Origin: Thermincola carboxydiphila
Lineage (GTDB): Bacteria; Bacillota; Thermincolia; Thermincolales; UBA2595
Assembly (NCBI GenBank): GCA_016841325.1
Contig: JAENZJ010000001.1
Coordinates: forward strand, 62,001-126,000
Direction: 5' to 3'
Length of the DNA stretch: 64,000 bases
In this document: positions 1 through 64,000 of the stretch, in pieces
Position numbering within the stretch: position 1 is the stretch's first letter
Layout: every line of letters starts with the position of its first letter
Program-made: the position numbers and the translations under genes
Notes under the pieces: generated by a model
Told to the model about the DNA's origin: nothing
The model's database searches: none
What the model saw: the letters and a program-made list of their open reading frames with translations, nothing else

Positions 1-2
1 AC

Positions 3-908
3 AACCCGACTGATTTTGCCATTTCCGGAAACGGCTTTTTTGAAATAATCATGCCGGATGGATCCAGGGCTTATACCCGGGATGGCTCCTTTAAGATCGA
101 TGCCGATGGATATCTGGTTACCTCAGAGGGGTATATAGTCAATATGGAAGCTGAGGATGGCGGGCTGATGACCTTTACTGAGGGAGCAGGTAAAATAAAT
201 ATTGGTTCCAATGGAGCTATTTATCAGGACCGGGAACTTTTTCAACTGGAGGCTTATACCTTTACCGACTCCGGAGAACTGGAAAAACTGGAATCAGGTC
301 TGCTCCGGCCCACTGATGATTCAGGTGAGGCAGTGCTGCTGTCGGAAATGGAATTAGAAGACGAGGAAGAACTGACTGATGAGGATGGGAACCCTCTTCC
401 TTCTGCAGAGAAAAAAGTTTATCAGACATACTACCAGGTGATGCTTCCTGACGGGGAATCGGCTTATACTGCGCAAAATGCTTTCAGGATAGATGAAGAG
501 GGCAGGCTGGTTACAGTGGACGGGGGGTACCCCCTGGAGCCTGAGGTTTATGTTGACCTGGAAGCAGGAGAGTTTTCGCTGCAGGCAGGGGACGTTGTTG
601 CTGCTGATAGTGAAGGGATGGTTATGATCCCCAATGAGGTGGGCAGGCTGAGTATAGTACAATTTGCCAACCCGGCAGGGCTCGAAAAAACCGGTTCCAA
701 TCTTTACATCCAGACTGATAATTCAAGCGCCGCCCAACAGGCAGCTGACTTTAAACTAGCCCAGGGCTCACTGGAGATGTCCAATGTTCAGGTTGCCGAA
801 GAAATGATTAATATGATGATGGCCCAGAGGGCATATGAGATGAGTTCCCGTTCCATAAAGACAGCTGATGAAATGCTGGGCATGGCCAACACACTGTTCA
901 GGAGATAA
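3..908 (+). CDS. Flagellar hook-basal body rod protein, FlgG/FlgF family (5' end outside window)
   Basis: This is a structural protein of the flagellar rod or hook base. Reading is open from base 3, so the true start lies upstream. The visible part begins in the family core (NPTDFAISGNGFF, then PDGSRAYTRDGSF). It ends with the conserved C-terminal helix (LEMSNVQVAEEMINMMMAQRAYE). From the core motif to the stop there are about 300 residues, roughly 100 more than expected for FlgG. The excess looks like an internal repeat: PDGSRAYTRDGSFKID and its following domain recur as PDGESAYTAQNAFRID. FlgF and FlgG cannot be told apart without the N-terminus. It is followed by a FlgJ-like gene, as expected in a rod operon. 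Confidence 0.9.
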   Translation, partial: NPTDFAISGNGFFEIIMPDGSRAYTRDGSFKIDADGYLVTSEGYIVNMEAEDGGLMTFTEGAGKINIGSNGAIYQDRELFQLEAYTFTDSGELEKLESGLLRPTDDSGEAVLLSEMELEDEEELTDEDGNPLPSAEKKVYQTYYQVMLPDGESAYTAQNAFRIDEEGRLVTVDGGYPLEPEVYVDLEAGEFSLQAGDVVAADSEGMVMIPNEVGRLSIVQFANPAGLEKTGSNLYIQTDNSSAAQQAADFKLAQGSLEMSNVQVAEEMINMMMAQRAYEMSSRSIKTADEMLGMANTLFRR

Positions 909-911
909 ACG

Positions 912-949
912 CCCGAGAAGTTCGGGAGTGCCGGTTCAGGGATAACCGG
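912..949 (+). other. Two consecutive hairpins between flagellar genes
   Basis: CCCGA (912-916) pairs with TCGGG (922-926), and CCGGTT (931-936) pairs with AACCGG (944-949). Both lie in the 64-base gap before the FlgJ-like gene. No U-run follows, so they are not intrinsic terminators. They may affect mRNA processing or stability. Confidence 0.5.
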
Positions 950-972
950 GTAACTGAAAGCAGGTGGTTTTG

Positions 973-1308
973 ATGAAAATTAACGGCCTGGAAGCAGTAT
1001 TGCCGCAAACACCGCCGGTCGAGGGCGCCAGGCCCGTGGAAGAAGGATTTAAGGAAATTTTTGACAAGGCCTTGGCATCCAATGAAGACAAAGAGCTGAA
1101 GGAAGCTGCCAGGCAGCTTGAAGCCATGTTTATTTACCAGATGTTTTCTCAGATGAGGAAGACAGTCGATAAAGGCGGCTTGTTGGAGCAGTCCATGGGA
1201 GAAGAAATTTTTACCGGAATGCTTGATTATGAGATAAGTTCCAAGGCTGCCGAGACCGGGAAACTTGGCCTTGCTGAGATAATATATCAACAGTTTGCAA
1301 GGAAGTAG
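973..1308 (+). CDS. FlgJ-like rod-binding protein
   Basis: This 111-residue protein consists mainly of the rod-binding domain found at the N-terminus of FlgJ, at about residues 42-108 (KELKEAARQLEAMFIYQMF, then QSMGEEIFTGMLDYEIS). It lacks the C-terminal peptidoglycan hydrolase domain of enterobacterial FlgJ, as is common in Bacillota. It probably acts as a chaperone or cap for rod assembly. ATG 973 is chosen because AGGTGG lies six bases upstream. A GTG at 964 is in frame but overlaps that ribosome site. It lies downstream of the rod protein and is followed by a terminator, so it closes the operon. Confidence 0.85.
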   Translation: MKINGLEAVLPQTPPVEGARPVEEGFKEIFDKALASNEDKELKEAARQLEAMFIYQMFSQMRKTVDKGGLLEQSMGEEIFTGMLDYEISSKAAETGKLGLAEIIYQQFARK

Positions 1309-1348
1309 AAATAAAAGCAGGATAATGTAGATCTGTATGGCAGCCCTT

Positions 1349-1377
1349 GCCCGGATAAATTCCGGGCGGGGGTTTTT
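1349..1377 (+). terminator. Intrinsic terminator of the flagellar operon
   Basis: A seven-base-pair stem, GCCCGGA (1349-1355) with TCCGGGC (1361-1367), is followed by G5 and T5. It sits 40 bases after the FlgJ-like stop. Confidence 0.85.
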
Positions 1378-1423
1378 ATATTGTATGAGCGGTAAATATA
1401 AAAAAATGACCAAGGCAAGGCAG

Positions 1424-1457
1424 TTGACACCAGAGTCATATGGCATTACAATGTAAT
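1424..1457 (+). promoter_or_regulatory. mazEF promoter with overlapping palindromic operator
   Basis: TTGACA (1424-1429) and TACAAT (1447-1452) are separated by 17 bases, a near-consensus sigma-A promoter. The -10 is embedded in a perfect 13-base palindrome ATTACA-A-TGTAAT (1445-1457). MazE/AbrB-type antitoxins usually repress their own promoter, so this palindrome is the likely operator. The palindrome is seen directly; the binding is inferred. Confidence 0.8.
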
Positions 1458-1491
1458 TACACAATATTGATTTGTGTCAGGGGGGCATATT

Positions 1492-1740
1492 ATGCAAAGC
1501 CATATTATCAGAATAGGTAATTCCAAGGGTGTACGCATTCCTCTATACATTCTCAGGCAATGTAAAATCAAAGACCAGATAAGTATTGAGGTAGTGGATG
1601 ATAAAATTGTTATATCTGCTACTGACAGACCACGCCAGGGATGGGATGAACAGTTCCGGCTGATGCATGCAAATGGTGACGATAAATTGCTGATTGATGA
1701 CACTGTCAAAGCCGGAGAGGAAGATGACTGGACATGGTAG
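1492..1740 (+). CDS. mazE: MazE-type antitoxin (AbrB/SpoVT fold)
   Basis: This 82-residue antitoxin has an N-terminal swapped-hairpin DNA-binding domain (IIRIGNSKGVRIP, residues 5-17, then DQISIEVVDDKIVI). Its C-terminal tail is acidic and ends DDWTW. In this family the tail wraps around and inhibits the MazF toxin, while the N-terminus represses the operon. ATG 1492 is preceded by AGGGGGG at about 1480. It overlaps mazF by seven bases, which suggests translational coupling. The pair sits as an independent unit between a flagellar terminator and envelope genes. Confidence 0.9.
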   Translation: MQSHIIRIGNSKGVRIPLYILRQCKIKDQISIEVVDDKIVISATDRPRQGWDEQFRLMHANGDDKLLIDDTVKAGEEDDWTW

Positions 1741-2057
1741 TGCATCAATATGATATATTTTGGGTCAACCTGGACCCGACAATGGGGTCGGAAATAAAGA
1801 AAACCAGACCGTGCCTGGTCATCTCGCCTGACGAGATGAACTGCCACCTGAACACTATATTGGTGGCTCCGATGACAACCAAGACGAAGAATTATCCGAC
1901 CAGGATACAGATGAACTTTGGCGGAAAAATGGGCTGGATAGTTCTTGACCAAATAAGGTGCATTGATAAGATACGCTTGGTAAACAAAGCTGAGGAATTG
2001 GATCAAGACACAATCATATTGGTGAAAAACAAAATAATGGAAATGCTTGTGGACTAA
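1734..2057 (+). CDS. mazF: MazF/PemK-type mRNA endoribonuclease toxin
   Basis: This 107-residue toxin belongs to the PemK-like family. It opens with YDIFWVNLDPTMGSE, then KTRPCLVIS, then TILVAPMTTK, the order seen in Bacillus MazF. Arg25 and Thr48 correspond by position to the catalytic pair of B. subtilis MazF. The family cleaves mRNA at short recognition sequences when the antitoxin is lost. It overlaps mazE by seven bases, and full length with intact motifs suggests an active toxin. The cleavage sequence cannot be predicted from the gene. Confidence 0.93.
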   Translation: MVVHQYDIFWVNLDPTMGSEIKKTRPCLVISPDEMNCHLNTILVAPMTTKTKNYPTRIQMNFGGKMGWIVLDQIRCIDKIRLVNKAEELDQDTIILVKNKIMEMLVD

Positions 2058-2073
2058 ATATCCTGCATCATTT

Positions 2074-2117
2074 TTCCTCCTGTGGTCAATAATAGTATTG
2101 TTTGGCCTAAGGAGGAA
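2074..2117 (+). promoter_or_regulatory. Possible ribosome-site-masking stem before the LCP-like gene
   Basis: TTCCTCCT (2074-2081) is perfectly complementary to AGGAGGAA (2110-2117). The latter is the Shine-Dalgarno sequence of the gene starting at 2123. The loop is 28 bases. If the transcript includes both arms, the stem would hide the ribosome site. No start for that transcript was identified. Confidence 0.45.
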
Positions 2118-2122
2118 TTTTT

Positions 2123-3199
2123 ATGAAAAGGATAAGTCACAGGCTGCCTGTTATGGTTTCCGGGATATTTGTAAGTACCCTGATGGCTGCCCTGGCGGTC
2201 TTTTTTTTGCATAATGGCGGGATCGGCGCCGCTTTTGTAAAGGGGTCCGGAGGGGCGATGGCTATTTTACAAAGGCCCGGTGAGACGGTGTCTTTTTTGC
2301 AAGGGCCCGGAGAAGCGGCGCCTGTTAAAGTACCGCCGGAAAAAGGGCACTGGTTGAAGACAGCCGATGACAGCTGGTATGTTCCGGCAGCACCGGAGTC
2401 AGAAGGCAGCAAAGAAAGCTCTGCTCGAAGTTTTGGGCACATTGGCCAGGATTTTGACAGCAGCAGTACAGTATTGCAGAATAAAACTGCTCCCGTGGTA
2501 CACCTGGAGCCGGCACAAACGGCTCAGAACCGCTCGGCTGATACACTGAATATTATGTACATCTGGACTGATGGGGACCAATTAAAAGTAGTTTCAGTGA
2601 CAACCTTTAACAGGGAGACAAAACAGGCATCAATAGTGGTAATCCCGCTCTATACGGTGATCGATAATTCCGGGACTGTGGTACTTAACGCTGCGGAGCA
2701 TAATTGGGAATACAATACTATCAGGGACCTATACCGCGAGAAAGGGCGTGAGGGTGTCCGGAGGTTTTTGGAACAAAAACTGGACCTCAGTATAAGGAAT
2801 TATGTCCATGTAAACCAGACTGCTCTGGAAAAATTGAGTGACATCATCGGGGTTTTGGAAGTTAACGGACGCAAGTCCAGCATGCTGGAGGCTTTTGAGC
2901 AGACAGCCGCCGGAATCCGGACTGATGACAAAGACATCATCAGGGCAGTAGCCTGTGAGATAGTCCATCCCCGGATACTGGCCAGGATCCCTGAACTCCT
3001 GGGTATTTTCAGCAGGGATATGAAGACCGATTTTACCACTGCCGAAATGCTGGGGGTTTTTTACCTGAGCAGGCAGATGAACCTTAGGGAGATGCACAAG
3101 ACCGCCCTGCCGGGATACCGGTATGAGACTGGTGAAACAAAATATCTTTTTGTATCGGAACAGACCTGGAAAAATATTATATATGAAATGACTCAGTGA
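2123..3199 (+). CDS. Degenerate LytR-CpsA-Psr (LCP) family protein
   Basis: This 358-residue protein has a membrane anchor at about residues 9-30 and a low-complexity linker with short repeats rich in G and P. A C-terminal domain from about residue 140 follows the LCP layout (LKVVSVTTFNRETKQASIVVIP). LCP enzymes transfer lipid-linked polymers to peptidoglycan using conserved arginine and acidic residues. Where active members have RSDT and RDT, this protein has TDGDQ and LYTV, so catalysis is doubtful. A strong AGGAGGA site precedes ATG 2123. It may be a non-catalytic relative. A canonical LCP protein lies at 5561. Confidence 0.6.
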   Translation: MKRISHRLPVMVSGIFVSTLMAALAVFFLHNGGIGAAFVKGSGGAMAILQRPGETVSFLQGPGEAAPVKVPPEKGHWLKTADDSWYVPAAPESEGSKESSARSFGHIGQDFDSSSTVLQNKTAPVVHLEPAQTAQNRSADTLNIMYIWTDGDQLKVVSVTTFNRETKQASIVVIPLYTVIDNSGTVVLNAAEHNWEYNTIRDLYREKGREGVRRFLEQKLDLSIRNYVHVNQTALEKLSDIIGVLEVNGRKSSMLEAFEQTAAGIRTDDKDIIRAVACEIVHPRILARIPELLGIFSRDMKTDFTTAEMLGVFYLSRQMNLREMHKTALPGYRYETGETKYLFVSEQTWKNIIYEMTQ

Positions 3200-3332
3200 G
3201 GCGGTTTTCGGCATATATTGTCAGGAAATAATATCAATTCGCTCTGAAATGATGCATAATAATAGCAAATTCACGAGAATATTATATGACATGAGGCAAC
3301 AATTATGGAAAAAGGTCTGGAGATGCAATATT

Positions 3333-4145
3333 ATGAAAAAAGTTACAGTAATCCTATTAGTTTTGGTGTTAATATTTTCGGGATGCAGTTTGGTTGGTAA
3401 GCAAACTGCAGAAGAAGCGAAGCCACAGGAGCAAGAAAATGCCGGTAAGGGGAACAAAGAACAACAGGCCTATTATATTGGGCTGGAAGCTCCGATAAAA
3501 AAACTTGACGAGTGGGTTGAGAGATACAAGTTTTACCCAGGTGTTTTTCAACAAGAGATGTCCGGGTATCGTGTCACTCTTATCAGTCAGGGAGAGAGGT
3601 TTATACCCGGTTATGAAGTGAAGGTTAACAGTGTGAAAGAAAAAAAGGACCGGTGGACAGTTGAGGTGGCCTTAAAGGAACCGGAACAAAAAGGGCGGGA
3701 CAATACCGGAGACCGGTTGTTTTATCCTTTTCAGGTTGTAAGTGTCAGGGATGATGGGAAACCGGTTGAGGTTATCGAGAAAGCAGGTATCCTAAGTAAA
3801 GACAAGCTTCCCGTGGTTAAGATTCCACAGGCAAAAGAACTGCCTTCCAGCATGAGTTTTGTAATATTTTCACCCTTAGGGGACGAAAAAATTGAGAGCC
3901 CTGTAACCATCAGGGGAAAGGCAAGGGTTTCCGGAAGCAAATTCACTGTCTATGTCAGGCAGGGAGAAAAGGCGCTGGGCAAAAAAGAGGTGAATGTAGA
4001 ACGGGGTTTTCCTGATTGGGAAGATTTCGAGGTAAAGCTTCCATTTACAAAACCGACCGGTCGGGAAGGGGAAATCCTTTTCTTCTACAGTACATCCGAA
4101 GACGCTTCTATTATGGAATTGTCCATACCGGTCAAATTTTTGTAA
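3333..4145 (+). CDS. Lipoprotein with Gmad2 immunoglobulin-like domain
   Basis: This 270-residue secreted lipoprotein has a signal peptide ending in the lipobox FSGC (Cys18). A charged linker and a central region of about 140 residues follow. The C-terminal beta domain, from about residue 175, matches Gmad2 (FVIFSPLGDEKIESPVTIRGKA, read as two adjoining motifs). Gmad2 domains are common in spore-germination and envelope proteins of Bacillota. ATG 3333 is chosen because the signal peptide starts there and GGAG lies upstream; the open frame extends to 3249. Its partner is unknown. A strong terminator follows. Confidence 0.75.
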   Translation: MKKVTVILLVLVLIFSGCSLVGKQTAEEAKPQEQENAGKGNKEQQAYYIGLEAPIKKLDEWVERYKFYPGVFQQEMSGYRVTLISQGERFIPGYEVKVNSVKEKKDRWTVEVALKEPEQKGRDNTGDRLFYPFQVVSVRDDGKPVEVIEKAGILSKDKLPVVKIPQAKELPSSMSFVIFSPLGDEKIESPVTIRGKARVSGSKFTVYVRQGEKALGKKEVNVERGFPDWEDFEVKLPFTKPTGREGEILFFYSTSEDASIMELSIPVKFL

Positions 4146-4160
4146 AATTTCTATGACAAC

Positions 4161-4205
4161 AAAAATGAGCCTTCTTGACATCGGAGCCGGAAGGCTCATT
4201 TTTTT
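4161..4205 (+). terminator. Strong intrinsic terminator
   Basis: A 14-base-pair stem pairs AAAAATGAGCCTTC (4161-4174) with GAAGGCTCATTTTT (4190-4203), and the T-run continues to 4205. The A-rich left arm means it may also terminate in the other direction, but no minus-strand gene is seen nearby. Confidence 0.9.
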
Positions 4206-4315
4206 GCGGAAAAAAGGAGACTTGAAAAGGATTTGTAAAGCTGTTTCTCGAAGTAGTAAAAAAACAATAAATGACTATATCCAAAAATGGGGTAATAACA
4301 CAAGGAGGAACGGTT

Positions 4316-4564
4316 ATGTTTGGCAAAAGAGCAGTAATCATCGGAACGGTCCTGGTCCTGACCCTGGTAGGTTTTGTCCTGGGACAGGCTGTAAATGCGG
4401 CCATCGGCAGTCCGGGGGACCAGAATGACCCATTGGTTACTAAGAGTTATGTAGATACAGAAGCAGGCAAACTGCAGGTTCAGATTGATGACCTGACAGA
4501 TGAGGCTGATGCCCTCAGGGAGGAAATAGCGGGCCTGAGAACCGAAATAGAGAACCTGAAATAG
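4316..4564 (+). CDS. Small membrane-anchored or secreted coiled-coil protein
   Basis: This 82-residue protein has an N-terminal hydrophobic segment (residues 6-27) that may be a signal peptide or anchor. The motif GSPGDQNDPLVTKSYVD follows, then a heptad-rich coiled coil to the end. The next gene carries the same arrangement (GPPGSSANPVITKSYAD plus coiled coil) followed by SLH domains, so the two look like paralogues. ATG 4316 follows AAGGAGG. No function is known to me. The location suggests an envelope role, perhaps pairing with the SLH protein through the coiled coils. Confidence 0.7.
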   Translation: MFGKRAVIIGTVLVLTLVGFVLGQAVNAAIGSPGDQNDPLVTKSYVDTEAGKLQVQIDDLTDEADALREEIAGLRTEIENLK

Positions 4565-4583
4565 AAACAGCGGAGTGATATGA

Positions 4584-5363
4584 ATGCGAAACAAGATAAG
4601 ATACCTGATTCTGCTGCCCGTGCTGCTGGGGTTTTTGGCTGCCCAGGCGGTGAGCGCCGGGTCAGGGCCTCCGGGAAGCAGCGCTAACCCGGTGATAACC
4701 AAAAGCTATGCTGATAAGGTATTAAAACCTGTCCAGGAGCAGGTTTATGCACTGCAGGCAGAGCTGCAGTCCCTCAGGAGTGAAGCTTCCGGCCTAAAGA
4801 CTGCATTAGCGCGTTTGAAGGGGCCATTGTTTTCCGATGTACCTCCGGAGCACTGGGCTTCAGGTGATATTCAGTACATGGTGGACAGAGGCATCATCAA
4901 CGGGATGGGTGACGGTACATTTGCCCCCGGCAATCCGGCTCGCCGCAGTGAAGTTGCCGCAATGCTGGTTAAAGCACTGGACCTTCCGGCAGCAGGGGCA
5001 GAGGTGAACTTTAAGGACGTCAGCGCCGGACACTGGGCTTATGGATACATAGCGGCAGCTCAGAATGCAGGCATTATCTCCGGGTTCCCCGGCGGTGAGT
5101 TTAGGCCCAATGATAATGTCACCAGGGCTCAGATGGCCACAATGCTGGCCAGGGCATATGGGCTGGAGAAGAGCGGTACCACTGCCGGTTTTAAGGATGT
5201 GAGGCCCGACTACTGGGCATATGATACGGTGTTAAAACTTGCTGACAACGGCATCAGCAGGGGGTATCCTGATGGGACCTTCCGTCCCGCGATTTCCGTA
5301 AGCAGGGCAGAAGTAGCCACACTATTGGCGAAGGCCATGGACCCTGCCCGGAGAACAAAGTAA
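4584..5363 (+). CDS. Secreted protein with coiled coil and three SLH domains
   Basis: This 259-residue protein has a signal peptide (about 1-25), the TKSYAD motif, a coiled coil (about 48-78) and three SLH domains at about 84-135, 146-197 and 205-256. Each SLH domain starts FSDV or FKDV and contains a G-DGTF-P-type turn (GMGDGTFAP, GFPGGEFRP, GYPDGTFRP). SLH triplets bind pyruvylated secondary cell-wall polymer. It lies 19 bases after the small coiled-coil gene, in the same transcript, and about 1.2 kb before csaB, which would make the ligand. It is probably a wall-bound linker or scaffold rather than the main S-layer protein. Confidence 0.88.
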   Translation: MRNKIRYLILLPVLLGFLAAQAVSAGSGPPGSSANPVITKSYADKVLKPVQEQVYALQAELQSLRSEASGLKTALARLKGPLFSDVPPEHWASGDIQYMVDRGIINGMGDGTFAPGNPARRSEVAAMLVKALDLPAAGAEVNFKDVSAGHWAYGYIAAAQNAGIISGFPGGEFRPNDNVTRAQMATMLARAYGLEKSGTTAGFKDVRPDYWAYDTVLKLADNGISRGYPDGTFRPAISVSRAEVATLLAKAMDPARRTK

Positions 5364-5372
5364 AAAAGGGAA

Positions 5373-5405
5373 GCAGGAGTCAGGAGACAGGAGACAGGAG
5401 ACAGG
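5373..5405 (+). repeat. Seven-base tandem repeat (CAGGAGA-type)
   Basis: Four or more copies of a CAGGAGA/CAGGAGT unit run in tandem just after the SLH stop codon. The units resemble Shine-Dalgarno sequence but no start codon follows closely. Confidence 0.7.
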
Positions 5406-5448
5406 AAAAGGGACAATAGAAAATAGCAAACGGATAATAGGTTATGTG

Positions 5449-5477
5449 CCCTGGCGGTTCGATGCTGCCGGGGTTTT
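5449..5477 (+). terminator. Intrinsic terminator between the SLH and LCP genes
   Basis: CCCTGGCGG (5449-5457) pairs with CTGCCGGGG (5464-5472) with two G-T wobbles, followed by T5. It would separate the coiled-coil/SLH transcript from the LCP-csaB unit. Confidence 0.7.
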
Positions 5478-5560
5478 TCATTACTTAAAAAAAGGAAAAC
5501 ACGCAGATTTTGCCGAATAGTGACTCTGGGAATGACAATTCACAGGAAGGACATCAGACT

Positions 5561-6571
5561 ATGCAGGATTTTCGCAGTTTTGACCAGGAATCTTATTCCG
5601 GGACACCCAGGGTAAAGCGCCTGAAACTCAGGAGGGTCAGAAAGCGCCGCTTATTCCTGGCGATTGTCCTGCTGCTTACAGTTATGATATTGGCGCCTTA
5701 CGCCTGGCATGCAGACCTGTGGAGCCTGGCAGCGGAAATATATCCTGGCAGCAAGTCTGCCGGCGGGGGAGCAGACCTGCCGGTCGGCGCTGAAAGGGAA
5801 TGGCTGAATGTCCTGCTGATCGGTGTGGACCAGCGGGAAAACGAACCTGCCAGGTCTGATACATTAATGGTGGCAATGTTAAATTTGGCTGAAAAGAAGG
5901 TTTATGTTATTTCTATTCCCCGGGACACCAGAGTTAACATTGAGGGCCTGAAACACCCGACGAGAATTAACCATGCCCATTCCAACGGAGGGATTAAACT
6001 GACCCGGAAGACGGTGGAGGAGTTTCTGGGCATACCTGTCGACAATTATGTGGAAACTAATTTTGAGGGATTTGAGAACATAATAGATATCGTTGGCGGG
6101 GTAAACCTTGATGTGGAAATGAGGATGTATTATCCGGCAGAAGAGATTGATGTTGATGCCGGTTACCAGTGTCTTGACGGACATGATGCCCTGGGATATG
6201 TCAGGTACCGCGGCGACGGCGGGGGAGACCTGCCAAGAATCGAGCGCCAGCATAAGTTTCTGGCGGCACTCTCCGGGGAGGTCCTGAAACCGGGCACCCT
6301 GTTGAAAATACCTGATATTGCGGGTGAACTGCACAGGAATGTTAAAACCGACTTCTCCGCCAGGGAAATTATTATGCTTGCGGGACGGTTTAAAAATACC
6401 GGCCCGGAAAATATAAAGTTTATGAATATCCCGGGAAGCCCCAGGTATATAAATGGAGCCAGTTACTATGTGGTTGATGAAGCAGAACTTCAGGTTTTTA
6501 TGGATGAAATTTTTAGCGGAGCTGACAGCAATAATGAAGAAAAAGCTTCACCGGAAAGGGACCAGAACTGA
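5561..6571 (+). CDS. LytR-CpsA-Psr (LCP) family polymer transferase
   Basis: This is an LCP enzyme predicted to transfer a polyprenyl-pyrophosphate-linked wall polymer to peptidoglycan outside the membrane. It has a basic N-terminus, a membrane segment (about 30-49) and a full LCP domain. Conserved elements are LLIGVD (85-90), RSDT (98-101), IPRDTR (119-124) and a downstream YVRYR. ATG 5561 with GGAAGG upstream is used; TTG 5510 would add 17 residues. Its stop overlaps the start of csaB, so the two are translationally coupled. This points to attachment of the pyruvylated polymer that SLH domains recognise. Confidence 0.88.
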   Translation: MQDFRSFDQESYSGTPRVKRLKLRRVRKRRLFLAIVLLLTVMILAPYAWHADLWSLAAEIYPGSKSAGGGADLPVGAEREWLNVLLIGVDQRENEPARSDTLMVAMLNLAEKKVYVISIPRDTRVNIEGLKHPTRINHAHSNGGIKLTRKTVEEFLGIPVDNYVETNFEGFENIIDIVGGVNLDVEMRMYYPAEEIDVDAGYQCLDGHDALGYVRYRGDGGGDLPRIERQHKFLAALSGEVLKPGTLLKIPDIAGELHRNVKTDFSAREIIMLAGRFKNTGPENIKFMNIPGSPRYINGASYYVVDEAELQVFMDEIFSGADSNNEEKASPERDQN

Positions 6572-7665
6572 TGAAAACTGTAGTGATATCCGGCTATTAC
6601 GGATATGAAAACATAGGTGATGAAGCGCTCCTTGCTTCTATTATAAAGGCACTCAGGGCACAGATGACGGGTGTTCATATCATTGTATTATCGGTCAGGC
6701 CTGAAGTGACTGCCCGGCGCTATGGTGTGGAGGCTGTCAACAGGCTGGGCCTGTTTCAGATTATTTCAGCGTTAAGACGCGCCGACCTCCTTATCAGCGG
6801 GGGCGGCAGTTTGCTGCAGGATGTGACGGGGCCGCTGACCATACCGTATTACCTGGGTATTGTGGCTCTGGCCAAACTGATGGGGAAGCCGGTCATGTTT
6901 TATGCCCAGGGTATCGGCCCGGTCAATGGCCGTTTCGGTAAGCTGCTGATCAGGCTGATAGGCAACAGGGCGGATATGATTACACTGCGGGATGAGGATT
7001 CAGCGAGCCTGCTGCGGGAAATAGGGGTCAGGAGGCCGCCGGTTGAGGTCACTGCTGATCCCGTATTTGGGCTGGAACCGGAAACGGGCCATGACAGGAA
7101 GGAAGTATTAGAATCGGTTGGCATACCGGGGGTGACAGGACAGGTTGTAGGGGTATTTATCCGGGAGTGGCAGGGGCAAAAAGGGTATAAGGAGGCTGTG
7201 GCCGGGTTTGCCGACGCCATACTGGCAAAAGGAAGACAGGTAATCTTTGTGCCCATGCAGTATCCGGCAGATGCAACCCCGGCACGGGAAATTGCCGGGA
7301 TGATGGACAATACCCCGGTACTGGTGGAGGAAGCCCTGGGTTTTTCCCGGATAGCGGAACTGGTTAATGCTATGGATATAGTGGTAGGGATGAGGCTGCA
7401 TGCCCTGATAATTGCTGCTTCCTTTGCCGTGCCCATGGCCGGGCTCAGCTATGACCCCAAGGTGAGTGATTTCCTCAGGAGTATCGGGCAGCCGGCCCTG
7501 GAAGACCTGGAGAAGATTACTGCCGGACAGCTCACAGAGGAAGTGGAAAAGGTATTCAATAACGGGAAAACTGTCAGGGAAAGGCTATTGCATATAAGGG
7601 AGGAACTGCGGCAAAAAGCGCTGAGGAACAGTGAGATAGCAGTCCGGCTGATGGAGAAAAGGTAG
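6571..7665 (+). CDS. csaB: Polysaccharide pyruvyl transferase CsaB
   Basis: CsaB adds ketal-linked pyruvate to secondary cell-wall polysaccharide, creating the ligand for SLH domains. The 364-residue protein opens with the family signature SGYYGYENIGDEALL and continues with LLISGGGSLLQD, YAQGIGP and the late motif GMRLHALIIAA. Length and motifs match CsaB. It starts in an ATGA overlap with the LCP gene. It lies between the triple-SLH gene and the large S-layer gene, and a further SLH protein is encoded at 34685. The enzyme, the polymer transferase and their client proteins are therefore encoded close together. Confidence 0.93.
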   Translation: MKTVVISGYYGYENIGDEALLASIIKALRAQMTGVHIIVLSVRPEVTARRYGVEAVNRLGLFQIISALRRADLLISGGGSLLQDVTGPLTIPYYLGIVALAKLMGKPVMFYAQGIGPVNGRFGKLLIRLIGNRADMITLRDEDSASLLREIGVRRPPVEVTADPVFGLEPETGHDRKEVLESVGIPGVTGQVVGVFIREWQGQKGYKEAVAGFADAILAKGRQVIFVPMQYPADATPAREIAGMMDNTPVLVEEALGFSRIAELVNAMDIVVGMRLHALIIAASFAVPMAGLSYDPKVSDFLRSIGQPALEDLEKITAGQLTEEVEKVFNNGKTVRERLLHIREELRQKALRNSEIAVRLMEKR

Positions 7666-7695
7666 CAGAAGCAGAAAATTTTACTGCAGAGGCAA

Positions 7696-7747
7696 AAGGC
7701 TGTAAACCGGTCAGGAACCCGTCCCGGGCCGGAATGCAGCTTTTTTT
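7696..7747 (+). terminator. Probable terminator after csaB
   Basis: GCTG near 7699 pairs with CAGC (7737-7740), with inner CCGG blocks able to pair, followed by T7 (7741-7747). The stem is interrupted, so confidence is moderate. Confidence 0.5.
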
Positions 7748-7886
7748 GAGCGGCAAAAATAAAAAAAATTACAGAAAAAAATCTTTCCTACCCCATTAAA
7801 CCGACACATACCCCCGAATAATTATGAATATAAAAAGAGAGGGAGATAACTGAAAGATTCCCTAAATATTGGTTGTCCGAAAGCTG

Positions 7887-7916
7887 TTGACTAGTGAGTC
7901 GGGAATTAGGTATAAT
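7887..7916 (+). promoter_or_regulatory. Sigma-A promoter of the S-layer gene
   Basis: TTGACT (7887-7892) and consensus TATAAT (7911-7916) are separated by 18 bases. Transcription would start near 7923, giving a leader of about 325 bases before the start at 8249. Confidence 0.75.
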
Positions 7917-8248
7917 TAATTCAGGTTTGTGGTACAATAATCCTTTTGAGTCAATGGAGTCCCAGTACAGGAAAGGGACAGCAGGAGGACTAAATCAAAC
8001 CAGACCAAATAATGACAAAAAAATAAAAAAATTTAGCCTTATTGAAGGAAAACTTATCCAGCCTGTAGAATGAAAACGAATACGCTAAATTTATGCAGCT
8101 TAAAATTTCTAAAGGTACTAACCTTTAGTATTATGGTTCTAGATAAGTATCTCTTGAAGGGGGTGTTGCAACAAAAGATAGGTGAATAGGCGGATTTTTT
8201 ATGGGTTTCAAAAGAAAGAGAAAAAAAGCAAAGGGGGATTTTAGAAGA

Positions 8249-11050
8249 ATGAGAAAGTTTAAAAGAATGATCGCTCTCGTAACCGTAGCTCTGTTCGTTC
8301 TCAGCTTTGCCGCTCCTGCTTTCGCTGCTGATGACACTTCAGCTGCCAATGTGGTTGTTGGTAAAGACGTAATTGGAACAAAATACGAAAATGATACTAA
8401 AAAACTTATTGCTCTGGGAATACTGACTGGTTATGAAGATGGCACAATCAAGCCGGATAACAAAATTACCCGTGCTGAGTTTGCCGCTATTGTTACCAGG
8501 GAACTTGACCTTGTTAGTGTTGGAATGGGAACTACACCGTTCAAGGATGTTCCGGCAACCTTCTGGGGCAGTGGTGTAATCAACCTGGCTTATGGTAAAG
8601 GTATTATTAAAGGATATCCCGATGGAACCTTTAAGCCTGATGCCAACGTAACTTATGCTGAAGCTATTACCATGCTGGTAAGAATGCTGGGTTATGAACC
8701 GGCGCTGAAGAATGGATCATGGCCTGCCACTCCGCTGGCAGTTGGCAGCAGCTCAGGTGTGAGCAAGGGTGTCAACGCAGTTGCCAATGAAGCTGCATCC
8801 CGCGGTGATGTTATTAAGATGGCAGCCAACGCTCTGGAAGCCGATATCATGGAACAAGTCAGCTGGGGCGATGACAACAACTATAATCAGAATGACGAAA
8901 AGAATATTCTGAGCGATGTATGGGATATTACAGTATTTGACGGCGATGATGAAGTTGCTGTAGTTGACAATACTCCTATGGTTGACCTGTCAGGATTAGA
9001 GGCTGATGAAATTGAGCTGACAGGCGGCGAAGCCAATGCAGGTATTACTTATGAGCTGAGCACGGTATTCAACCCGAATGATTATCTCGGACAAGAAGTT
9101 GAATTCTGGGTAGATGAAGATGATGATTACATTTACTATATCGCTCCCAGCGGTAACGAAGATGTAATCTTTGACAAAATTGATTCATTTGCCAGTGACA
9201 ACATTGAACTGGATGATTCCGGCGATGACTATGATCTGATTGTTGAGGACACCGATGTTGATGGCACCAGAATTTGGGTTAACATCTCCGATGAAGTGGA
9301 GTATGATGGTTCCAACATAGATCTTAGTGATTACACAGGCGCCAATGTCAAGGTAGTTCTTAACGATGATGAAGATGTTGCCGCATTAGTGGTCACAGAT
9401 TACTATCCTACTGCTGCTGCTGGTGTCATTGCTGATTCAAACATTCTCGAAGCGGTTAATGATGAGACTCTGGAATACTACGATGATACCGATCTGGATC
9501 TTGAAGACACCGATTATGTTATCGTAAGAGACGGTCTGCCTGCTGATTTAGATGACCTTGAAGAAGGCGATGTCATTAATGTGCTGCAGGATCCGGATAA
9601 GGATGACGAATATTATGTTGTTGCTACCAGTGCCAAGGTAGAAGGCGAAGTTACTGATGTAAGGTATACCAATGCAAGTGACTTCAGTGGCTTTGACATC
9701 TATGTAGATGGCGAGAAATATGATGTTGCCGGTAAGAATGGCGTAGATGTTGTTACCTTCTCAGATGATGAGAATGACGGCATCGAAAGTGTAAATGAAG
9801 AAGATGACCTTCTTGACATGATTGATGACAATGTGACCCTGTATATTGATGCACTTGGCAAGGTTCGTCACATTGTAACCGATGATGGTTCAAGCGGTCC
9901 CAAGGATGTTGCTATACTTAGTGAATCTGCTACAATAGGCGGCTTTGGAGATGAAGTAAGGTTTAAGGTTGTGAACACTTCAGGAACAGAAGTTACTTAC
10001 ACTGTTGATCCTGATGATGTTGACCTGAATGGTGCAGAAGAAACAGTAGGTACCTGGCAAGATTATCTAGATATCCTTGCTGTTACTGACAACTTCATTG
10101 TTCTTGAGCTTGAACTTGATTCCGATGGCGACCTGAAAAATGTAGATATTTTAAGAGCTGCTTACACAAATCCTCTTATGGCGGACTACGATAACGGTGA
10201 TTACGATTACCATGGTTCTTCAGCAGTAAATGAAGATGACGAGACTGTTACTTTAGGTACCGGCGATTTCCGTGTAACTGACAGCACAATCATCTTTGAT
10301 ATGACTGATGATGCTAGTGTAGATGGTGATTATGCAGATGTTGACGTAGTAGGCTGGTCCTCTATCAAGAACAAAAACGCTTTAGATGTATACGCTTCCA
10401 CAGATGATGATGAAATTGAGTACCTGTTTGTCCTGAATGCAGGCGGCGGTAACCTTACATCTGAGGGTGAGTATGGTATCTTCAAGCAGTTCACCAAGTC
10501 AGGCGGTGATGATGCAATTATCATCATTGACATGAATGGTGATGAGCAAACCATTGTTGCTGAAAGTTACAACATTCGTGAGTACATTTACGGCGATCCT
10601 GGCTCGCTGAGTAAGGGTATGTTTATCCGTTACGAGCTTGACGGTGATGAGATGGATATAGTAGATATCTTAGGCTTCCACGACAGCGTAATTGATGAAG
10701 TAACATTTGCAGTTAATGGTAATGGTAACGTTAATGAAATACTGAGTGCTAACATAGATATCGACAACTTCAGGCTTGTAAAAGTAAGCAAGAAGTCCTC
10801 AACCTATATTCTGGGTGAAATGATTGATACCGAAGCAGAGGACTTTATTGCAGGTGAAACCTACTTCACTATCAACAGCAATACTCAGTTGGTAGATGTA
10901 CATGATACCGATAAACTGAAGGCATCCGGCGCTTCTATAGGTGCTGATGACCTGGTACTCCTCATTGATACCGATGATGATGGATCTACTGCAGACTTTG
11001 TAATTAAGATTGCAGAAGACTATCCGGACACCTTTGACTGGTTACGTTAA
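8249..11050 (+). CDS. Major S-layer protein with N-terminal SLH domains
   Basis: This 933-residue secreted protein has a textbook signal peptide (cleavage near AFA, residue 26). Two clear SLH domains (about 42-90 and 95-150; GYEDGTIKPDNKITRAE, GYPDGTFKPDANVTYAE) are followed by a weaker third to about 215. The remaining 700 residues are beta-rich-looking, extremely Asp/Glu-rich and cysteine-poor, typical of a calcium-bound self-assembling lattice. ATG 8249 is chosen because AAGGGGG lies 11 bases upstream and the signal peptide begins there; ATG 8201 would add a Lys/Arg-rich stretch. A strong promoter, long leader and strong terminator suggest high expression from a single-gene transcript. Confidence 0.9.
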   Translation: MRKFKRMIALVTVALFVLSFAAPAFAADDTSAANVVVGKDVIGTKYENDTKKLIALGILTGYEDGTIKPDNKITRAEFAAIVTRELDLVSVGMGTTPFKDVPATFWGSGVINLAYGKGIIKGYPDGTFKPDANVTYAEAITMLVRMLGYEPALKNGSWPATPLAVGSSSGVSKGVNAVANEAASRGDVIKMAANALEADIMEQVSWGDDNNYNQNDEKNILSDVWDITVFDGDDEVAVVDNTPMVDLSGLEADEIELTGGEANAGITYELSTVFNPNDYLGQEVEFWVDEDDDYIYYIAPSGNEDVIFDKIDSFASDNIELDDSGDDYDLIVEDTDVDGTRIWVNISDEVEYDGSNIDLSDYTGANVKVVLNDDEDVAALVVTDYYPTAAAGVIADSNILEAVNDETLEYYDDTDLDLEDTDYVIVRDGLPADLDDLEEGDVINVLQDPDKDDEYYVVATSAKVEGEVTDVRYTNASDFSGFDIYVDGEKYDVAGKNGVDVVTFSDDENDGIESVNEEDDLLDMIDDNVTLYIDALGKVRHIVTDDGSSGPKDVAILSESATIGGFGDEVRFKVVNTSGTEVTYTVDPDDVDLNGAEETVGTWQDYLDILAVTDNFIVLELELDSDGDLKNVDILRAAYTNPLMADYDNGDYDYHGSSAVNEDDETVTLGTGDFRVTDSTIIFDMTDDASVDGDYADVDVVGWSSIKNKNALDVYASTDDDEIEYLFVLNAGGGNLTSEGEYGIFKQFTKSGGDDAIIIIDMNGDEQTIVAESYNIREYIYGDPGSLSKGMFIRYELDGDEMDIVDILGFHDSVIDEVTFAVNGNGNVNEILSANIDIDNFRLVKVSKKSSTYILGEMIDTEAEDFIAGETYFTINSNTQLVDVHDTDKLKASGASIGADDLVLLIDTDDDGSTADFVIKIAEDYPDTFDWLR

Positions 11051-11063
11051 TCTAGGTACAGCT

Positions 11064-11097
11064 AATAAGGCACCCCAAACGGGGTGCCTTATTTTTT
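11064..11097 (+). terminator. Strong terminator of the S-layer gene
   Basis: AATAAGGCACCCC (from about 11064) pairs with GGGGTGCCTTATT (to about 11093) around an AAAC loop, followed by a T-run to 11097. It lies 13 bases after the stop codon. Confidence 0.93.
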
Positions 11098-11273
11098 GCG
11101 GTGCGCCCGGGCATGGGCGCGGTCTATTGAGTGCAGTTTTGAGTAAAAAGAGATTGTGTAAAGATGTGTCAGAAAAAGAAAAAACAATAAGAGAATAAGA
11201 GGAATTTGTTAGAGTAAAAAAGAATTAGAAGTAATGAGTTTATATTAATTTTGGAAGGTTGATTTAAACAAAA

Positions 11274-13430
11274 ATGGGGAAGAAGAAACGGTTAGTTGAA
11301 TTAAAAGCTGAAAAAAAACAAATAAAAAAAGAAAAAGAAGAAATACCACTCCTTTTGTTTGGATTATTGGCACTGCTGTTTTATCCGCCATATTTCAGAG
11401 GCCTGTTTTTTAACCATGAATTATTAATTACCCATGCTTTGACAGCAATCCTGATTGTAGCTGTGATTTACTTTAAAATGGATGACGAATCCCTGGAGAT
11501 TTTCGGCAGCAGAATTGACTATGGGGCTGTTGGGTTACTGCTGGTTTATATAATTGCAGCTTTTGATGCTGCAGTGCCCAGAGAGGCCCTGAAAGAGATA
11601 CTTAAGCTGGTCAATTATCTTTTGATTTATTATGCGGTAGCTCACTATGCCAGGAAGTGGCAAAACATGGAGAGGATCATTTATACATTGTATTTTAGCG
11701 GGCTGGGAGTTGCATTAATTGGAATATTCTCTGCCGTGGGGATTGTAAATATAGAGGATACGCTTAAAGAAGGGCGTATATATTCCACCATTCAGTATCC
11801 AAACACTTTGGCTGTATATATTTTAGGCATTCTTGTACTTGGGATTTATTTAACTGTCAGACAGGACAACGTATATAAAAAGGCGGGTATGAGTATTGCA
11901 AATTACCTTTTATTTTTGACATTTCTGGGAACTCAGTCGAGGGGCGGACTAATGCTGCTGCCAATAACGGTGATCCTACTGATGGCTGGCGCTTTGGGGC
12001 GCTATAGATGGAAGGTGTTTTCCGCACTCTTGATTGCTGTTATACCGGCAGTTTTGATTTACCCCAAGTCCCTGAGTGATATTGCCAGAACCTTTGCCGG
12101 AGCAAATGTGGCCTGGATTTTGGCCGGGGTATTGGCGGCCGCCATACTCAGTTGGGCAGAAGGCAGGATAAATAGTGTTTTAGGCAGCACAAAAATAAAG
12201 GGAAGCCACATTGCCTTAGGGGCTGCGGTTCTGATAATTGCAGGCGGAATTATAACGGTTTTCTTTCCCCTTGGGGAAAAGGCGGCTCCGGCTTTTGCCC
12301 GAATTACAAATATATCGCTCCAGGAGAAAAATGTATTGGAGCGGGGGATATTTTATAAAGATGCCCTGGAGGTTTATAAAGACAATCCAGTATTGGGGAC
12401 CGGCGGTGGCGGCTGGGCCGGTGTATACAAACAGTATGCAAGCTATGCTTATAATTCAAGAGCTGTCCACAATCATTTCCTGCAAACTATGGTTGAGACA
12501 GGGACAGTAGGAATTATAATGTATGTTGTGGTTTGGGTAGGATTTATTTATTCTGTGTTAAAGATAATCAGACACAACAGCAATGATGACGAAAAAATTG
12601 CTATCTGGTCAGTCTTTACAGCCGCTGTTACAATTGGGCTGCACAGCTTCATAGATTTCAATCTTATGTTAGGCGCTATTTCGATATTTTTCTGGAGCAT
12701 GTTTGGACTGGTTAGGGGAATGGAAACAGGGAGAATAAATCGACAACCTGTATTTGGAATTATCGTTGATACAAGAGGCCGTGTGATAAAGAATGCTTTG
12801 GCAGCGGGTCTTGCGGTATTTGCAGTGGTCTCCTTGGTTTTGTACGCTGGGAACAGTTATGGGGAACGGGGGATACAACAACTAAATAGTGGTGAGTTAC
12901 GGCTGGCTGAGGCTAATTTGGAAAAAGCGGTTTCAATGGATCCTTTAAATTCCAGGTATAAAGGGGCTTTAGCACAGGTGTGGACATTAAAAGCCGGTGA
13001 AGACAGGGAGAAGCAGGCTCTTGAGACAGGTCTAAAACTTTCCAGGAAGGCTGTTGCTTTAGATGAGAATAATGCCGATATGCGAATAATTAAGGCTAAT
13101 ATACATTTGAAACTGGAGCAGGTTGATGAAGCGGTTAGGGAGTATGAAACAGCAGTAAAGCTTGACCCGACGAATCAAAAAAGATATGAACACCTGGCTG
13201 AATTATATCTGAAGACAGGAGAATATTACGATTACCTGGGAGAAAAAGAAGAAGCAAAAAAGTATTTTGCAAAGGTGGAAACGGTTCCGATGATGATTAC
13301 GGAACAGGTGGGGAAAATACCTTTTTCCGAAACAATGCCCTGGATAAAAAATGTTTATGACTTAACTGTTACTGATAAAATAAACAAAATGGTTTTGGAG
13401 GCGAAGGAAAAATTATCGGAGTTAGGGTAA
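11274..13430 (+). CDS. O-antigen ligase/polymerase-like membrane protein with C-terminal TPRs
   Basis: This 718-residue protein has a Lys-rich cytoplasmic start, about 12 membrane segments and a Wzy_C/WaaL-type loop (VLGTGGGGWAGVYKQY, then NHFLQTMVETG). After a last membrane segment near residue 510, a region of about 180 residues carries TPR repeats. The fold family transfers or polymerises lipid-linked glycans on the outer face. In S-layer glycosylation loci such a protein (WsaB type) attaches glycan to the S-layer protein. It follows the S-layer gene directly. Gene 37107 encodes a paralogue with the same layout. ATG 11274 has only a distant GGAAGG. Confidence 0.85.
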   Translation: MGKKKRLVELKAEKKQIKKEKEEIPLLLFGLLALLFYPPYFRGLFFNHELLITHALTAILIVAVIYFKMDDESLEIFGSRIDYGAVGLLLVYIIAAFDAAVPREALKEILKLVNYLLIYYAVAHYARKWQNMERIIYTLYFSGLGVALIGIFSAVGIVNIEDTLKEGRIYSTIQYPNTLAVYILGILVLGIYLTVRQDNVYKKAGMSIANYLLFLTFLGTQSRGGLMLLPITVILLMAGALGRYRWKVFSALLIAVIPAVLIYPKSLSDIARTFAGANVAWILAGVLAAAILSWAEGRINSVLGSTKIKGSHIALGAAVLIIAGGIITVFFPLGEKAAPAFARITNISLQEKNVLERGIFYKDALEVYKDNPVLGTGGGGWAGVYKQYASYAYNSRAVHNHFLQTMVETGTVGIIMYVVVWVGFIYSVLKIIRHNSNDDEKIAIWSVFTAAVTIGLHSFIDFNLMLGAISIFFWSMFGLVRGMETGRINRQPVFGIIVDTRGRVIKNALAAGLAVFAVVSLVLYAGNSYGERGIQQLNSGELRLAEANLEKAVSMDPLNSRYKGALAQVWTLKAGEDREKQALETGLKLSRKAVALDENNADMRIIKANIHLKLEQVDEAVREYETAVKLDPTNQKRYEHLAELYLKTGEYYDYLGEKEEAKKYFAKVETVPMMITEQVGKIPFSETMPWIKNVYDLTVTDKINKMVLEAKEKLSELG

Positions 13431-13467
13431 GTTTTAAATTTTTTTGAAATGGCAGTGGACCTTTGAG

Positions 13468-13507
13468 GCTTCGGAGAAGTGCCAATGGCAATTACCGGAG
13501 CTTTTTT
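13468..13507 (+). terminator. Probable intrinsic terminator
   Basis: GCTTCGG (13468-13474) pairs with CCGGAGC (13495-13501) with one wobble, with an inner TGCCA/TGGCA hairpin, followed by T6 (13502-13507). Confidence 0.7.
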
Positions 13508-13646
13508 CAGGAAAACTTAACAAAAAGGATAATTTTACTGTGGCATAAAATAGGGTTTTAGGAAGGAATTTTGGATGTAAAGTAGAAAATTAACAAAGTT
13601 AGCTGTAAATTAGCGGAAAATTACCCCCTCAGGGGAGGACTTTTTG

Positions 13647-15014
13647 ATGTGGCTTTCTGACAGGAAAACAGGACTTTCTATAGTCATCATGATTATAGAT
13701 GTCCTGATTATAAATATTAGTATAATCATTGCTTATCTGATAAGGTTTAATTTTACTCTGCCACCCTATAACTTTGATCCTTATCTGCAGTTGTTCTTTT
13801 GGATATCACTTGGAAGCCTCTTCTTCTTTAATATGTATCAGCTATACTCGGTATCTCCCAGGACCAAGTGGGACAACCAGTTTTATTCAATAATCCTGGC
13901 TGTGTCACTTACATTAATGCTGAGCATATCACTTACATATATCAGCGCCAATTATGCCTTTCCACGATCTGTATTTATGCTGAGTGGATTTATCCAGGTT
14001 ATTCTGCTGACAACGTGGCGTTATTTTCTATGGAGAGCGGCCAAAAAATCCCTGGGGGTACAGAAGGCAATAATAATCGGAAATGGACAGGAGACTCTGG
14101 AGACAGCAGAGCGCTTTGCCGAATTTTCTGAGAGCCATATTGAGATAATTGGGATTATATCAGGAGAAGATTCATTCACAAAACCCGGTGGTGAAAAATT
14201 TAAAGCGCTGGGCAATACAGATGAGTTTGACAAGGTCCTGAACAGCGTTCCCTGTGATGTTGTTATTATCACCCCATCCCTTGATGCCGCATTAAAGGAA
14301 AAAATAGTATGTTTTTGCTATTCATCAGCGAGAGAGGTATTTTTGATCCCCGCTTTATATGAGGTCCTCCTTGTTAAAGCGGAGTTAAACCTGATAGATG
14401 ATATTCCGGTGTTTGGTGTAAAGAACAGCAATGGAGAAAGTAATTTTATCAAGAGATTGTTAGATTTAATTGTGGCTGTTGCTGCTTTTATCATTACCTT
14501 GCCGGTAATGGCCCTGATAGGGCTGATAATTAAACTTAATTCTCCCGGACCAATCATTTATAAGCAGGAGAGAGTGACCAAAGGTGGTAAGGTCTTTACT
14601 CTGTATAAATTTCGCACCATGGTACAGGATGCAGAACAGGGTACGGGTCCCGTATTTGCATGTGAGGATGACCAGCGGGCCACCAAGGTGGGCAGAATAC
14701 TGCGGCTGTCAAGGCTGGATGAACTGCCCCAGTTAGTCAATGTAATTAGAGGCGATATGAGTATGGTTGGCCCCAGGCCGGAACGGCCGTTTTTTGTGGA
14801 ACAGTATGTGAAGGAAATCTATGGGTACGAAAACAGGCACCGGATAAAACCCGGGATTACCGGGATAGCCCAGATAGCCGGGAAGTACAATACCGGACCG
14901 CGGGAAAAGCTGGTTTTTGACCTGCTGTATGCCAAGAGAAATAATGTTTTGGTTGATATACAGATTTTGCTGCAGACAGTGAAGGTTTTGTTTATGAGGG
15001 ATAAAGCGTCATAA
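13647..15014 (+). CDS. Polyprenyl glycosylphosphotransferase (initiating sugar-1-phosphate transferase)
   Basis: This enzyme loads the first sugar phosphate onto undecaprenyl phosphate. The 455-residue protein has four N-terminal membrane segments, a central nucleotide-binding-like region (AIIIGNGQET near residue 140) and a membrane-associated catalytic domain from about residue 275. Catalytic-domain signatures include SPGPIIYKQERV, FRTM, LDELPQLVNVIRGDMS and GPRPERPFF. ATG 13647 follows AGGGGAGGA by seven bases. It heads a run of tightly packed glycosyltransferase genes after its own terminator-bounded gap. The sugar (Gal, Glc or other) cannot be assigned. A second enzyme of this type is at 56663. 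Confidence 0.9.
   Translation: MWLSDRKTGLSIVIMIIDVLIINISIIIAYLIRFNFTLPPYNFDPYLQLFFWISLGSLFFFNMYQLYSVSPRTKWDNQFYSIILAVSLTLMLSISLTYISANYAFPRSVFMLSGFIQVILLTTWRYFLWRAAKKSLGVQKAIIIGNGQETLETAERFAEFSESHIEIIGIISGEDSFTKPGGEKFKALGNTDEFDKVLNSVPCDVVIITPSLDAALKEKIVCFCYSSAREVFLIPALYEVLLVKAELNLIDDIPVFGVKNSNGESNFIKRLLDLIVAVAAFIITLPVMALIGLIIKLNSPGPIIYKQERVTKGGKVFTLYKFRTMVQDAEQGTGPVFACEDDQRATKVGRILRLSRLDELPQLVNVIRGDMSMVGPRPERPFFVEQYVKEIYGYENRHRIKPGITGIAQIAGKYNTGPREKLVFDLLYAKRNNVLVDIQILLQTVKVLFMRDKAS
14776..14795 (+). other. Terminator-like hairpin inside the sugar transferase gene
   Basis: GGCCG (14776-14780) and CGGCC (14784-14788) flank a GAA loop, followed by G and T6. It falls on codons for the conserved PRPERPFF motif. 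The same structure occurs at 57813-57832 in the paralogous gene. Confidence 0.4.
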
Positions 15015-15044
15015 TGAAGAAATTTTTAGCAGGGATAAGGTTTG

Positions 15045-16871
15045 ATGAGTAATTTAATTGGATCTGTAAGTGAATTATGCAGAAAAGGCCTGCGGATTTT
15101 TCAGGCATACGGAGCGCTTTATTTCTTCCGGAGAACCTTCAAATTTCTTGACAGGTATAAATGGCGCAGCATTTTGGTTCCGGAAGATATAAATACTCAG
15201 TACCAAAAGTGGCTCAGGAAATACGAACGAGCGCCAGAAACAACAGGGATTACAGGGGCAGAGAGGATTGCCGGAGGCAAGGGAACTCCCGGAGAGAAGA
15301 AACTATATCCGTTAACATATGTTTTAATATTGTTGTCCAAATGTGAGGTTAAAGCTTTAAAACTTATGGTAAAATCTATATTAGGCCAGGACACAGACCA
15401 ATGGATTCTGATGCTCATTGAAGACGGCCCTGTAGTGCCTGATATAAGGGACTATCTGGTTCAATTATCCGAAAGAGATAACCGTATTCAGATTGTCAAA
15501 AACGAGGCTGGTGAGAAACCAGGCCTTGTCCTAAACAGGGTGATAAACAATTTAAAGTCCGGGTATGTCTTACTGCTTGAAGAAACCGGTATCCTGAGGC
15601 CTGGTGCGATAGGGTGTTTTGCCAGGGAGGCGGTGGAATCAAATTACCCTGATATAATTTATGGTGATGAAGATACCCTGGACACAGTAACCCGAAGGCG
15701 CTTAAATCCTGTTTTCAAACCGGGGTGGTCTTCCGTACTCTTACATTCATTTAATTATTTGGGCTCTCCCGTTATTATCAAGAAAGAGTTATTGGAGAAA
15801 CTTGGCGGATTTAGGGAGGATTACAACAGGTGTTTTAATTATGAATTGCTTCTGAGACTGACTGACTGCGAATTAAACGCAAAAAGGATACCGCGGGTGT
15901 TGTTTAGTAAAATAGCCGGCACTAGCCGGAAAGAAGAAACAGAAACAAAAGAAATACAGAAATCCGCGGCTGTCCGTGAGTCTTTTCTCAGGAAGGGTTA
16001 TGACTCAAGGGTTACATATAGCAAGAACACGGGGACACTTACGTATCGCCTGAATATCAGGAAAGTGGAGCCGGTTTCAATTATAATCCCGACAAAAAAT
16101 AATGCAGAAGTGCTGCAAAGGTGTCTTGACAGCATCCGGGAGAAATCTACTTACAGCAGTTATGAAGTAATAATTATAGATAATGGCAGTTCTGATGAAA
16201 ACACTCTTAACTACCTGAGCTCACTGGAGGTCACAGAAGGTTTTAGGGTATTAAGATATCCCGGTGAATTCAATTATCCGGAGATAAACAATTTCGGAGC
16301 CGCCGAAGCAGGGGGCAGTCACCTGGTATTTCTAAATGATGACACTGAGATTATTTCTGCTGACTGGCTGGAGGCATTACTGGAACACAGCCAGATGCCC
16401 GATACAGGGGCCGTGGGGGCGTTACTGCTGTTCCCCAACGGGTTAATACAACATGCAGGTGTCGTTGTTGGTATGAGAGGGAGCGCTTCACATGCCTTTT
16501 ATAAATGTGATGCGAATTCCCCTGGTTATATGAATTTGGCAGGGTGTGTCAGAAATGTATCTGCCGTTACGGCTGCATGCATGATGATAGAAAAAGCAAA
16601 GTTTGACAGAGTGGGAGGGTTTAACACCTCATTCAGGGTGGCCATGAATGATATTGACCTGTGTATCAGACTTCTCAGGGCAGGGTTTTATAATATATTC
16701 ACCCCGCATGCCAGTCTGCTGCACCATGAATCCCTGACAAGGGGAGAGTTTGTCAATGAGGAGGAAATCAACCTGTTTACATCTGTTCATAAAGACTTTT
16801 TGGAAAAAGGCGACCCCTATTACCATCCGGCTTTGAGTCTGGAACGTAATGATTATTCACTGGCGGTGTAG
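15045..16871 (+). CDS. Glycosyltransferase with two GT2-like domains
   Basis: This 608-residue cytoplasmic enzyme contains a first GT2-like region (about 90-320, with YGDEDT as an acidic motif) and a second, clearer GT-A domain (about 345-600). The second shows VSIIIPTKN, IIIDNGSSDE, FLNDDTEI and GGFNTSFRVAMNDIDLC. The order matches bifunctional rhamnan or O-antigen elongation enzymes. The first domain is more divergent and may be structural. It starts 30 bases after the initiating transferase and ends just before the next glycosyltransferase gene. The donor sugar is unknown, although dTDP-rhamnose is made locally. Confidence 0.85.
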   Translation: MSNLIGSVSELCRKGLRIFQAYGALYFFRRTFKFLDRYKWRSILVPEDINTQYQKWLRKYERAPETTGITGAERIAGGKGTPGEKKLYPLTYVLILLSKCEVKALKLMVKSILGQDTDQWILMLIEDGPVVPDIRDYLVQLSERDNRIQIVKNEAGEKPGLVLNRVINNLKSGYVLLLEETGILRPGAIGCFAREAVESNYPDIIYGDEDTLDTVTRRRLNPVFKPGWSSVLLHSFNYLGSPVIIKKELLEKLGGFREDYNRCFNYELLLRLTDCELNAKRIPRVLFSKIAGTSRKEETETKEIQKSAAVRESFLRKGYDSRVTYSKNTGTLTYRLNIRKVEPVSIIIPTKNNAEVLQRCLDSIREKSTYSSYEVIIIDNGSSDENTLNYLSSLEVTEGFRVLRYPGEFNYPEINNFGAAEAGGSHLVFLNDDTEIISADWLEALLEHSQMPDTGAVGALLLFPNGLIQHAGVVVGMRGSASHAFYKCDANSPGYMNLAGCVRNVSAVTAACMMIEKAKFDRVGGFNTSFRVAMNDIDLCIRLLRAGFYNIFTPHASLLHHESLTRGEFVNEEEINLFTSVHKDFLEKGDPYYHPALSLERNDYSLAV

Positions 16872-16872
16872 T

Positions 16873-18021
16873 ATGAAAATACTTGAAGTTATAACCCTGG
16901 GTGAAATTGGCGGGGCTCAGAATGTTCTGGTTGATCTGGTCAAAGGATTTTCGGATCGTTTCGATGCTGAGGTTGATGTGGCTTTCGGGGCGGGTAATTA
17001 TTTGTCAGAAGCTTTGCCAAATGGTTTTCAAGGTGAAATAATACAAATTCCTTTTTTAAAAAGGAGCATCAGTATAAATAATGATATTAAGGCATTTCTT
17101 TATTTAAGAAACTTATGTCAACAAAAGAAATATGACATTGTGCACTGCCACAGTTCCAAAGCTGCCTGGCTGGGCAGGTTAGCGGCGCGTTTAGCCGGTA
17201 TTCCGGGAATTTGCGTTACAGTCCACGGTCTTTCATATGTATCCGGGGATTCGCAGCTTAAGAGACTGGTATATAAAAACATTGAAAGACTACTGTTACC
17301 TCTGAACTCAGAATATGTTTTTGTTTCCCCTGATGATATGCTGGCTATGAATATGCTTGGCCTGAGCCGGGAGAAGTCTAAAGTAATACCAAATGGGAGA
17401 GCGGTTCCCGCAAAGCCGGACGAAGGACTGCGGGAGCTACTGGGGATTGATGGCGCTGTGCCCTTGGTATGTATGGTAGGGCGGCTTTCGTTTCAAAAGA
17501 ACCCCTTTTTATTTTTCAGAATTGCAAAACAGGTCTTGCAGAAATACCCAAAGAAACCGGCAGCACCACACTTTGTCCTGATTGGAGATGGGCCCATGAG
17601 ACAGGAATGCGAGGCCTATCTTAATAAAGAGGCGCTAACTGATTTTGTTCACTTAACAGGGGATATGGAAGACGCCGGTCGGTACTTTTGGGATTCTGAT
17701 ATTGCTGTACTTACTTCAAATTATGAATCATGTCCGCTGGTCATTATTGAGGCTATGGCAACCGGAACCCCAGTTGTTGCAAGTGATGTAATAGGCACCC
17801 GGCATATTATTAACCATGGGGAGGATGGCTATTTGTTTGCTCTTAATCAGGAAGGCGAAGCTGTTGAATATATAATGCAATTATTGCTGGACAGGGGGCT
17901 GGCAGATGAAATGGGTAATAAGGCTAAAGCCAGTTTTAGCAAGAAGTACAGGATTGACAGAATGGTTGATGATTACGCAGAGTATTTCGGTTTGAAACCG
18001 AAAACCGGAGAGGATATATGA
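16873..18021 (+). CDS. GT4 family glycosyltransferase
   Basis: This 382-residue GT-B enzyme has an N-terminal acceptor domain (TLGEIGGAQNVLVDL, HCHSSKAAWLGRLAARL) and a C-terminal donor domain (VCMVGRLSFQKNP; ESCPLVIIEAMATGTPVV with the E-x7-E pattern). It likely adds one sugar to the growing lipid-linked chain on the cytoplasmic face. ATG 16873 lies two bases after the previous stop. The longer frame from 16849 would overlap it. Acceptor and donor cannot be assigned. Confidence 0.88.
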   Translation: MKILEVITLGEIGGAQNVLVDLVKGFSDRFDAEVDVAFGAGNYLSEALPNGFQGEIIQIPFLKRSISINNDIKAFLYLRNLCQQKKYDIVHCHSSKAAWLGRLAARLAGIPGICVTVHGLSYVSGDSQLKRLVYKNIERLLLPLNSEYVFVSPDDMLAMNMLGLSREKSKVIPNGRAVPAKPDEGLRELLGIDGAVPLVCMVGRLSFQKNPFLFFRIAKQVLQKYPKKPAAPHFVLIGDGPMRQECEAYLNKEALTDFVHLTGDMEDAGRYFWDSDIAVLTSNYESCPLVIIEAMATGTPVVASDVIGTRHIINHGEDGYLFALNQEGEAVEYIMQLLLDRGLADEMGNKAKASFSKKYRIDRMVDDYAEYFGLKPKTGEDI

Positions 18022-19283
18022 TGATTTCCGGTGAGAAAAAATTCGATGCTATTGTATGCCTGTCGCAGATTGACTGGGATTTCCTGTGGCAGCGGACCCA
18101 GGAAATAATGAGCCAGTTTGCGAAAATGGGGTATCCGGTGCTGTTTGTTGAGAATACGGGGGTAAGGGTTCCGAATATTAAAGATGTGCCCCGGGTCTGG
18201 TACAGGTTGAAAAAGGCTGTCCGGTCGCTCCAGGGAACCAATTTTGCAGATAGTCACAGTAATATCAGGGTATTTAGTCCAATGGCCCTGCCTTTTCCTT
18301 ACTCCTGGTCAGCCCGGAAATTAAACAGTGCACTGATTCACCGTGAAATTGACCGGTTTAGCAGGGAAACGGGGGTTCCCATAAAAAGAATCTTGCTGTG
18401 GTCATATATGACGACACCTTTAGCAGTTGATCTGGCTGAGAGTCTGCCATGGGCAGGAGTTGTGGTTGATCTGGTCAGTGACCCCTGTAAGGTCCCGGGC
18501 GCTGAGCGGATCGTGCCTTACCACCGGAAAATGTTGCAAAAGGCGGATGTGATTTTCTGTGCCTCGGTCCCGGTTATGAAGAATATTAAAAACTATGTTG
18601 AAAGCTTAGGGTACAAGAAGATTCAATTATTTGAAGACGGGTTTTCCACCAGGTTAATAGATATGGTAGAAGAACATAGAAAAAATGGTGCAGTACTAGA
18701 TAAAACAACGGTAAACGATGAAAGGCGAGTTGCTGTGTATATAGGAGGGGTCAATGATAAAATATGGTGGGATGCAGTTACGGTGATGGCAAGGACATTT
18801 CCTGATATCCTTTTTATGTTTGCCGGGCCGAAACAATTAACAGGGTCCCAAAAGCATATTTTATCATTGCATGAATCTGATTTGTCCTGTGAGGGGGTTG
18901 GCAGAAATGTTGCCTGGCATCCCCCGTTTAAGGAATACCGTGAATTAGGATTTTTTCTTGAAGGGTGCTGTGCCGGACTGATTCCGTACGTACCTACTCC
19001 TTACGTTGCTGAAATGCGGCCTGCCAAGATAAATGAATACCTGGTCATGGGGCTGCCGATAGTTGGGACGAGGATGCCGGAATTGGAGCGCCTGGCAGCA
19101 GATTACGGGCCGGGGATTGTCTACCTGGCGGATAACGTGGATGACTTTGCGGACAAACTGCGGGAGGCGCTGGATGAGGATTGTGAGCAATTTAGGGAGA
19201 AGCGGAGAGAAATTGCCCGTACCCGTTCTTGGAAAAGAGTTTGCTTCAGGGTCAAAAATGAACTCAATGGCTTGCTTTACTGA
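18021..19283 (+). CDS. Glycosyltransferase, TuaH-like GT-B family
   Basis: This protein of about 420 residues resembles the TuaH/GT1-like group. The N-terminus reads CLSQIDWDFLWQRTQEIM, and the donor half contains YIGGVNDKIWWDA and LIPYVPTPYVAEMRPAKINEYLVMG (two adjoining motifs). TuaH acts in teichuronic acid synthesis in B. subtilis. ATG 18021 is preceded by GGAGAGG at good spacing; ATG 18018 is also possible. It overlaps the stop of the previous gene. It is the last gene before base composition shifts to AT-rich. Confidence 0.82.
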   Translation: MISGEKKFDAIVCLSQIDWDFLWQRTQEIMSQFAKMGYPVLFVENTGVRVPNIKDVPRVWYRLKKAVRSLQGTNFADSHSNIRVFSPMALPFPYSWSARKLNSALIHREIDRFSRETGVPIKRILLWSYMTTPLAVDLAESLPWAGVVVDLVSDPCKVPGAERIVPYHRKMLQKADVIFCASVPVMKNIKNYVESLGYKKIQLFEDGFSTRLIDMVEEHRKNGAVLDKTTVNDERRVAVYIGGVNDKIWWDAVTVMARTFPDILFMFAGPKQLTGSQKHILSLHESDLSCEGVGRNVAWHPPFKEYRELGFFLEGCCAGLIPYVPTPYVAEMRPAKINEYLVMGLPIVGTRMPELERLAADYGPGIVYLADNVDDFADKLREALDEDCEQFREKRREIARTRSWKRVCFRVKNELNGLLY

Positions 19284-19330
19284 TTACAAATAATTTGGAG
19301 CTTTGTGCTTTAGAGGGGTAAGGAAAGTCA

Positions 19331-20638
19331 ATGAAAAAATCTGTTCTTAATAAGACAAAGCACATTGTTTTAAGGGTTATTTTCAAAACAGGGATGGCGC
19401 TAAGACCTTTCTTAAGTAAAATGCTTCCGGGATTTTTAAAATTTAAATTTAGGAAGTTAAACTCTTGGATAATAGACACCAACTATTCTTCCGGTAATTT
19501 TAAAGGGGATAAACATGTTAATGAGAATCTAAAGGCAGGAATAAATCTGATTGGTTATATCCGGGCTGAGATGGGAATTGGGGAATCATGCCGTGTCGCA
19601 GCAAAAGCAATCAAAACAACAGGAATCCCCTTTGGAATAATAAACGTTTCTGCGGGCAACCCGGCCAGAATGAATGATTTATCATGGAAATGCAAAGAAA
19701 TTGCAGCACCTTTATATAATACTAATTTGATAGTTATTAATGCTGAACAGATTCCGATTTTATATGCCCATCTTGGACCGGGCAAATTTAACGGACATTA
19801 CAATATAGGGTATTGGGCCTGGGAACTTCCTGATTTTCCTGATGAATGGTGCAGTAGTTTTAATATGGTACATGAAGTATGGGTGCCATCTAACTTTGTT
19901 TTGGAATCTGTTTCACGAAAATCCCCAGTACCGGTTATCAGAATTCCTCATGCTATACAAGTTGAATACTCCCAAAATATTGATCGAAGCTTTTTTAAGC
20001 TGCCTGACAATCAATTTTTGTTTCTTTCAATGTATGATACTCACAGTACCCAAGCAAGAAAAAATCCTGAGGCGGTGATTGAGGCATTTAGAATTGCTTT
20101 TAGTAAAAATGACACTTCTGTTGGCTTGGTTTTAAAGGTAAATAACCCAAAAAGCTGTCCTGAAGAAATAAATAAGGTTAAAGAATTAGTTAAAGGATAT
20201 TCGAACATATACCTTATTGACGAAATCTTTAGTCGTGAAATAGTTAATGCCTTGATAAACGCGGTTGATTGCTTTGTATCTCTGCATAGATCAGAAGGGT
20301 TTGGTCTTATTATGGCGGAAGCGATGTATCTGGGTAAACCGGTTATTGGGACCAATTGGTCAGGAAATACAGATTTTATGAATAGTACGAATTCCTGTGT
20401 AGTGGATTATAAGCTAATAAATGTTGGTAACGATTTTGGGCCATATAAATCTTATCAGGTCTGGGCGGATCCTGATACTAAGCAGGCAGCTGACTATATG
20501 TTGAGGCTTGTTTCTGACAAGGAATGGCGGGAAAGGACTGCAAAAAAGGGTCAAGAGAATATTTATAAGAATTTTTCTCCAAAAGTTGTGGGGGAAATGA
20601 TTCAGAATCGTTTGAAACGGCTGGAGTTGTGGAGTTAG
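19331..20638 (+). CDS. GT4-like glycosyltransferase
   Basis: This 435-residue GT-B glycosyltransferase has a basic, possibly membrane-associated N-terminus (about 1-40). Its N-domain reads LIGYIRAEMGIGESCRVAA, and its C-domain contains LHRSEGFGLIMAEAMYLGKPVIG, the GT4 E-x7-E region split across adjoining motifs. Codon use is AT-rich compared with the genes before it. It is the first gene of the first AT-rich cassette and lies just upstream of an ABC exporter. Substrates cannot be assigned. Confidence 0.83.
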   Translation: MKKSVLNKTKHIVLRVIFKTGMALRPFLSKMLPGFLKFKFRKLNSWIIDTNYSSGNFKGDKHVNENLKAGINLIGYIRAEMGIGESCRVAAKAIKTTGIPFGIINVSAGNPARMNDLSWKCKEIAAPLYNTNLIVINAEQIPILYAHLGPGKFNGHYNIGYWAWELPDFPDEWCSSFNMVHEVWVPSNFVLESVSRKSPVPVIRIPHAIQVEYSQNIDRSFFKLPDNQFLFLSMYDTHSTQARKNPEAVIEAFRIAFSKNDTSVGLVLKVNNPKSCPEEINKVKELVKGYSNIYLIDEIFSREIVNALINAVDCFVSLHRSEGFGLIMAEAMYLGKPVIGTNWSGNTDFMNSTNSCVVDYKLINVGNDFGPYKSYQVWADPDTKQAADYMLRLVSDKEWRERTAKKGQENIYKNFSPKVVGEMIQNRLKRLELWS

Positions 20639-20672
20639 TTGTTTTGGGAAATGTTTGCGAAGGGTTGAAGCT

Positions 20673-21449
20673 ATGTTAGGTACGATAAAAGAAATAATTG
20701 CTTATAGAGAAATGTTAAAAAACATGGTTGTTAAGGAGTTGCGACAAAGATACAAGGGGTCAATATTAGGATTCCTTTGGACGTTTCTGAATCCTTTTTT
20801 AATGTTGGTTGTATATAGTCTGGTGTTTTCAACCATTATGCGGATTGATATGGATAATTATTCTTACTTTTTATTTGCAGGTTTACTGCCTTGGATGTTT
20901 TTTTCAAACTCTATTTTGATTAGTGCCGGAGTGGTAGTTCAAAATTCAAACCTGATAAAGAAGATATATTTCCCACGTGAAATTTTACCTATTTCAGTAA
21001 CTTTGTCAGGATTGGTAAACTACATTTTGAGTTTTATAATATTAATACCGGCCATGTTAATTTTTAAAATTCAACCTACCGAGGCTATAATTGTCTTACC
21101 TGTAGTAATAATTATACAACTGGTTATGGTCATGGGTTTTTCTTTGTGGATTGCTGGTTTGAACGTGTATTTTCGTGATTTAGAGCATATTCTATCAGTA
21201 TTTTTAATGGCGTGGTTTTATTTGACACCAATAATTTATCCTTTGAGAATGATACCCGAAAAATATTTAATGCTGATAAATTTGAACCCTGTTGCGCCGA
21301 TTATGATCGCTTATCAGGATATCTTATATTATGGTGTTTTCCCTGAATGGACTTACTTAGGTTACGATTTGCTTTTTTCGATAATTCTGCTATTTACCGG
21401 ATTAGTAGTATATGGACGATTAAAACGTAATTTTGCAGAAGAAATTTAA
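20673..21449 (+). CDS. wzm: Polysaccharide ABC exporter, permease subunit (Wzm/TagG type)
   Basis: This 258-residue membrane protein has about six membrane segments and the ABC-2 signature start (VVKELRQRYKGSILGFLW), plus LLPWMFFSNSI and LTPIIYPLRMIP. With the ATPase that follows 17 bases later it forms an exporter for lipid-linked polysaccharide. ATG 20673 is preferred over a start at 20655 because it gives the usual N-terminus. It resembles the second permease at 42875 only at family level, so the two systems are probably distinct in origin. Confidence 0.92.
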   Translation: MLGTIKEIIAYREMLKNMVVKELRQRYKGSILGFLWTFLNPFLMLVVYSLVFSTIMRIDMDNYSYFLFAGLLPWMFFSNSILISAGVVVQNSNLIKKIYFPREILPISVTLSGLVNYILSFIILIPAMLIFKIQPTEAIIVLPVVIIIQLVMVMGFSLWIAGLNVYFRDLEHILSVFLMAWFYLTPIIYPLRMIPEKYLMLINLNPVAPIMIAYQDILYYGVFPEWTYLGYDLLFSIILLFTGLVVYGRLKRNFAEEI

Positions 21450-21466
21450 TTAAGAATGGTGGTTTT

Positions 21467-22729
21467 ATGACTGTTATAGAAGTAAAAAATCTCTGGAAGA
21501 AATACCGGTTATATCACGAGAAGAGGCCTTCCCTTAAAGAGACAGTCTTGTTTAAAGGAAGAGGCCGATGGGAAGATTTTTGGGTACTCAAAAATATTAA
21601 CCTGAAAATCGAAAAAGGGGCAACTGTGGGTTTAATAGGTGAAAATGGGTCTGGAAAGAGTACCTTCCTTAAACTATTAACTAAAATTATTTATCCCAAT
21701 GAAGGGGAACTTAATATTAAAGGCCGTGTATCTAGTTTATTGGAACTTGGTGCTGGATTTCATCCTGACTTTACTGGCAGAGAAAATATCTATTTTAATT
21801 CGTCCATTTTTGGTCTTACCAAAAAGGAAATTGATAGAAGGGTTGATGATATAATCAGTTTTTCCGAATTGAGGGATTTTATTGACAATCCGGTACGTAG
21901 TTATTCATCTGGTATGTATATGAGATTGGCTTTTGCTACTGCGATCAATGTTGATCCCGATATTTTGCTTATAGACGAGGTATTAGCTGTAGGGGATGCA
22001 GCTTTTCAGAAAAAATGCTTTAACAGAATTAAAGACTTCAAAAACCAGAAAAAAACTATTGTTTTTGTTTCCCACGACCACAGTATTGTTGAAAAACTTT
22101 GTAATAAAGCTGCTTGGTTACATAATGGTGAATTACAATTTTTTGGTGATACAAAGGAAGCAGTAAACTTATATTTGGATTATTTATCAAGTAAACAGGA
22201 AAAACGAATGGCAGACGAACACGATTCTGAACCGGAAGTAGTCGTGCATAATGGAACAACCGTTGACGCTGGTAATGATAAAAAAGGACCGGAACGATGG
22301 GGTACAGGGGAAATCATGATAACAGATGTTAAAATGTTTGGTATGGAACGAAGAGAAAAATACTTTTTTGAAACCGGGGAGTCCATGGAGGTTGAAATTC
22401 ATTACAGAGTACATAGGATGGTTGATAATTCCGTTTTTGGGGTGGGATTTTTTCGGAATGATGGTTTGCAGTGTTATGGTACAAATACCTTTATTGACAA
22501 AATCAATATAGATAACTTGCAACCAGAGGGTGTTATAAAGTTTCAGACTGATTCTATGAATTTGTTAGAAGGTAAATACTATCTTGATGTTGCAGTACAT
22601 GATGATCAGGGTTGGGCTTATGATTACATAGTCAGAAGATGTACTTTTGAAGTAGCTTCCAGAATAACAGATGTCGGAGTAGCTAGGATACCACACAAAT
22701 GGGTAATAAACAACGCTGAGGTGTTTTGA
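21467..22729 (+). CDS. wzt: Polysaccharide ABC exporter ATPase with C-terminal carbohydrate-recognition domain (Wzt type)
   Basis: This 420-residue ATPase energises export of a finished glycan. The nucleotide-binding domain has Walker A GENGSGKST (58-66), signature YSSGMYMRL and Walker B DILLIDEVLAVGD. Residues from about 265 form a Wzt_C-type beta domain (GVGFFRNDGLQCYGTNTFI). In E. coli O8/O9a this domain recognises the modified chain end before export. The next gene, overlapping by one base, encodes a coiled-coil methyltransferase that could make such an end cap. Confidence 0.92.
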   Translation: MTVIEVKNLWKKYRLYHEKRPSLKETVLFKGRGRWEDFWVLKNINLKIEKGATVGLIGENGSGKSTFLKLLTKIIYPNEGELNIKGRVSSLLELGAGFHPDFTGRENIYFNSSIFGLTKKEIDRRVDDIISFSELRDFIDNPVRSYSSGMYMRLAFATAINVDPDILLIDEVLAVGDAAFQKKCFNRIKDFKNQKKTIVFVSHDHSIVEKLCNKAAWLHNGELQFFGDTKEAVNLYLDYLSSKQEKRMADEHDSEPEVVVHNGTTVDAGNDKKGPERWGTGEIMITDVKMFGMERREKYFFETGESMEVEIHYRVHRMVDNSVFGVGFFRNDGLQCYGTNTFIDKINIDNLQPEGVIKFQTDSMNLLEGKYYLDVAVHDDQGWAYDYIVRRCTFEVASRITDVGVARIPHKWVINNAEVF

Positions 22730-23922
22730 TGAAAGACGTTAATCCAAATGTTAAAAGTATTGCTAATTTAATAAAAAAGAATTTGCCTGACACTTTTAAT
22801 AGTAATGGCAGTAGCGCTGAAACACAAGGTGTTTATGATACATCGGAACTTATAAAGGCCGCTAAAGCGTATAATGATACATGGTATTATGAGCTTCATA
22901 GGCCTTTAGTTTCTAATAGAAAGTTTATCGGAAAGGTAGTTGTCTTTTTTAAAAAAGTTGTTCGTAGAATTCTTCATCCATGGTTAACGAAGCCTTTATT
23001 TGAAGATCAGATTAGATTTAATAGTTCAGTAACTTGGGCATTAAACGAAATCAAGGAAAATTTAGAGAGTATTAACAGGGATATGATAGAAATAAAACAG
23101 GAGAAAGACTTCTCGAAGAATTTGACTAATGAGATGACAACAAATATTAATAAGTTTAAAGTGGAAATGAATAATAAACTTGAAAAGACTTTGAACTGTA
23201 TTAAACCAATTACAGAACAAGTCAGAGATGTAAATGAGTTACAGGACTTTGATTACTTACTATTTGAAAACAGATTCAGAGGTGAACGTTCAGACATAAA
23301 AAAAAGACAGACCATTTATCTAAAATACTTTTCGAATCAAGAGAATGTACTTGATATCGGGTGTGGTAGAGGTGAATTTATTGAACTTTTAAATGAACAT
23401 AAAATATCAGCTCAAGGAATAGACGTAAATGAAGACATGGTGGCACTTTGCCAAAGTTTAAATTTACCTGTCACTAAAGCAGAGGCCTTAAATTATTTGG
23501 AAGAACTTCCCGGTAATTCTTTAGGAGGTATCTTTTTGGGGCAGGTTGTTGAACATCTGAAACCAAGAGACTTGATAGAGATTGTTAAATTGGCTTATCA
23601 GAAATTAAGACCTGGGGCTTGTCTAATTGCAGAAACGCCCAATCCCCTAACTTTAGGTATATTTAGCAGCTTCTTTTACCAGGATATTACTCACTATCAA
23701 CCGGTACATCCGGAAACTTTAAAATTTATTTTTGAAACTTCGGGGTTTAAGCCTCTCGATGTTATATTTCTTTCTCCTTTCCCAGAAGAGTCCAAGCTTG
23801 AGTTATTATTGGATAACGAGAATTTATTAGAAACGGAAAAGCTAAACAAAAATATTGAAAAATTAAACAGTTTGATATTTGATAGTCAGGATTATGCCGT
23901 GGTTGGCTGGAAACAAGATTGA
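22729..23922 (+). CDS. Coiled-coil SAM-dependent methyltransferase, possible chain-end capping enzyme
   Basis: This 397-residue protein has a basic amphipathic N-terminal part (about 60-95), a heptad-rich coiled coil (about 100-172) and a class I methyltransferase domain (about 180-397). Motif I is VLDIGCGRGEF (207-217), followed by GQVVEHL and LIAETPNP. ATG 22729 overlaps the wzt stop by one base. The combination of Wzt_C exporter and coiled-coil methyltransferase resembles the O9a WbdD/Wzt logic, in which methylation stops chain growth and signals export. No kinase domain is present. The capping role is inferred. Confidence 0.82.
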   Translation: MKDVNPNVKSIANLIKKNLPDTFNSNGSSAETQGVYDTSELIKAAKAYNDTWYYELHRPLVSNRKFIGKVVVFFKKVVRRILHPWLTKPLFEDQIRFNSSVTWALNEIKENLESINRDMIEIKQEKDFSKNLTNEMTTNINKFKVEMNNKLEKTLNCIKPITEQVRDVNELQDFDYLLFENRFRGERSDIKKRQTIYLKYFSNQENVLDIGCGRGEFIELLNEHKISAQGIDVNEDMVALCQSLNLPVTKAEALNYLEELPGNSLGGIFLGQVVEHLKPRDLIEIVKLAYQKLRPGACLIAETPNPLTLGIFSSFFYQDITHYQPVHPETLKFIFETSGFKPLDVIFLSPFPEESKLELLLDNENLLETEKLNKNIEKLNSLIFDSQDYAVVGWKQD

Positions 23923-23935
23923 AAGAGGTGTAACA

Positions 23936-24988
23936 GTGAAGAAGAATAAGAGGGTAGTAATATGTACTGCTCAGGTTCCATTTGTCAGTGGGGGTGCGGA
24001 AATCCATGTTGAAGCACTAAATAGAGAGCTTTTAAAAAGAGGCTTTAATTCAACTATCGTACGTGTTCCATTTAAGTGGTATCCTAAGGTAGAAATAATG
24101 AAGCATGCTTTTGCGTGGCGGTTATTGGATTTGAGTGAAAGCAATGGTATGAAGATTGATCTAGTAATACCAACAAAATTTCCATCGTATGGGATAAAGC
24201 ATGAAAACAAAGTAACCTGGTTAATTCATCAGTTTCGGCAAATCTACGACCTTTACGGGACCCAGTATTCTGATTTTACCAATGATCCTGAGGATATTGA
24301 AATAAGGGATATGATTATAAGGTTTGATAACAGAACTCTTTCAGAATCTAAAAAGATTTTCACCAATGCCCAAAATACTGCAGATAGACTGAAAAAATAT
24401 AACGGTATACAAGGACAAGCTCTCTACCATCCACCACAGCATGTTGGTAATTACTATTGCGGTGAATATGGGAAGTATGTTCTTTCTATTGGACGACTTG
24501 ATTCAATAAAAAGAGTCGATGTGTTGATTAATGCTATGAAATACGTGAAAAGTGATATAAAGTGCCTAATTGGTGGGATTGGTCCTGATAAAGAAAAACT
24601 GGAAAAAATGGTTAACAAAAATAAGTTAGAGCATAAGGTGAAATTTTTGGGCTTTGTGGATGATAAAGATTTGATAAATTTATATGCTAATTGCCTTGCA
24701 GTATATTATGCTCCTTTTGATGAAGATTATGGTTATGTAACTTTGGAGGCTTTTCTTTCTAAGAAACCGGTTATAACCACTTGCGATGCCGGTGGGGTTT
24801 TGGAATTTGTTGAAGACGAAGTTAATGGTTTTGTCACCGAAGGTAATCCAAAAGAAATAGCTAATAAGATAGATTATTTGGTTGATCATGAAAGTATTTG
24901 TATGGAGTTTGGCCACAATGGTTGGAAGAAAGCATCCCCAATTAGTTGGGATGTAGTAATTGATGAATTAACTTCAACAATTAGATAA
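23936..24988 (+). CDS. GT4 family glycosyltransferase
   Basis: This 350-residue GT-B enzyme starts at GTG 23936, behind AAGAGGTG. The longer frame from 23879 runs into the previous gene. The N-domain has TAQVPFVSGGAEIHVEAL; the donor domain has LSIGRLDSIKRVDVLI and APFDEDYGYVTLEAFLSKKPVI (adjoining motifs), fitting GT4. AT-rich codon use matches its neighbours. It would add one residue to the cassette-specific glycan. Confidence 0.86.
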   Translation: MKKNKRVVICTAQVPFVSGGAEIHVEALNRELLKRGFNSTIVRVPFKWYPKVEIMKHAFAWRLLDLSESNGMKIDLVIPTKFPSYGIKHENKVTWLIHQFRQIYDLYGTQYSDFTNDPEDIEIRDMIIRFDNRTLSESKKIFTNAQNTADRLKKYNGIQGQALYHPPQHVGNYYCGEYGKYVLSIGRLDSIKRVDVLINAMKYVKSDIKCLIGGIGPDKEKLEKMVNKNKLEHKVKFLGFVDDKDLINLYANCLAVYYAPFDEDYGYVTLEAFLSKKPVITTCDAGGVLEFVEDEVNGFVTEGNPKEIANKIDYLVDHESICMEFGHNGWKKASPISWDVVIDELTSTIR

Positions 24989-25000
24989 TTGGAGGTGCAA

Positions 25001-26338
25001 ATGAAAGTAGCTTACTTCTCCCCTTTAAACCCCCAAAAGTCAGGTATTTCCGACTATAGCGAAGAACTCTTATTCCATTTTAAAAAGTACTTGGATATTC
25101 ATCTTTTTATAGATGGCTTTAAGCCCAGTAATAAAGTTATCAAAGAAAAATTTCCAATTTTCAATATTAAGGAGTTTGAATATCAACACAATAAGAATAA
25201 ATACAAAGCTTGTATCTATCATATTGGAAATAACCATGAGTTTCATGAGAACATCTATTTACATGCTTTAAAGTATGCTGGTATTGTTGTTATGCATGAC
25301 TATGCAATCCACCATTTGATGGCAGGGATGCTGCTGCAAAAAGGCAAAACGGCAGAGTATTTAGAAGAAATCAGATACAATAATGGTGCAGAAGGTGTAA
25401 ATGAGGCACAAAAGTCTTTAAAGGGTGAAATTGCGCCACTTTGGGAAACATCTTCAATTGATTATCCTATGAATAAAAGGATAATTAATTCTGCAAGGGG
25501 GATTATCGTACATTCCAAGTTTGTAGAAAGGTTAATTAATAAGATTCGGCCAGACGTACCGATTAGGGTCATTCCACACCATTGCGCAAATGTATTGGAA
25601 AATCCTAATGAAGCGAAAGCAATTGCACGGAAAGCCCTTAGAATAGATAGAAAAACCATTGTTTTGGCTTCATTTGGACATATCGTTCCAGCTAAACGTA
25701 TTGATACGGTATTAAGGGCACTAAAGAGGCTGAGTAATGAATATTCAAATTTCATTTATTATCTTGTGGGTGAACAGGCAAAAGGATATAACATAAAGGA
25801 CATGGCAAAGGAATTGGGCATTTCAAAGAAAGTAATATTTACAGGATATACGGATTTAGATACATTTAAAGAGTACATGAAAGCCACAGACATATGCATA
25901 AACCTGCGTTATCCTATTCAAGGAGAGACTTCGGGAAGTTTGCTTCGACTTATGGGGATGGGAAAAACTGTAATAGTTTCGAATGTCGGCTCGTTTGCCG
26001 AACTGCCTTCGAGTACTGTTGAAAAAATTGATGTCGATGATACTGAAGAGGATCAGCTTGTACAGGTATTGACGAAATTTTTTAAAAACTTATCTTTGAT
26101 TCAAGAGGTTGGAGAAAGGGCTCTGACTTATGTTAAGAATTGCTGTTCGTTGGAAGACTCGGCCTTTAGGTACAGCAACTTTGTTGAAAAGGTTGTAAAT
26201 ACACAAGGAGAGCTTGAAACAATAACAGCTCATAAAATTATTCAGGAAATTGCTGAGGATATGGCAGAGGTAGGGGTGATTAAGCATAATGACAGACTAA
26301 TTTACAGCCTCGCAAATTTATTAGGCGATTTATTATAA
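25001..26338 (+). CDS. GT4 family glycosyltransferase
   Basis: This 445-residue enzyme starts YFSPLNPQKSGISDYSEE, an N-terminus seen in a large group of GT4 enzymes from polysaccharide loci. It continues with HDYAIHHLMAG, then VLASFGHIVPAKRIDTVL and a donor-site region GETSGSLLRLMGMGKTVIVS. The usual first glutamate of E-x7-E is present in GETSG, the second less obvious. ATG 25001 sits behind GGAGGTG, 12 bases after the preceding stop. A 172-base repeat-containing gap follows. Confidence 0.84.
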   Translation: MKVAYFSPLNPQKSGISDYSEELLFHFKKYLDIHLFIDGFKPSNKVIKEKFPIFNIKEFEYQHNKNKYKACIYHIGNNHEFHENIYLHALKYAGIVVMHDYAIHHLMAGMLLQKGKTAEYLEEIRYNNGAEGVNEAQKSLKGEIAPLWETSSIDYPMNKRIINSARGIIVHSKFVERLINKIRPDVPIRVIPHHCANVLENPNEAKAIARKALRIDRKTIVLASFGHIVPAKRIDTVLRALKRLSNEYSNFIYYLVGEQAKGYNIKDMAKELGISKKVIFTGYTDLDTFKEYMKATDICINLRYPIQGETSGSLLRLMGMGKTVIVSNVGSFAELPSSTVEKIDVDDTEEDQLVQVLTKFFKNLSLIQEVGERALTYVKNCCSLEDSAFRYSNFVEKVVNTQGELETITAHKIIQEIAEDMAEVGVIKHNDRLIYSLANLLGDLL

Positions 26339-26423
26339 CTTAGTTTTCCGATTAACCCGATTTTTTAATTCACAGTACTTTAAGAAATTTTTGGTGCCGA
26401 TTCTAACAAGAAAATTTATATTA

Positions 26424-26488
26424 GGAATTTCCATTTACATAAAATTATTTACACTCCCGGAATTTCCATTTATAAAAATTAAACTCCC
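26424..26488 (+). repeat. Tandem direct repeat, about 35 bases
   Basis: GGAATTTCCATTTA occurs at 26424 and again at 26459. Both copies run on through A/T-rich sequence to ACTCCC, giving units of 35 and 30 bases. Each unit contains the palindrome GGAAATTCC-like GGAATTTCC. No terminator was seen in this gap. Confidence 0.75.
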
Positions 26489-26509
26489 AAAATATTTTGA
26501 GGTGAATCT

Positions 26510-28555
26510 ATGAGCAAGGCGAAAAAGTTACTTATAGCATCAGTAGTTTTTGTGTTTTTGTTTAAAATCTGCCTATCTCTTTATATGAAGTCACCGTGGA
26601 TATTTGCTGACGAAGTCGTTTATAGTAAACAAGCGCAGCTTATTTTCGAGAATTTTAATTTTCACTATACTACTGAATTTGCTCAAACGTATCCCTTTGC
26701 GTATTCTTTAATTATTTCACCAGCATTTTTATTCGAAGATATCAATATTATTTATCATGTTATGTTGGTAATGAATGCGCTATTATCAACTCTTAGCAGT
26801 GTAGTAGCTTTTTTTCTTATTCAAAAATTCCTAAAAGATGAATATAAGGCTGTAGCGGTTGCATTTACCGTTGCCTTTCTACCTGCTGTTTTTACTTTTA
26901 CATTTACTTTAATGAGTGAGAACTTATATAACCTTCTATTTTTACTATCCATTTATTTATTATATGTTTCCTTCGAGACTGAGAAGAAAAAATATTGGGT
27001 TTTGACTGGAATAATAATTGGTGTATCGATCTTGACAAGAATGTTTGCTTTGATACTACTTCCGGCTATTTTGATTAGCGTTTTGGCTTATTTGTTCCAT
27101 AGTTCAGAAAATATTAAAAAGTGGTTTTATAATATAGTCTACTTATCTTTAGGCTTGCTAATAGGTTTATTACCCAAACTTGTACAGGCAGATACTCAAG
27201 TTACAGGATATAATAACAATATTTATTTTAATAACTTATTAAAGATGTTTAGTAGCACGGAAGATTTTCAACTTATGATGAAATTAGTTCTTAATGAAAT
27301 TAATTATTTATTTATCTCAAGCCTTGGAATTTTATTTGTTGCCACATTATATTTTATTATCCTAGTGTTCAAAAAGAATGCCAATAGCAATGAAAAAGGT
27401 TTGATGATCTATTTTGTATTAAGTGTTGTTTTTTCAATAATACTAACAGTTGCCCATATGTATACAGCAGCTTCAAACCCTAGTCACAGCGAACATTTAT
27501 CTTATTTTGCTTTTGGAAGATATATTGAACCGCTTGTGCCAGTACTGTTTATTTTTGGGTTCATTGGTCTAGAAAAATTGAGTCTTAGGTCAAAAGTATT
27601 CCTAATATTAAGTTGTATTCCTATTTTATTCATTATCATTTTTACGTTCCCTAGAAGCCATTATAAATTTCCGAACATGTTTAGTTTATGGTTTACTCAA
27701 GTTAATTTGCAATTTTTATTAATAACGGTATTCGCTTGCATATTATCCATTATTGCTCTACTTTCAAACCTGAAATTGAGATATAAAGTTGTTCCAATTT
27801 TGATTACATTGTTTTTATTTAACATTGCCCCGTTGTCCAAAGTAATCAAAAGTTCTTCTAATGCGAGAGAATTTATTGTTGCTTCATGGTTTTATGAAAA
27901 TGAAATATATGATAAAAAAATATATATTGATGAGGAAAGTTATCACCCTACCCAATATTTTGGAGCGTTATTCTGGGCAGAAAGAAATTCGGTCCATGTA
28001 ACTAATTTTAAAAAAATTGAAGGTTTAAATAGTGGATTTTTTATTACTACAAAACTTCTGCCATATAGAATTGTTAGAACTGAAAAAGATTATAAGTTAT
28101 ATGATTTAGCTAACACTCTCGTTACGAGAAATTTAAGTGAATACATTAATTTTGGTGAAAATGATGAAAATGCTCATTTCGAAGGATTTTATGATCCAGA
28201 ACATAATAGTCAATTTAGCTTTAGATGGACGAATGGAAGTGCAAAAATACTCCTTCCACTAAGAGGAGATAATCTGGATTATAAAGTTCAATTCAAAGCG
28301 AGTAGTAGGCCGGACCTAGTGTCTTCTGATATAGAAATATTTGTAAATGGAAAACAAATTAGCCGTTTTAAAGCCATTAAAGGAACTCATATTTATACTG
28401 TAAAAATAAGTAAAGCTATTACTAATGAACTGCCGGATGAATACTTTGAGCTTTCTATATTCAATAAACCATTTAATCCAAAAGAGTTAAATATTAGTCA
28501 AGATAACCGTAATTTGGGCTTGGCGGTTGATTGGATATCTATAAAAGAAGATTGA
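26510..28555 (+). CDS. GT-C fold membrane glycosyltransferase (ArnT/GT39-like)
   Basis: This 681-residue protein has about 11-12 membrane segments and a soluble C-terminal region of about 180 residues. The first outer loop has the acidic motif FADEVVY (residues 32-38), placed like the catalytic Asp/Glu of GT-C enzymes. GT-C enzymes use polyprenyl-phosphate sugars outside the membrane. The genes at 29361 and 30348 encode a possible flippase-like protein and a DPM/GtrB-like donor synthase, so this is the likely final transferase of a three-part set. The C-terminal region may be a beta-sandwich carbohydrate-binding domain. Confidence 0.78.
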   Translation: MSKAKKLLIASVVFVFLFKICLSLYMKSPWIFADEVVYSKQAQLIFENFNFHYTTEFAQTYPFAYSLIISPAFLFEDINIIYHVMLVMNALLSTLSSVVAFFLIQKFLKDEYKAVAVAFTVAFLPAVFTFTFTLMSENLYNLLFLLSIYLLYVSFETEKKKYWVLTGIIIGVSILTRMFALILLPAILISVLAYLFHSSENIKKWFYNIVYLSLGLLIGLLPKLVQADTQVTGYNNNIYFNNLLKMFSSTEDFQLMMKLVLNEINYLFISSLGILFVATLYFIILVFKKNANSNEKGLMIYFVLSVVFSIILTVAHMYTAASNPSHSEHLSYFAFGRYIEPLVPVLFIFGFIGLEKLSLRSKVFLILSCIPILFIIIFTFPRSHYKFPNMFSLWFTQVNLQFLLITVFACILSIIALLSNLKLRYKVVPILITLFLFNIAPLSKVIKSSSNAREFIVASWFYENEIYDKKIYIDEESYHPTQYFGALFWAERNSVHVTNFKKIEGLNSGFFITTKLLPYRIVRTEKDYKLYDLANTLVTRNLSEYINFGENDENAHFEGFYDPEHNSQFSFRWTNGSAKILLPLRGDNLDYKVQFKASSRPDLVSSDIEIFVNGKQISRFKAIKGTHIYTVKISKAITNELPDEYFELSIFNKPFNPKELNISQDNRNLGLAVDWISIKED

Positions 28556-28625
28556 AATATTAAAGCCATTTTATCTAGTTATTCCATTTTACTGGGGAAC
28601 GAGTTTTTTGAAAAGAGGTTATACG

Positions 28626-29354
28626 ATGAACGTAATTAATACGCAACCCAGTCTATTGAAAGCCTTAACAATAAGAAATAGTTTTAACAACTATAATCAG
28701 TGGATATATAATAAAACCAAAAAATATCTTGGGAAAAAGATTATGGATGTTGGCTCTGGAACAGGGAATCTCGTTGAGTTGTTTCTACCGCATTCCGAGT
28801 ACATTTTATGCACAGACCTGTTTCCGGAAAACATTGATTATATGAAAAACAGATTTAAAAATCACAAAAATGTTGGGTTTATATTAGGTGATTTTGTCCA
28901 AACAGACTTATGCCTGGAAGATTATTTATTTGATACAATTACATGTATTAATGTTCTGGAACATATAGAGGAGGATTATAAGGCTTTAGAAATCATGAAA
29001 AATATTTTACAGCCCTGTGGCAGAATAATATTACTTGTTCCTGCTTTTCAGTTCTTATACGGCACGATGGATATAGCATCGGGTCACTATAGAAGATATA
29101 ATTCAGGAGTTTTAAGAAAATTTGCAAAGGAGCTCCATTTAAAAATTTTAGATAATTTTTATTTTAATATTTTTGGAATAATTCCTTGGTATATCAATGG
29201 TAAGCTGTTGAGAAAAAATAAAACTTATTCTGAGACTCTGGGTAAACAAAGAATTGGTTTTTATAATAGACTAGTTCCTTTTTTGGAAAAAATAGACCAA
29301 ATTAATCCATTTCCAATAGGTATTTCTGAAATAATTGTTTTACAAAAGGATTGA
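28626..29354 (+). CDS. Class I SAM-dependent methyltransferase
   Basis: This 242-residue enzyme shows motif I IMDVGSGTGNL (near residue 40), an acidic residue after the second strand (CTDLF), and NVLEHIEEDYKAL and GRIILLVPAF as later motifs. ATG 28626 is behind AGAGG; an upstream ATG at 28608 lacks a good site. The family includes sugar O-methyltransferases and polyprenol-related enzymes. It sits between the GT-C gene and the PF03706-like gene, so it may methylate the lipid-linked sugar or the finished glycan. Confidence 0.8.
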   Translation: MNVINTQPSLLKALTIRNSFNNYNQWIYNKTKKYLGKKIMDVGSGTGNLVELFLPHSEYILCTDLFPENIDYMKNRFKNHKNVGFILGDFVQTDLCLEDYLFDTITCINVLEHIEEDYKALEIMKNILQPCGRIILLVPAFQFLYGTMDIASGHYRRYNSGVLRKFAKELHLKILDNFYFNIFGIIPWYINGKLLRKNKTYSETLGKQRIGFYNRLVPFLEKIDQINPFPIGISEIIVLQKD

Positions 29355-29360
29355 TTATTT

Positions 29361-30347
29361 TTGAAATTTAAAAAGATAGTGCCTGTTATATTAACAGTTT
29401 TTATATTTTGGTTTTTTTTTCAGTTTATCAATTTTAAACATTTGATTAGCATGTCTGTAAAACTGTCATGGAAGTCAGTTGTTAGCGCTACAGCATTATA
29501 TTTTGTAAGCAATTACTTCCGTGCAGAAAGGTTCCGTCTTTTATCCGGCAAGCCGGCAAGTATAGTCCAGATGCTACGGATTGTATTTTTATATGGGTTT
29601 TATAATAAAGTGCTGCCTTTTAGAACAGGAGAGATATCATATGCTTTTCTAATGAAAAAATCTAATTATTCTACTTATACTGAAAGCTTATCTACCCTAT
29701 TGATAACACGTATATATGATGTTTTTTCAGCCTTTCTTTTATTGTTAATAGCTCTCCTTTTTTCCCGTGAAGTAATGCCACTTTTTCATCCGGCATTAAT
29801 AGCCAGTTTGTTGTTAGTGATTGTTGTCATTTTATACAACTTACCTTATATGTTTAAAATTATAGAAGTAATATTCCATAGAATCCTGATCCCTGACCGA
29901 TTTGGTATAAGTTCAGAAAGACTGCAAAGTTACAGTAATAGAATTCAATTTTTAATTGACTGGTTTACAAAAACGAGTAATTCAATGGTTATGCTAAAAT
30001 TGGCAGTATTATCTTTTTTAATGTGGCTCAGTCTTTATGGAACATTTTTTATACTCATGAGCCAACTAGGTTTTTACTTACCATTTAGCGGAATCGTTAT
30101 TGGCTCAGTGTTCGCAAATTTTTCTAATTTATTACCGGTTAGCGGGGTTGGTGGGTTCGGGACTATGGAGGCAGGATGGGCAGTAGGATTTACTTTGCTT
30201 GGTGTAAATCGTAATGATGCAATAGCCACAGGTGTTGTTATTAATTTATTCATTTTTTTGTGTACGGCTGGGTTTGCTTTAATTGCTTTGTTAGTTACTA
30301 TTTATACAAAAAAATACTTGCATAGTTCTGATGAGGAGGAAATGTAA
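29361..30347 (+). CDS. Multi-spanning membrane protein of the LPG synthase TM / UPF0104 family
   Basis: This 328-residue protein has about eight membrane segments. Signatures of the PF03706 family include NYFRAERFRLL, LPFRTGEISYAFLMKK and, near the end, LLPVSGVGGFGTMEAGWAVG (adjoining motifs). Relatives flank polyprenyl-phosphate glycosyltransferases in many genomes, and some act in lipid or sugar-lipid transfer. It starts at TTG 29361 and ends one base before the next gene. A flippase or accessory role for polyprenyl-phosphate sugar is inferred from context only. Confidence 0.8.
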   Translation: MKFKKIVPVILTVFIFWFFFQFINFKHLISMSVKLSWKSVVSATALYFVSNYFRAERFRLLSGKPASIVQMLRIVFLYGFYNKVLPFRTGEISYAFLMKKSNYSTYTESLSTLLITRIYDVFSAFLLLLIALLFSREVMPLFHPALIASLLLVIVVILYNLPYMFKIIEVIFHRILIPDRFGISSERLQSYSNRIQFLIDWFTKTSNSMVMLKLAVLSFLMWLSLYGTFFILMSQLGFYLPFSGIVIGSVFANFSNLLPVSGVGGFGTMEAGWAVGFTLLGVNRNDAIATGVVINLFIFLCTAGFALIALLVTIYTKKYLHSSDEEEM

Positions 30348-31352
30348 TTGAAATTAATAATTCAAATTCCATGTTTGAATGAAGAAAAAACCTTGCCCAT
30401 CACCGTTGGTGATATTCCTCGCAGCATTCCTGGTATAGATGAAGTAGAAATTCTAATCATTGATGACGGTTCCACGGACCGAACAGTCGAAGTTGCTAAA
30501 GAGTGTGGTGTAAATCATATAGTAAAAATACCACAGACAAAAGGACTTGCTAATGGTTTTAAAGCAGGTATAGATGCCTGTCTTAGATTGGGCGCTGATA
30601 TAATTGTAAATACCGATGGGGATAACCAATATAAAGGACAGGATATTCCAAAGCTTATACAGCCAATCCTTGAACAAAAAGCCGAAATGATTATTGGAAA
30701 CCGGCAAATAGATACAATTGATCATTTTTCGGATACAAAAAAGTTTTTACAAAAGTTTGGTAGTTGGGTTGTTAGACTGGCTTCGGCCACAGATGTTCCT
30801 GACACAACAAGTGGTTTTCGAGCTTATAGCAGGGAAGCGGCTTTAAAAATCAATGTTCTGTCGGAATTTACATACACACTTGAAACTATCATTCAAGCCG
30901 GACAGAAAAACATCACTGTTTCCCATGTGCCTATCGGTACTAACGAAAAACTTCGTGAGTCCAGGCTTTTTAAGAGTATCAGGGACTATATTAGCAGGTC
31001 GATTGTTACTATTGTTCGCATTTATACTATGTATAGACCCTTAAAGGTATTTATGAGGTTAGGAGCTATAATATTCGGCCTGGGTTTTTTACTAGGCCTA
31101 AGATACTTATATTTCATGTTTACAGGTTCAGGGGGAGGGCATATTCAATCATTAATTTTAACTACTATATTAATTGTTATGGGGTTTCAGATATGGGTTT
31201 TCGGACTTTTGGCGGATTTAATTTCTGCAAATCGTAAGTTGAATGAAGAAACTTTGTATCGTGTTAGGAAGCTGGAACTGGATAATTATACTTTGAAGCA
31301 AACATTTGATTCGGTGGCAGCCACAATAGATAAAACAATCAATTATAATTGA
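30348..31352 (+). CDS. DPM1/GtrB-like polyprenyl-phosphate glycosyltransferase (GT2)
   Basis: This 334-residue enzyme is predicted to make a polyprenyl-phosphate sugar on the cytoplasmic face. The GT-A domain shows IQIPCLNEEKTLP, ILIIDDGSTDRTVEVA and VNTDGDNQY (the DXD-like metal site). TSGFRAYSREAAL follows, and two C-terminal membrane segments lie at about 230-290. TTG 30348 follows GAGGAGG. It directly abuts the PF03706-family gene. The donor sugar is unknown. It closes the AT-rich cassette; the next gene returns to higher GC. Confidence 0.87.
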   Translation: MKLIIQIPCLNEEKTLPITVGDIPRSIPGIDEVEILIIDDGSTDRTVEVAKECGVNHIVKIPQTKGLANGFKAGIDACLRLGADIIVNTDGDNQYKGQDIPKLIQPILEQKAEMIIGNRQIDTIDHFSDTKKFLQKFGSWVVRLASATDVPDTTSGFRAYSREAALKINVLSEFTYTLETIIQAGQKNITVSHVPIGTNEKLRESRLFKSIRDYISRSIVTIVRIYTMYRPLKVFMRLGAIIFGLGFLLGLRYLYFMFTGSGGGHIQSLILTTILIVMGFQIWVFGLLADLISANRKLNEETLYRVRKLELDNYTLKQTFDSVAATIDKTINYN

Positions 31353-31387
31353 TTGTTACTAAAAAACGGTGGACAGGGGAGGTAACC

Positions 31388-32242
31388 ATGCACATCCTAA
31401 TCACGGGCTCCAATGGCATGTTCGGTCACGCCCTGACAGCCGTCTTATCAAAACAACATCCACTTACAGGTTTTGACCTGCCCGAATTGGACATCACCAA
31501 TCTGTCGTCAGTGAAAGCAGCTATTTCTACATGTCGGCCAGATGTCATTATTAACGCAGCCGCTTACACCGATGTCGATGGTTGTGAAACAAACGAAAAC
31601 CAGGCTTTTGCCGCTAATGCTACCGGCCCCCGCAATTTAGCTGTTATAGCTAACGAACTCAACATTCCTCTTGTCCATATCAGCACAGACTATGTCTTTG
31701 ACGGGATAAGCCCAATTCCCTATAATGTGTCAGACATACCCAATCCGCAAAGTGTATACGGTAAATCGAAATTGTCAGGCGAAAAGCATATCCGGGAACT
31801 ATGCAGCAGGCATTACATAATCCGTACTTCCTGGCTTTACGGGCTACACGGCAGGAATTTCGTTTCTACCATGCTATGTTTAGCGCGTGAACAGGACGAA
31901 CTTGGCGTAGTCAATGACCAGACAGGCTCTCCTACGTATACCGTTGATTTAGCTGAGGCGATTGCCCAATTAATTCTCATCAAGCCTGCATACGGGACCT
32001 ACCACATTACTAACAGCGGGACTTGCACCTGGTATGAGTTTACCCTTGAAATATTAAGGCAGGCCGGCATCAGTGGGGTAAGGGTTAATCCCATCACCAC
32101 AGAGGAAATAAACAGGCCTGCGCCAAGGCCCCGATATTCGGTTCTAGATAACAGCAAATGGCACACAATAGGGGGGACCCCTCTGCGCCACTACAAAGAG
32201 GCTTTGGCTGATTACCTCAAATCACTCACCAAGGAGGACTAA
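31388..32242 (+). CDS. rfbD: dTDP-4-dehydrorhamnose reductase
   Basis: RmlD reduces dTDP-4-keto-L-rhamnose to dTDP-L-rhamnose. The 284-residue protein has the short-chain dehydrogenase pattern: nucleotide-binding GSNGMFG (residues 7-13), HISTDYVFDG and the catalytic YGKSKLSGE. ATG 31388 follows AGGGGAGGT. It opens the rhamnose gene set, ordered reductase, thymidylyltransferase, epimerase, dehydratase. The frame open from 31349 overlaps the preceding gene and has no ribosome site. Confidence 0.93.
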   Translation: MHILITGSNGMFGHALTAVLSKQHPLTGFDLPELDITNLSSVKAAISTCRPDVIINAAAYTDVDGCETNENQAFAANATGPRNLAVIANELNIPLVHISTDYVFDGISPIPYNVSDIPNPQSVYGKSKLSGEKHIRELCSRHYIIRTSWLYGLHGRNFVSTMLCLAREQDELGVVNDQTGSPTYTVDLAEAIAQLILIKPAYGTYHITNSGTCTWYEFTLEILRQAGISGVRVNPITTEEINRPAPRPRYSVLDNSKWHTIGGTPLRHYKEALADYLKSLTKED

Positions 32243-32244
32243 AT

Positions 32245-32985
32245 ATGAAAGGTATAGTACTTGCGGGTGGGACAGGCTCAAGGCTTTTTCCGCTTACAAA
32301 AGTGACTAATAAACATCTGCTTCCGGTCGGTCAGTATCCAATGATTTATCATCCGATTTTCAAACTAAGAAATGCCGGTATCAGCAAGATCCTTATTGTC
32401 ACCGGCAAAGACCACATGGGGGACGTGGTCAACCTGCTGGGCAGCGGGTACGACTTTGGCATGGAGTTTACCTACCGTGTTCAGGACCAGCCAGGGGGGA
32501 TTGCCCAGGCCCTGGGGCTGGCGGAACAGTTTGTCGGGGATGATTTATGTACTGTCATCCTGGGAGACAATATTTTTGCTGATGAAATAACAGATTGTGT
32601 CAATGATTTTATAGCCCAGGGGAAAGGGGCCAAGATACTGCTGAAGCAGGTAGAAGACCCCCAGCGGTATGGGGTAGCTGAGCTCCAGGGCGCCAATATT
32701 CTCTCAATTGAGGAAAAGCCGCAGGCGCCTAAAAGCAATTACTGTGTGACCGGAATATATATGTATGATTCTAGGGTTTTTGACATCATTAGGACCCTAA
32801 AGCCTTCCGGGCGCGGTGAACTGGAAATTACTGACGTAAATAATGCATATATTGCTGAAGGCACACTTACATATGGGATTCTAAACGGCTGGTGGACTGA
32901 TGCCGGTACTTTTGAGTCATTGCTTAAGGCTAATGAACTTGCCAATGGGGTCAGGCTGGATAACGGTGAACAAATAGCCGGATAG
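32245..32985 (+). CDS. rfbA: Glucose-1-phosphate thymidylyltransferase (short RmlA type)
   Basis: The enzyme makes dTDP-glucose from glucose-1-phosphate and dTTP. The 246-residue protein begins GIVLAGGTGSRLFPLTKVTNKHLLPV (two adjoining signature motifs) and contains LGDNIFAD and IEEKPQAPKSNY. It is about 45 residues shorter than enterobacterial RmlA, matching the short class common in Bacillota and archaea. AAGGAGG precedes the start, and it lies two bases after rfbD. Confidence 0.92.
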   Translation: MKGIVLAGGTGSRLFPLTKVTNKHLLPVGQYPMIYHPIFKLRNAGISKILIVTGKDHMGDVVNLLGSGYDFGMEFTYRVQDQPGGIAQALGLAEQFVGDDLCTVILGDNIFADEITDCVNDFIAQGKGAKILLKQVEDPQRYGVAELQGANILSIEEKPQAPKSNYCVTGIYMYDSRVFDIIRTLKPSGRGELEITDVNNAYIAEGTLTYGILNGWWTDAGTFESLLKANELANGVRLDNGEQIAG

Positions 32986-33021
32986 CAAGAAAGAATTGAA
33001 ATGTTTAAAGGAGTGAGAGCA

Positions 33022-33483
33022 TTGAACCTTATAAATGGAGTTAAAATTAAAAACCTCAGGGTCATCCCCGATGAGCGCGGGCGTCTTATGGAAATGTTGC
33101 GCTGTGATGATGACCTGTTTATCAACTTTGGTCAGGCGTATATGACTACTGCCTATCCCGGTGTTGTCAAGGGGTGGCATTATCACAAGAAGCAGTTGGA
33201 CAACTTCGTTGTTGTCAGAGGGATGATGAAGGTTGTCCTTTATGACAGCAGGGAGGATTCGCCCACCAAAGGTGAAGTTAATGAGTTCTTTATGGGTGTA
33301 CACAACCCAATTCTGCTGCAGATTCCGACTTATGTATACCACGGTTTCAAATGCATCAGTGATGAGGAAGCAATAGTGGTCAATTTCCCCACTGAACCGT
33401 ACAATTACAGTGAACCGGATGAATTCCGCGTGCATCCCCACGATAATGACATTCCTTATGACTGGGCCAGAAAGGACGGGTAA
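33022..33483 (+). CDS. rfbC: dTDP-4-dehydrorhamnose 3,5-epimerase family protein (short RmlC type)
   Basis: This 153-residue cupin shows GVVKGWHYHKKQLDNFVVVRG (adjoining motifs) and VYHGFKCISDEEA, matching the RmlC family, with the active-site histidine in WHYHK. It is shorter than classical RmlC (about 180 residues). Placement in the rhamnose set supports the 3,5-epimerase role, although related dTDP-sugar isomerases exist. TTG 33022 is chosen because AAAGGAG lies eight bases upstream; ATG 33001 would add seven residues with only a weak site. Confidence 0.8.
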   Translation: MNLINGVKIKNLRVIPDERGRLMEMLRCDDDLFINFGQAYMTTAYPGVVKGWHYHKKQLDNFVVVRGMMKVVLYDSREDSPTKGEVNEFFMGVHNPILLQIPTYVYHGFKCISDEEAIVVNFPTEPYNYSEPDEFRVHPHDNDIPYDWARKDG

Positions 33484-33484
33484 C

Positions 33485-34459
33485 ATGAACGGCAAAATAC
33501 TTCTGGTCACAGGAGGAGCAGGCTTTATCGGGTCAAATTTTATTCTGTATATGTTTAACAAATATCCAGAGGTGAAAATCATTAATCTTGACCTGCTTAC
33601 TTATGCAGGCAATCCGGAGAACCTGAAAGATATTGCTGACAACCCCAATTACACCTTTGTCAAAGGTGATATTGCCGACTCCGGGATTGTCAACAGGGTT
33701 GTACCGGGTGTTGATTATATTGTCAATTTTGCGGCTGAATCCCATGTGGACCGCAGTATCGAGGATCCGCTGATCTTCATTAAAACAAATGTGATGGGGA
33801 CCCAGGTTCTGCTTGATGCTGCTAGAAAGCACGGTGTGGAGCGGTATCTCCAGGTATCCACAGATGAGGTTTATGGATCCCTGGGGCCAACCGGATATTT
33901 TACTGAAGAAACCCCCTTGGCGCCAAACAGCCCGTATTCTGCCAGCAAGGCAGGTGCTGACATGCTGGTCAGGGCTTACCATGAAACTTACGGACTGCCC
34001 GTGCTGATTACCCGCTGTTCCAATAATTATGGCCCATATCAGTTTCCCGAGAAACTGATCCCGTTCTTTATCAAGAGGCTGCTGAACGGTCAAAACGTGC
34101 CCGTATACGGTGACGGGTTAAATGTCCGGGACTGGCTGTATGTTGAGGACCACTGTGCTGCCATTGATATGGTCCTGCAAAAGGGCAGGATTGGAGAGGT
34201 ATATAATATTGGCGGTAACAATGAAAAGACCAATATAGAGATAACAAAACTCATCTTACAGGGGCTTGGCAAACCTGAGACAATGATAGAGTATGTCAAA
34301 GACAGGCTGGGCCATGACCGCAGGTATGCCATAGATTCGGGCAAGATCCAGAGTGAGCTGGGGTGGCGGCCGGCAACCTCTTTTGAGGACGGCATAGAAA
34401 TGACAATAAAGTGGTATCTCTATAACAGGGACTGGTGGGAGAAACTGGCGGACAGGTAA
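33485..34459 (+). CDS. rfbB: dTDP-glucose 4,6-dehydratase
   Basis: RmlB converts dTDP-glucose to dTDP-4-keto-6-deoxyglucose. The 324-residue protein has GGAGFIG (10-16), STDEVYGSL, the catalytic SPYSASKAGAD and NNYGPYQFPEKLIPF, all diagnostic. ATG 33485 lies one base after the rfbC stop. It completes dTDP-L-rhamnose synthesis in this operon. A terminator follows seven bases downstream of its stop. Confidence 0.95.
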   Translation: MNGKILLVTGGAGFIGSNFILYMFNKYPEVKIINLDLLTYAGNPENLKDIADNPNYTFVKGDIADSGIVNRVVPGVDYIVNFAAESHVDRSIEDPLIFIKTNVMGTQVLLDAARKHGVERYLQVSTDEVYGSLGPTGYFTEETPLAPNSPYSASKAGADMLVRAYHETYGLPVLITRCSNNYGPYQFPEKLIPFFIKRLLNGQNVPVYGDGLNVRDWLYVEDHCAAIDMVLQKGRIGEVYNIGGNNEKTNIEITKLILQGLGKPETMIEYVKDRLGHDRRYAIDSGKIQSELGWRPATSFEDGIEMTIKWYLYNRDWWEKLADR

Positions 34460-34465
34460 CCAATC

Positions 34466-34493
34466 GCGCTTGCTTAAAAGGCAGGCGCTTTTT
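34466..34493 (+). terminator. Terminator of the rhamnose gene set
   Basis: GCGCTTGC (34466-34473) pairs with GCAGGCGC (34481-34488) with one wobble, followed by T5 (34489-34493). Confidence 0.85.
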
Positions 34494-34540
34494 GCTGCCA
34501 AAATCCCCCAAAACGTAACAAGTTCCCCCATTCTTTTTGT

Positions 34541-34570
34541 TTGCTTTCCTGTAATTCACGTGGATATAAT
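34541..34570 (+). promoter_or_regulatory. Possible promoter for the FN3-SLH gene
   Basis: TTGCTT (34541-34546) and TATAAT (34565-34570) are 18 bases apart, between a terminator and the FN3-SLH gene. A second ATATAAT occurs at about 34582. Confidence 0.5.
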
Positions 34571-34684
34571 TTTATTAGTAATATAATGGCAGGGAGGGAA
34601 ATAACAGTAATAATGAATGTTGGGGCAGATTATACATACACTGTGCAAGGGTCAGCATATGTGTTATAAGTGGAGGCGGTCTGC

Positions 34685-36919
34685 TTGTTTACAAATTTAT
34701 CGAAAAAAGGGTTACCCCGGAAGCTTTTTTCCGGCACGTTACTGCTGCTGTTTTTAATGTCTGTCGGGCTGCTTTTCCCGGCAGCGGCCTTGGCGGCCAT
34801 AGCCGCACCGGCGAATGTCAGCGCTGATGTAACCGGTGATACATCTGTCCGGCTAAGTTGGAGTGGTGTCAGCGGGGCAACGGGTTATAAGATTTACAAA
34901 AGTGAGAACGGGACGGCGTTCTACGAGGCGGGCGAAGTTGCCGGAACAGTAACCTCCTATACTGTTGCAAACCTGGTGCGTTACCGGACATATTATTTTG
35001 CGGTGACCGCACTAAAGGACCAGGAAGAGTCAAACCGGACCACAGTAAAAGTCCTTCTGGATGCCGGGCTGCCGACAGACCCGGCAAACCTGAGGCTTAA
35101 CGGTTCTCAGACAGCAGCTTCCATACCACTCATCTGGACCGGGTCGCGTGATGACAGTAATATAGTTAAATACAAAATCTATTATAAAAAGCAGAATGAG
35201 ACTGAATACAAGGTCTTGGCGACAACCAGCGCCACTCAGTATACGGCACAAAATCTTCTTCCCAAGACCTCATATTTCTTTTATGTCTATGCGATTGACG
35301 GAGCCGGGAACACTTCAGCCAACCCCACCAATACCCTCATTGTTGATACCCTGGCCATAACTAATGACACCCAGAAACCGGCTGCGCCCAGGATATCGGC
35401 ATCTGCTGTCAGTGCCGGGAAGGTTAAAATCACCTGGTCCGGGGCAACAGATAATGTGGGGGTTACCGGGTATGACCTGTACCGGGCGGTGGGGAGCGGC
35501 GGTTTTTACCGCATTGCCGGACCTGATTCCTCACCATATTATGATAGCAGTCTGGGTACCAATAAGACCTACAAATACTATATCAGGGCAAAGGATGCTG
35601 CCGGAAACATATCTGATATCAGCAACATTATAACTGTAATCACTGACAGCGCCGGAATGATCACTGTAAACGGAACCGGTGCAGACGGGGACAACGAAGT
35701 GGCGGAAAAAACCCTTGACGAAGACAGGGACGGTTATGTGGTCCTGGAAGATATTATGAGAATTGACGTACCTTCAGAGGCGATTACCAAAGATACCACC
35801 TTCAGGCTGGAAACAGGGACTTACAGTGACTATTCCACTTCCGGCTATAAGAAAATGGGGCAGCCGGTGGAGGTTACGGCAAGGGCCGGCGGGTCCAAAA
35901 TAACCGGTTTCCGGGATGAAATAAAAATTACCATGTATTATACCTCCTCACAGTTAGGGAGTACCAAGAGCAGTAAGCTCTGCATTTATTACCGGGATGA
36001 GGACAATGATGTCTGGGCTCCCCTGGAGACTACGGTATCGTCTGCTTCCAAAAAGGCTACTGCCAGGACTGACCACCTGACTGTTTTTGCGCTGCTTGCC
36101 GATACAACGGACCCGGACAGACCAACCCTGAAAAATTCCTCGTCCTCAGACAAAAGAATTGTTAACCTGACAGGAAAGGCCGAAGAATACTCCCAAGTGG
36201 AAATAGAACTAAACGGGGACGAATATGAGACAACTGCCAATGGGAGAGGTTCTTTTAGCCTTGAAGTAATGCTCAAAAAGGGGACCAATACCATCCGGCT
36301 GCGGGCAACGGATGCTGTCGGCAACAGGAGCAGCTGGTCCAGGGAGTATACTATTCGCTGTTCTCCTGATTACAGTGTTAAAGATATATCAGGACACTGG
36401 GCTGAGTTCAATATTCAGAAGGGCCTGGAAACAGGGCTCATCAATGGGTATAATGATAGAACCTTCAGGCCGGACCGGACTGTTACCAGGTCGGAATTCT
36501 GCAAAATGGTGGTTCTTGCCCTGGGATATAAACCGGCCAGTAATCCATACCTGCCATTTAAAGACCGGAAAATCATTCCTGACTGGGCAGAAGGTTATAT
36601 TGCCAGGGCTGTGGATAAGGGGCTGATTGACGGGTATTCTGACGAAACCTTCAGACCGAACCGGCAAATTACCAGGGAGGAAATGGCTGCTATTCTGATC
36701 CGGGCCGCCGGGCTTGAGGATGAGGCGGAAGATGCCCGGAATGACCGGCTTGGTTTCCGCGATGCTGCCCAGGTGCAGAAATGGGCCCGGGGGGCTATTG
36801 TCATTGCTGTGGAGAAGGACATTATCAGCGGGTATCCCAATAACACTTTTGGTCCGGGACGCCGCGCCAGCAGGGCGGAAGCTGTGACCATGCTGCTTAA
36901 GGCAGAGAAAATATTATAG
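34685..36919 (+). CDS. Secreted surface protein: three FN3 domains, Ig-like domain and three SLH domains
   Basis: This 744-residue protein has a signal peptide (about 1-38) and three fibronectin type III domains (about 42-125, 130-222, 232-325). A region of about 150 residues with a ZU5/autoproteolysis-like look follows, then a bacterial Ig-like domain (about 475-560, GKAEEYSQVEIELNG). Three SLH domains (about 565-744) each have a turn such as GYNDRTFRP, GYSDETFRP or GYPNNTFGP. The SLH triplet should anchor it to pyruvylated wall polymer. FN3 domains suggest spacing or binding to glycans. TTG 34685 is chosen because GGAGGCG precedes it. Its own promoter and terminator make it a single-gene unit. 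Confidence 0.88.
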   Translation: MFTNLSKKGLPRKLFSGTLLLLFLMSVGLLFPAAALAAIAAPANVSADVTGDTSVRLSWSGVSGATGYKIYKSENGTAFYEAGEVAGTVTSYTVANLVRYRTYYFAVTALKDQEESNRTTVKVLLDAGLPTDPANLRLNGSQTAASIPLIWTGSRDDSNIVKYKIYYKKQNETEYKVLATTSATQYTAQNLLPKTSYFFYVYAIDGAGNTSANPTNTLIVDTLAITNDTQKPAAPRISASAVSAGKVKITWSGATDNVGVTGYDLYRAVGSGGFYRIAGPDSSPYYDSSLGTNKTYKYYIRAKDAAGNISDISNIITVITDSAGMITVNGTGADGDNEVAEKTLDEDRDGYVVLEDIMRIDVPSEAITKDTTFRLETGTYSDYSTSGYKKMGQPVEVTARAGGSKITGFRDEIKITMYYTSSQLGSTKSSKLCIYYRDEDNDVWAPLETTVSSASKKATARTDHLTVFALLADTTDPDRPTLKNSSSSDKRIVNLTGKAEEYSQVEIELNGDEYETTANGRGSFSLEVMLKKGTNTIRLRATDAVGNRSSWSREYTIRCSPDYSVKDISGHWAEFNIQKGLETGLINGYNDRTFRPDRTVTRSEFCKMVVLALGYKPASNPYLPFKDRKIIPDWAEGYIARAVDKGLIDGYSDETFRPNRQITREEMAAILIRAAGLEDEAEDARNDRLGFRDAAQVQKWARGAIVIAVEKDIISGYPNNTFGPGRRASRAEAVTMLLKAEKIL

Positions 36920-36940
36920 AAAAATTTCCCTGTGTCAGTT

Positions 36941-36966
36941 AAAAGGTCTCATATGAGGCCTTTTTT
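36941..36966 (+). terminator. Terminator of the FN3-SLH gene
   Basis: AAAAGGTCTC (36941-36950) pairs with GAGGCCTTTT (36955-36964) with one wobble around an ATAT loop; the T-run continues to 36966. Confidence 0.85.
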
Positions 36967-37106
36967 CTATTTCAGCCCCTTTTGCAGTTCGGGTAACTCA
37001 TTGACTGGAAAACCCGGTCTACAGAGAGGGAGGATTTTACCGGAATTGGTCGAACCATATAAATAAACACAATAATACCAAAACATATTTGTTCAGGAGG
37101 GCAAGC

Positions 37107-39230
37107 ATGGCTGCAAAGAAAAAACCCGTTGCTGATGAAAAAAAGAAGAGATTAGTGACTGATGAAAATCTGAAGATAATATTCTATCTGGTCCTGCCAT
37201 TGTTACTGCTGCCCCCGTTTTTCAGGGGACTTTTTTTCGATTACGAGGCAGACCTGGCCCATATATATACTGCTCTGGTACTTGGGGTGTATATAATATT
37301 ACGCCGTGATTATATCAGGCTGCCGAAGAACCTGATGGATTACGCCTTTATCGGACTTGTGGCAGCATACATAATTTCCAACTTTGTTGCCTTTAACCAG
37401 AGGGCTGCCCTGGAAGGCGCCCTGAGGGTATTTAATTTCTTAGTTATTTACTGGCTCCTGTCACGTTCGGTGACCAATATGAGGGAAGTCAAAACCGCCC
37501 TGGCGGCGCTTTTTGCTGCCGGGGTCGGGGTGGCTCTGGCCGGACTGGGCACAGCCTATGGGACTTTTTGGTTTAGCGGGGCCTATGACAAGGGCCTGAT
37601 CCTTTCCACACTCCAGTATCATAATGCTGCTGCTATTTTCCTTATCGGCTGCGGGATAGTCGGGTTTTACCTGGCGGCCTCATTTGATAAGGTGTGGCTG
37701 CGTGTCCTGACCGGAGGCCTGAATTACCTCATAATTGCTACTGCCTATGGCGCCGGTTCAAGAGGGGCCATGCTGGTGGCTCCCATTGGCCTGGCGCTGC
37801 TGATAATCGGTCTGCCCAAAGAATACCGTTTCCGGACATTTCTTGGGTTCCTGGCTGTGCTGATTCCATTTGTGCTCACTGCCAAGCAGGTCCTGAGTTT
37901 TGAAACCCACAGTGAGGCTTATTACTGGTTATGGCTGCTGGCCGGATTCATTATCGGCTGCAGCTGCCAGTTTATTATAGAGAAATTTTTAAACTTTTCC
38001 GCTGCCACACGCAGGAAATTGATTGCGGCAGTGGGTATAGGGATAACCGCGGTCTCGGTAGGGCTGATACTCTTTATGGGACAGAAAGTGATGCCTGCTT
38101 CCATTGCCAACAGGCTGTCCAATATCAGCCTGTCAGACCTGAGCGTAGTGGAACGATTCTATTTTTACCGTGATGCCTTTGAAGTTGTCAAAGACTATCC
38201 GGTCCTTGGTGTCGGGGGCGGTGGCTGGAATTCGGCATATACCGGTTACCAGTCCCTGTTGTATTACACTACCGAAGTACACAGCCATCCCCTGCAGGTA
38301 TGGGTGGAGACAGGTACCTTGGGATTTCTCTTTTATGTGCTGATATGGATTGGTCTCGGAATAACATTATCGAGGGTAATGCGAAAGGTGGAGTCACCGG
38401 AGTACCGTGCCGCTGCATGGGTTTCGGGGATAGCAGCTTTGACGGTATCCATGCACAGCGCCATTGATTTCTCCCTCTCCCTGGGTGCTGTGGCCATCCT
38501 GATGTGGGCCCTGATCGGCCTGACAAGGGGAATTGAGCGCATGGGAACAGGGGATGCGCTAAATGAAAAGACAATTGCCGGGCCAACAGTCAGAACGGCC
38601 GCTGGAATTATAATGGCAGGTATTTTCCTGGTGATATCCGGCAGCCTGTCCATTGCTGCCTACACGGAAAGACAGGCAGGTGAAGCCTATAATTCGGGAA
38701 ATGTCCAGCGGGCTGTTGAGCTGTTTGAAAAGGCGAAAAAGTTTGATCCCCTTAACTATAATTACCCCATGTACCTGGCCCAGATGTACAATTACCAGGC
38801 CTATCAGCAGAGAAATATTATGCTGACCAGAACGGCGGTGGAGAATGCCAAAAAAGCGGCAGAACTGAATGAAAAGGCTCCCCAGCCGTTATGGGTGCTG
38901 GCAGAGACTTACCTGGGGGCCCAGATGCCCATGGAAGCTGCGGCGGCTGCTGAACAAGCTGTACAGGCAGTGCCGTGGCGGCAGGAGGGGTATAACAACC
39001 TGGCCAGGATTTACTTGTCAGCCGGGAATTATCTGATCCAGATGGGGCAGCCGAATAATGCCCGGACAGTCCTGGAAAAGGTCCTGAAGTTGCCGGAAAT
39101 GATTGACAGGCAGGTAGCCAAATTGGGTCCGGAGGAGCGCAAGGTTTGGAGGCACGGGGCGATTCCAAGTGTGGATAACAATATTACTGAAGCCATAAAA
39201 CAGGCGCAAGAGATGGTGAAAGGAATATAG
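37107..39230 (+). CDS. Second O-antigen ligase/polymerase-like membrane protein with TPRs
   Basis: This 707-residue paralogue of the protein at 11274 has the same Lys-rich start, the sequence PPFFRGLFFDYEADLAH (compare PPYFRGLFFNHELLITH), about 12 membrane segments and the loop VLGVGGGGWNSAYTGYQ with HPLQVWVETG. A C-terminal TPR region follows from about residue 545. It probably acts outside the membrane on lipid-linked glycan; ligase and polymerase cannot be told apart by sequence. ATG 37107 follows GGAGGG. It is bounded by terminators on both sides. Confidence 0.85.
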   Translation: MAAKKKPVADEKKKRLVTDENLKIIFYLVLPLLLLPPFFRGLFFDYEADLAHIYTALVLGVYIILRRDYIRLPKNLMDYAFIGLVAAYIISNFVAFNQRAALEGALRVFNFLVIYWLLSRSVTNMREVKTALAALFAAGVGVALAGLGTAYGTFWFSGAYDKGLILSTLQYHNAAAIFLIGCGIVGFYLAASFDKVWLRVLTGGLNYLIIATAYGAGSRGAMLVAPIGLALLIIGLPKEYRFRTFLGFLAVLIPFVLTAKQVLSFETHSEAYYWLWLLAGFIIGCSCQFIIEKFLNFSAATRRKLIAAVGIGITAVSVGLILFMGQKVMPASIANRLSNISLSDLSVVERFYFYRDAFEVVKDYPVLGVGGGGWNSAYTGYQSLLYYTTEVHSHPLQVWVETGTLGFLFYVLIWIGLGITLSRVMRKVESPEYRAAAWVSGIAALTVSMHSAIDFSLSLGAVAILMWALIGLTRGIERMGTGDALNEKTIAGPTVRTAAGIIMAGIFLVISGSLSIAAYTERQAGEAYNSGNVQRAVELFEKAKKFDPLNYNYPMYLAQMYNYQAYQQRNIMLTRTAVENAKKAAELNEKAPQPLWVLAETYLGAQMPMEAAAAAEQAVQAVPWRQEGYNNLARIYLSAGNYLIQMGQPNNARTVLEKVLKLPEMIDRQVAKLGPEERKVWRHGAIPSVDNNITEAIKQAQEMVKGI

Positions 39231-39244
39231 TGGTATTAACGACA

Positions 39245-39274
39245 GCCCCCGGCCGGAAGGTCCGGGGGCATTTT
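39245..39274 (+). terminator. Intrinsic terminator
   Basis: GCCCCCGG (39245-39252) pairs with CCGGGGGC (39262-39269), followed by ATTTT. The U-run is short. Confidence 0.75.
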
Positions 39275-39298
39275 GCAGAGACAAAGATAAGAACCGAT

Positions 39299-39346
39299 AC
39301 AGGCGACAGAGGAATAATCGAAACAGGCGCTAAAGGAATAATTAGG
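39299..39346 (+). repeat. Imperfect 24-base tandem repeat
   Basis: Two units beginning ACAGGCG lie at 39299-39322 and 39323-39346 and share most positions, including GGAATAAT. They lie between a terminator and gmd. Confidence 0.6.
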
Positions 39347-39456
39347 AAATATGCAGTTGGCGAAAAAGAAGGAATTCTGGGGTGTTTTCCCGAATAAAGA
39401 CCAACTAGATCAGTAATTTTAACTGGAACAGTAATTGCGTTGTTTAGGAGATGAGC

Positions 39457-40545
39457 ATGTTGAAAAAGGCTTTAATTACCGGGATCACCGGGCAGGACGG
39501 CGCCTACCTGGCAGAATTCCTTTTAAATAAGGGTTACCAGGTCCACGGTGTCAAGAGAAGGTCATCCCTTTTCAATACAGACAGGATAGACCATCTCTAT
39601 CAGGACCTGCACGAGGAAAATGTCAATTTCTTTCTTCACTACGGTGACCTGACTGATGCTACTAATCTGATCAGAATAGTCCAGGAAGTGCAGCCTGATG
39701 AAATATATAACCTGGCAGCCCAGAGCCATGTACAGGTGTCCTTTGAGACCCCTGAATATACGGCAAATGCAGATGCCCTGGGGACCCTGAGGGTTCTGGA
39801 AGCGATCCGGATCCTGGGACTGGCAGATAAGGCCCGCTTCTACCAGGCTTCCACCAGTGAGCTTTATGGTAAGGTGCAGGAAATTCCGCAGACGGAAAAG
39901 ACCCCCTTTTATCCGCGCAGTCCGTATGCGGCAGCGAAATTATATTCCTACTGGATTACGGTAAACTATCGTGAGGCTTATAACCTGTTTGCCTGTAACG
40001 GGATCCTTTTTAACCATGAGTCACCCTTGCGGGGGGAGACTTTTGTAACCAGGAAGATAACCAGAGCCATAGCCCGGATTAAGCTGGACCTGCAGGACAG
40101 AATCTACCTGGGCAACCTGAATGCCAAAAGGGACTGGGGCTTTGCGGGGGACTATGTAGAGGCCATGTGGCTGATGCTGCAGCAGGATAAGCCGGATGAT
40201 TTTGTTATTGCCACCGGTGAAGCCCATTCTGTAAGGGAGTTTGTCGAACTGGCCTTTGCCGAAGTGGGGATAGGAATTGACTGGCAGGGTGAGGGTACCA
40301 CTGAAAAAGGCATAGATAAGTCAACCGGCCGGGTGCTGGTGGAGGTTGACCCGAGGTATTTCAGGCCTACAGAGGTGGAGATACTGCTGGGTGACCCCGC
40401 AAAAGCCAGGGAAAAGCTGGGCTGGCAGCCCCGGACAAGCTTCCGGGAATTAGTTAAAATGATGGTGGCTGCCGATCTAGAAGAAGCCAAAAGGGATCTG
40501 TTCTGCCAGAATGAAGGTTTTAAGGTGAACAGGTATTACGAGTAG
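39457..40545 (+). CDS. gmd: GDP-mannose 4,6-dehydratase
   Basis: Gmd converts GDP-D-mannose to GDP-4-keto-6-deoxymannose, the precursor of GDP-L-fucose and GDP-D-rhamnose. The 362-residue protein has GITGQDG (9-15), [29 protein letters not shown], the catalytic [10 protein letters not shown] and [16 protein letters not shown], all diagnostic. ATG 39457 is used because AGGAG ends six bases before it; ATG 39451 abuts the ribosome site. The partner enzyme Fcl is encoded 9.7 kb away at 50246, although the two genes are usually adjacent. Confidence 0.95.
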
Positions 40546-40574
40546 TTGGGGATTATAAGTAGTCGGGGTTATAG
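40541..40574 (+). repeat. 17-base tandem duplication over the gmd stop codon
   Basis: AGTAGTTGGGGATTATA (40541-40557) is followed by a near copy beginning AGTAGTCGGGG at 40558. The first unit contains the TAG stop of gmd. Confidence 0.6.
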
Positions 40575-40679
40575 GATCAGGTATTTCCATGAAATGGTTG
40601 ACTTGGCTGCCAAAAAAGAGTAAAATAATTACTCAGAAGAAGATGTTTATTTTACTCTTATTTGTGTGGTGCGAATTAT

Positions 40680-41216
40680 TTGTTAGAATCATTGATAACC
40701 TCAAAGACCAGAATAAAGCTGTTGCTGAAGTTTTTCCTTAACCCCGAAAACCAGGCCTATCTGAGGGGTCTGGCAGAGGAACTGGGGGAATCCACTAATG
40801 CTATCAGGGTGGAGCTGAACCGCCTGACTGAAGCCGGTCTGCTGGAAAGTACCACCAGCGGGAGGACCAGGCTGTACCGTGCCAATCAGCAGCACTCCCT
40901 TTTCCCGGACCTCCACAGTGTAGTCAAAAAATATCTTGGCATTGACAAGGTACAGGCTATCTTAAATGATATGGGTAAGGTGGAGCTGGCCTTCATAACG
41001 GGTGATTATGCCCAGGGAATGGATTCCGGGATAATTGACCTGGTTTTGGTGGGGGAAATAGACAAGGCTTATATTCAGCACATTGTTGAGAAGGCGGAAA
41101 ATATAATAAAACGCAAGATCAGGGTCTTGGTTCTGAACAGGGGAGAGTACCTGAGGCTTAAAGACAAACTGCAGTCAGAAAAGGCCCTGGTTATCTGGGA
41201 AGAAAAGATTTCTTAA
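40680..41216 (+). CDS. Winged-helix regulator with nucleotidyltransferase-like domain
   Basis: This 178-residue protein has an ArsR-like winged helix (about 1-70; LITSKTRIKLLLKFFLNPE, STNAIRVELNRLTEAGLL). A C-terminal domain (about 85-178; KVELAFITGDYAQGMDSGIIDLVLVG as adjoining motifs) has the layout of a minimal nucleotidyltransferase. The usual GSxAxG core is altered to TGDYAQG. Relatives of this regulator are common inside polysaccharide loci. TTG 40680 gives the family's usual N-terminus; TTG 40662 is also open. Both have weak ribosome sites. It probably controls local glycan genes. Confidence 0.72.
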   Translation: MLESLITSKTRIKLLLKFFLNPENQAYLRGLAEELGESTNAIRVELNRLTEAGLLESTTSGRTRLYRANQQHSLFPDLHSVVKKYLGIDKVQAILNDMGKVELAFITGDYAQGMDSGIIDLVLVGEIDKAYIQHIVEKAENIIKRKIRVLVLNRGEYLRLKDKLQSEKALVIWEEKIS

Positions 41217-41235
41217 TCCGCTGGGGGAAAATGAG

Positions 41236-41460
41236 TTGAAAAATGTACTGGTTACTGGAGCGGCAGAGTTTATTGGGTATCATTTTACCTCAAGACTGCT
41301 CAACCAGGGTTACAGAGTTACCGGGCTGGACAATTTAAATAACTATTATGATGTTAATCTGAAGAAAGCCAGGCTGAACCGGCTTCAGGAATTACCCGAT
41401 TTTTGTTTTGTAAAGGCTGACCTGGCTGATCTTGAAGAGACGGCCAGGATTTTTAATGTT
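41236..41460 (+). pseudogene. Truncated NAD-dependent UDP-sugar epimerase fragment
   Basis: The first 75 or so residues match the N-terminus of UDP-glucuronate epimerases (LDNLNNYYDVNLKKARLNRL). Similarity stops near 41455, and the frame then runs on as unrelated sequence to 41559, overlapping the next gene. Full-length enzymes have about 310-330 residues. The nucleotide-binding motif reads GAAEFIG instead of GAAGFIG, so a key glycine is also lost. The break coincides with a change from GC-rich to AT-rich sequence, as expected for a recombination scar. A TTG start with GGGGG upstream survives. Confidence 0.82.
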
Positions 41461-41516
41461 AAAAACATTCGGTTGAGTACATATATGATAAGCATATCGG
41501 GAGGAGAAAAATTACA

Positions 41517-42821
41517 GTGTATAAAATATCAGTTATTGGTACGGGATATGTGGGTTTAACCACAGGCATTGGGTTAGCGAACTTTGGTTCAAACGTTTTA
41601 TGTCTGGATATTGAAAAGGACAAAATTGACAAACTTAAAAAAGGTATTATGCCGATTTACGAGCCTGGGATGGATTCGGTATTAAAGGAAAATGTAAAAC
41701 ATAACAGGCTAAATTTTTCTACGGACATTGATGAAGGTATAAAATGGGCGGATATAATATTTATCGCAGTTGGTACCCCCCAGGGAGATGACGGAAGGGC
41801 TGATTTAACTTCACTGTTGAATGCGGTGGAAACTATTGCCAGGAATATTAAAGGGTATAAAATAATTGTAACAAAAAGCACTGTGCCGATAGGAACTAAT
41901 GAAAAAATCAAGGAAATAATTAGCTCGGTTGATACAGGCGCTCATGAATTTGATGTTGTTTCTAACCCTGAGTTTTTGCGGGAAGGAAAGGCAATGTACG
42001 ATTTCTTACACCCTGACAGAGTGGTTATTGGTACAGATAGCCCCCGTCCTGTGGAAGCTATGCGGAGAATTTATCGGCCACTCTATCTTAACGAGGTGCC
42101 TTTCGTTTTTACTGACTACAGGACTGCAGAATTAATCAAGTATACTTCAAACTGTTTTCTGGCTATGAAGGTAGCTTTCATCAATGAAATATCCCGGTTA
42201 TGTGATGTTATTGGGGCTGATGTTCAGGCAACTGCCAAAGCACTGGGGATGGACGGCAGGATCGGCAGAAAATTTTTACACCCGGGGCCTGGTTTTGGTG
42301 GATCCTGTTTCCCTAAAGATACAAATGCACTGGCAGCCTATGCCAGGGATATTGGAATGCCTTTGTCGTTGGTGGAAACAACAATCAAAACTAATTATCA
42401 ACAGAAATTATATATGGTGGATAAGATAAAAAAAAGGCTGGGTAATCTATCAGGCAAAAGATTAGCTGTCCTTGGTTTGGCTTTTAAATCAGAAACAGAT
42501 GATATCAGAGAATCTTCAGCTATTGTAATTATTAATGAATTATTAAATGAAGGTGCTCAGGTTGCTGTTTATGACCCACAAGCGATGGATAATGCCAAGG
42601 CGCTTTGGGGGGACAAAATACTTTATTGTAAAGATGAATATGATGCTCTTTCCGGAGCTGAGGCAATGGTAATTTTGACTGAATGGAACCAATTCCGCAA
42701 TCTGCATTTGGATCAAATCCGTTCCTTGATGACTGGCTCTGCTTTTTTTGATTTTAGAAATATTTACAAGAGAAGTGAAGTAGAAAGTCACGGGTTGTTT
42801 TATGAAGGGGTTGGGCAGTAA
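41517..42821 (+). CDS. UDP-glucose/GDP-mannose 6-dehydrogenase family enzyme
   Basis: This 434-residue enzyme oxidises a nucleotide sugar to the uronic acid, most likely UDP-glucose to UDP-glucuronate. It has GTGYVG (8-13), KSTVPIGTNEKI, SNPEFLREGKAM and the catalytic cysteine in GFGGSCFPKD, then LGLAFKSETDDIRES. GTG 41517 follows GGAGGAG. It is the first gene of the second AT-rich cassette. The broken epimerase just upstream once may have used its product. UDP-ManNAc dehydrogenase cannot be excluded by motifs alone. Confidence 0.88.
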   Translation: MYKISVIGTGYVGLTTGIGLANFGSNVLCLDIEKDKIDKLKKGIMPIYEPGMDSVLKENVKHNRLNFSTDIDEGIKWADIIFIAVGTPQGDDGRADLTSLLNAVETIARNIKGYKIIVTKSTVPIGTNEKIKEIISSVDTGAHEFDVVSNPEFLREGKAMYDFLHPDRVVIGTDSPRPVEAMRRIYRPLYLNEVPFVFTDYRTAELIKYTSNCFLAMKVAFINEISRLCDVIGADVQATAKALGMDGRIGRKFLHPGPGFGGSCFPKDTNALAAYARDIGMPLSLVETTIKTNYQQKLYMVDKIKKRLGNLSGKRLAVLGLAFKSETDDIRESSAIVIINELLNEGAQVAVYDPQAMDNAKALWGDKILYCKDEYDALSGAEAMVILTEWNQFRNLHLDQIRSLMTGSAFFDFRNIYKRSEVESHGLFYEGVGQ

Positions 42822-42874
42822 CCATTTTGGTTCATCTATAAATTTAATAGAATTAGTTTAAGGGGCATTAATTT

Positions 42875-43711
42875 ATGAGTAGGGAAGTTTCCAAATACGA
42901 AATAACAATTGAGCCAGGCCGCGGTTTTGAGCAGTATTGGCGTGACCTGTGGCGTTACAGGGAACTGTTTTATTTCCTTGCCTGGCGTGATATTCTGGTT
43001 CGGTATAAGCAAACCGTAATTGGCGTTGCTTGGAGTGTAATCAGGCCGCTTTTAACTATGATTGTATTTACTGTGGTTTTTGGGAAACTTGCAAAGATGC
43101 CTTCTGAAGGGGCGCCATATCCAATCCTCGTTTATGCTGCTATGCTGCCCTGGCAGTTTTTTGCCAATTCGCTCAGTGAAAGCAGTAATTCACTGATTGT
43201 AAATGCCAATATGCTTTCCAAGGTTTATTTTCCCAGATTAATTGTACCTGCAAGCACTGTCATAGTTAGTATGGTTGATTTTGTGATTTCGTTCGTCATA
43301 CTTGCAGTCTTAATGATATGGTATAAATTTATTCCTGATATTCGGATATTGACTCTGCCGATCTTTTTACTTCTGGCCCTAGCAGCTTCACTGGGTTTTG
43401 GCCTATGGCTGGCGGCACTAAATGTCAAGTATCGGGATTTTCGTTATATAGTACCATTTATTGTTCAGTTCGGACTATATATTTCTCCTGTTGGTTTTAG
43501 CAGCAGTATAGTACCTGACCATTGGAGATTGCTATATTCTATTAACCCCATGGTGGGTGTTATTGACGGTTTTCGGTGGGCCATATTGGGGAGTAATGTG
43601 GACTTCTACTGGCCAGGCTTTCTTTTATCAATTGGCTTAACGGGGTTGATATTTGTATTCGGGTTAAGGTATTTCAGAAGGACAGAACGGTTATTTGCCG
43701 ATGTAATCTAG
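42875..43711 (+). CDS. wzm: Second polysaccharide ABC exporter, permease subunit
   Basis: This 278-residue ABC-2 permease has about six membrane segments. Its cytoplasmic N-terminal helix region reads ELFYFLAWRDILVRYKQT, and it also has PWQFFANSLSESSNSL and YISPVGFSSSIVP. ATG 42875 follows AAGGGG. It pairs with the ATPase at 43783. Its N-terminus (WRDILVRYKQTVIG) belongs to the widespread Wzm group with longer N-termini and differs from the first permease at 20673, so the two exporters probably serve different polymers. Confidence 0.92.
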   Translation: MSREVSKYEITIEPGRGFEQYWRDLWRYRELFYFLAWRDILVRYKQTVIGVAWSVIRPLLTMIVFTVVFGKLAKMPSEGAPYPILVYAAMLPWQFFANSLSESSNSLIVNANMLSKVYFPRLIVPASTVIVSMVDFVISFVILAVLMIWYKFIPDIRILTLPIFLLLALAASLGFGLWLAALNVKYRDFRYIVPFIVQFGLYISPVGFSSSIVPDHWRLLYSINPMVGVIDGFRWAILGSNVDFYWPGFLLSIGLTGLIFVFGLRYFRRTERLFADVI

Positions 43712-43782
43712 TAATAGCAAAGTATAATTGCTGCAATACCATAAGTTGTTAAACAACATGACTGCTAAGGTAAGGTGTTTTT

Positions 43783-45069
43783 GTGAGTACAATAATTGAA
43801 GTTGAAAATTTAGGGAAAAAGTACATCTTAAAGCACCAAAAACAGGAACGTTATACAGCATTAAGAGACGTGATGGCTGAGAAGGCAAAGCGATGGGGAA
43901 AGCGCATTATACATCCTTTTGCCGCGACAAATAGTGAGGATTTTGACAGAGAAGATTTTTGGGCTCTTAAAAATGTTGCGTTTAAAATTAATCAGGGAGA
44001 CCGTGTGGGCATAATCGGAAGAAATGGTGCAGGAAAATCTACCTTGTTAAAAATTTTAAGCCGCATTACAGAACCAACTACAGGATATGTAAGATTAAAA
44101 GGCAGGGTAGCCAGTCTGCTTGAAGTTGGAACCGGATTTCATCCGGAACTCACGGGAAGAGAAAACATCTATTTGAATGGTGCAATTCTCGGAATGAGCA
44201 AGAGTGAGATTAAGAGGAAGTTTGACGAAATAGTTGCGTTTGCTGAAGTAGAGAAGTTTCTTGATACTCCTGTAAAGAGATATTCTTCGGGAATGTACGT
44301 CAGGCTGGCATTTGCCGTTGCCGCCCACCTTGAACCTGAAATACTTGTGGTTGATGAAGTACTTGCTGTCGGAGATGCGCAGTTTCAGAAAAAATGTTTG
44401 GGTAAAATGGAAGATGTGGGAAAAGAAGGCAGGACAGTTTTGTTTGTCAGCCATAATATGGCGGCAGTAAAGAATTTATGTACTTCTTCAATATTGCTAA
44501 CACAAGGGCATGTGGAATATATTGGGGAGACACAAAAGGCAATTAACAATTATTTACGGATGTCACCTTCTAATGAATCTCTTCAAGAGTATTTAGCGTA
44601 CAATAAAGAGTTGGGGGTCATTTTTAAAAATATAGAGTATTTGGATGATGATGGAAATATCATATCTTGTCCACAAGTTGGTTTACCATTGTCATTCAGG
44701 ATGTCATTTCATTTATTGGAATCATATGATAATGTTTTGGTTTCAATTGGAGTTGAAACATCAAATGATTTGCGTACCTGTGTTTTTCATTCAAAAGTTT
44801 CTGGGGCGCAACTCAAATTGGTTTCTCCTCACACTGACATAATTTGTAGATTGCCTAAGTTAACTATATTTCCGGGACGTTATTTATTGTCTATAAAGGT
44901 GATGTCAGGTGACAAAATGGTTTTTTGGTTGCCTTATGTTGTTGAAATGGTAATAGAAGATGGGGATTTTTTTGGTACTGGTCGTCTTCCTGAAAAGGAT
45001 TGGGGAGGGTTTTTTTTAGCTGAACACAATTGGACAGGCATTCACAAAACTAAGGAGGATTCTTTATGA
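43783..45069 (+). CDS. wzt: Second polysaccharide ABC exporter ATPase with C-terminal domain (Wzt type)
   Basis: This 428-residue ATPase has Walker A GRNGAGKST (79-87), signature YSSGMYVRL and Walker B EILVVDEVLAVGD. A Wzt_C-like beta domain from about residue 270 includes LVSIGVETSNDLRTCVF. The C-terminal domain differs strongly from that of the first Wzt, which suggests recognition of a different chain end. GTG 43783 is used. Its stop overlaps the start of the pyruvyl-transferase-like gene, linking export with a possible end modification. Confidence 0.92.
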   Translation: MSTIIEVENLGKKYILKHQKQERYTALRDVMAEKAKRWGKRIIHPFAATNSEDFDREDFWALKNVAFKINQGDRVGIIGRNGAGKSTLLKILSRITEPTTGYVRLKGRVASLLEVGTGFHPELTGRENIYLNGAILGMSKSEIKRKFDEIVAFAEVEKFLDTPVKRYSSGMYVRLAFAVAAHLEPEILVVDEVLAVGDAQFQKKCLGKMEDVGKEGRTVLFVSHNMAAVKNLCTSSILLTQGHVEYIGETQKAINNYLRMSPSNESLQEYLAYNKELGVIFKNIEYLDDDGNIISCPQVGLPLSFRMSFHLLESYDNVLVSIGVETSNDLRTCVFHSKVSGAQLKLVSPHTDIICRLPKLTIFPGRYLLSIKVMSGDKMVFWLPYVVEMVIEDGDFFGTGRLPEKDWGGFFLAEHNWTGIHKTKEDSL

Positions 45070-46097
45070 ACAAAAAACTCAAAATTCTTTGTCACGGCAG
45101 TTGCTGGCCTACTAACATTGGGAATGCATTTGTACAAATTGGGATGACGAATTGTTTGCATAGGGCTTTAGGGCAAAGTGCTGAAGTTTATCATTATGGT
45201 AGTCTTTCTACATTTCTTTTTTGGAAAAATGGATATTCTCAGAATGATTTGAATATCAGTGACATAGCCCAATTTGATTATATAATCATTGGCGGGATGA
45301 CTCAATGTATTGATTATTTTAAGTCCGTTCAATTAATCTTGGACAACTTTGCTAAGAAAGGAACCAAAATAATTATTTCAGGTGGAGGAGGACAGGATTA
45401 CAATGAAAAAGAAATTGAAGTAGTTAGAAGTTTGATGAAGCAAATACCTATATATGCATTTATTTCCAGAGATACATATTCATTTGAAAGTTATGGTGAT
45501 TTAGCTGAAAAAAGTTTTGACGGAATTGACAGTGCGTTTTTTGTAGGAGATAATTTCAAACCAATACCTTTAGATATACCGGAATTTAATGTTATCAATT
45601 TTGATTCTTTAGAGGAACCATTTCTTTATAATTCATTTAATAATGAAGATCAAGGCACACCACGGAAGATTGGTTTAAAGAAATCTACTATTAATTTTAT
45701 AAAAAAAACATTAAGGGAGAAGGATGAATTTTCTGCTCGAATCAGTATAGATATGGAAGGACGTAAAGTCATAAGAACTCATCATGCAGCGTGGCCTACA
45801 GAAATTAATGAAAACATGTATCAATCTATGAATACACTAATATCCGATATTCCAGCGGATTATTTGACTCTATACTCACAAGTTCATACTGTGTTTTCAG
45901 ATAGGGTCCATGCTTGTATAGCAGCTTTAGCTTTTGGAAACCGTGCAATGTTATTTGGCAAACATAACCCCAGAATAAGAATGTTTGAACGAATAGGAGC
46001 AGGTGACATTTTAAATGATCCGGTACAGTTGGATATGAGTAATCTTGAGAAAAACAAAATTCGCCAAGTAGATTTTCTTAAAGAAATTTTGATATGA
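45066..46097 (+). CDS. Polysaccharide pyruvyl transferase family protein
   Basis: This 343-residue protein follows the pyruvyl transferase layout: an N-terminal NIGNAFVQIGM region, FDYIIIGGMTQC, IIISGGGGQDYNEKE and a late DRVHACIAALAFGN motif like GxRLHALI in CsaB. It starts in an ATGA overlap with the second wzt gene, behind AAGGAGG. It is distant from the CsaB at 6571 and lies among glycosyltransferases, so it more likely modifies the cassette glycan than the SLH-binding polymer. Pyruvylation is inferred from family membership. Confidence 0.75.
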   Translation: MNKKLKILCHGSCWPTNIGNAFVQIGMTNCLHRALGQSAEVYHYGSLSTFLFWKNGYSQNDLNISDIAQFDYIIIGGMTQCIDYFKSVQLILDNFAKKGTKIIISGGGGQDYNEKEIEVVRSLMKQIPIYAFISRDTYSFESYGDLAEKSFDGIDSAFFVGDNFKPIPLDIPEFNVINFDSLEEPFLYNSFNNEDQGTPRKIGLKKSTINFIKKTLREKDEFSARISIDMEGRKVIRTHHAAWPTEINENMYQSMNTLISDIPADYLTLYSQVHTVFSDRVHACIAALAFGNRAMLFGKHNPRIRMFERIGAGDILNDPVQLDMSNLEKNKIRQVDFLKEILI

Positions 46098-46119
46098 AGT
46101 TTTGTATAAGGAGTATTAA

Positions 46120-46833
46120 ATGCAACAACAAATTATCTGGGAAGAATTAAGTAAAAACAAAACATTAAATGAACTTCTCGATATTTATTATAACCAAAAC
46201 TCATTTCAATTTGAATTTGCTACATTATTAAATGGGTTGTTTAAACCTGGCAGCAAAACTCTTAAGGCTATTGAAGTGGGGTCTTCATTTGGGATTACAT
46301 CTTCACACCTTGATGAGCGATTCAGTCTTTCGTTACTAGATTTGGACTTAAATGCGTTAAACTTAGCTGAAGAATTATTTTCCTATTTGGGTAGAGAAGT
46401 AAAGACGTACCATTTGGATATGTTTAAAATCAACAATATTACAGATACCTTTGACTTATTGTTTAATTCAGGAGTTCTGGAGCATTTCAGTTTTGATGAA
46501 CGTGTAAAACTACTTAATGAAATGAGAAAGAAGCTTAATCCTGGTGGGAAAATAGTAATTGCCATACCTAATCATTACTCCATGCCGTATAGGTCAGGTT
46601 ACATATATCTTAATTTAATTAAAAGATGGCCTTATCCAGAAGAATATAAAATATTTGATTTTAGCCGGGAGGTTAAGCAGATCGATGGTCTAAGGCAAAC
46701 AGCCAGACTGCATATCAATAGAGCCAGTATTTATGATTTCCTTCCGAAGCCTCTGAAATTGCTCCTTCAGGTAATTGGAAAGGTTGTTATTTTTGAAGGT
46801 TACCTTTCTGTTATTATTATGGAAAATGCTTAG
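46120..46833 (+). CDS. Class I SAM-dependent methyltransferase
   Basis: This 237-residue enzyme has AIEVGSSFGITSS as a divergent motif I (near residue 50), LLDLDLNALNLAEE, FNSGVLEHFSFDERV and GGKIVIAIPNHYS. AAGGAG precedes ATG 46120. It could methylate a sugar of the second cassette's glycan or its non-reducing end. The second glycine of motif I is replaced by serine (VGSSFG), so cofactor binding should be viewed with some caution. Confidence 0.78.
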   Translation: MQQQIIWEELSKNKTLNELLDIYYNQNSFQFEFATLLNGLFKPGSKTLKAIEVGSSFGITSSHLDERFSLSLLDLDLNALNLAEELFSYLGREVKTYHLDMFKINNITDTFDLLFNSGVLEHFSFDERVKLLNEMRKKLNPGGKIVIAIPNHYSMPYRSGYIYLNLIKRWPYPEEYKIFDFSREVKQIDGLRQTARLHINRASIYDFLPKPLKLLLQVIGKVVIFEGYLSVIIMENA

Positions 46834-46851
46834 TATTTTGGAGTGTAAAAA

Positions 46852-47784
46852 ATGTCTAAACAGCCTCTCGTATCTATTGTATTACCTACATATAACGGTG
46901 AACGTTACCTGGCACAGTCTATAGAAAGTTGTATATCCCAAACTTACTTAAACTGGGAACTAATAATTGTAGATGATGCTTCCACTGATAGTACTCCAAA
47001 CATAATACAAAAATATGTGGACAGTGATAATCGTATATTTTGTATAAAACATAATACTAATCGCAAGCTTTCGGCAGCATTAAATACGGGATTTATAGTC
47101 GCAAGAGGAACTTATCTGACATGGACCTCTGATGATAATTGTTATCATCAGGAAGCAATTGCCAGGATGGTTGAGTACTTAGAGTGCAACCCGGATACAG
47201 ATCTAGTGTATGCCGATTATGATATCATTGACAAACAAAGCAATATACTCGAACATGTCAGGGTAAGAAGACCTGATGAATTATGGAAAGCTAATTGTAT
47301 CGGAGCTTGTTTTCTTTATAGAAGAATTATCTATGATAAACTTGGTGGCTATAAAGACGAAGTATTTCTTGCGGAAGATTACGATTACTGGTTGAGGGCT
47401 TCCATCACATTCAAATTGGAACCATTACATCAGAGTCTATATTTGTACAGGGTGCATGACAGTTCGCTGACCAGTAAGGAGAAAGAAGCCAGTATATTAT
47501 TAGCAACAGAAAAAACGCTAAAATATCATTTGCTTCATAATTCAATACCCCCTATTTTAAAAGCAAAAGGATATTGGGGACTTGCTAACATTGCGAAAGA
47601 CACATATGAAAGGTTTAAGGGATTTAAGTATATATTGTTGGCGTTTAAAAATGCCCCGGGCTATTCTGTTAATCATCTGGTGACTAAGGAACGAAGGCTG
47701 GTTACTGAGCTTTTACTTGGCAAAAAAATAACTCAAGGTATTTTAAAGGTGTACAAGCAATTAAAAAATCACCAAATGACTTAA
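46852..47784 (+). CDS. GT2 family glycosyltransferase
   Basis: This 310-residue GT-A enzyme shows VSIVLPTYNGERYLAQSIES, LIIVDDASTDST, the DXD-like TSDDNCYH and GGYKDEVFLAEDYDYWLR, a classic GT2 order. GGAG precedes ATG 46852. It belongs to the AT-rich second cassette and adds one sugar to its glycan. Confidence 0.9.
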   Translation: MSKQPLVSIVLPTYNGERYLAQSIESCISQTYLNWELIIVDDASTDSTPNIIQKYVDSDNRIFCIKHNTNRKLSAALNTGFIVARGTYLTWTSDDNCYHQEAIARMVEYLECNPDTDLVYADYDIIDKQSNILEHVRVRRPDELWKANCIGACFLYRRIIYDKLGGYKDEVFLAEDYDYWLRASITFKLEPLHQSLYLYRVHDSSLTSKEKEASILLATEKTLKYHLLHNSIPPILKAKGYWGLANIAKDTYERFKGFKYILLAFKNAPGYSVNHLVTKERRLVTELLLGKKITQGILKVYKQLKNHQMT

Positions 47785-47819
47785 ACATTATAAGTAATTA
47801 AATTGTGGAAGTGTGGTTT

Positions 47820-48974
47820 ATGAAAAAATTTCTAAAGAAAAATTTACCTCAGCCAATTGTTAAATGGATTCAAGAAAAAAAAAAGAAATATAAAATTTAT
47901 CAAAACATTAACATTGATTTAAATGCCAGCGATCAAAAAAGGGTACTTATTTCATATTTGACGGATCCTTTTGAAATTGATTTATCAGGCTGCCACCATA
48001 CTAATGTAAATGAATGTGCTCAAATAATAAAGATTTTTATAAATATGGGGTATTGTGTTGATGTAATACATTGTCAGGACAAGGAAAATATACCTTGTAT
48101 ATTAAATAAAAAATATCATGTTATTTTTGGATTTGGTAACGCTTTTTATGAGGCAAGTCTTCATAATCAAAAGGCAAAAAAAATAATATATCTCACAGAA
48201 TCTCATCCTGATTTTTCAACTGTACGTGAAAGGGAAAGGGTAGATTACTATTATAAAAGGCATGGTAAAAGGATAAGCTTAACGCGATCTCGGTTGTACT
48301 ATAAAAAAGAATATATAGACATAGCTGATTACGCAATTTTGCTTGGGAGTTCAACTACCTCCGAGACCTATCCATCTTTAAATGGAAGATTATTTGTTAC
48401 AGCCCCAACGGGGTTAATCAATAAGGATTATTTGTACCAGGAAAGAGAGTTTAATAAAACGAGAAAAAACTTTGTCTGGTTTGGCTCTTATGGTGCTGTC
48501 CATAAAGGCTTGGATATTCTCGTCGATGTTTTTGAAGAGATACGGGAATGTAATTTATACATATGTGGTCTTTATCCATCAGAAGAACGATTGATTTCAA
48601 TCAATAATAAGAATGTAAGGAATCTTGGATTTGTAAATGTGAATTCGAGCCAATTTGTAGATTTGATGAATAAATGCAGTTTCATCATATTGCCATCTTG
48701 TTCTGAGGGCATGTCTACATCAGTTTTAACATGTATGAATCATGGTCTTATTCCCATTGTAACTAAAGAAACAGGGATAGTTCTTAAAGAATTTGGTGTT
48801 TATCTTGATGATTATACAGTGGAATACGTTAAAGAGGTGGTTAAGGCATGTTCGTGTTTGGAGGCAGAAGAGTTAAGTATTCAACATAAAAAGGTATATG
48901 ATTATTCCCGCAATAATTTTAACATTAAGGAATATACTTTGCGTCTTTCATCAATTTTACAAAAGTTACTTTAA
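47820..48974 (+). CDS. GT-B glycosyltransferase (GT4-like)
   Basis: This 384-residue protein has a very basic N-terminus (KKFLKKNLPQPIVKWIQEK), probably for membrane association. A divergent N-domain is followed by a donor domain with FVWFGSYGAVHKGLDILVDV, LYICGLYP and LPSCSEGMSTSVLTCMNHGLIPI (adjoining motifs). The last places an S-E-G element where GT4 enzymes bind the donor, but the second glutamate of E-x7-E is not obvious. It is strongly AT-rich. Confidence 0.75.
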   Translation: MKKFLKKNLPQPIVKWIQEKKKKYKIYQNINIDLNASDQKRVLISYLTDPFEIDLSGCHHTNVNECAQIIKIFINMGYCVDVIHCQDKENIPCILNKKYHVIFGFGNAFYEASLHNQKAKKIIYLTESHPDFSTVRERERVDYYYKRHGKRISLTRSRLYYKKEYIDIADYAILLGSSTTSETYPSLNGRLFVTAPTGLINKDYLYQEREFNKTRKNFVWFGSYGAVHKGLDILVDVFEEIRECNLYICGLYPSEERLISINNKNVRNLGFVNVNSSQFVDLMNKCSFIILPSCSEGMSTSVLTCMNHGLIPIVTKETGIVLKEFGVYLDDYTVEYVKEVVKACSCLEAEELSIQHKKVYDYSRNNFNIKEYTLRLSSILQKLL

Positions 48975-48990
48975 TATGAGGATTAAGTCC

Positions 48991-50244
48991 ATGATTATTT
49001 TACATCTATCAACAACTGTAATTTCACAGAGCGCAGCTTACCGACTCCATAGAGGAATTTTGAGTATGGGGTTGGATTCAAAAATTCTGGTATTGCGTAA
49101 TTCTATAGATGACCCTACAGTAATAAAGCCATTACGGAAATCTGAAAGAATTCTAAATTTTTTACGACAAAAGATCGATACTCTGCCTCTAAAGTTTTAT
49201 CCCAACCGTTCCAACTTTCTGTTTTCCCCTGCTATTGCACCTGATAATATTTTCGGTGATATATCGACTATTAACCCAAGTTTAGTTCACTTACACTGGG
49301 TCTGTGGGGGGTTCTTGCGAATAGAATCTTTAAAAAAAATAGGCAGGCCAATTATCTGGACTTTACATGATAGTTGGGCCTTTACCGGAGGCTGTCATCT
49401 TCCTTTTGGGTGTGTAAGATACAGAGATGAGTGCAAAAAATGTCCTATTCTTAATAGTTCCAAAGAAAAGGATATTTCAACTAAGGTAATGAACCGTAAA
49501 CGGAAGGCCTGGAAGTCGCTAAACTTGACTATTGTTACACCTAGTAAATGGCTTGGTAAATGTGCTAGGTCCAGTATGCTTTTTAATAATAACAGAATCG
49601 AGATAATACCAAACGGAATAGACACCAATATTTTTAAACCCATCGATCGTATATATACTCGAAAAATACTGTGTTTGCCCTTAGACAAGAAACTGCTTCT
49701 TTTTGGTGCGGTTAATGGTACTGGAGACCCCAATAAGGGTTTTAAGTTTTTAGAGCAAGCTTTACAAAAAATGAAGGATAATGGTTGGGGAGACAAAGTT
49801 CAAGTGTTGGTTTTTGGCGGCAGAGAACCTATAAATTTTCCTGAACTTGGGCTAGAAACAACATTCCTGGGCAGATTGCATGACGATATAAGCCTTGCTT
49901 TGCTGTATTCCGCAGCTGACGTCTTTGTTGCCCCATCTATTCAAGAAAACCTGCCCAACACTGTTATGGAAGCCCTTGCCTGTGGGACGCCGTCTGTGGC
50001 CTTCAATATAGGAGGCATGCCTGATATGATTGAACATCAACGAAACGGGTATCTTGCCCGTCCCTTTGAGTCAGATGACCTGGCCCGTGGCATCGCCTGG
50101 GTGCTTGAAGACGAACACCGCCGGGAGATATTATCACACCGCGCTAGGGAAAAAGTTGAGCAGGAGTTTGATATTAAACTGATTGCCGGAAAATACCTGG
50201 CGCTTTATCAGGACATTTTAAACCGGAAACAGGATGGTAAGTAA
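48991..50244 (+). CDS. GT4 family glycosyltransferase with composition change along the gene
   Basis: This 417-residue GT4 enzyme resembles WcaC/WbdC-type proteins: [43 protein letters not shown], a CKKCPIL segment, [13 protein letters not shown] and [19 protein letters not shown] (E-x7-E). ATG 48991 follows GAGGA; ATG 48976 lacks a site. The first three quarters are AT-rich like the cassette, while the part after about 49,900 is GC-rich like the following genes. This suggests a recombination joint inside the reading frame. Confidence 0.85.
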
Positions 50245-50245
50245 T

Positions 50246-51184
50246 ATGCAAAAACAAGCTAGAATCTATATAGCCGGCCATAACGGACTTGTTGGCTCGG
50301 CCATCAAAAGAAAACTGGAAAAATCCGGCTATACCAACCTGGTATACCGGACAAGCAGCGAGCTCGACCTGCGGAATCAGGCGGCAGTTACAGAATTCTT
50401 TGCCCGTGAGCGACCGGAATTTGTTTTCCTGGCTGCTGCCAAAGTAGGCGGTATATATGCCAACAATACCTATCCGGCTGAATTCATTTATGATAACCTG
50501 ACTATTGAGGTAAATGTTATTCACACAGCTTACACGCATGGGGTCAAAAAACTGCTTTTCCTGGGGAGTTCCTGTATTTATCCCAAGTTCGCCCCCCAGC
50601 CAATGAAAGAAGAGCACCTGCTTACCGGATTACTGGAACCTACCAATGAGCCTTATGCCATAGCAAAGATTGCCGGAATCAAAATGTGCGAATCATACAA
50701 CAGGCAGTACGGCACTGACCTTATATCAGTAATGCCAACCAACCTGTATGGCCCCAATGATAATTTTGACCCGGAAAATTCCCATGTGCTTCCGGCCCTG
50801 ATACGCAGGTTCCATGAAGCCAAAATATTTGACACCCCTGTTGTTGAAATATGGGGTACAGGCCGCCCCAGGAGGGAATTTCTCTATGTTGATGACCTGG
50901 CTGCCGCCTGTCTTTTCCTTATGGAAAATTACTCTTACAAAGATATTGGTTCTTTTGTCAATATTGGCACAGGACAGGACCTGACCATCAGGGAACTGGC
51001 AGAGCTTATCAAGGGTATTGTAGGGTATCAGGGTGAACTAAGATTTAATCCGGAGAAACCTGACGGCACACCCCGCAAGCTGCTTGATGTTTCCCGGATA
51101 CGGGCACTGGGATGGGAAGCGGACACCAAACTGGAGGATGGAATAAAGATAGCATATGAATGGTTTAAGTCACAGGGAGGATAA
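50246..51184 (+). CDS. fcl: GDP-L-fucose synthase
   Basis: Fcl epimerises and reduces GDP-4-keto-6-deoxymannose to GDP-L-fucose. The 312-residue protein has GHNGLVG (11-17), [33 protein letters not shown], the catalytic YAIAKIAG and the late motif [14 protein letters not shown], all diagnostic. ATG 50246 lies one base after the previous stop. With gmd at 39457 it completes GDP-fucose synthesis. GDP-mannose itself must come from genes outside the window. Confidence 0.95.
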
Positions 51185-51185
51185 G

Positions 51186-52004
51186 ATGCAGAACAAGCAG
51201 CAGCCTTTGGTTTCCATACTCACAGTGACATTAAACAGTGAGAGGTATCTGGAGGACACTATCAGGAGTATAGCCGGTCAGACTTACTCCAATATAGAAT
51301 ATATAATTGTTGATGGTGGTTCCACTGACAGGACACCCGATATTATCGGGAAATATGGCGGCACTGTTGCCAAATGGGTCAGTGAACCTGACCGCGGTAT
51401 CTATGATGCCATGAATAAGGGCATTAAAATGAGCAGCGGTGAAATCATCGGGATTGTCAATTCGGATGACTGGTATGAACGGGATACTGTGGAGAGGGTA
51501 GTCCGTGAAGCCTTGGAGCATCCGGAGTATGATGTCTTTCACGGCAACCTGATGATGTGCTCTCCTGAAGGAGAGAAAATATTTCTCTACAAACCGGACC
51601 CTGGTTTCAAAAATATCTGGCATGATATGACGATTTTGCATCCGACCTGTTTTGTCAGGAAAAAAACTTATGAAAAACACGGCCTGTTCAATGACCGATA
51701 CAGGATAGTTGCCGATTACGATTTTGTGCTCCGATTGTATAAGGCAGGAGTAAAATTTAAATACATTGACAGGGTACTGGCTAACCAGCGTACCGGTGGG
51801 ATCAGCTGTACCCGGGACCGGGATGCTATTATAGAAAATAAGGACATCGTTATCAGTCATGGCCTTTCTTCTTTTGCGGCCTATTATGACATGTATTTCA
51901 AACTGACCAAACGCAGGATACATAAGTTCCTGGAAAGGCATGACATGAAAGCGGTTATTGAATTCAAGAAAAGGTTTCAAAAGCGGAAATATTACAGGCA
52001 GTGA
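51186..52004 (+). CDS. GT2 family glycosyltransferase
   Basis: This 272-residue GT-A enzyme has SILTVTLNSERYLEDTIRSI, IIVDGGSTDRT, EPDRGIYDAMNKG and NSDDWYE. This matches the WcaE/colanic-acid-type GT2 subgroup, which is often next to GDP-fucose genes. GGGAGGA precedes ATG 51186, one base after the fcl stop. A fucosyltransferase role is plausible from position but not shown. Confidence 0.9.
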   Translation: MQNKQQPLVSILTVTLNSERYLEDTIRSIAGQTYSNIEYIIVDGGSTDRTPDIIGKYGGTVAKWVSEPDRGIYDAMNKGIKMSSGEIIGIVNSDDWYERDTVERVVREALEHPEYDVFHGNLMMCSPEGEKIFLYKPDPGFKNIWHDMTILHPTCFVRKKTYEKHGLFNDRYRIVADYDFVLRLYKAGVKFKYIDRVLANQRTGGISCTRDRDAIIENKDIVISHGLSSFAAYYDMYFKLTKRRIHKFLERHDMKAVIEFKKRFQKRKYYRQ

Positions 52005-52017
52005 GCTGGGTGATGAT

Positions 52018-52929
52018 ATGGACCTGTCAATTATTCTGGTAAACTACAATACAAGAGAACTCCTGCGGGACTGCCTGGAATCCCTGTTTGCCAATAAGCC
52101 GGCAGCAGACTGTGAAGTCATTGTATCCGACAACGGCTCGGCTGATGGCAGCTTAAAGATGCTTGCAGAGGAGTATCCACAGGTCAGGGTAATCGCTAAT
52201 CATGAAAACCTGGGATTTGCCCGGGCTAATAACAGGGCCATTGAACAGTCTCAGGGAAAATATCTTTTGTTGCTCAACAGTGATACTCTGGTAATTGACA
52301 GGGATTCATTTGATAAAATGTTTAAGTATATGGAAGGACATCCTGATACGGGAGTCCTGGGATGTATGCTTTTAAACAGGGACCATTCAATACAGCTTTC
52401 CTGTGGGAGATTTCCCACCCTTTTTAATGAATTCCGCCAGAAGTTGATCAATATGGTGTTTTCCGGAAAGATAGAGCCTTTTTATGGAAAAATTATGGCG
52501 GAGTACCGGGAGGAACATCCGGTTGACTGGGTGACCGGCGCCTGTATGATGGTGCGCCGGGAAGCAGCTCAGCAGGCCGGGCTTTTGGATGAGGGTTTTT
52601 TTATGTATTTTGAAGATGTTGACTGGTGCCGCCGGATAAACAGCTATGGGTGGCAGGTTGTTTATTTTCCCGGAACCAGGGTGGTCCACCTGTTAGGTGG
52701 GAGCGCTCCAAAACAACAGAATATTTCAGTGATATACAAGGAAAGCCAGCTCCGGTATTACTCTAAGCACCGGGGTAGGGCAGAAGTCAGCCTGCTGCGG
52801 GTGATTCAGGTGGGTAAACACCTCATTCTGCTGGCAAAGCTCAAACTTTCCAGCCTGTTTACAGGCAAAGACGTATCAGTTGATTCCGAAAAGACTATTG
52901 GGGTAATCAGGGCTTTCTGGGGCAAATAA
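52018..52929 (+). CDS. GT2 glycosyltransferase, rhamnosyltransferase-like (WbbL type)
   Basis: This 303-residue GT-A enzyme has LSIILVNYNTRELL, VSDNGSADGS, NLGFARANNRA, LLNSDTLV and DEGFFMYFEDVDWCRRI. The full order matches WbbL-type rhamnosyltransferases, which use dTDP-L-rhamnose. That donor is made by the genes at 31388-34459. The start at ATG 52018 follows GGGTGATG. A triple 17-base repeat begins right after its stop. Confidence 0.88.
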   Translation: MDLSIILVNYNTRELLRDCLESLFANKPAADCEVIVSDNGSADGSLKMLAEEYPQVRVIANHENLGFARANNRAIEQSQGKYLLLLNSDTLVIDRDSFDKMFKYMEGHPDTGVLGCMLLNRDHSIQLSCGRFPTLFNEFRQKLINMVFSGKIEPFYGKIMAEYREEHPVDWVTGACMMVRREAAQQAGLLDEGFFMYFEDVDWCRRINSYGWQVVYFPGTRVVHLLGGSAPKQQNISVIYKESQLRYYSKHRGRAEVSLLRVIQVGKHLILLAKLKLSSLFTGKDVSVDSEKTIGVIRAFWGK

Positions 52930-52980
52930 CAGGAATAATTATCTCACAGGAATAATTATCTCGCAGGAATAACTATCTTA
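52930..52980 (+). repeat. Three tandem 17-base repeats
   Basis: Units at 52930-52946, 52947-52963 and 52964-52980 share CAGGAATAAYTATCT with changes only near the end. They begin directly after the TAA of the rhamnosyltransferase-like gene and end 15 bases before the next start. Confidence 0.9.
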
Positions 52981-52995
52981 AAGGTTGTGTTATTT

Positions 52996-54402
52996 ATGTT
53001 TGCTGAAAATGACAGTAATTTGTACAGATTTTTTGTTGTGGTGGCAGCCTTTACCCTCGTATTTCCCAAAGCCGGAGAGACTGTAAACGGAATCCCTTTT
53101 ACGGCAGCTAACCTGCTTTTGGGAATCCTGCTTCTCTTGATAATTTTCCGCAGAACCAAACTAGATATCCCGGTTACGGAAAGGATATATCTGCTGTATA
53201 CATCTCTGGTCCTGCTGGTACCCTGGGTATTTTCAGCAGGAGACATTGTTGCCTATGTGAAGACAGTAATGCCGCTGTTTGTGTCCCTGGCGGTTTATTA
53301 TTGGATTAAGCCGGTGACTCAGGCGCTGGTTTCCCGAAAGGGGCGCCTGGATACCCTGGTCAGGGTAATGGCAGTATCTGTTATTGTTATTGTTGTTTTT
53401 GGATTTATACAAAAATTGTTTGGACATTATGAGACCATCATCCCGGGGCTGACCATGTCATATTCCAGTGCAAGCATTCCTGATATATTTTATCAGAAAA
53501 AGAACCTTGTCGGGTTACCCGGATTTTCTGAAACCATTCACAAAGTAACTTCCACATATCAAAACGGTAATTTGTTCGGTACTGTTCTGGTAATGCTGAT
53601 GTTCCCTGTAACGGCAGCGTTTCTTCACACCAGGGAACGCCATGATAAATTACTTTATGGGATTGCTGCAGTTATAGCTTTTGCAATAATTCCTTTTACC
53701 CTTGCCCGAAGTGTTCTCTTTGGTACGTTGGTCGGTGCAGGAATGCTTTTTTTAATGCAGCGGGACAGAAGAAATAAAACAATTGTGGTGTTTTTGGTGC
53801 TGCTCATGTTTGCTTTGATCCTGCCCAGCCCTTTTATAAGAACAAGGATGATTATATCTTTTTTTGACCCAACTATGAACGGACGTATTGAGCGGATGAT
53901 CAGTGTCAGTAACTTTGCTTCAGAGCCTGTTGCCACATCCGGGGCGGAGGAAAATAACAGTATATCAGAAGAAGGGAAAGTGATAGAACCAAACAGCGGC
54001 ACAGGGAATACAGATTCCCAATGGTTATCCAAAATATTTGGGTTTGGATTTGCCGGGGCTGCAGCTGAAAAAATTGGGAGTTTCTGGGACCTTTATACTG
54101 AAAACATGTATTTCACTTCTTACATTTTCACTGGTTTGGCAGGTGTATTACTTTTTGCTGCTGTAATTGGGCGGACACTTTATATCATTTTCCAATATAT
54201 AAGAAATGAACTTACCCGAATGAATTTCTTATCAGGGCTGGCTGTTGGGATATTCTGCGGTCTGATGGCATTTTTGTGCCAGGCATTTATCGAAGGGCCA
54301 TTCAGCCTGCCTCCGACAGGATTCGTATTCTGGTTTATGGCAGGACTGGGGCATGCAGCGGTTGGTCTGGCATATGAAAATAATCGGGCTGTGAGGATAT
54401 GA
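52996..54402 (+). CDS. O-antigen ligase/polymerase-like membrane protein (no TPR)
   Basis: This 468-residue protein has about 11-12 membrane segments. It has a large outer loop at about 290-345 (ENNSISEEGKVIEPNSG, then GFGFAGAAAEKIG) and an earlier TYQNGNLFGTVLVML segment as in WaaL/Wzy proteins. Unlike the proteins at 11274 and 37107 it lacks C-terminal TPRs. It is the third ligase or polymerase candidate in the window and probably polymerises the repeat unit made by the flanking enzymes. ATG 52996 is preferred to GTG 52987. Confidence 0.8.
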   Translation: MFAENDSNLYRFFVVVAAFTLVFPKAGETVNGIPFTAANLLLGILLLLIIFRRTKLDIPVTERIYLLYTSLVLLVPWVFSAGDIVAYVKTVMPLFVSLAVYYWIKPVTQALVSRKGRLDTLVRVMAVSVIVIVVFGFIQKLFGHYETIIPGLTMSYSSASIPDIFYQKKNLVGLPGFSETIHKVTSTYQNGNLFGTVLVMLMFPVTAAFLHTRERHDKLLYGIAAVIAFAIIPFTLARSVLFGTLVGAGMLFLMQRDRRNKTIVVFLVLLMFALILPSPFIRTRMIISFFDPTMNGRIERMISVSNFASEPVATSGAEENNSISEEGKVIEPNSGTGNTDSQWLSKIFGFGFAGAAAEKIGSFWDLYTENMYFTSYIFTGLAGVLLFAAVIGRTLYIIFQYIRNELTRMNFLSGLAVGIFCGLMAFLCQAFIEGPFSLPPTGFVFWFMAGLGHAAVGLAYENNRAVRI

Positions 54403-54404
54403 GT

Positions 54405-55514
54405 ATGCGTATAGTAATCGATGCCAGGATGATTACAGATGAAATGCATGGTATAGCCAGGTACACCTATAACCTGGCAGACCGGCTAACCCGTCTGGAC
54501 CAGGAAAATGAATATATCCTGCTGGCCGGCAGTGACTCCCTGGCAGAATTTGCGGCAGACAGGCCCAACTGCCGGCTGGAACGTGTCAGGTCAAAGTTTA
54601 TCTCTGTGGCTGAACAGGCGGAACTGCCAAAAGTATTAAAAAAGTTAAAGGCTGACCTCTTTCACAGCCCGTCTTTTGTAGCCCCCCTGTATTGTCCCTG
54701 CAGGCTTATAATGACAGTCCATGATGTGAACCACATGGTATTCCCCCAATATTACGGGAGGATACATCAGGTGTACTACAGGCATGTTGTCAGACCTTCA
54801 GCCTTGAAGGCCCGGAAAATACTGACTGTGTCCCGCTTTTCCCGCAGTGAAATCATAAAGTTTTTGGGTATTTCACCCGAAAAAATAATTGTGACATATA
54901 ACGGTATTGACAATGCATTTAAGGTGATTGACAAAACCGGTGTCCTGGAAGCAGTCAGGCGCAGGTACCGGCTTCCTGCCAAGTTTGCTTTGTATGTGGG
55001 GAATAAGAAGCCCCATAAGAATGTGGAGCGGCTGATGGAGTCATTTTCCAGGGTCAGGACGGACTGCGCTTTGGTAATGACAGTGGAGCCCGACAGCCGA
55101 CTGACCGCCCTGGCAGAAGACCTGGGCCTGGCAGGACGGGTAATATTTACCGGCAATGTAGCCGGGCACGACCTCCCTGTTTTGTATAACCTGGCTGCGG
55201 TTTTTGTCTTCCCCTCATTATACGAGGGTTTCGGCCTGCCCCCTTTGGAGGCAATGGCATGCGGGACCCCTGTAATTACTTCTAACCGGTCCTCACTGCC
55301 GGAAGTGACGGGAGAGGCTGCCCTTCTGGTTGACCCGTACAGTTCAGAGGAACTGACTGCTGCTATTGACCGGGTCCTGCAGGATGAGGGACTGTGCAGG
55401 GAGATGGCTGCAAAGGGCCTGTTACAGGCAGCTGAGTTTTCCTGGGAAGAAACCGCCAGGCAGACCCTGGAGGTTTATAAAGAAGTATTGAAAGGGGGCG
55501 GACAGCTTAAATGA
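54405..55514 (+). CDS. GT4 family glycosyltransferase
   Basis: This 369-residue GT-B enzyme shows IDARMITDEMHGIARYTYNL, VHDVNHMVFP, YVGNKKPHKNVERLM and PSLYEGFGLPPLEAMACGTPV (E-x7-E), the pattern of mannosyl- and rhamnosyltransferases such as WbpZ-like enzymes. ATG 54405 has GAGGAT at good spacing; ATG 54399 overlaps the previous stop. Its own stop overlaps the next start (ATGA), so the pair is translationally coupled. Confidence 0.9.
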   Translation: MRIVIDARMITDEMHGIARYTYNLADRLTRLDQENEYILLAGSDSLAEFAADRPNCRLERVRSKFISVAEQAELPKVLKKLKADLFHSPSFVAPLYCPCRLIMTVHDVNHMVFPQYYGRIHQVYYRHVVRPSALKARKILTVSRFSRSEIIKFLGISPEKIIVTYNGIDNAFKVIDKTGVLEAVRRRYRLPAKFALYVGNKKPHKNVERLMESFSRVRTDCALVMTVEPDSRLTALAEDLGLAGRVIFTGNVAGHDLPVLYNLAAVFVFPSLYEGFGLPPLEAMACGTPVITSNRSSLPEVTGEAALLVDPYSSEELTAAIDRVLQDEGLCREMAAKGLLQAAEFSWEETARQTLEVYKEVLKGGGQLK

Positions 55515-56641
55515 AAGTTGCTATAGTCCACGAATGGCTGGCCAACATGGGCGGTTCCGAAAAAGTTGTCCTGGCCTTTAAAGAGATTTTCCCTGATGCC
55601 CCCATATATACAACTGTTTATAATCCGGACAGGGTTGACCCGGCCTTTCATAACATGGATATCCGGACCTCTTTTATCCAGAGACTGCCGAGGGGCAGGA
55701 CCGCCTACCAGTCCTACCTGCCGCTGATGCCTACTGCGGTTGAGCAGTTTGATCTCAGCAGCTATGACGTGGTCCTCAGCAGCAGCCATGCAGTGGCCAA
55801 AGGTGTCCTCACAGGGACCAATACCCTTCACATCACCTACTGCCACACACCCATGCGTTATGCCTGGGACTTTTACCATGAATACCTGGACGGGCCCGGG
55901 GCAGGCCGGGTCAAGCGGCTGCTGATTCCCTGGCTGATGAACTATATCCGCATGTGGGACAGGCTTTCTGCCGACAGGGTGGATTACTTTATTGCCAACT
56001 CGGGATATGTGGCCCGGAGAATAAAAAAGCATTACCGGAGGGAGTCAGAGGTAATCTACCCACCGGTGGATACCGCTTTTTTTGCCGCACCGGACCCGGC
56101 GGTGCCCGTTAACGCCGGAGATTACTATTTCATTGTATCCCGCCTGATACCTTATAAAAGGATTGACCTGGCAGTGGAGGCCTTTACAGGCCTGGGGCTG
56201 CCCCTGAAAGTGGCTGGAGACGGCCCGGAACGGAGGAGGCTGGAGGAGATGGCCGGACCCAATGTGGAGTTCCTGGGCCGGGTCTCTGATGCTGAAATGA
56301 AGAAACTGTATACGGGGTGTAAGGCCTTCATTTTTCCCGGGGAAGAGGATTTTGGCATTACCCCTGTAGAGGCCCAGGCAGCAGGGCGGCCGGTGATAGC
56401 TTACGGTGCCGGAGGGGCTCTGGAGACGGTGCTGCCGGGGGTTACCGGGGAGTTCTTCCAGCCCCGGACAGCAGAGGCGCTGGCCGGGGTTGTCAGCAGG
56501 TTCGACCCGGACGAATACCGTCCTGAGGTGATCCGCAGGCATGCTGCCGGCTTTGACCGGGAATTGTTTAAACAACGGATTCAGGAGTTTGTAGAGGAAA
56601 GATACAGAGAATTCCAGGAAATTGGCAGACAGGGTCTGTAA
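55511..56641 (+). CDS. GT4 glycosyltransferase, mannosyltransferase-like
   Basis: This 376-residue enzyme shows VHEWLANMGGSEKVVLAF, YCHTPMRYAWDFYHEYL, VSRLIPYKRIDLAVEAF and PGEEDFGITPVEAQAAGRPVI (E-x7-E), typical of the WbaZ/WbdB-type mannosyltransferase group. It starts in an ATGA overlap with the previous gene, behind GGGGGCGGA. GDP-mannose is also needed for gmd, so the donor pool would be shared. The donor assignment is by family resemblance. Confidence 0.9.
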   Translation: MKVAIVHEWLANMGGSEKVVLAFKEIFPDAPIYTTVYNPDRVDPAFHNMDIRTSFIQRLPRGRTAYQSYLPLMPTAVEQFDLSSYDVVLSSSHAVAKGVLTGTNTLHITYCHTPMRYAWDFYHEYLDGPGAGRVKRLLIPWLMNYIRMWDRLSADRVDYFIANSGYVARRIKKHYRRESEVIYPPVDTAFFAAPDPAVPVNAGDYYFIVSRLIPYKRIDLAVEAFTGLGLPLKVAGDGPERRRLEEMAGPNVEFLGRVSDAEMKKLYTGCKAFIFPGEEDFGITPVEAQAAGRPVIAYGAGGALETVLPGVTGEFFQPRTAEALAGVVSRFDPDEYRPEVIRRHAAGFDRELFKQRIQEFVEERYREFQEIGRQGL

Positions 56642-56662
56642 CTGTTTTTGGGGGAGATAGCT

Positions 56663-58054
56663 TTGCTTAAAAAGTACCAGCGGTTTTTCAACCTGATAAT
56701 GTTTGCCCTTGACGGGCTGGTGCTGACCGTATCATATTTTGCTGCTTACCTGTTCAAATGGGGCTTCTACCCCATAAGCCAGATGGACTGGCTGTATCTG
56801 AAGGCCCCTTTGTGGATGATTCCCCTGGTGCTCATCGTATACTTCTTTATGGAAGTATATTCACCAATGCGAAGCCGGATGCTGCGCAAGGAAATGCTGC
56901 TGATTATCCGGGCCCATGCAATAGGGATGATCCTTATTTACGGCCTGCTGTACCTGACCAAGATGTACATATACTCCCGGATAGTGCTGTTCACCTTTGG
57001 GGTTGTTTCCCTGGTGCTGATACTTCTGGAACGATTTATGATGCGCCGGATGCTCCGCTACCTGAGGTCCATCGGTTATAACCAGAAACACTTGCTGATT
57101 GTGGGAGCCGGAACGGTGGGTGTGGAATTTGCCCAAAGGGCCCTGTCTCACAAAGAGTTCGGCTACAATGTGCTGGGTTTTCTGGATGACGACAGGGATA
57201 AAAAAGGCAGTGAGGTCCTCAACCGCAAGGTCCTGGGGGACTGCAGCCTCCTGCCGGAGCTGCTGGCTTCCAAAGGTGTCGATGAGGTCATTGTGGCCCT
57301 GCCCCTGAGCGCTTATGACAAATACCACGGCATTGTTGATGAATGTGAGAAAGCCGGGGTCAGGGTGCGGATTATTCCGGACTATTTTGATTATCTCCCG
57401 GGGCGGCCCAAGGTGGAGGAGTTTGATGAAATTCCCCTGCTCAATATCCGCCACGTCCCCCTGGATGACCCCTTTAACAGGTTTGTCAAGAGACTGTTTG
57501 ATATCCTGGTATCCCTGACAGCAATAATACTTACCCTGCCGCTGATGGTTATCATCACCGCAGGTGTCAAACTGACTTCCCGCGGCCCGGTCCTCTTCAA
57601 ACAGGAGCGGGTGGGGCTAAACAACAGGCCCTTTAATATGTACAAATTCCGCTCTATGCGGGTCGCCGGTGATAATTCTTCCGATACCAAGTGGACAACA
57701 GCAGATGACCCGCGAAAAACCTGGTTCGGTACGTTCATCAGGAAAACCAGCCTGGATGAACTGCCACAGTTCTTCAATGTCCTGCTAGGTGATATGAGTG
57801 TTGTCGGCCCAAGGCCGGAACGGCCGTTTTTTGTGGAGCAGTTCAGGGAGAAGATTCCCAAATACATGGTCAAACACCAGGTGAAACCGGGTATCACCGG
57901 GTGGGCCCAGGTCAATGGCTGGCGGGGGGACACCTCCATAGAGAAGCGCATTGAGTGTGATATCTATTACATAGAAAACTGGGACCTATTGTTTGACATC
58001 AAAATAATGCTGTTAACTGTGGTTAAAGGACTGATTAACAGGAATGCGTATTAG
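56663..58054 (+). CDS. Undecaprenyl-phosphate sugar phosphotransferase (WcaJ type)
   Basis: This 463-residue initiating enzyme has four N-terminal membrane segments, a CoA-binding-like domain (LLIVGAGTVGVEFAQRAL, near 150) and a catalytic domain from about 275. Signatures include TSRGPVLFKQERVG, YKFRSM, KTSLDELPQFFNVLLGDMS, GPRPERPFF and GWAQVNGWRGDTS. The motifs fit undecaprenyl-phosphate glucose phosphotransferase. TTG 56663 follows GGGGGAG; TTG 56648 overlaps that site. With the enzyme at 13647, the window holds two initiators. Its end carries a tandem duplication. Confidence 0.92.
   Translation: MLKKYQRFFNLIMFALDGLVLTVSYFAAYLFKWGFYPISQMDWLYLKAPLWMIPLVLIVYFFMEVYSPMRSRMLRKEMLLIIRAHAIGMILIYGLLYLTKMYIYSRIVLFTFGVVSLVLILLERFMMRRMLRYLRSIGYNQKHLLIVGAGTVGVEFAQRALSHKEFGYNVLGFLDDDRDKKGSEVLNRKVLGDCSLLPELLASKGVDEVIVALPLSAYDKYHGIVDECEKAGVRVRIIPDYFDYLPGRPKVEEFDEIPLLNIRHVPLDDPFNRFVKRLFDILVSLTAIILTLPLMVIITAGVKLTSRGPVLFKQERVGLNNRPFNMYKFRSMRVAGDNSSDTKWTTADDPRKTWFGTFIRKTSLDELPQFFNVLLGDMSVVGPRPERPFFVEQFREKIPKYMVKHQVKPGITGWAQVNGWRGDTSIEKRIECDIYYIENWDLLFDIKIMLLTVVKGLINRNAY
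57813..57832 (+). other. Terminator-like hairpin inside the second sugar transferase gene
   Basis: GGCCG (57813-57817) and CGGCC (57821-57825) flank GAA, followed by G and T6. It sits at the same codons (PRPERPFF) as the structure at 14776. Confidence 0.4.
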
Positions 58055-58076
58055 CTTAACGGGAATGTATATTAGC
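58035..58076 (+). repeat. 21-base tandem duplication at the sugar transferase/UbiA junction
   Basis: TTAACAGGAATGCGTATTAG-C (58035-58055) is repeated with two changes at 58056-58076. The first unit contains the stop of the sugar transferase gene, and each unit contains an ATG in frame with the UbiA gene. Confidence 0.85.
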
Positions 58077-58934
58077 GCCCGGCAAACTGCCCCGGTCATT
58101 AAAACCATGCGCCCGGTACAGTGGACCAAAAACCTGGTTATATTTGCCGGGGTAATTTTTTCCGGAAAACTGTTTGCCGGCGGTTATTTGCTGAAAACCC
58201 TGTCTGCCTTTGCAGTTTTTTGCCTGTTGTCGGGCTCGGTTTATATAATTAATGACCTGGCAGATATGGCTGAAGACAGGAGCCATCCGGAAAAGATGAC
58301 CCGCCCCCTGGCGTCAGGGCTTTTGAGTACCGGTCCGGCGGCGATGGCTGCCGGGATAACCGCAGTGACGGCGATTGCGGGAGCTTTTCTGCTTAACACC
58401 GGCCTGGGCTTCCTAGCGGTAAACTACTTTGCCATTACCCTGGGTTACAGCCTGTATTTGAAGAATATTGCCATAATTGATGTCCTTATAATTGCCACCG
58501 GTTTTGTCATCAGGGCCGCTGCCGGGGCAGTGGTTATTTCTGTCGGCATTTCCCCATGGCTGTTGATATGCGCCTTTCTTTTGGCGCTGTTCCTGGCGCT
58601 GGCCAAGCGCAGGCATGAACTGCTGTATGGCGATGTTACCCGGCTGTGCCGGGGGAGCCTTTACCATTACACCCCCCGGATGCTGGATGGGCTGATCCAT
58701 GCTGCTGCTGTGGCCACAGTGACAGGATACTCGCTGTATACGGTCAGCCAGGACCATTCCGTATACCTTGTGACAACCGTACCGATGGTGGTTTTCGGTG
58801 TTTTCAGGTACAGGCACCTGGTCTATCACAGGCGCCTGGGGGGGACCCCGGAGACTGCACTGCCTGGGGACAGGCCCTTGTTTTTGACGGTCCTGTGCTG
58901 GGTTATCACTTCAATAATAATTGTTTATATGTAA
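58044..58934 (+). CDS. UbiA-family polyprenyl-phosphate transferase (DPPR-synthase-like)
   Basis: This 296-residue membrane protein has about eight membrane segments and the UbiA aspartate motif NDxxDxxxD at 70-78 (NDLADMAED), then SHPEKMTRPLASG. The second conserved loop reads LKNIAIIDVLIIATGFVIRA (adjoining motifs). It resembles decaprenyl-phosphate phosphoribosyltransferase (UbiA/Rv3806c group), which starts polyprenyl-phosphate arabinose or ribose synthesis. No DprE1/DprE2-type epimerase is in the window. The start is uncertain because a 21-base duplication supplies two in-frame ATGs (58044 and 58065). It overlaps the previous gene by 11 bases. Confidence 0.8.
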   Translation: MRISLTGMYISARQTAPVIKTMRPVQWTKNLVIFAGVIFSGKLFAGGYLLKTLSAFAVFCLLSGSVYIINDLADMAEDRSHPEKMTRPLASGLLSTGPAAMAAGITAVTAIAGAFLLNTGLGFLAVNYFAITLGYSLYLKNIAIIDVLIIATGFVIRAAAGAVVISVGISPWLLICAFLLALFLALAKRRHELLYGDVTRLCRGSLYHYTPRMLDGLIHAAAVATVTGYSLYTVSQDHSVYLVTTVPMVVFGVFRYRHLVYHRRLGGTPETALPGDRPLFLTVLCWVITSIIIVYM

Positions 58935-58946
58935 AGGCGGAGGGCC

Positions 58947-60029
58947 ATGAGCAGGGTTTATATATTAAAGACCAGTCCGGAAACGGTACTTGACGACTAT
59001 GCCCGGCTGTTAAAGATGGCCGGGGTCAGTCAAGTTCTTGACCCCGGGAAAACAACAATCCTCAAGGACAATATTTCCTGGCATTTTCCTTACCTCAGCG
59101 CCAACACCACACCATGGCAGCTGGAAGGGGTTATCAGGGGGCTCCGGGAACAGGGTTTTTCCCGGATGTCCTGTGTCCGCAACAAAACGGTGGTCACCAG
59201 CCCCTTTAAAGGGGAAAAGCTCAATAAATACCGGCCTGTAATGCAGAAGTATGACATTCCTGTTTTGTATAATTTCTGCGATACGGACATGAAATGGGTG
59301 AGGTATGAACCAAAAGGCGAAATGCTTGCCCTGGACAGTATATTTCCTGAAGGTATATTTATCCCCGACTATTTCATTGGCAAAAACATCGTACATCTTC
59401 CCACTGTCAAGTGCCATGTTTATACCAAGACAACCGGGGCTATGAAAAATGCCTTTGGGGGGCTGCTGAATAACAACAGGCATTACGCCCACAGCAACAT
59501 TCATAAAGTCCTGGTTGACCTCCTGGTGATTCAGCAGGAGATTCACTCCGGGATATTTGCCGTGATGGACGGCACGGTCTGCGGTAACGGCGCCGGGCCG
59601 CGCACCATGGAGCCTGTGGAGAAGGACTATATCCTGGCCGGGAGCGACCAGGTAGCCATAGACGCCATAGCGGCACAAATGATGGGGTTTGACCCCATGA
59701 TGATACCATATATCAGGATAGCCCATGAACTTGGCCTCGGTGTTGGCAATCCCAAAGAAATTGAAATAGTCGGGGCAGATATTGCCGGGGCAAATTTTGG
59801 TTTCAGGACCGGGACTAATGCGGCATCCGGGGTGGGCCGCCTGCTCTGGTTTGGGCCGCTGCGCCGCCTGCAGCATATGTTTTTTCATACCCCCCTGGTG
59901 TACCTGTTTATTTTTGGGTCATTTTTATATCACGACTACTACTGGTGGCCCCTGAAGGGTAAAAAAAAGATGAAGCATTTGCGGGCTCAGGGGCGCTGGG
60001 GCAGGTTGTTTGCCCAATATCCTGATTGA
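58947..60029 (+). CDS. DUF362 domain protein
   Basis: This 360-residue protein matches DUF362: PGKTTILKDNISW near the start, IVHLPTVKCHVYTKTTGAMKN, then AVMDGTVCGNGAGP and VAIDAIAAQMMGFDP. No cysteine-rich ferredoxin motif is seen, unlike longer DUF362 proteins. A hydrophobic segment lies near residue 310 (LVYLFIFGSFLY). AGGCGGAGG precedes ATG 58947, 12 bases after the UbiA stop, so both are in one operon. Its function is not known to me. Pairing with UbiA suggests a role in a lipid-linked sugar pathway. Confidence 0.75.
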   Translation: MSRVYILKTSPETVLDDYARLLKMAGVSQVLDPGKTTILKDNISWHFPYLSANTTPWQLEGVIRGLREQGFSRMSCVRNKTVVTSPFKGEKLNKYRPVMQKYDIPVLYNFCDTDMKWVRYEPKGEMLALDSIFPEGIFIPDYFIGKNIVHLPTVKCHVYTKTTGAMKNAFGGLLNNNRHYAHSNIHKVLVDLLVIQQEIHSGIFAVMDGTVCGNGAGPRTMEPVEKDYILAGSDQVAIDAIAAQMMGFDPMMIPYIRIAHELGLGVGNPKEIEIVGADIAGANFGFRTGTNAASGVGRLLWFGPLRRLQHMFFHTPLVYLFIFGSFLYHDYYWWPLKGKKKMKHLRAQGRWGRLFAQYPD

Positions 60030-60062
60030 GGGTAGTTATTCTTGTGAGAGGAGGTTTTTACC

Positions 60063-61052
60063 TTGCGCGTACTTGTCACCGGCGGCGCCGGGTATATAGG
60101 CAGTCATACAGTGAGGGAACTGATACGGAACAAACATGAGGTGGTCATCATGGATAACCTCAGCAAGGGGCATCGCGGCGCTGTGCCCGCAGGCATTCCC
60201 TTCGAACAGGGGGACATTGCCGACCGGGCGCTGGTAAGTGATATCCTGCAGCGCTATGGTATTGAGGCGGTAATACATTTTGCCGCCTTCAGCCTGGTGG
60301 GGGAGTCTATGGCCGACCCGGCGCCGTATTTCCGGAATAATACCGCCGGCAGCCTGGCCCTCTTTGAGGCCATGGTCCAAAACAGGATTAATAAGGTGAT
60401 CTTTTCTTCAACTGCAGCTGTTTACGGGGAACCTGAACAGCAGCCGATTACAGAAAACGCCCCCAAGGCGCCAACCAACAATTACGGTCTGTCCAAGCTG
60501 ATGATAGAAGAGATTCTCCGCAGTTTTGACCGGGCTTACGGGTTAAATTATGTCAGCCTGCGGTATTTTAATGCTGCCGGGGCGCATATCTCCGGTGAAA
60601 TAGGTGAAGACCACCACCCGGAGACACACCTGATTCCCCTGGTGCTGCAGGCTGCCCTGGGACAGCGGGAAAGTATCAGGATCTTCGGGACTGATTACCC
60701 CACACCTGACGGGACGTGTGTCAGGGATTACATCCATGTGAGCGACCTGGCCAATGCCCATGTCCTGGCCCTGGAGTACCTGGACAGGGAACATACCTCC
60801 AATATCTTCAACCTGGGCAATGGGGAAGGCTTTTCCGTCAGGCAGGTGATTGATTCAGCGGTCAGGGTGACAGGCCGGAACATTGCCGCCATCGAAGATG
60901 AACGCCGGGCAGGCGACCCTGCAGTGCTGGTTGCCGGGTCTGACAGGATTAAGCAGGAACTGGGGTGGAAACCTGAATTTACCGGTATTGATTCCATTGT
61001 GGCCACAGCCTGGAAATGGCACCTGAACCACCCGGAGGGGTTTGGGGATTAA
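60063..61052 (+). CDS. galE: UDP-glucose 4-epimerase
   Basis: GalE interconverts UDP-glucose and UDP-galactose (or the N-acetyl forms). The 329-residue protein has GGAGYIG (7-13), DNLSKGH, FAAFSLVGESM, FSSTAAVYGEP, the catalytic YGLSKLMIE and RYFNAAGA, all diagnostic. TTG 60063 follows AGGAGG. It ends the polysaccharide region, and the next unit has its own promoter. Its product could feed either initiating transferase. Confidence 0.93.
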   Translation: MRVLVTGGAGYIGSHTVRELIRNKHEVVIMDNLSKGHRGAVPAGIPFEQGDIADRALVSDILQRYGIEAVIHFAAFSLVGESMADPAPYFRNNTAGSLALFEAMVQNRINKVIFSSTAAVYGEPEQQPITENAPKAPTNNYGLSKLMIEEILRSFDRAYGLNYVSLRYFNAAGAHISGEIGEDHHPETHLIPLVLQAALGQRESIRIFGTDYPTPDGTCVRDYIHVSDLANAHVLALEYLDREHTSNIFNLGNGEGFSVRQVIDSAVRVTGRNIAAIEDERRAGDPAVLVAGSDRIKQELGWKPEFTGIDSIVATAWKWHLNHPEGFGD

Positions 61053-61067
61053 CTTACCGGCTCCATA

Positions 61068-61119
61068 TTGACAATACAGGGTATCAGGGGTATACTGTGT
61101 TTAGACTGACCCGTCGGTC
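61068..61119 (+). promoter_or_regulatory. Efflux operon promoter with TetR-type operator
   Basis: TTGACA (61068-61073) and TATACT (61091-61096) are 17 bases apart, close to consensus. Immediately downstream, over the expected start of transcription, lies GACTGACCCGTCGGTC (61104-61119). This is an imperfect palindrome of form GACnGACnnGTCnGTC, the usual shape of TetR/AcrR operators. A TetR gene lies at 63542. Binding is inferred. Confidence 0.85.
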
Positions 61120-61143
61120 GGAAATTTAGTGGAGGGGAGTCAT

Positions 61144-62277
61144 ATGGTCTATAACAGGGTGGCTGGCAACAGAATGGTCGGACTTCCGGTCTTACTGCTG
61201 GCAGCTCTAGCTCTCATTTTATCTGCCGGATGTGGAAGCGGGGACAATAGTACCGCAAATGAGGATAAAGCTGTGCCGGTTACAGTAATGGAGGCCAAAA
61301 AGGATAATATATCAGCAAAAACGGTTATTACCGGAAAAGTTACCCCGTCATCTGAAGTGATAATTATTCCCAAGATTGGCGGAAAGGCTGCCCGGGTACC
61401 GGTGGATATCGGTTATAAGGTGAAAAAAGGCGACCTGCTGCTGCAAATTGACACAACCGACCTGGAGATACAGCTTAGTGCTGCCATCAACGGACTTACC
61501 AATGCAAAGCTGACCCATGACCAAGCAGTTCTTAACTATAATAATGCCAAATCCAATTATGAACGCATGAAGTCCCTGTTCCAGGAAGGGGCTGTTTCCC
61601 AGCAGCAGCTGGAACAGGCAGAATTACAGTATAACCTGGCCAAAGACGCAATGAATCAGCCAGTTGCTGAAACAGCCATGAATCAGGTCGAGAGCATCAG
61701 GCAGCAGATCGCAGATGCTGGGATAACTTCACCTATAGACGGTGAAATAGCTACAAGGCAGATTGACCCGGGAGAGATGGCCGGATCGTCTTCGCCGGTG
61801 ATGACTGTGGTCAATATTGACACGGTATTTGTAGAGGCAACTGTGGCCGAAAGTGATATTGCCCGGGTTAAAGAGGGGCAGGAGGTAACCGTTAAAGTAG
61901 ATGCCGCCGGGGGCAGTTTCAGTGGAAAAGTAAAACTGCTTAGTCCTGTGGCCAATGCCCAGACAAAGGGCTACCCTGTTAAGATTGAGATAGATAACCC
62001 TGAACATCAGCTGAAACCGGGGATGTTTGCCGAGATTGAGCTGGTTACCAAAAAAAGGGAAGGTGTAGTGGCGGTTCCCAAAGAAGCCATTGTAGACAAG
62101 GGTTCCGGAAAGGTGCTTTATGTGCTGCAGGGCAGCGTGGTGGAACAGCGCCAGGTTGAGACAGGGATAGAGACAGATGAAATGACAGAGGTTGTGAAAG
62201 GGCTGGAAGTGGGTGAGAAATTCATCATTGAAGGCCAGCACAAACTTGCAGACAAGACAAAAGTGACCATTAAATGA
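61144..62277 (+). CDS. Efflux adaptor lipoprotein (membrane fusion protein, HlyD/AcrA family)
   Basis: This 377-residue protein has a lipoprotein signal peptide (LSAGC, Cys30), a barrel/lipoyl half (IIPKIGGKAARVPVDIGYKVKKGD as adjoining motifs), a coiled-coil hairpin (about 115-185), the returning lipoyl half (ITSPIDGEIATRQIDPGE) and a beta-barrel with C-terminal domain. Such adaptors link an inner-membrane pump to an outer partner. ATG 61144 follows GGAGGGGAG. It is first in an operon under a TetR-type operator. No RND or ABC pump gene lies in the window; it may follow the TetR gene. Confidence 0.92.
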   Translation: MVYNRVAGNRMVGLPVLLLAALALILSAGCGSGDNSTANEDKAVPVTVMEAKKDNISAKTVITGKVTPSSEVIIIPKIGGKAARVPVDIGYKVKKGDLLLQIDTTDLEIQLSAAINGLTNAKLTHDQAVLNYNNAKSNYERMKSLFQEGAVSQQQLEQAELQYNLAKDAMNQPVAETAMNQVESIRQQIADAGITSPIDGEIATRQIDPGEMAGSSSPVMTVVNIDTVFVEATVAESDIARVKEGQEVTVKVDAAGGSFSGKVKLLSPVANAQTKGYPVKIEIDNPEHQLKPGMFAEIELVTKKREGVVAVPKEAIVDKGSGKVLYVLQGSVVEQRQVETGIETDEMTEVVKGLEVGEKFIIEGQHKLADKTKVTIK

Positions 62278-62330
62278 TAATTGGATTAGGAAATCCTGGT
62301 TCCATTGAAAATAATAAGGGGGAGAAGTCA

Positions 62331-63449
62331 ATGCTAAAGCGGATATTTACCAAAAAACTGGTTTCCGGGTTCCTGGTTTCATTGTTGATGCTGTCTGGTT
62401 TTGGAATTAACTATGCAGTCGGTGTTGACGGGCCGGAAGTGAAGGCCCTGAGCCTGGAGGAAGCTATCGAACTGGCCATGCAGAACAATCCTGATATGGA
62501 GATAGACGGTTTGGCTGTGGAGAAGGCTGAAGAGGAGTACAAGTTGGCGAGGGATCAGGCACGGGATTTGAAAAATGACATGGTCACTACATATGAATTA
62601 GGTTTAGCTAAATGGGTTAATCCCAAGGCTAAGGAAGTTGCCCTGATATTGGAAGAAAAGAAGCGGGATGTGGGTGAAAAGAAGCTGAAACTGGATGTGG
62701 AGAAGGCCTATTATGATGTCCTCAAGGCTGAGAAAGGTCTGGAAATAGAGAGGGCAGGGCTTACATATATGCAGGACCAGCTAAAAATTGCCGAAACAGC
62801 CTATAAGGTTGGCACAAAAGCAAAACTGGATGTCACCACTGCCGAAGCTGCTGTAGCAGGTTACCAGGCTTCTGTTACCCGTGCTGAAAACACCTACCGG
62901 ACTTCTGTGATGGAGTTAAACCGCATTACCGGACTGGACCTGGATACACCACTAAAACTGACTTCTAAGTTTGCTGTGGAAAAAGCCGGGGAATCTATTA
63001 ACCTTGAGGAAACCATTAATCAGGCCCTCGAGGATAATATTGATATCCTGGCAGCTAAGAAGACACTAGAGCTTAATGAGGTCCAGTATGAAGTGGCTAA
63101 AAAGTTTTATGTTCGGGGAGTAACCGCTTACGATACTGCGGAAATTGACAAACAGAGCGCTGAGGCAACCGTACGCAAACAGGATTTAAATACACGGGCC
63201 TCTGTCCGCAAAAGCTACCTGACACTGTTCAGCCTGGAGAAAATGATTGACTGGCAGACCAAAGAAGTGGAAAAGGCTAAAGAAAATGCCCGGGTATTGA
63301 TGCTGAAGTATGAGGCCGGGCTGGCTACCAGTCTGGATGCCAGGAATGCTGCCATTGACCTGGAGAAGGCCGAGCAAAATCTTTCAAACAGTATCTATGA
63401 TTATAACCTGACCAAGAGTCAGTTTAAATACCAACTCTTCACATCCTAA
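62331..63449 (+). CDS. TolC-like (outer membrane efflux) protein lacking obvious barrel strands
   Basis: This 372-residue protein has a signal peptide (about 1-29) and two tandem outer-membrane-efflux-protein repeats (about 38-205 and 222-370). Each is made of long alpha-helices (LSLEEAIELAMQNNPD; VGTKAKLDVTTAEAAVAGYQ; YEAGLATSLDARNAAIDLE). In TolC two barrel strands sit between helices in each repeat. Here those linkers are very short (about 80-103 and 258-272) and the protein is about 100 residues shorter than TolC. It may thus be a helical tunnel without a membrane barrel. ATG 62331 follows AAGGGGGAG. Confidence 0.85.
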   Translation: MLKRIFTKKLVSGFLVSLLMLSGFGINYAVGVDGPEVKALSLEEAIELAMQNNPDMEIDGLAVEKAEEEYKLARDQARDLKNDMVTTYELGLAKWVNPKAKEVALILEEKKRDVGEKKLKLDVEKAYYDVLKAEKGLEIERAGLTYMQDQLKIAETAYKVGTKAKLDVTTAEAAVAGYQASVTRAENTYRTSVMELNRITGLDLDTPLKLTSKFAVEKAGESINLEETINQALEDNIDILAAKKTLELNEVQYEVAKKFYVRGVTAYDTAEIDKQSAEATVRKQDLNTRASVRKSYLTLFSLEKMIDWQTKEVEKAKENARVLMLKYEAGLATSLDARNAAIDLEKAEQNLSNSIYDYNLTKSQFKYQLFTS

Positions 63450-63459
63450 ACAGGATGTG
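63440..63459 (+). other. Perfect hairpin over the stop codon of the TolC-like gene
   Basis: CACATCCT (63440-63447) pairs with AGGATGTG (63452-63459) around AAAC. The TAA stop starts in the left arm. No U-run follows, so it is not a terminator; an mRNA-end or attenuating role is possible. Confidence 0.6.
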
Positions 63460-63541
63460 GCTGCCGATTGAGTTTAACAGGGGAATGTGAATGTCTTCTG
63501 GTTTGATTCAGCAGGATTAATTTCAGAAAGCAGGTGACACA

Positions 63542-64000
63542 ATGGACCGCCCGGCTGAAAAAGACAAGCGGATAAAAATTATCAAAGCAGCAGTTAAAGT
63601 CTTTTCCCGGAAAGGGTTTCATCAGGCCAGGGTTGAGGAAATAGCTCAACTGGCCGATGTTGGGAAGGGAACGGTATACGAGTATTTTTCCAGTAAAACG
63701 GAACTATTTCAGGAAATGTTCAAGGCCGGGATCCGGTTTTATCTGGACAGCCTGATTAATGACCTCAGTCCTGACCTTTCCTGTAAAGAAAAACTCTCCC
63801 GAATTGCCCGGCTCCACCTGAGATTTGTCAGCAACTATAAGGACCTGGCCAAAATTACCATGACGGAACACACATATTTCAATGAAGACTTCCGCAAATG
63901 GGTATGGGACTACCGGGCCAAAAAGCTTGAAATGTTGAAACAGATAATTGATGAAGGTATCGCCAGGGGGGAGTTCCGGAACATTGATTCTCAGGCGGTT
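63542..64000 (+). CDS. TetR/AcrR family transcriptional regulator (3' end outside window)
   Basis: The visible 153 codons encode a TetR-type regulator. The N-terminal helix-turn-helix reads VEEIAQLADVGKGTVYEYF (about residues 34-52), preceded by ALA/KAAVKVFSRKGFHQA-type helix 1. The ligand-binding domain begins and runs off the window end without a stop. AGGTG lies about nine bases before ATG 63542. It is downstream of the adaptor and TolC-like genes and is the likely repressor acting at 61104-61119, with an efflux substrate as inducer. Confidence 0.93.
   Translation, partial: MDRPAEKDKRIKIIKAAVKVFSRKGFHQARVEEIAQLADVGKGTVYEYFSSKTELFQEMFKAGIRFYLDSLINDLSPDLSCKEKLSRIARLHLRFVSNYKDLAKITMTEHTYFNEDFRKWVWDYRAKKLEMLKQIIDEGIARGEFRNIDSQAV

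Follow-up and report, generated by a model that had tools for sequence, protein, structure and literature searches.

A candidate extracytoplasmic glycosylation cassette with an MprF-like PF03706 protein in an S-layer-glycan-like locus

Four adjacent genes in the window (the whole 64,000-nucleotide stretch of DNA analysed) are best read as an extracytoplasmic glycosylation cassette inside an S-layer-glycan locus, with a PF03706 protein as an MprF-like flippase; we give this reading a probability of about 0.58. To our knowledge, flippases for polyprenyl-phosphate sugars have so far mostly been guesses. The locus and a compact relative in Leclercia tie an MprF-like protein, tractable in vitro in fold and scrambling, to a defined sugar-lipid synthase and a GT-C enzyme, and the module predicts a methylated lipid-sugar intermediate. 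This tie makes a flippase question that a 2010 review of S-layer glycosylation did not settle directly testable (PMC2943079).

Gene content of the module

The preliminary description of this DNA had placed four glycan-related genes together on one strand, and the open reading frames and Pfam families confirm them:

26510..28555, + strand: GT-C glycosyltransferase candidate (PMT_2), 681 aa, Pfam PMT_2 43.1 bits
28608..29354, + strand: class I SAM-dependent methyltransferase, 248 aa, Methyltransf_11 52.3 bits
29361..30347, + strand: PF03706 (LPG_synthase_TM/UPF0104) membrane protein, candidate flippase/scramblase for lipid-linked sugar, 328 aa, 112.4 bits
30348..31352, + strand: candidate polyprenyl-P-sugar synthase, a DPM1/GtrB-like GT2 with membrane helices at the C-terminus, 334 aa, Pfam Glycos_transf_2 75.8 bits

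All four scores exceed the Pfam cut-offs (PMT_2 26.1, Methyltransf_11 21.2, PF03706 33.4 and Glycos_transf_2 23.3 bits), and membrane-helix numbers come from a simple hydropathy count. The genes form a single tight run with gaps of 52, 6 and 0 bases. Three of the four have TTG starts in the list of open reading frames; for the methyltransferase, upstream sequences make ATG 28626 probably likelier than the listed start. Scanning the window for Rfam families and tRNA genes gave no match.

The GT2 carries a D-x-D-x-Q motif (D90/D92/Q94) that is present in 81 of 84 relatives. Among curated NCBIfam models it scores best with TIGR04182 for AglJ (126 bits, under the cut-off of 325), and its nearest solved relatives in the PDB are DPM synthase 5mlz and ArnC. 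Family and solved relatives fit the role of a candidate polyprenyl-P-sugar synthase. The PMT_2 match and an Asp-Glu pair in the first loop (Asp34-Glu35; Glu35 invariant and Asp34 in three of four aligned sequences) support the predicted identity of the GT-C enzyme as a transferase. Its C-terminal region is soluble and beta-rich; a search by sequence for solved relatives returned none at E<=1, and the AF2 model, built from four sequences, is unusable (mean pLDDT 43.6). Both enzymes appear to agree with the polyprenyl-phosphate-sugar logic proposed earlier. The methyltransferase has the motifs DVGSGTG and GHYRRY.

Surrounding locus

The module occupies the low-GC centre (minimum 30%) of a locus that resembles slg clusters:

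8201..11050, + strand: SLH protein, candidate S-layer protein (Pfam SLH)
11274..13430, + strand: Wzy_C and TPR protein, WsaB/WsfB-like ligase candidate (Pfam)
13644..15014, + strand: phosphoglycosyl transferase (Bac_transf), candidate initiating enzyme (Pfam)
20655..22729, + strand: Wzm/Wzt-type ABC glycan exporter, two genes (Pfam ABC2_membrane, ABC_tran and Wzt_C)
31349..34459, + strand: rmlD, rmlA, rmlC and rmlB, dTDP-L-rhamnose synthesis (Pfam; synteny in L008 and L009)

This matches the slg layout as given in the 2010 review, with Wzm/Wzt upstream, rml downstream and a low-GC centre rich in glycosyltransferases (PMC2943079). The predicted setting is thereby supported as an outside-face (S-layer glycan) locus, in line with the outside-face decoration suggested before. 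The rmlDACB genes follow the module directly and adjoin it in three genomes. Their position makes L-rhamnose a possible module sugar, but the rml genes serve the entire locus and are absent beside the Leclercia module.

Recurrence in other genomes

All four genes are syntenic in the sister genome L008 (identities of 77, 87, 81 and 92%), and methyltransferase-PF03706-GT2-rmlDACB recurs in another genus (L009), so the arrangement is more than chance. Sets of GT2, methyltransferase, PF03706 and GT-C also occur in Leclercia, in another Enterobacterales genome and in a Bacteroidales MAG, with some of the GT-C calls weak; the four components are contiguous in L155 (Leclercia, in the order GT2-methyltransferase-PF03706-GT-C), L277 and L111. 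The lack of co-occurrence that would have told against the module is thus not what is seen. A search for the same four-gene order elsewhere had been proposed: the components do co-occur in other genomes, but in other orders, and the exact order is limited to the genus. PF03706-GT2-GT87 is found in related genera (L010, L011 and L012). In the source's own class, eight of 17 above-cut-off PF03706 matches adjoin a DPM1-like GT2, with GT87 then in three.

Chance, or a serotype-like reshuffling of this region, could instead have brought unrelated glycan genes together. This would agree with the variable centre of the locus, where different genes take the place of the cassette between the same flanks in the sister genome G006, and with the drop in GC content. 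The replacement in G006 also fits the cassette reading. However, two genera keep the order methyltransferase-PF03706-GT2, and the four parts stand together in unrelated phyla, which makes such juxtaposition very improbable.

A scan of genome contigs with the PF03706 protein as query gave no match, and the GT2 alignment as query found relatives. The search of viral contigs returned no relative, the phage search gave two distant Listeria phage matches, and the Leclercia stretch had no match in the E. coli genomes.

The PF03706 protein as candidate flippase

The PF03706 protein scores 52.5 with the NCBIfam 'flippase-like' model TIGR00374 (cut-off 43.2). In its AF2 model (pLDDT 82.8), the top fold match is the N-terminal lobe of MprF: six MprF chains align over 277-288 residues with Z 18.2-19.0 and rmsd 4.9-5.2. 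The next unrelated fold reaches Z 6.1, and families other than MprF appear only lower in Z. The structure check proposed for the 29361 product therefore recovered, at the level of a model, a flippase lobe. The source genome contains one PF03706 copy, and searches for GtrA (PF04138) in this genome and for GtrA in the Leclercia genome gave no match. The fold of the model, the GT2 context and the lack of a GtrA match make the PF03706 protein a candidate flippase for the sugar-lipid. The preliminary description had put this protein in the place of GtrA and called it unusual. The placement stands as a candidate role, also because GtrA is the rarer family near the GT2 (see below), but 'unusual' was an overstatement: a 2015 study had already predicted a trio of PF03706, DPM1-like GT2 and PMT-type protein in archaeal glycosylation, and a PF03706 protein as sugar-lipid flippase is accordingly not unprecedented, as far as that account goes (PMC5898192).

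Linkage was assessed in 84 GT2 loci, comprising the best 80 of 565 confirmed genome loci and four plasmid loci, some with flanks cut by contig ends. Among the recognised membrane families encoded close to GT2s of this subfamily, PF03706 ranks first, with 20 of 95 proteins against two of 95 for GtrA (the 95 coming from 61 of the best 80 of 565 loci). A PF03706-type gene lies within 3 kb in 23/84 GT2 loci and in 0/40 RmlB-anchored controls (Fisher p 4.7e-5), a comparison unmatched by taxon since the controls come from one phylum and the GT2 loci from many. In the other 61 GT2 loci, no same-strand gene of this type lies within 3 kb (none found in 53, farther away in eight).

A different role for the PF03706 protein would be that of a general lipid scramblase, acting on membrane lipids or returning spent polyprenyl phosphate, with the sugar-lipid flipped by an unlinked transporter. 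P. aeruginosa MprF is described as a promiscuous scramblase that needs no energy input and transports many lipids (PMC11980842), and therefore specificity may not reside in the PF03706 protein. Published family members are reported to be dispensable for synthesis: HexF is not needed for product formation (PMC10128005), and a gpgF mutant still produces GlcN-PG (PMC12713373). Moreover, 219 of 398 genomes of the phylum carry PF03706, and a GT2 of this subfamily is adjacent in only one of 40 PF03706-anchored loci, hand-picked from the best-scoring part of the phylum matches; that one is from the source's own class, which contributes two of the 40. This count and the 53 GT2 loci without the gene rule out that PF03706 always accompanies the GT2. 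The linkage is nevertheless well above the RmlB control, and it requires 11 changes on a quick GT2 tree, at least five of them forced by supported branches, which implies that it was repeatedly made or kept. We consider a general scramblase unlikely and prefer a flippase serving the module.

The methyltransferase and its substrate

The newest part of the finding is a methyltransferase immediately 5' of PF03706 across unrelated loci. It holds in five of the six GT2-anchored loci with both genes (L111, L121, L155, L222 and L223), which suggests that the cargo is a methylated lipid-sugar; the literature searched yielded no description of such an intermediate. As a fixed partner the methyltransferase is without statistical support: its presence is not enriched beside PF03706 (6/26 versus 6/58, p=0.18), and a set of methyltransferase, GT2 and membrane protein without PF03706 exists in L220.

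This lack of overall enrichment would also be expected if the enzyme acted outside the lipid-sugar module and methylated the S-layer glycan during its growth, for instance by capping chain ends as the WsaE domain does. WsaE is described as ending S-layer glycan chains by methylating rhamnose (PMC2943079), and the locus in the window has two more genes with methyltransferase domains, at 22726 and 46120. Against this stand the position directly upstream of PF03706 and the sets in Leclercia and L277, where the methyltransferase lies within a four-gene set that has no further glycan genes as neighbours. Action on the glycan is thus a tentative alternative, and methylation of the lipid-linked sugar is kept as the working reading.

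Proposed mechanism

On the cytoplasmic face, the GT2 would transfer a sugar from a nucleotide donor to polyprenyl phosphate, as its family and motif suggest. The methyltransferase, judging from its position, may then methylate the lipid-linked sugar or its nucleotide precursor; this is the weakest step. Through MprF-like scramblase or flippase action, the PF03706 protein would move the (methyl-)sugar-phospholipid into the outer leaflet, the role of GtrA in Gtr systems; fold, context and the lack of a GtrA match suggest this step. Finally, the GT-C enzyme would take the sugar off the lipid and attach it to an extracellular acceptor; the likeliest is the glycan that the neighbouring Wzm/Wzt system exports, or the S-layer protein.

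A wider reading is speculative and, in our view, rather doubtful. The module would be a widespread and portable four-component system in at least three bacterial phyla, with a sugar methylated on polyprenyl phosphate as the PF03706 cargo; it would have gone unnoticed because Pfam misses or under-scores some of the flippases, and it would supply the missing flippase step in lipid-linked addition of S-layer-glycan side chains.

Comparison with known systems

Gtr O-antigen systems (GtrB, GtrA and a Gtr GT-C) and related three-component systems such as the C. youngae ribofuranose system, as described, co-encode a polyprenyl-P-sugar synthase with a transporter in the membrane and a GT-C enzyme, as here, and likewise decorate an already exported glycan on the outside (PMC11127046). 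However, the transporter described for Gtr-type systems is an SMR-type GtrA or a MATE protein, whereas here it would be PF03706/MprF-like, and the methyltransferase is an extra component relative to these three-component systems (PMC11127046). The module has an apparent GtrB-like GT2 and a GT-C enzyme; since GtrA (PF04138) is not matched, it is not classed as a Gtr system, but it may still work like one.

HexSDF of C. difficile (PMC10128005) and GpgSDF of P. aeruginosa (PMC12713373) also place a stand-alone MprF-like flippase beside a sugar-lipid synthase and a modifying enzyme. Unlike the present module, they are described as making glycolipids on a diradylglycerol or PG anchor with a deacetylase, and these accounts include neither a GT-C enzyme nor a polyprenyl carrier (PMC10128005, PMC12713373).

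In archaeal AglD/arCOG00899 neighbourhoods (MJ_1079, MJ_1080 and HVO_1859), PF03706 is reported as the neighbour or the fusion partner of an AglD-like GT2, with a PMT/STT3-type protein adjacent, and a flippase role was predicted for it (PMC5898192). PF03706 likewise adjoins a DPM1-like GT2 with a GT-C enzyme near in the window and, with GT87, in L010, L011 and L012. The archaeal system is dolichol-based and the account cited names no methyltransferase, whereas the present locus is bacterial and of S-layer type (PMC5898192).

The slg clusters of Geobacillus stearothermophilus and Paenibacillus alvei, as reviewed, share with this locus the upstream Wzm/Wzt, glycosyltransferases in a low-GC centre, downstream rml and WsaP/WsaB-like ends (PMC2943079). 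WsfH/WsfD of P. alvei are proposed there as a lipid-linked glucose branch system. The P. alvei cluster is presented without a flippase gene, a question left by the review, whereas here a candidate flippase is linked to the corresponding pair (PMC2943079).

Gene composition and predicted fold of the module

The four genes of the module are co-directional, with intergenic gaps of 52, 6 and 0 bases. The positions and families that the preliminary description assigned to them agree with the ORF list and with family profile matches.

26510-28555, + strand, GT-C glycosyltransferase
28608-29354, + strand, methyltransferase (MT)
29361-30347, + strand, PF03706 membrane protein
30348-31352, + strand, GT2 glycosyltransferase

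The GT2 carries a D-x-D-x-Q motif, the metal-site pattern of DPM synthases, which is kept in 81 of 84 GT2 relatives. The SAM motif of the MT is intact. PMT/ArnT enzymes have an Asp-Glu pair in the first outer loop, and such a pair is found in the same loop of the GT-C. In a low-confidence model, residues about 490-681 of the GT-C form a soluble beta-rich end past the last membrane helix.

The PF03706 protein had been placed in the GtrA position as a candidate flippase, and its predicted structure is consistent with this. The AF2 model (14 sequences, pLDDT 82.8, pTM 0.80) matches six MprF chains best, with Z 18.2-19.0 over 277-288 residues (chain residues about 25-350) versus 6.1 for the best non-MprF match. 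Foldseek also ranks MprF entries at the top, with weak E values (5e-3 to 5e-2). According to the available part of PMC5898192, lipid translocation by MprF requires its N-terminal part, the one related to PF03706. Because removal of HexF or of GpgF need not abolish the product (excerpts of PMC10128005 and PMC12713373, respectively) and PaMprF is a scrambler of many lipids (excerpt of PMC11980842), PF03706 may be a permissive conduit whose partner enzymes set specificity.

Surroundings: a probable S-layer glycan locus

Judged by its genes, the window can be read as an S-layer glycan locus, and GC falls to 30% at the module.

Upstream, farthest group: LytR-CpsA-Psr protein, SLH proteins, polysaccharide pyruvyl transferase
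Upstream, nearer the module: SLH protein, Wzy_C/TPR ligase-like protein, phosphoglycosyl transferase, glycosyltransferases, Wzm/Wzt pair (Wzt_C domain)
Downstream: rmlDACB (dTDP-L-rhamnose genes), then a further SLH protein and a second ligase-like protein

This organisation agrees with the rules given in the available part of PMC2943079 for S-layer glycosylation (slg) clusters, in which Wzm/Wzt lies upstream, rml downstream and the lowest GC in a strain-specific centre. The locus holds two Wzy_C + TPR ligase-like proteins (11274-13430 and 37089-39230) and two Wzm/Wzt pairs (20655-22729 and 42875-45069), which suggests that two distinct glycans are exported by ABC transporters and served by separate ligases.

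In the sister genome G006 (L230, G006:C11:24000-43900), the flanks are kept, mostly at 75-94% identity, with lower values for SLH, ligase-like and some glycosyltransferase genes. The centre contains different genes and a different Wzm/Wzt, and the module is absent. The centre of the locus is thus variable, and the module is one cassette within it. Such an exchange of the central cassette within the same slg-like flanks resembles serotype switching.

Relatives within the class

All four genes are present in G005 (77/87/81/92% identity). G009 has MT-PF03706-GT2-rmlDACB, the first three at 65/60/84% identity; its PMT_2 protein, encoded farther upstream, is a different one. G003 retains the GT2 (81%), immediately preceded by a very divergent PF03706 gene (52 bits). 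A second set nearby is arranged GT2-aminotransferase-like-PF03706-MT-PMT_2, where the aminotransferase-like label is read from the sequence, not from a domain scan.

Three other genera carry a PF03706-GT2-GT87 trio (L010:5612-8530, L011:8516-11462, L012:10141-13096). PimE, which depends on polyprenyl-P-mannose, belongs to GT87, and the trio is likely a polyprenyl-P-mannose system with an MprF-like flippase. In G001, two membrane proteins without a Pfam match precede PF03706-GT2-sulfatase-GT87 (L171:4666-9505), in which the PF00884 sulfatase-family membrane protein is possibly a phospho-substituent transferase of the same pathway. Across 10 class genomes, a DPM1-like GT2 adjoins 8 of the 17 over-cut-off PF03706 matches, as read from gene positions. 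Since G003 additionally encodes a GT2-GtrA fusion next to a PIG-V-like protein, and a similar gene occurs in G002, both flippase types accompany this GT2 class.

Recurrence of the four-part set in other bacteria

The four parts grouped in the preliminary description recur in Leclercia sp. 29361, in G675 of the same order and in a Bacteroidales MAG (L111). Leclercia has GT2, MT, PF03706 and a 601-aa protein with 9 TM consecutively, with unrelated genes on either side, and no GtrA match was found in its genome. The 601-aa protein has no Pfam match, is related to the L111 PMT_2 protein (E about 1e-6) and has a Pro-Asp-Glu-Phe stretch near its start. G675 has relatives in identical gene order (77/59/35/34%). 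The order in L111 is PMT_2-GT2-MT-PF03706, the last scoring 21.8 bits, below cut-off. Relatives of the Leclercia PF03706 protein occur in only 4 of 295 genomes of the order, the query genome included, and the four-part set is therefore accessory there.

Ruegeria and Sulfitobacter plasmids carry GT2-(PMT_2-like)-glycosyltransferase-MT-PF03706, the PMT_2-like call being weak in Ruegeria and without a match in Sulfitobacter. G570 has an unclassified 599-aa 8-TM protein, GT2, a 426-aa protein, MT and PF03706, and G158 has GT2-MT-MT-PF03706, the contig end falling inside the GT2.

Linkage of PF03706 and GT2

An alignment scan with the GT2 gave 565 confirmed relatives. The top 80 of these, spanning many phyla at 56-67% identity, were used with 4 plasmid records. 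A same-strand PF03706-type gene lies within 3 kb of the GT2 in 23 of these 84 loci (adjacent in 7), a count that takes in a divergent PF03706 branch missed or under-scored by Pfam; such a gene lies farther off in 8 loci and was not found in 53. The branch includes L042:12087-13028, L216:2600-3547, L222:10692-11609, L223:11698-12603, L111:10620-11504 and the Leclercia locus L155:10574-11476, of which Pfam scores only L042 over cut-off, the others being missed or below it. The candidates of L216, Ruegeria and Sulfitobacter have no Pfam match and are BLAST relatives of the Pfam-accepted G003 protein (E 5e-10 to 9e-16, G003 query). The branch accompanies GT2, often also MT and GT-C.

The 95 membrane proteins encoded no more than 3 kb from the GT2 (61 of 80 loci) include 20 PF03706, 9 PMT_2, 5 Polysacc_synt and 2 GtrA. 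RmlB-anchored control loci contain a PF03706-type gene in 0 of 40 cases (Fisher p 4.7e-5 versus the GT2 loci, with taxa unmatched). On a quick GT2 tree, the PF03706 label changes 11 times, at least 5 of them forced by supported branches. Anchored from the other side, this GT2 adjoins PF03706 in only 1 of 40 PF03706 loci. PF03706 is therefore a broad family, only part of which serves this kind of GT2.

Placement and possible substrate of the methyltransferase

In the GT2-anchored loci, an MT near the GT2 is not enriched with PF03706 (6/26 versus 6/58 without it, p=0.18) METHYLTRANSFERASE. Where both genes are present, MT immediately precedes PF03706 in 5 of 6 loci. This arrangement also holds in the window, the sister genome locus L008, L009 of another genus, L216, L277 (another Enterobacterales genome), L278 and L279, which were found by module-protein queries and are not independent evidence for it. 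The opposite order occurs in the second set of G003, and L220 has MT-GT2-membrane protein with PF03706 absent. Because the Leclercia-type set has no other glycan gene at hand, we infer that the MT substrate is either the sugar linked to the lipid or the nucleotide donor of that sugar.

Proposed mechanism and comparison with known systems

The module is real and recurrent. Its best reading is a pathway in which the GT2 would load the sugar, the MT would methylate, the PF03706 protein would flip and the GT-C would transfer. The four-part bacterial set was not found in the literature searched, which took in few subscription papers and no bioRxiv preprints. An archaeal flippase prediction of 2015 is reportedly due to Makarova and co-workers. 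As presented in the available part of PMC5898192, PF03706/COG0392 proteins are predicted to act as flippases for glycosylation in archaea, where their neighbours are PMT-type proteins and AglD-like GT2s. For the WsfH/WsfD branch system of P. alvei, the part of PMC2943079 available notes that the cluster contains no flippase gene. The module is close to known three-component systems but differs from them in its class of flippase and in the addition of a methyltransferase, and it is not categorically new.

Follow-up and report, generated by a model that had tools for sequence, protein, structure and literature searches.

A TolC-like protein lacking both pairs of barrel strands, encoded beside a lipoprotein adaptor in Thermincola carboxydiphila

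We analyzed a 64,000-nucleotide stretch of the Thermincola carboxydiphila genome (GenBank assembly GCA_016841325.1, contig JAENZJ010000001.1, positions 62,001 to 126,000), hereafter the window. Sequence comparison confirms that it encodes a barrel-less OEP/TolC homologue in which the strand pairs are absent from both repeats. The protein is probably the exit-duct subunit of an RND-type tripartite pump, reduced to an alpha-helical tunnel. A first-pass annotation, made from the DNA letters, had singled out a TolC-like protein of 372 residues at this locus; its open reading frame, length, and OEP homology were all borne out. How a tripartite pump ends in cells without an outer membrane has been a question since TolC-like genes were noticed in monoderm Firmicutes. 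The absence of both strand pairs, together with an intact docking end, would provide a concrete and testable answer, i.e., a helical tube alone. The features discussed below are listed in Table 1.

Table 1. Features of the adaptor-TolC-TetR operon, numbered from the first nucleotide of the window.
Feature	Coordinates	Strand	Basis or remark
Sigma-A type promoter (TTGACA 61068-61073, 17-bp spacer, TATACT 61091-61096)	61068..61096	+	Read from sequence
Putative TetR-type operator, GACTGACCCGTCGGTC	61104..61119	+	Imperfect palindrome just downstream of the -10 box; conserved in orthologues
Lipoprotein periplasmic-adaptor-like protein (MacA/AcrA type), 377 aa	61144..62277	+	Lipobox ending SAGC; TIGR01730, HlyD_D23
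Adaptor alpha-helical hairpin	61456..61719	+	AlphaFold2
Adaptor RLS motif (R-MKS-L-FQEGAV-S), hairpin tip	61564..61599	+	Exact R-x3-L-x6-S; at the turn in the model
Barrel-less TolC-like (OEP) protein, 372 aa	62331..63449	+	Sec-type signal peptide, without lipobox
Repeat 1 outer loop, DQARDLKNDMVTTYELGLAKWVNPKA, replacing the first TolC strand pair	62553..62630	+	Linker 74 vs 99 (TolC)
Repeat 1 helix-turn-helix tip YKVGTKAKLDV, pump-facing	62802..62834	+	Aligns with TolC FNVGLVAITDV
Repeat 2 outer loop, KKFYVRGVTAYDTAEIDKQS, replacing the second TolC strand pair	63099..63158	+	Linker 60 vs 111 (TolC)
Repeat 2 helix-turn-helix tip YEAGLATSLDA, pump-facing	63309..63341	+	Aligns with TolC YSVGTRTIVDV
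TetR-family regulator, first gene past the TolC-like one	63542..64000	+	PF00440, E = 4.8e-17

The TolC-like gene begins at an ATG with a good ribosome-binding site; an alternative in-frame ATG lies upstream at position 62274, and the orthologues begin at the equivalent of the downstream start. Its product matches the Pfam family OEP (PF02321, E = 6.9e-30), and E. coli TolC is recognisable by sequence match. The two OEP repeats, the long helices, and the helix-turn tips of the OMF/TolC family are all present, and the two strands per repeat that make up the 12-strand barrel of this family are missing. With a signal peptide that was assigned by eye, it is a secreted OEP-repeat protein in a BAM-less genome, as are the proteins described by Stubenrauch et al. 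(2022). The gene is the sole OEP (PF02321) locus in the genome, save for a cross-match in the adjoining adaptor. Its nearest named relative, at 84% identity, is encoded by a Thermincola ferriacetica MAG. This was also the one true relative found in a single-protein search for related loci; a Saccharibacillus match was rejected as spurious, since it involved the signal peptide only.

In TolC, each repeat contributes two strands and the trimer forms a 12-strand barrel (PMC8277102). We aligned the window protein, its relatives, and E. coli TolC, and measured linker lengths as the residues between conserved anchor columns (N-P, A-Y-Y, and tip-G). Linkers 1 and 2 comprise 74 and 60 residues in the window protein compared to 99 and 111 in E. 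coli TolC, and hence 25 and 51 residues are missing at the sites of the TolC strand pairs; the remaining helix spacings (34, 73-75, and 34) are equal between the two proteins. Linker 2 spans 58-62 residues in all 89 short relatives and 89-168 residues in 18 full-length proteins (17 from the same phylum plus E. coli TolC), with no overlap, and linker 1 spans 58-105 and 99-166 residues in the same two groups. Among the short forms, the 59 from Omp85-negative genomes have linkers of 72-105 and 58-62 residues, both repeats being without strand segments, and the 30 from Omp85-positive genomes have linkers of 58-62 and 59-60 residues. These anchored lengths uphold, for both repeats, the earlier suggestion that the protein lacks the beta-barrel. 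The accompanying claim that the linkers show no alternating strand pattern needs qualification: they are too short for strand pairs, but linker 1 keeps a short alternating stretch, VTTYELGLAKW, that is similar in orthologues of the order and, judged by its length, could make up no more than one strand and is not long enough for a hairpin.

Structure prediction is in line with these measurements. The AlphaFold2 monomer, a low-confidence model from a two-sequence alignment (pLDDT 64.5, pTM 0.38, linker 1 being the weakest part), was all-helical with no strand, and the best PDB matches that Foldseek returned for this low-confidence model were all TolC/OprM-type proteins. Compared with the Omp85-positive short forms, Omp85-negative loci such as L058, L064, L117, and L124 have 10 to >40 additional residues in the outer loop of repeat 1; the length of this loop varies by lineage, and that of the repeat 2 loop is fixed. 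The longer repeat 1 loop could make contact with the wall or S-layer.

The adaptor encoded upstream matches NCBIfam TIGR01730 (RND_mfp, E = 2.3e-66) and also Pfam HlyD_D23; the HlyD/RND_mfp domains, RLS hairpin, and membrane anchor of RND periplasmic adaptors are all found in it. An AlphaFold2 model, again from a two-sequence alignment, places the hairpin helices at mature residues 77-119, 125-142, and 146-164, with a pLDDT of 92-95 around the hairpin tip and low confidence in the rest of the adaptor. The motif at this tip is identical in pattern in orthologous adaptors, and the RLS motif is the TolC-docking signature of adaptors (PMC8277102). The first-pass annotation had partnered the TolC-like protein with this lipoprotein, and the docking motif that the adaptor keeps agrees with that pairing. 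On the TolC-like side, the tip glycine is kept in 90 of 90 short forms in repeat 1 and in 75 of 90 in repeat 2. We infer from these two surfaces that the TolC-like protein docks on the adaptor hairpin.

The genome carrying the window belongs to the genus Thermincola and is 99% complete. Family searches of this genome, in which the controls gave matches, found no Omp85/BamA, LpxC, TamB, or LptD, and 7 of 7 members of the order in our phylum sample were Omp85-negative. These absences provide strong but indirect evidence for a single membrane in Thermincola; they support the earlier view that the host looks monoderm, for which a search for BamA, LptD, and other outer-membrane markers had been proposed as a check. 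Two SLH-domain proteins are encoded approximately 2 and 8 kb downstream (PF00395, E = 1.2e-35 and 9.5e-30). By gene content, they indicate a host with S-layer proteins, of the kind described by Stubenrauch et al. (2022). The genes downstream of the window include one presumably related to mannose-1-phosphate guanylyltransferases (named from its sequence), followed by those for the two SLH proteins, one of which is an SLH-domain subtilase. On the other side, positions 54399-61052 resemble a surface-polysaccharide gene cluster, with the adaptor-TolC operon at its end; its genes encode glycosyltransferases and proteins resembling undecaprenyl-phosphate sugar transferases and UDP-glucose 4-epimerases (named from sequence only).

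We also searched the fetched stretches around the relatives' short genes for SLH-like ORFs using a simple motif. Such an ORF was nearby in 12 of 52 Omp85-negative loci (L053, L058, L062, L065, L067, L068, L072, L074, L108, L109, L112, and L113) compared to 0 of 30 Omp85-positive loci (Fisher p = 0.003); because the loci are related and the stretches short, this difference is only suggestive. That SLH neighbors occur in only part of the relatives, at 12 non-independent loci, counts against the reading of the protein as a duct. Within the order, SLH-like ORFs lie near the TolC-like gene at L049 and L050.

In the phylum sample of 399 genomes, the family profile matches 256 and Omp85 is present in 104. 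Since Omp85-positive genomes carry short forms too, we reject outer-membrane loss as the full explanation of barrel loss; the barrel-less form is not necessarily an adaptation to life without an outer membrane, and a missing barrel is not in itself proof of a duct that spans the wall. The proposal of the first-pass annotation, a distinct form of efflux suited to a thick wall or S-layer, is thus retained in part: the protein is barrel-less and paired with an adaptor, but the same form occurs in Omp85-positive genomes, and the idea of TolC-like proteins in tripartite operons of monoderm Firmicutes, one of them modeled with an omission in its barrel, had already been published (Stubenrauch et al., 2022).

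The Omp85-positive relatives often encode both kinds of protein. In at least 17 of their 30 sampled loci, a full-length OEP protein (linkers of 101-166 and 89-168 residues) is encoded next to the short gene, i.e., at L076-L080, L084, L085, L087, L090-L093, L098-L101, and L103; these counts are not phylum frequencies, because a barrel-less profile served to select the short loci. L097 holds one further candidate, and at L086 the neighboring OEP gene is a fragment at a contig end. In a tree built without the strand columns, the short forms of both genome types fall mostly together and 13 of the 18 long ones apart, with weak backbone support (SH-aLRT 88) and long branches. We tentatively raise, while thinking it on the doubtful side, the idea that barrel-less OEP proteins are a separate subfamily: an older companion of full-length TolC in outer-membrane-bearing Firmicutes that was inherited by lineages without an outer membrane as a complete exit tube, instead of repeated barrel loss in each lineage. 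If this is true, tandem short and long proteins may work in series, and a barrel-less duct would have been reused after outer-membrane loss. The tandem forms in Omp85-positive relatives bear on how the outer membrane was lost in Firmicutes.

The tandem genes and the tree topology also fit a different role, in which the short protein, instead of being the exit duct, is a helical accessory that extends the adaptor or adds a second layer to it. It would then sit between the adaptor and the full-length TolC encoded by the next gene in Omp85-positive genomes, with the Omp85-negative lineages having kept the short form and lost the long one. We consider this role unlikely, given that the backbone support is weak, that several Omp85-positive loci have a short form with no long neighbor detected, and that the short form retains both pump-facing tips, as an exit duct would.

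The operon is completed by the TetR-family regulator gene, which starts 92 bp after the TolC-like gene and runs beyond the window end; the full gene on the contig encodes 198 aa. A TetR gene lies close by in 7 of 7 members of the order, in 35 of 52 other Omp85-negative loci, and in 2 of 30 Omp85-positive loci. The promoter has the same arrangement 5' of the adaptor gene in orthologues. The putative operator is identical across orthologues of the family except for one mismatch in G001, and its chance expectation in the window is 0.09 when up to two mismatches are allowed; we rejected the site as a hairpin in its own right, since it folds no better than shuffled sequences. The regulator encoded in the operon would bind this operator.

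The operator appears to extend the regulon to a second locus. In the orthologues, the 16-bp sequence GACYGACYNGTCGGTC directly follows the -10 box of the adaptor-TolC-TetR operon, and it also occurs just upstream of an RND gene in 7 of 7 loci (L035-L041); this gene, RND-B, represents a second orphan RND group that occurs in most other genomes of the order. In whole-genome searches, the operon and RND-B sites were the only exact matches in five of six well-assembled relatives (G002, G003, G005, G006, and G009), the sixth being G001 with its mismatched operon copy. The operator is also present in the incomplete genome G008, where the gene after it could not be identified. Because the motif was derived from the operon and RND-B loci, its presence at both is by construction; the evidence lies in the lack of other exact sites and in the sharing of the motif by two loci. 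This pattern suggests that, in genomes of the order, one pump is split over two distant loci under a common operator, and it would name RND-B as the likely pump partner there.

In the genome carrying the window, the whole-genome search returned the operon site alone; neither RND-B nor its operator was found at the syntenic site or anywhere else in the assembly. In the sister genome G005, RND-B is flanked by one gene for an ABC transporter and one for a sensor. The flanking genes are approximately 65 bp apart in the window's genome (G000:C23:90973-91039, L164), within a 181-kb contig, and RND-B has therefore been deleted and is not merely unassembled. No RND, ABC, or MFS gene is present in the window's operon, which counts against the duct reading. 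Two RND genes lie elsewhere in this genome: RND-A (C48), with its own TetR gene and without an adaptor, and another (C40) with its own adaptor. With the co-regulated gene deleted, the adaptor-TolC pair would now either work with a different RND protein (C48 or C40) or have none. RND-A has orthologues in 10 of 10 genomes of the order and is a candidate partner in this strain. It cannot be taken as a proven one, given that a TetR of its own accompanies it, that the operator is missing there, and that it forms a clade with RND-B apart from the RND proteins adjoining TolC-like genes in other families; because of this separation, the partner is assigned from the operator and not from descent. Among 83 loci outside the order, an RND gene lies beside the short gene in 46, of which 41 are in Omp85-negative genomes (fetched stretches), and the loci of some other relatives have MacB-type ABC permease genes instead. 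Two relatives in the order have an additional short TolC-like paralogue, at L016 and L017 (G001:C7 and G003:C55), next to a gene for a MacB-type ABC permease; the window's genome has no such paralogue.

With RND-B and its operator cleanly removed, the adaptor-TolC pair could also be a leftover in this strain, exporting nothing since its co-regulated RND gene was lost. This we hold to be quite improbable. The promoter and operator are intact and the frame is open. Pairwise omega values including the window's genome are 0.08-0.15 for the TolC-like, adaptor, and TetR genes, which indicates that purifying selection continues; for the TolC-like gene they are 0.09-0.14, similar to values between sister genomes that keep RND-B, although such an average is blind to very recent relaxation. 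Moreover, it is common for a TolC protein to work with several pumps, and RND-A comes without an adaptor. This RND-B-less strain offers a natural opportunity to see whether the tube also works with other pumps.

In the exit-duct reading that we prefer, three copies of the protein would form a helical tube whose inner end, carrying both conserved tips, meets the RLS hairpin tips of the adaptor. The adaptor would receive substrate from a cytoplasmic-membrane RND pump and funnel it into this tube. With short loops at the positions of the TolC barrel strands and no outer membrane to cross, the tube would open in or beyond the wall or S-layer. The TetR repressor would control its own operon through the operator after the promoter and, elsewhere in the order, the separate RND gene as well. 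The trimer, the pump partner in this strain, the position in the wall, and the substrates are what we infer within this reading. It is very improbable that the protein is instead a coiled-coil envelope protein of other function (a tether or spacer) merely descended from TolC: an OEP protein minus its barrel is indeed a bundle of long helices, but both docking tips are conserved, the operator is common to an RND gene, an adaptor adjoins throughout the order with the RLS motif wherever checked, and RND or MacB-type genes are adjacent in many relatives.

What is new here is the completeness and spread of barrel loss, the operator shared with a distant RND gene, the clean loss of RND-B, and the short forms in Omp85-positive relatives, often in tandem; in the open-licence literature, we found no discussion of complete barrel loss, a recurrent short/long tandem, or a split pump linked by an operator. 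Stubenrauch et al. (2022, PLoS Biol, PMC8809574) described TolC-like proteins in tripartite operons of monoderm Firmicutes, restricted to S-layer-bearing species. Their case comprises 12 proteins and one homology model; their model of the C. difficile TolC-like protein has an omission in its barrel, and the authors still place a hydrophilic barrel domain in the S-layer; they also mention one operon with two TolC-like genes. Our locus shares with theirs a TolC homologue, the absence of BAM, adaptor and regulator genes, and an S-layer-bearing host. In contrast, the strand segments of both repeats are absent here, as in 59 Omp85-negative forms, the pump gene has no place in the operon, and the co-regulated RND gene is deleted in this strain.

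The protein resembles E. coli TolC (OMF, PF02321) in its two OEP repeats, helix spacings, and pump-facing tips, but has neither the strand pairs (74/60 vs 99/111) nor the long C-terminal tail, and its genome lacks Omp85. Likewise, the RLS-hairpin adaptor, the TetR regulator, and the RND gene in the operon of many relatives recall AcrAB-TolC and MexAB-OprM; unlike in those systems, outer-membrane genes are absent, and the RND gene, which in the order has a separate locus with the same operator, is gone from this genome. Dred_3141, an OEP protein reported in the Desulfotomaculum reducens surface proteome in 2014 (PMC4137172), is similar by description, being a PF02321 protein of a monoderm Gram-positive found among surface proteins with HlyD-family and S-layer proteins; we count this finding in favor of the duct reading, and that paper makes no structural claim on the protein. 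We rejected Filifactor alocis as a Gram-positive precedent for a TolC partner, as the paper offers only a Pfam OEP label on one protein. In outline, the reading is also similar to MmpS5L5 of Mycobacterium tuberculosis, in which an alpha-helical tube without a barrel leads from an RND-superfamily pump into the wall; however, that tube is an insertion in the pump itself and not derived from TolC, and M. tuberculosis has a mycomembrane (PMC12501195).
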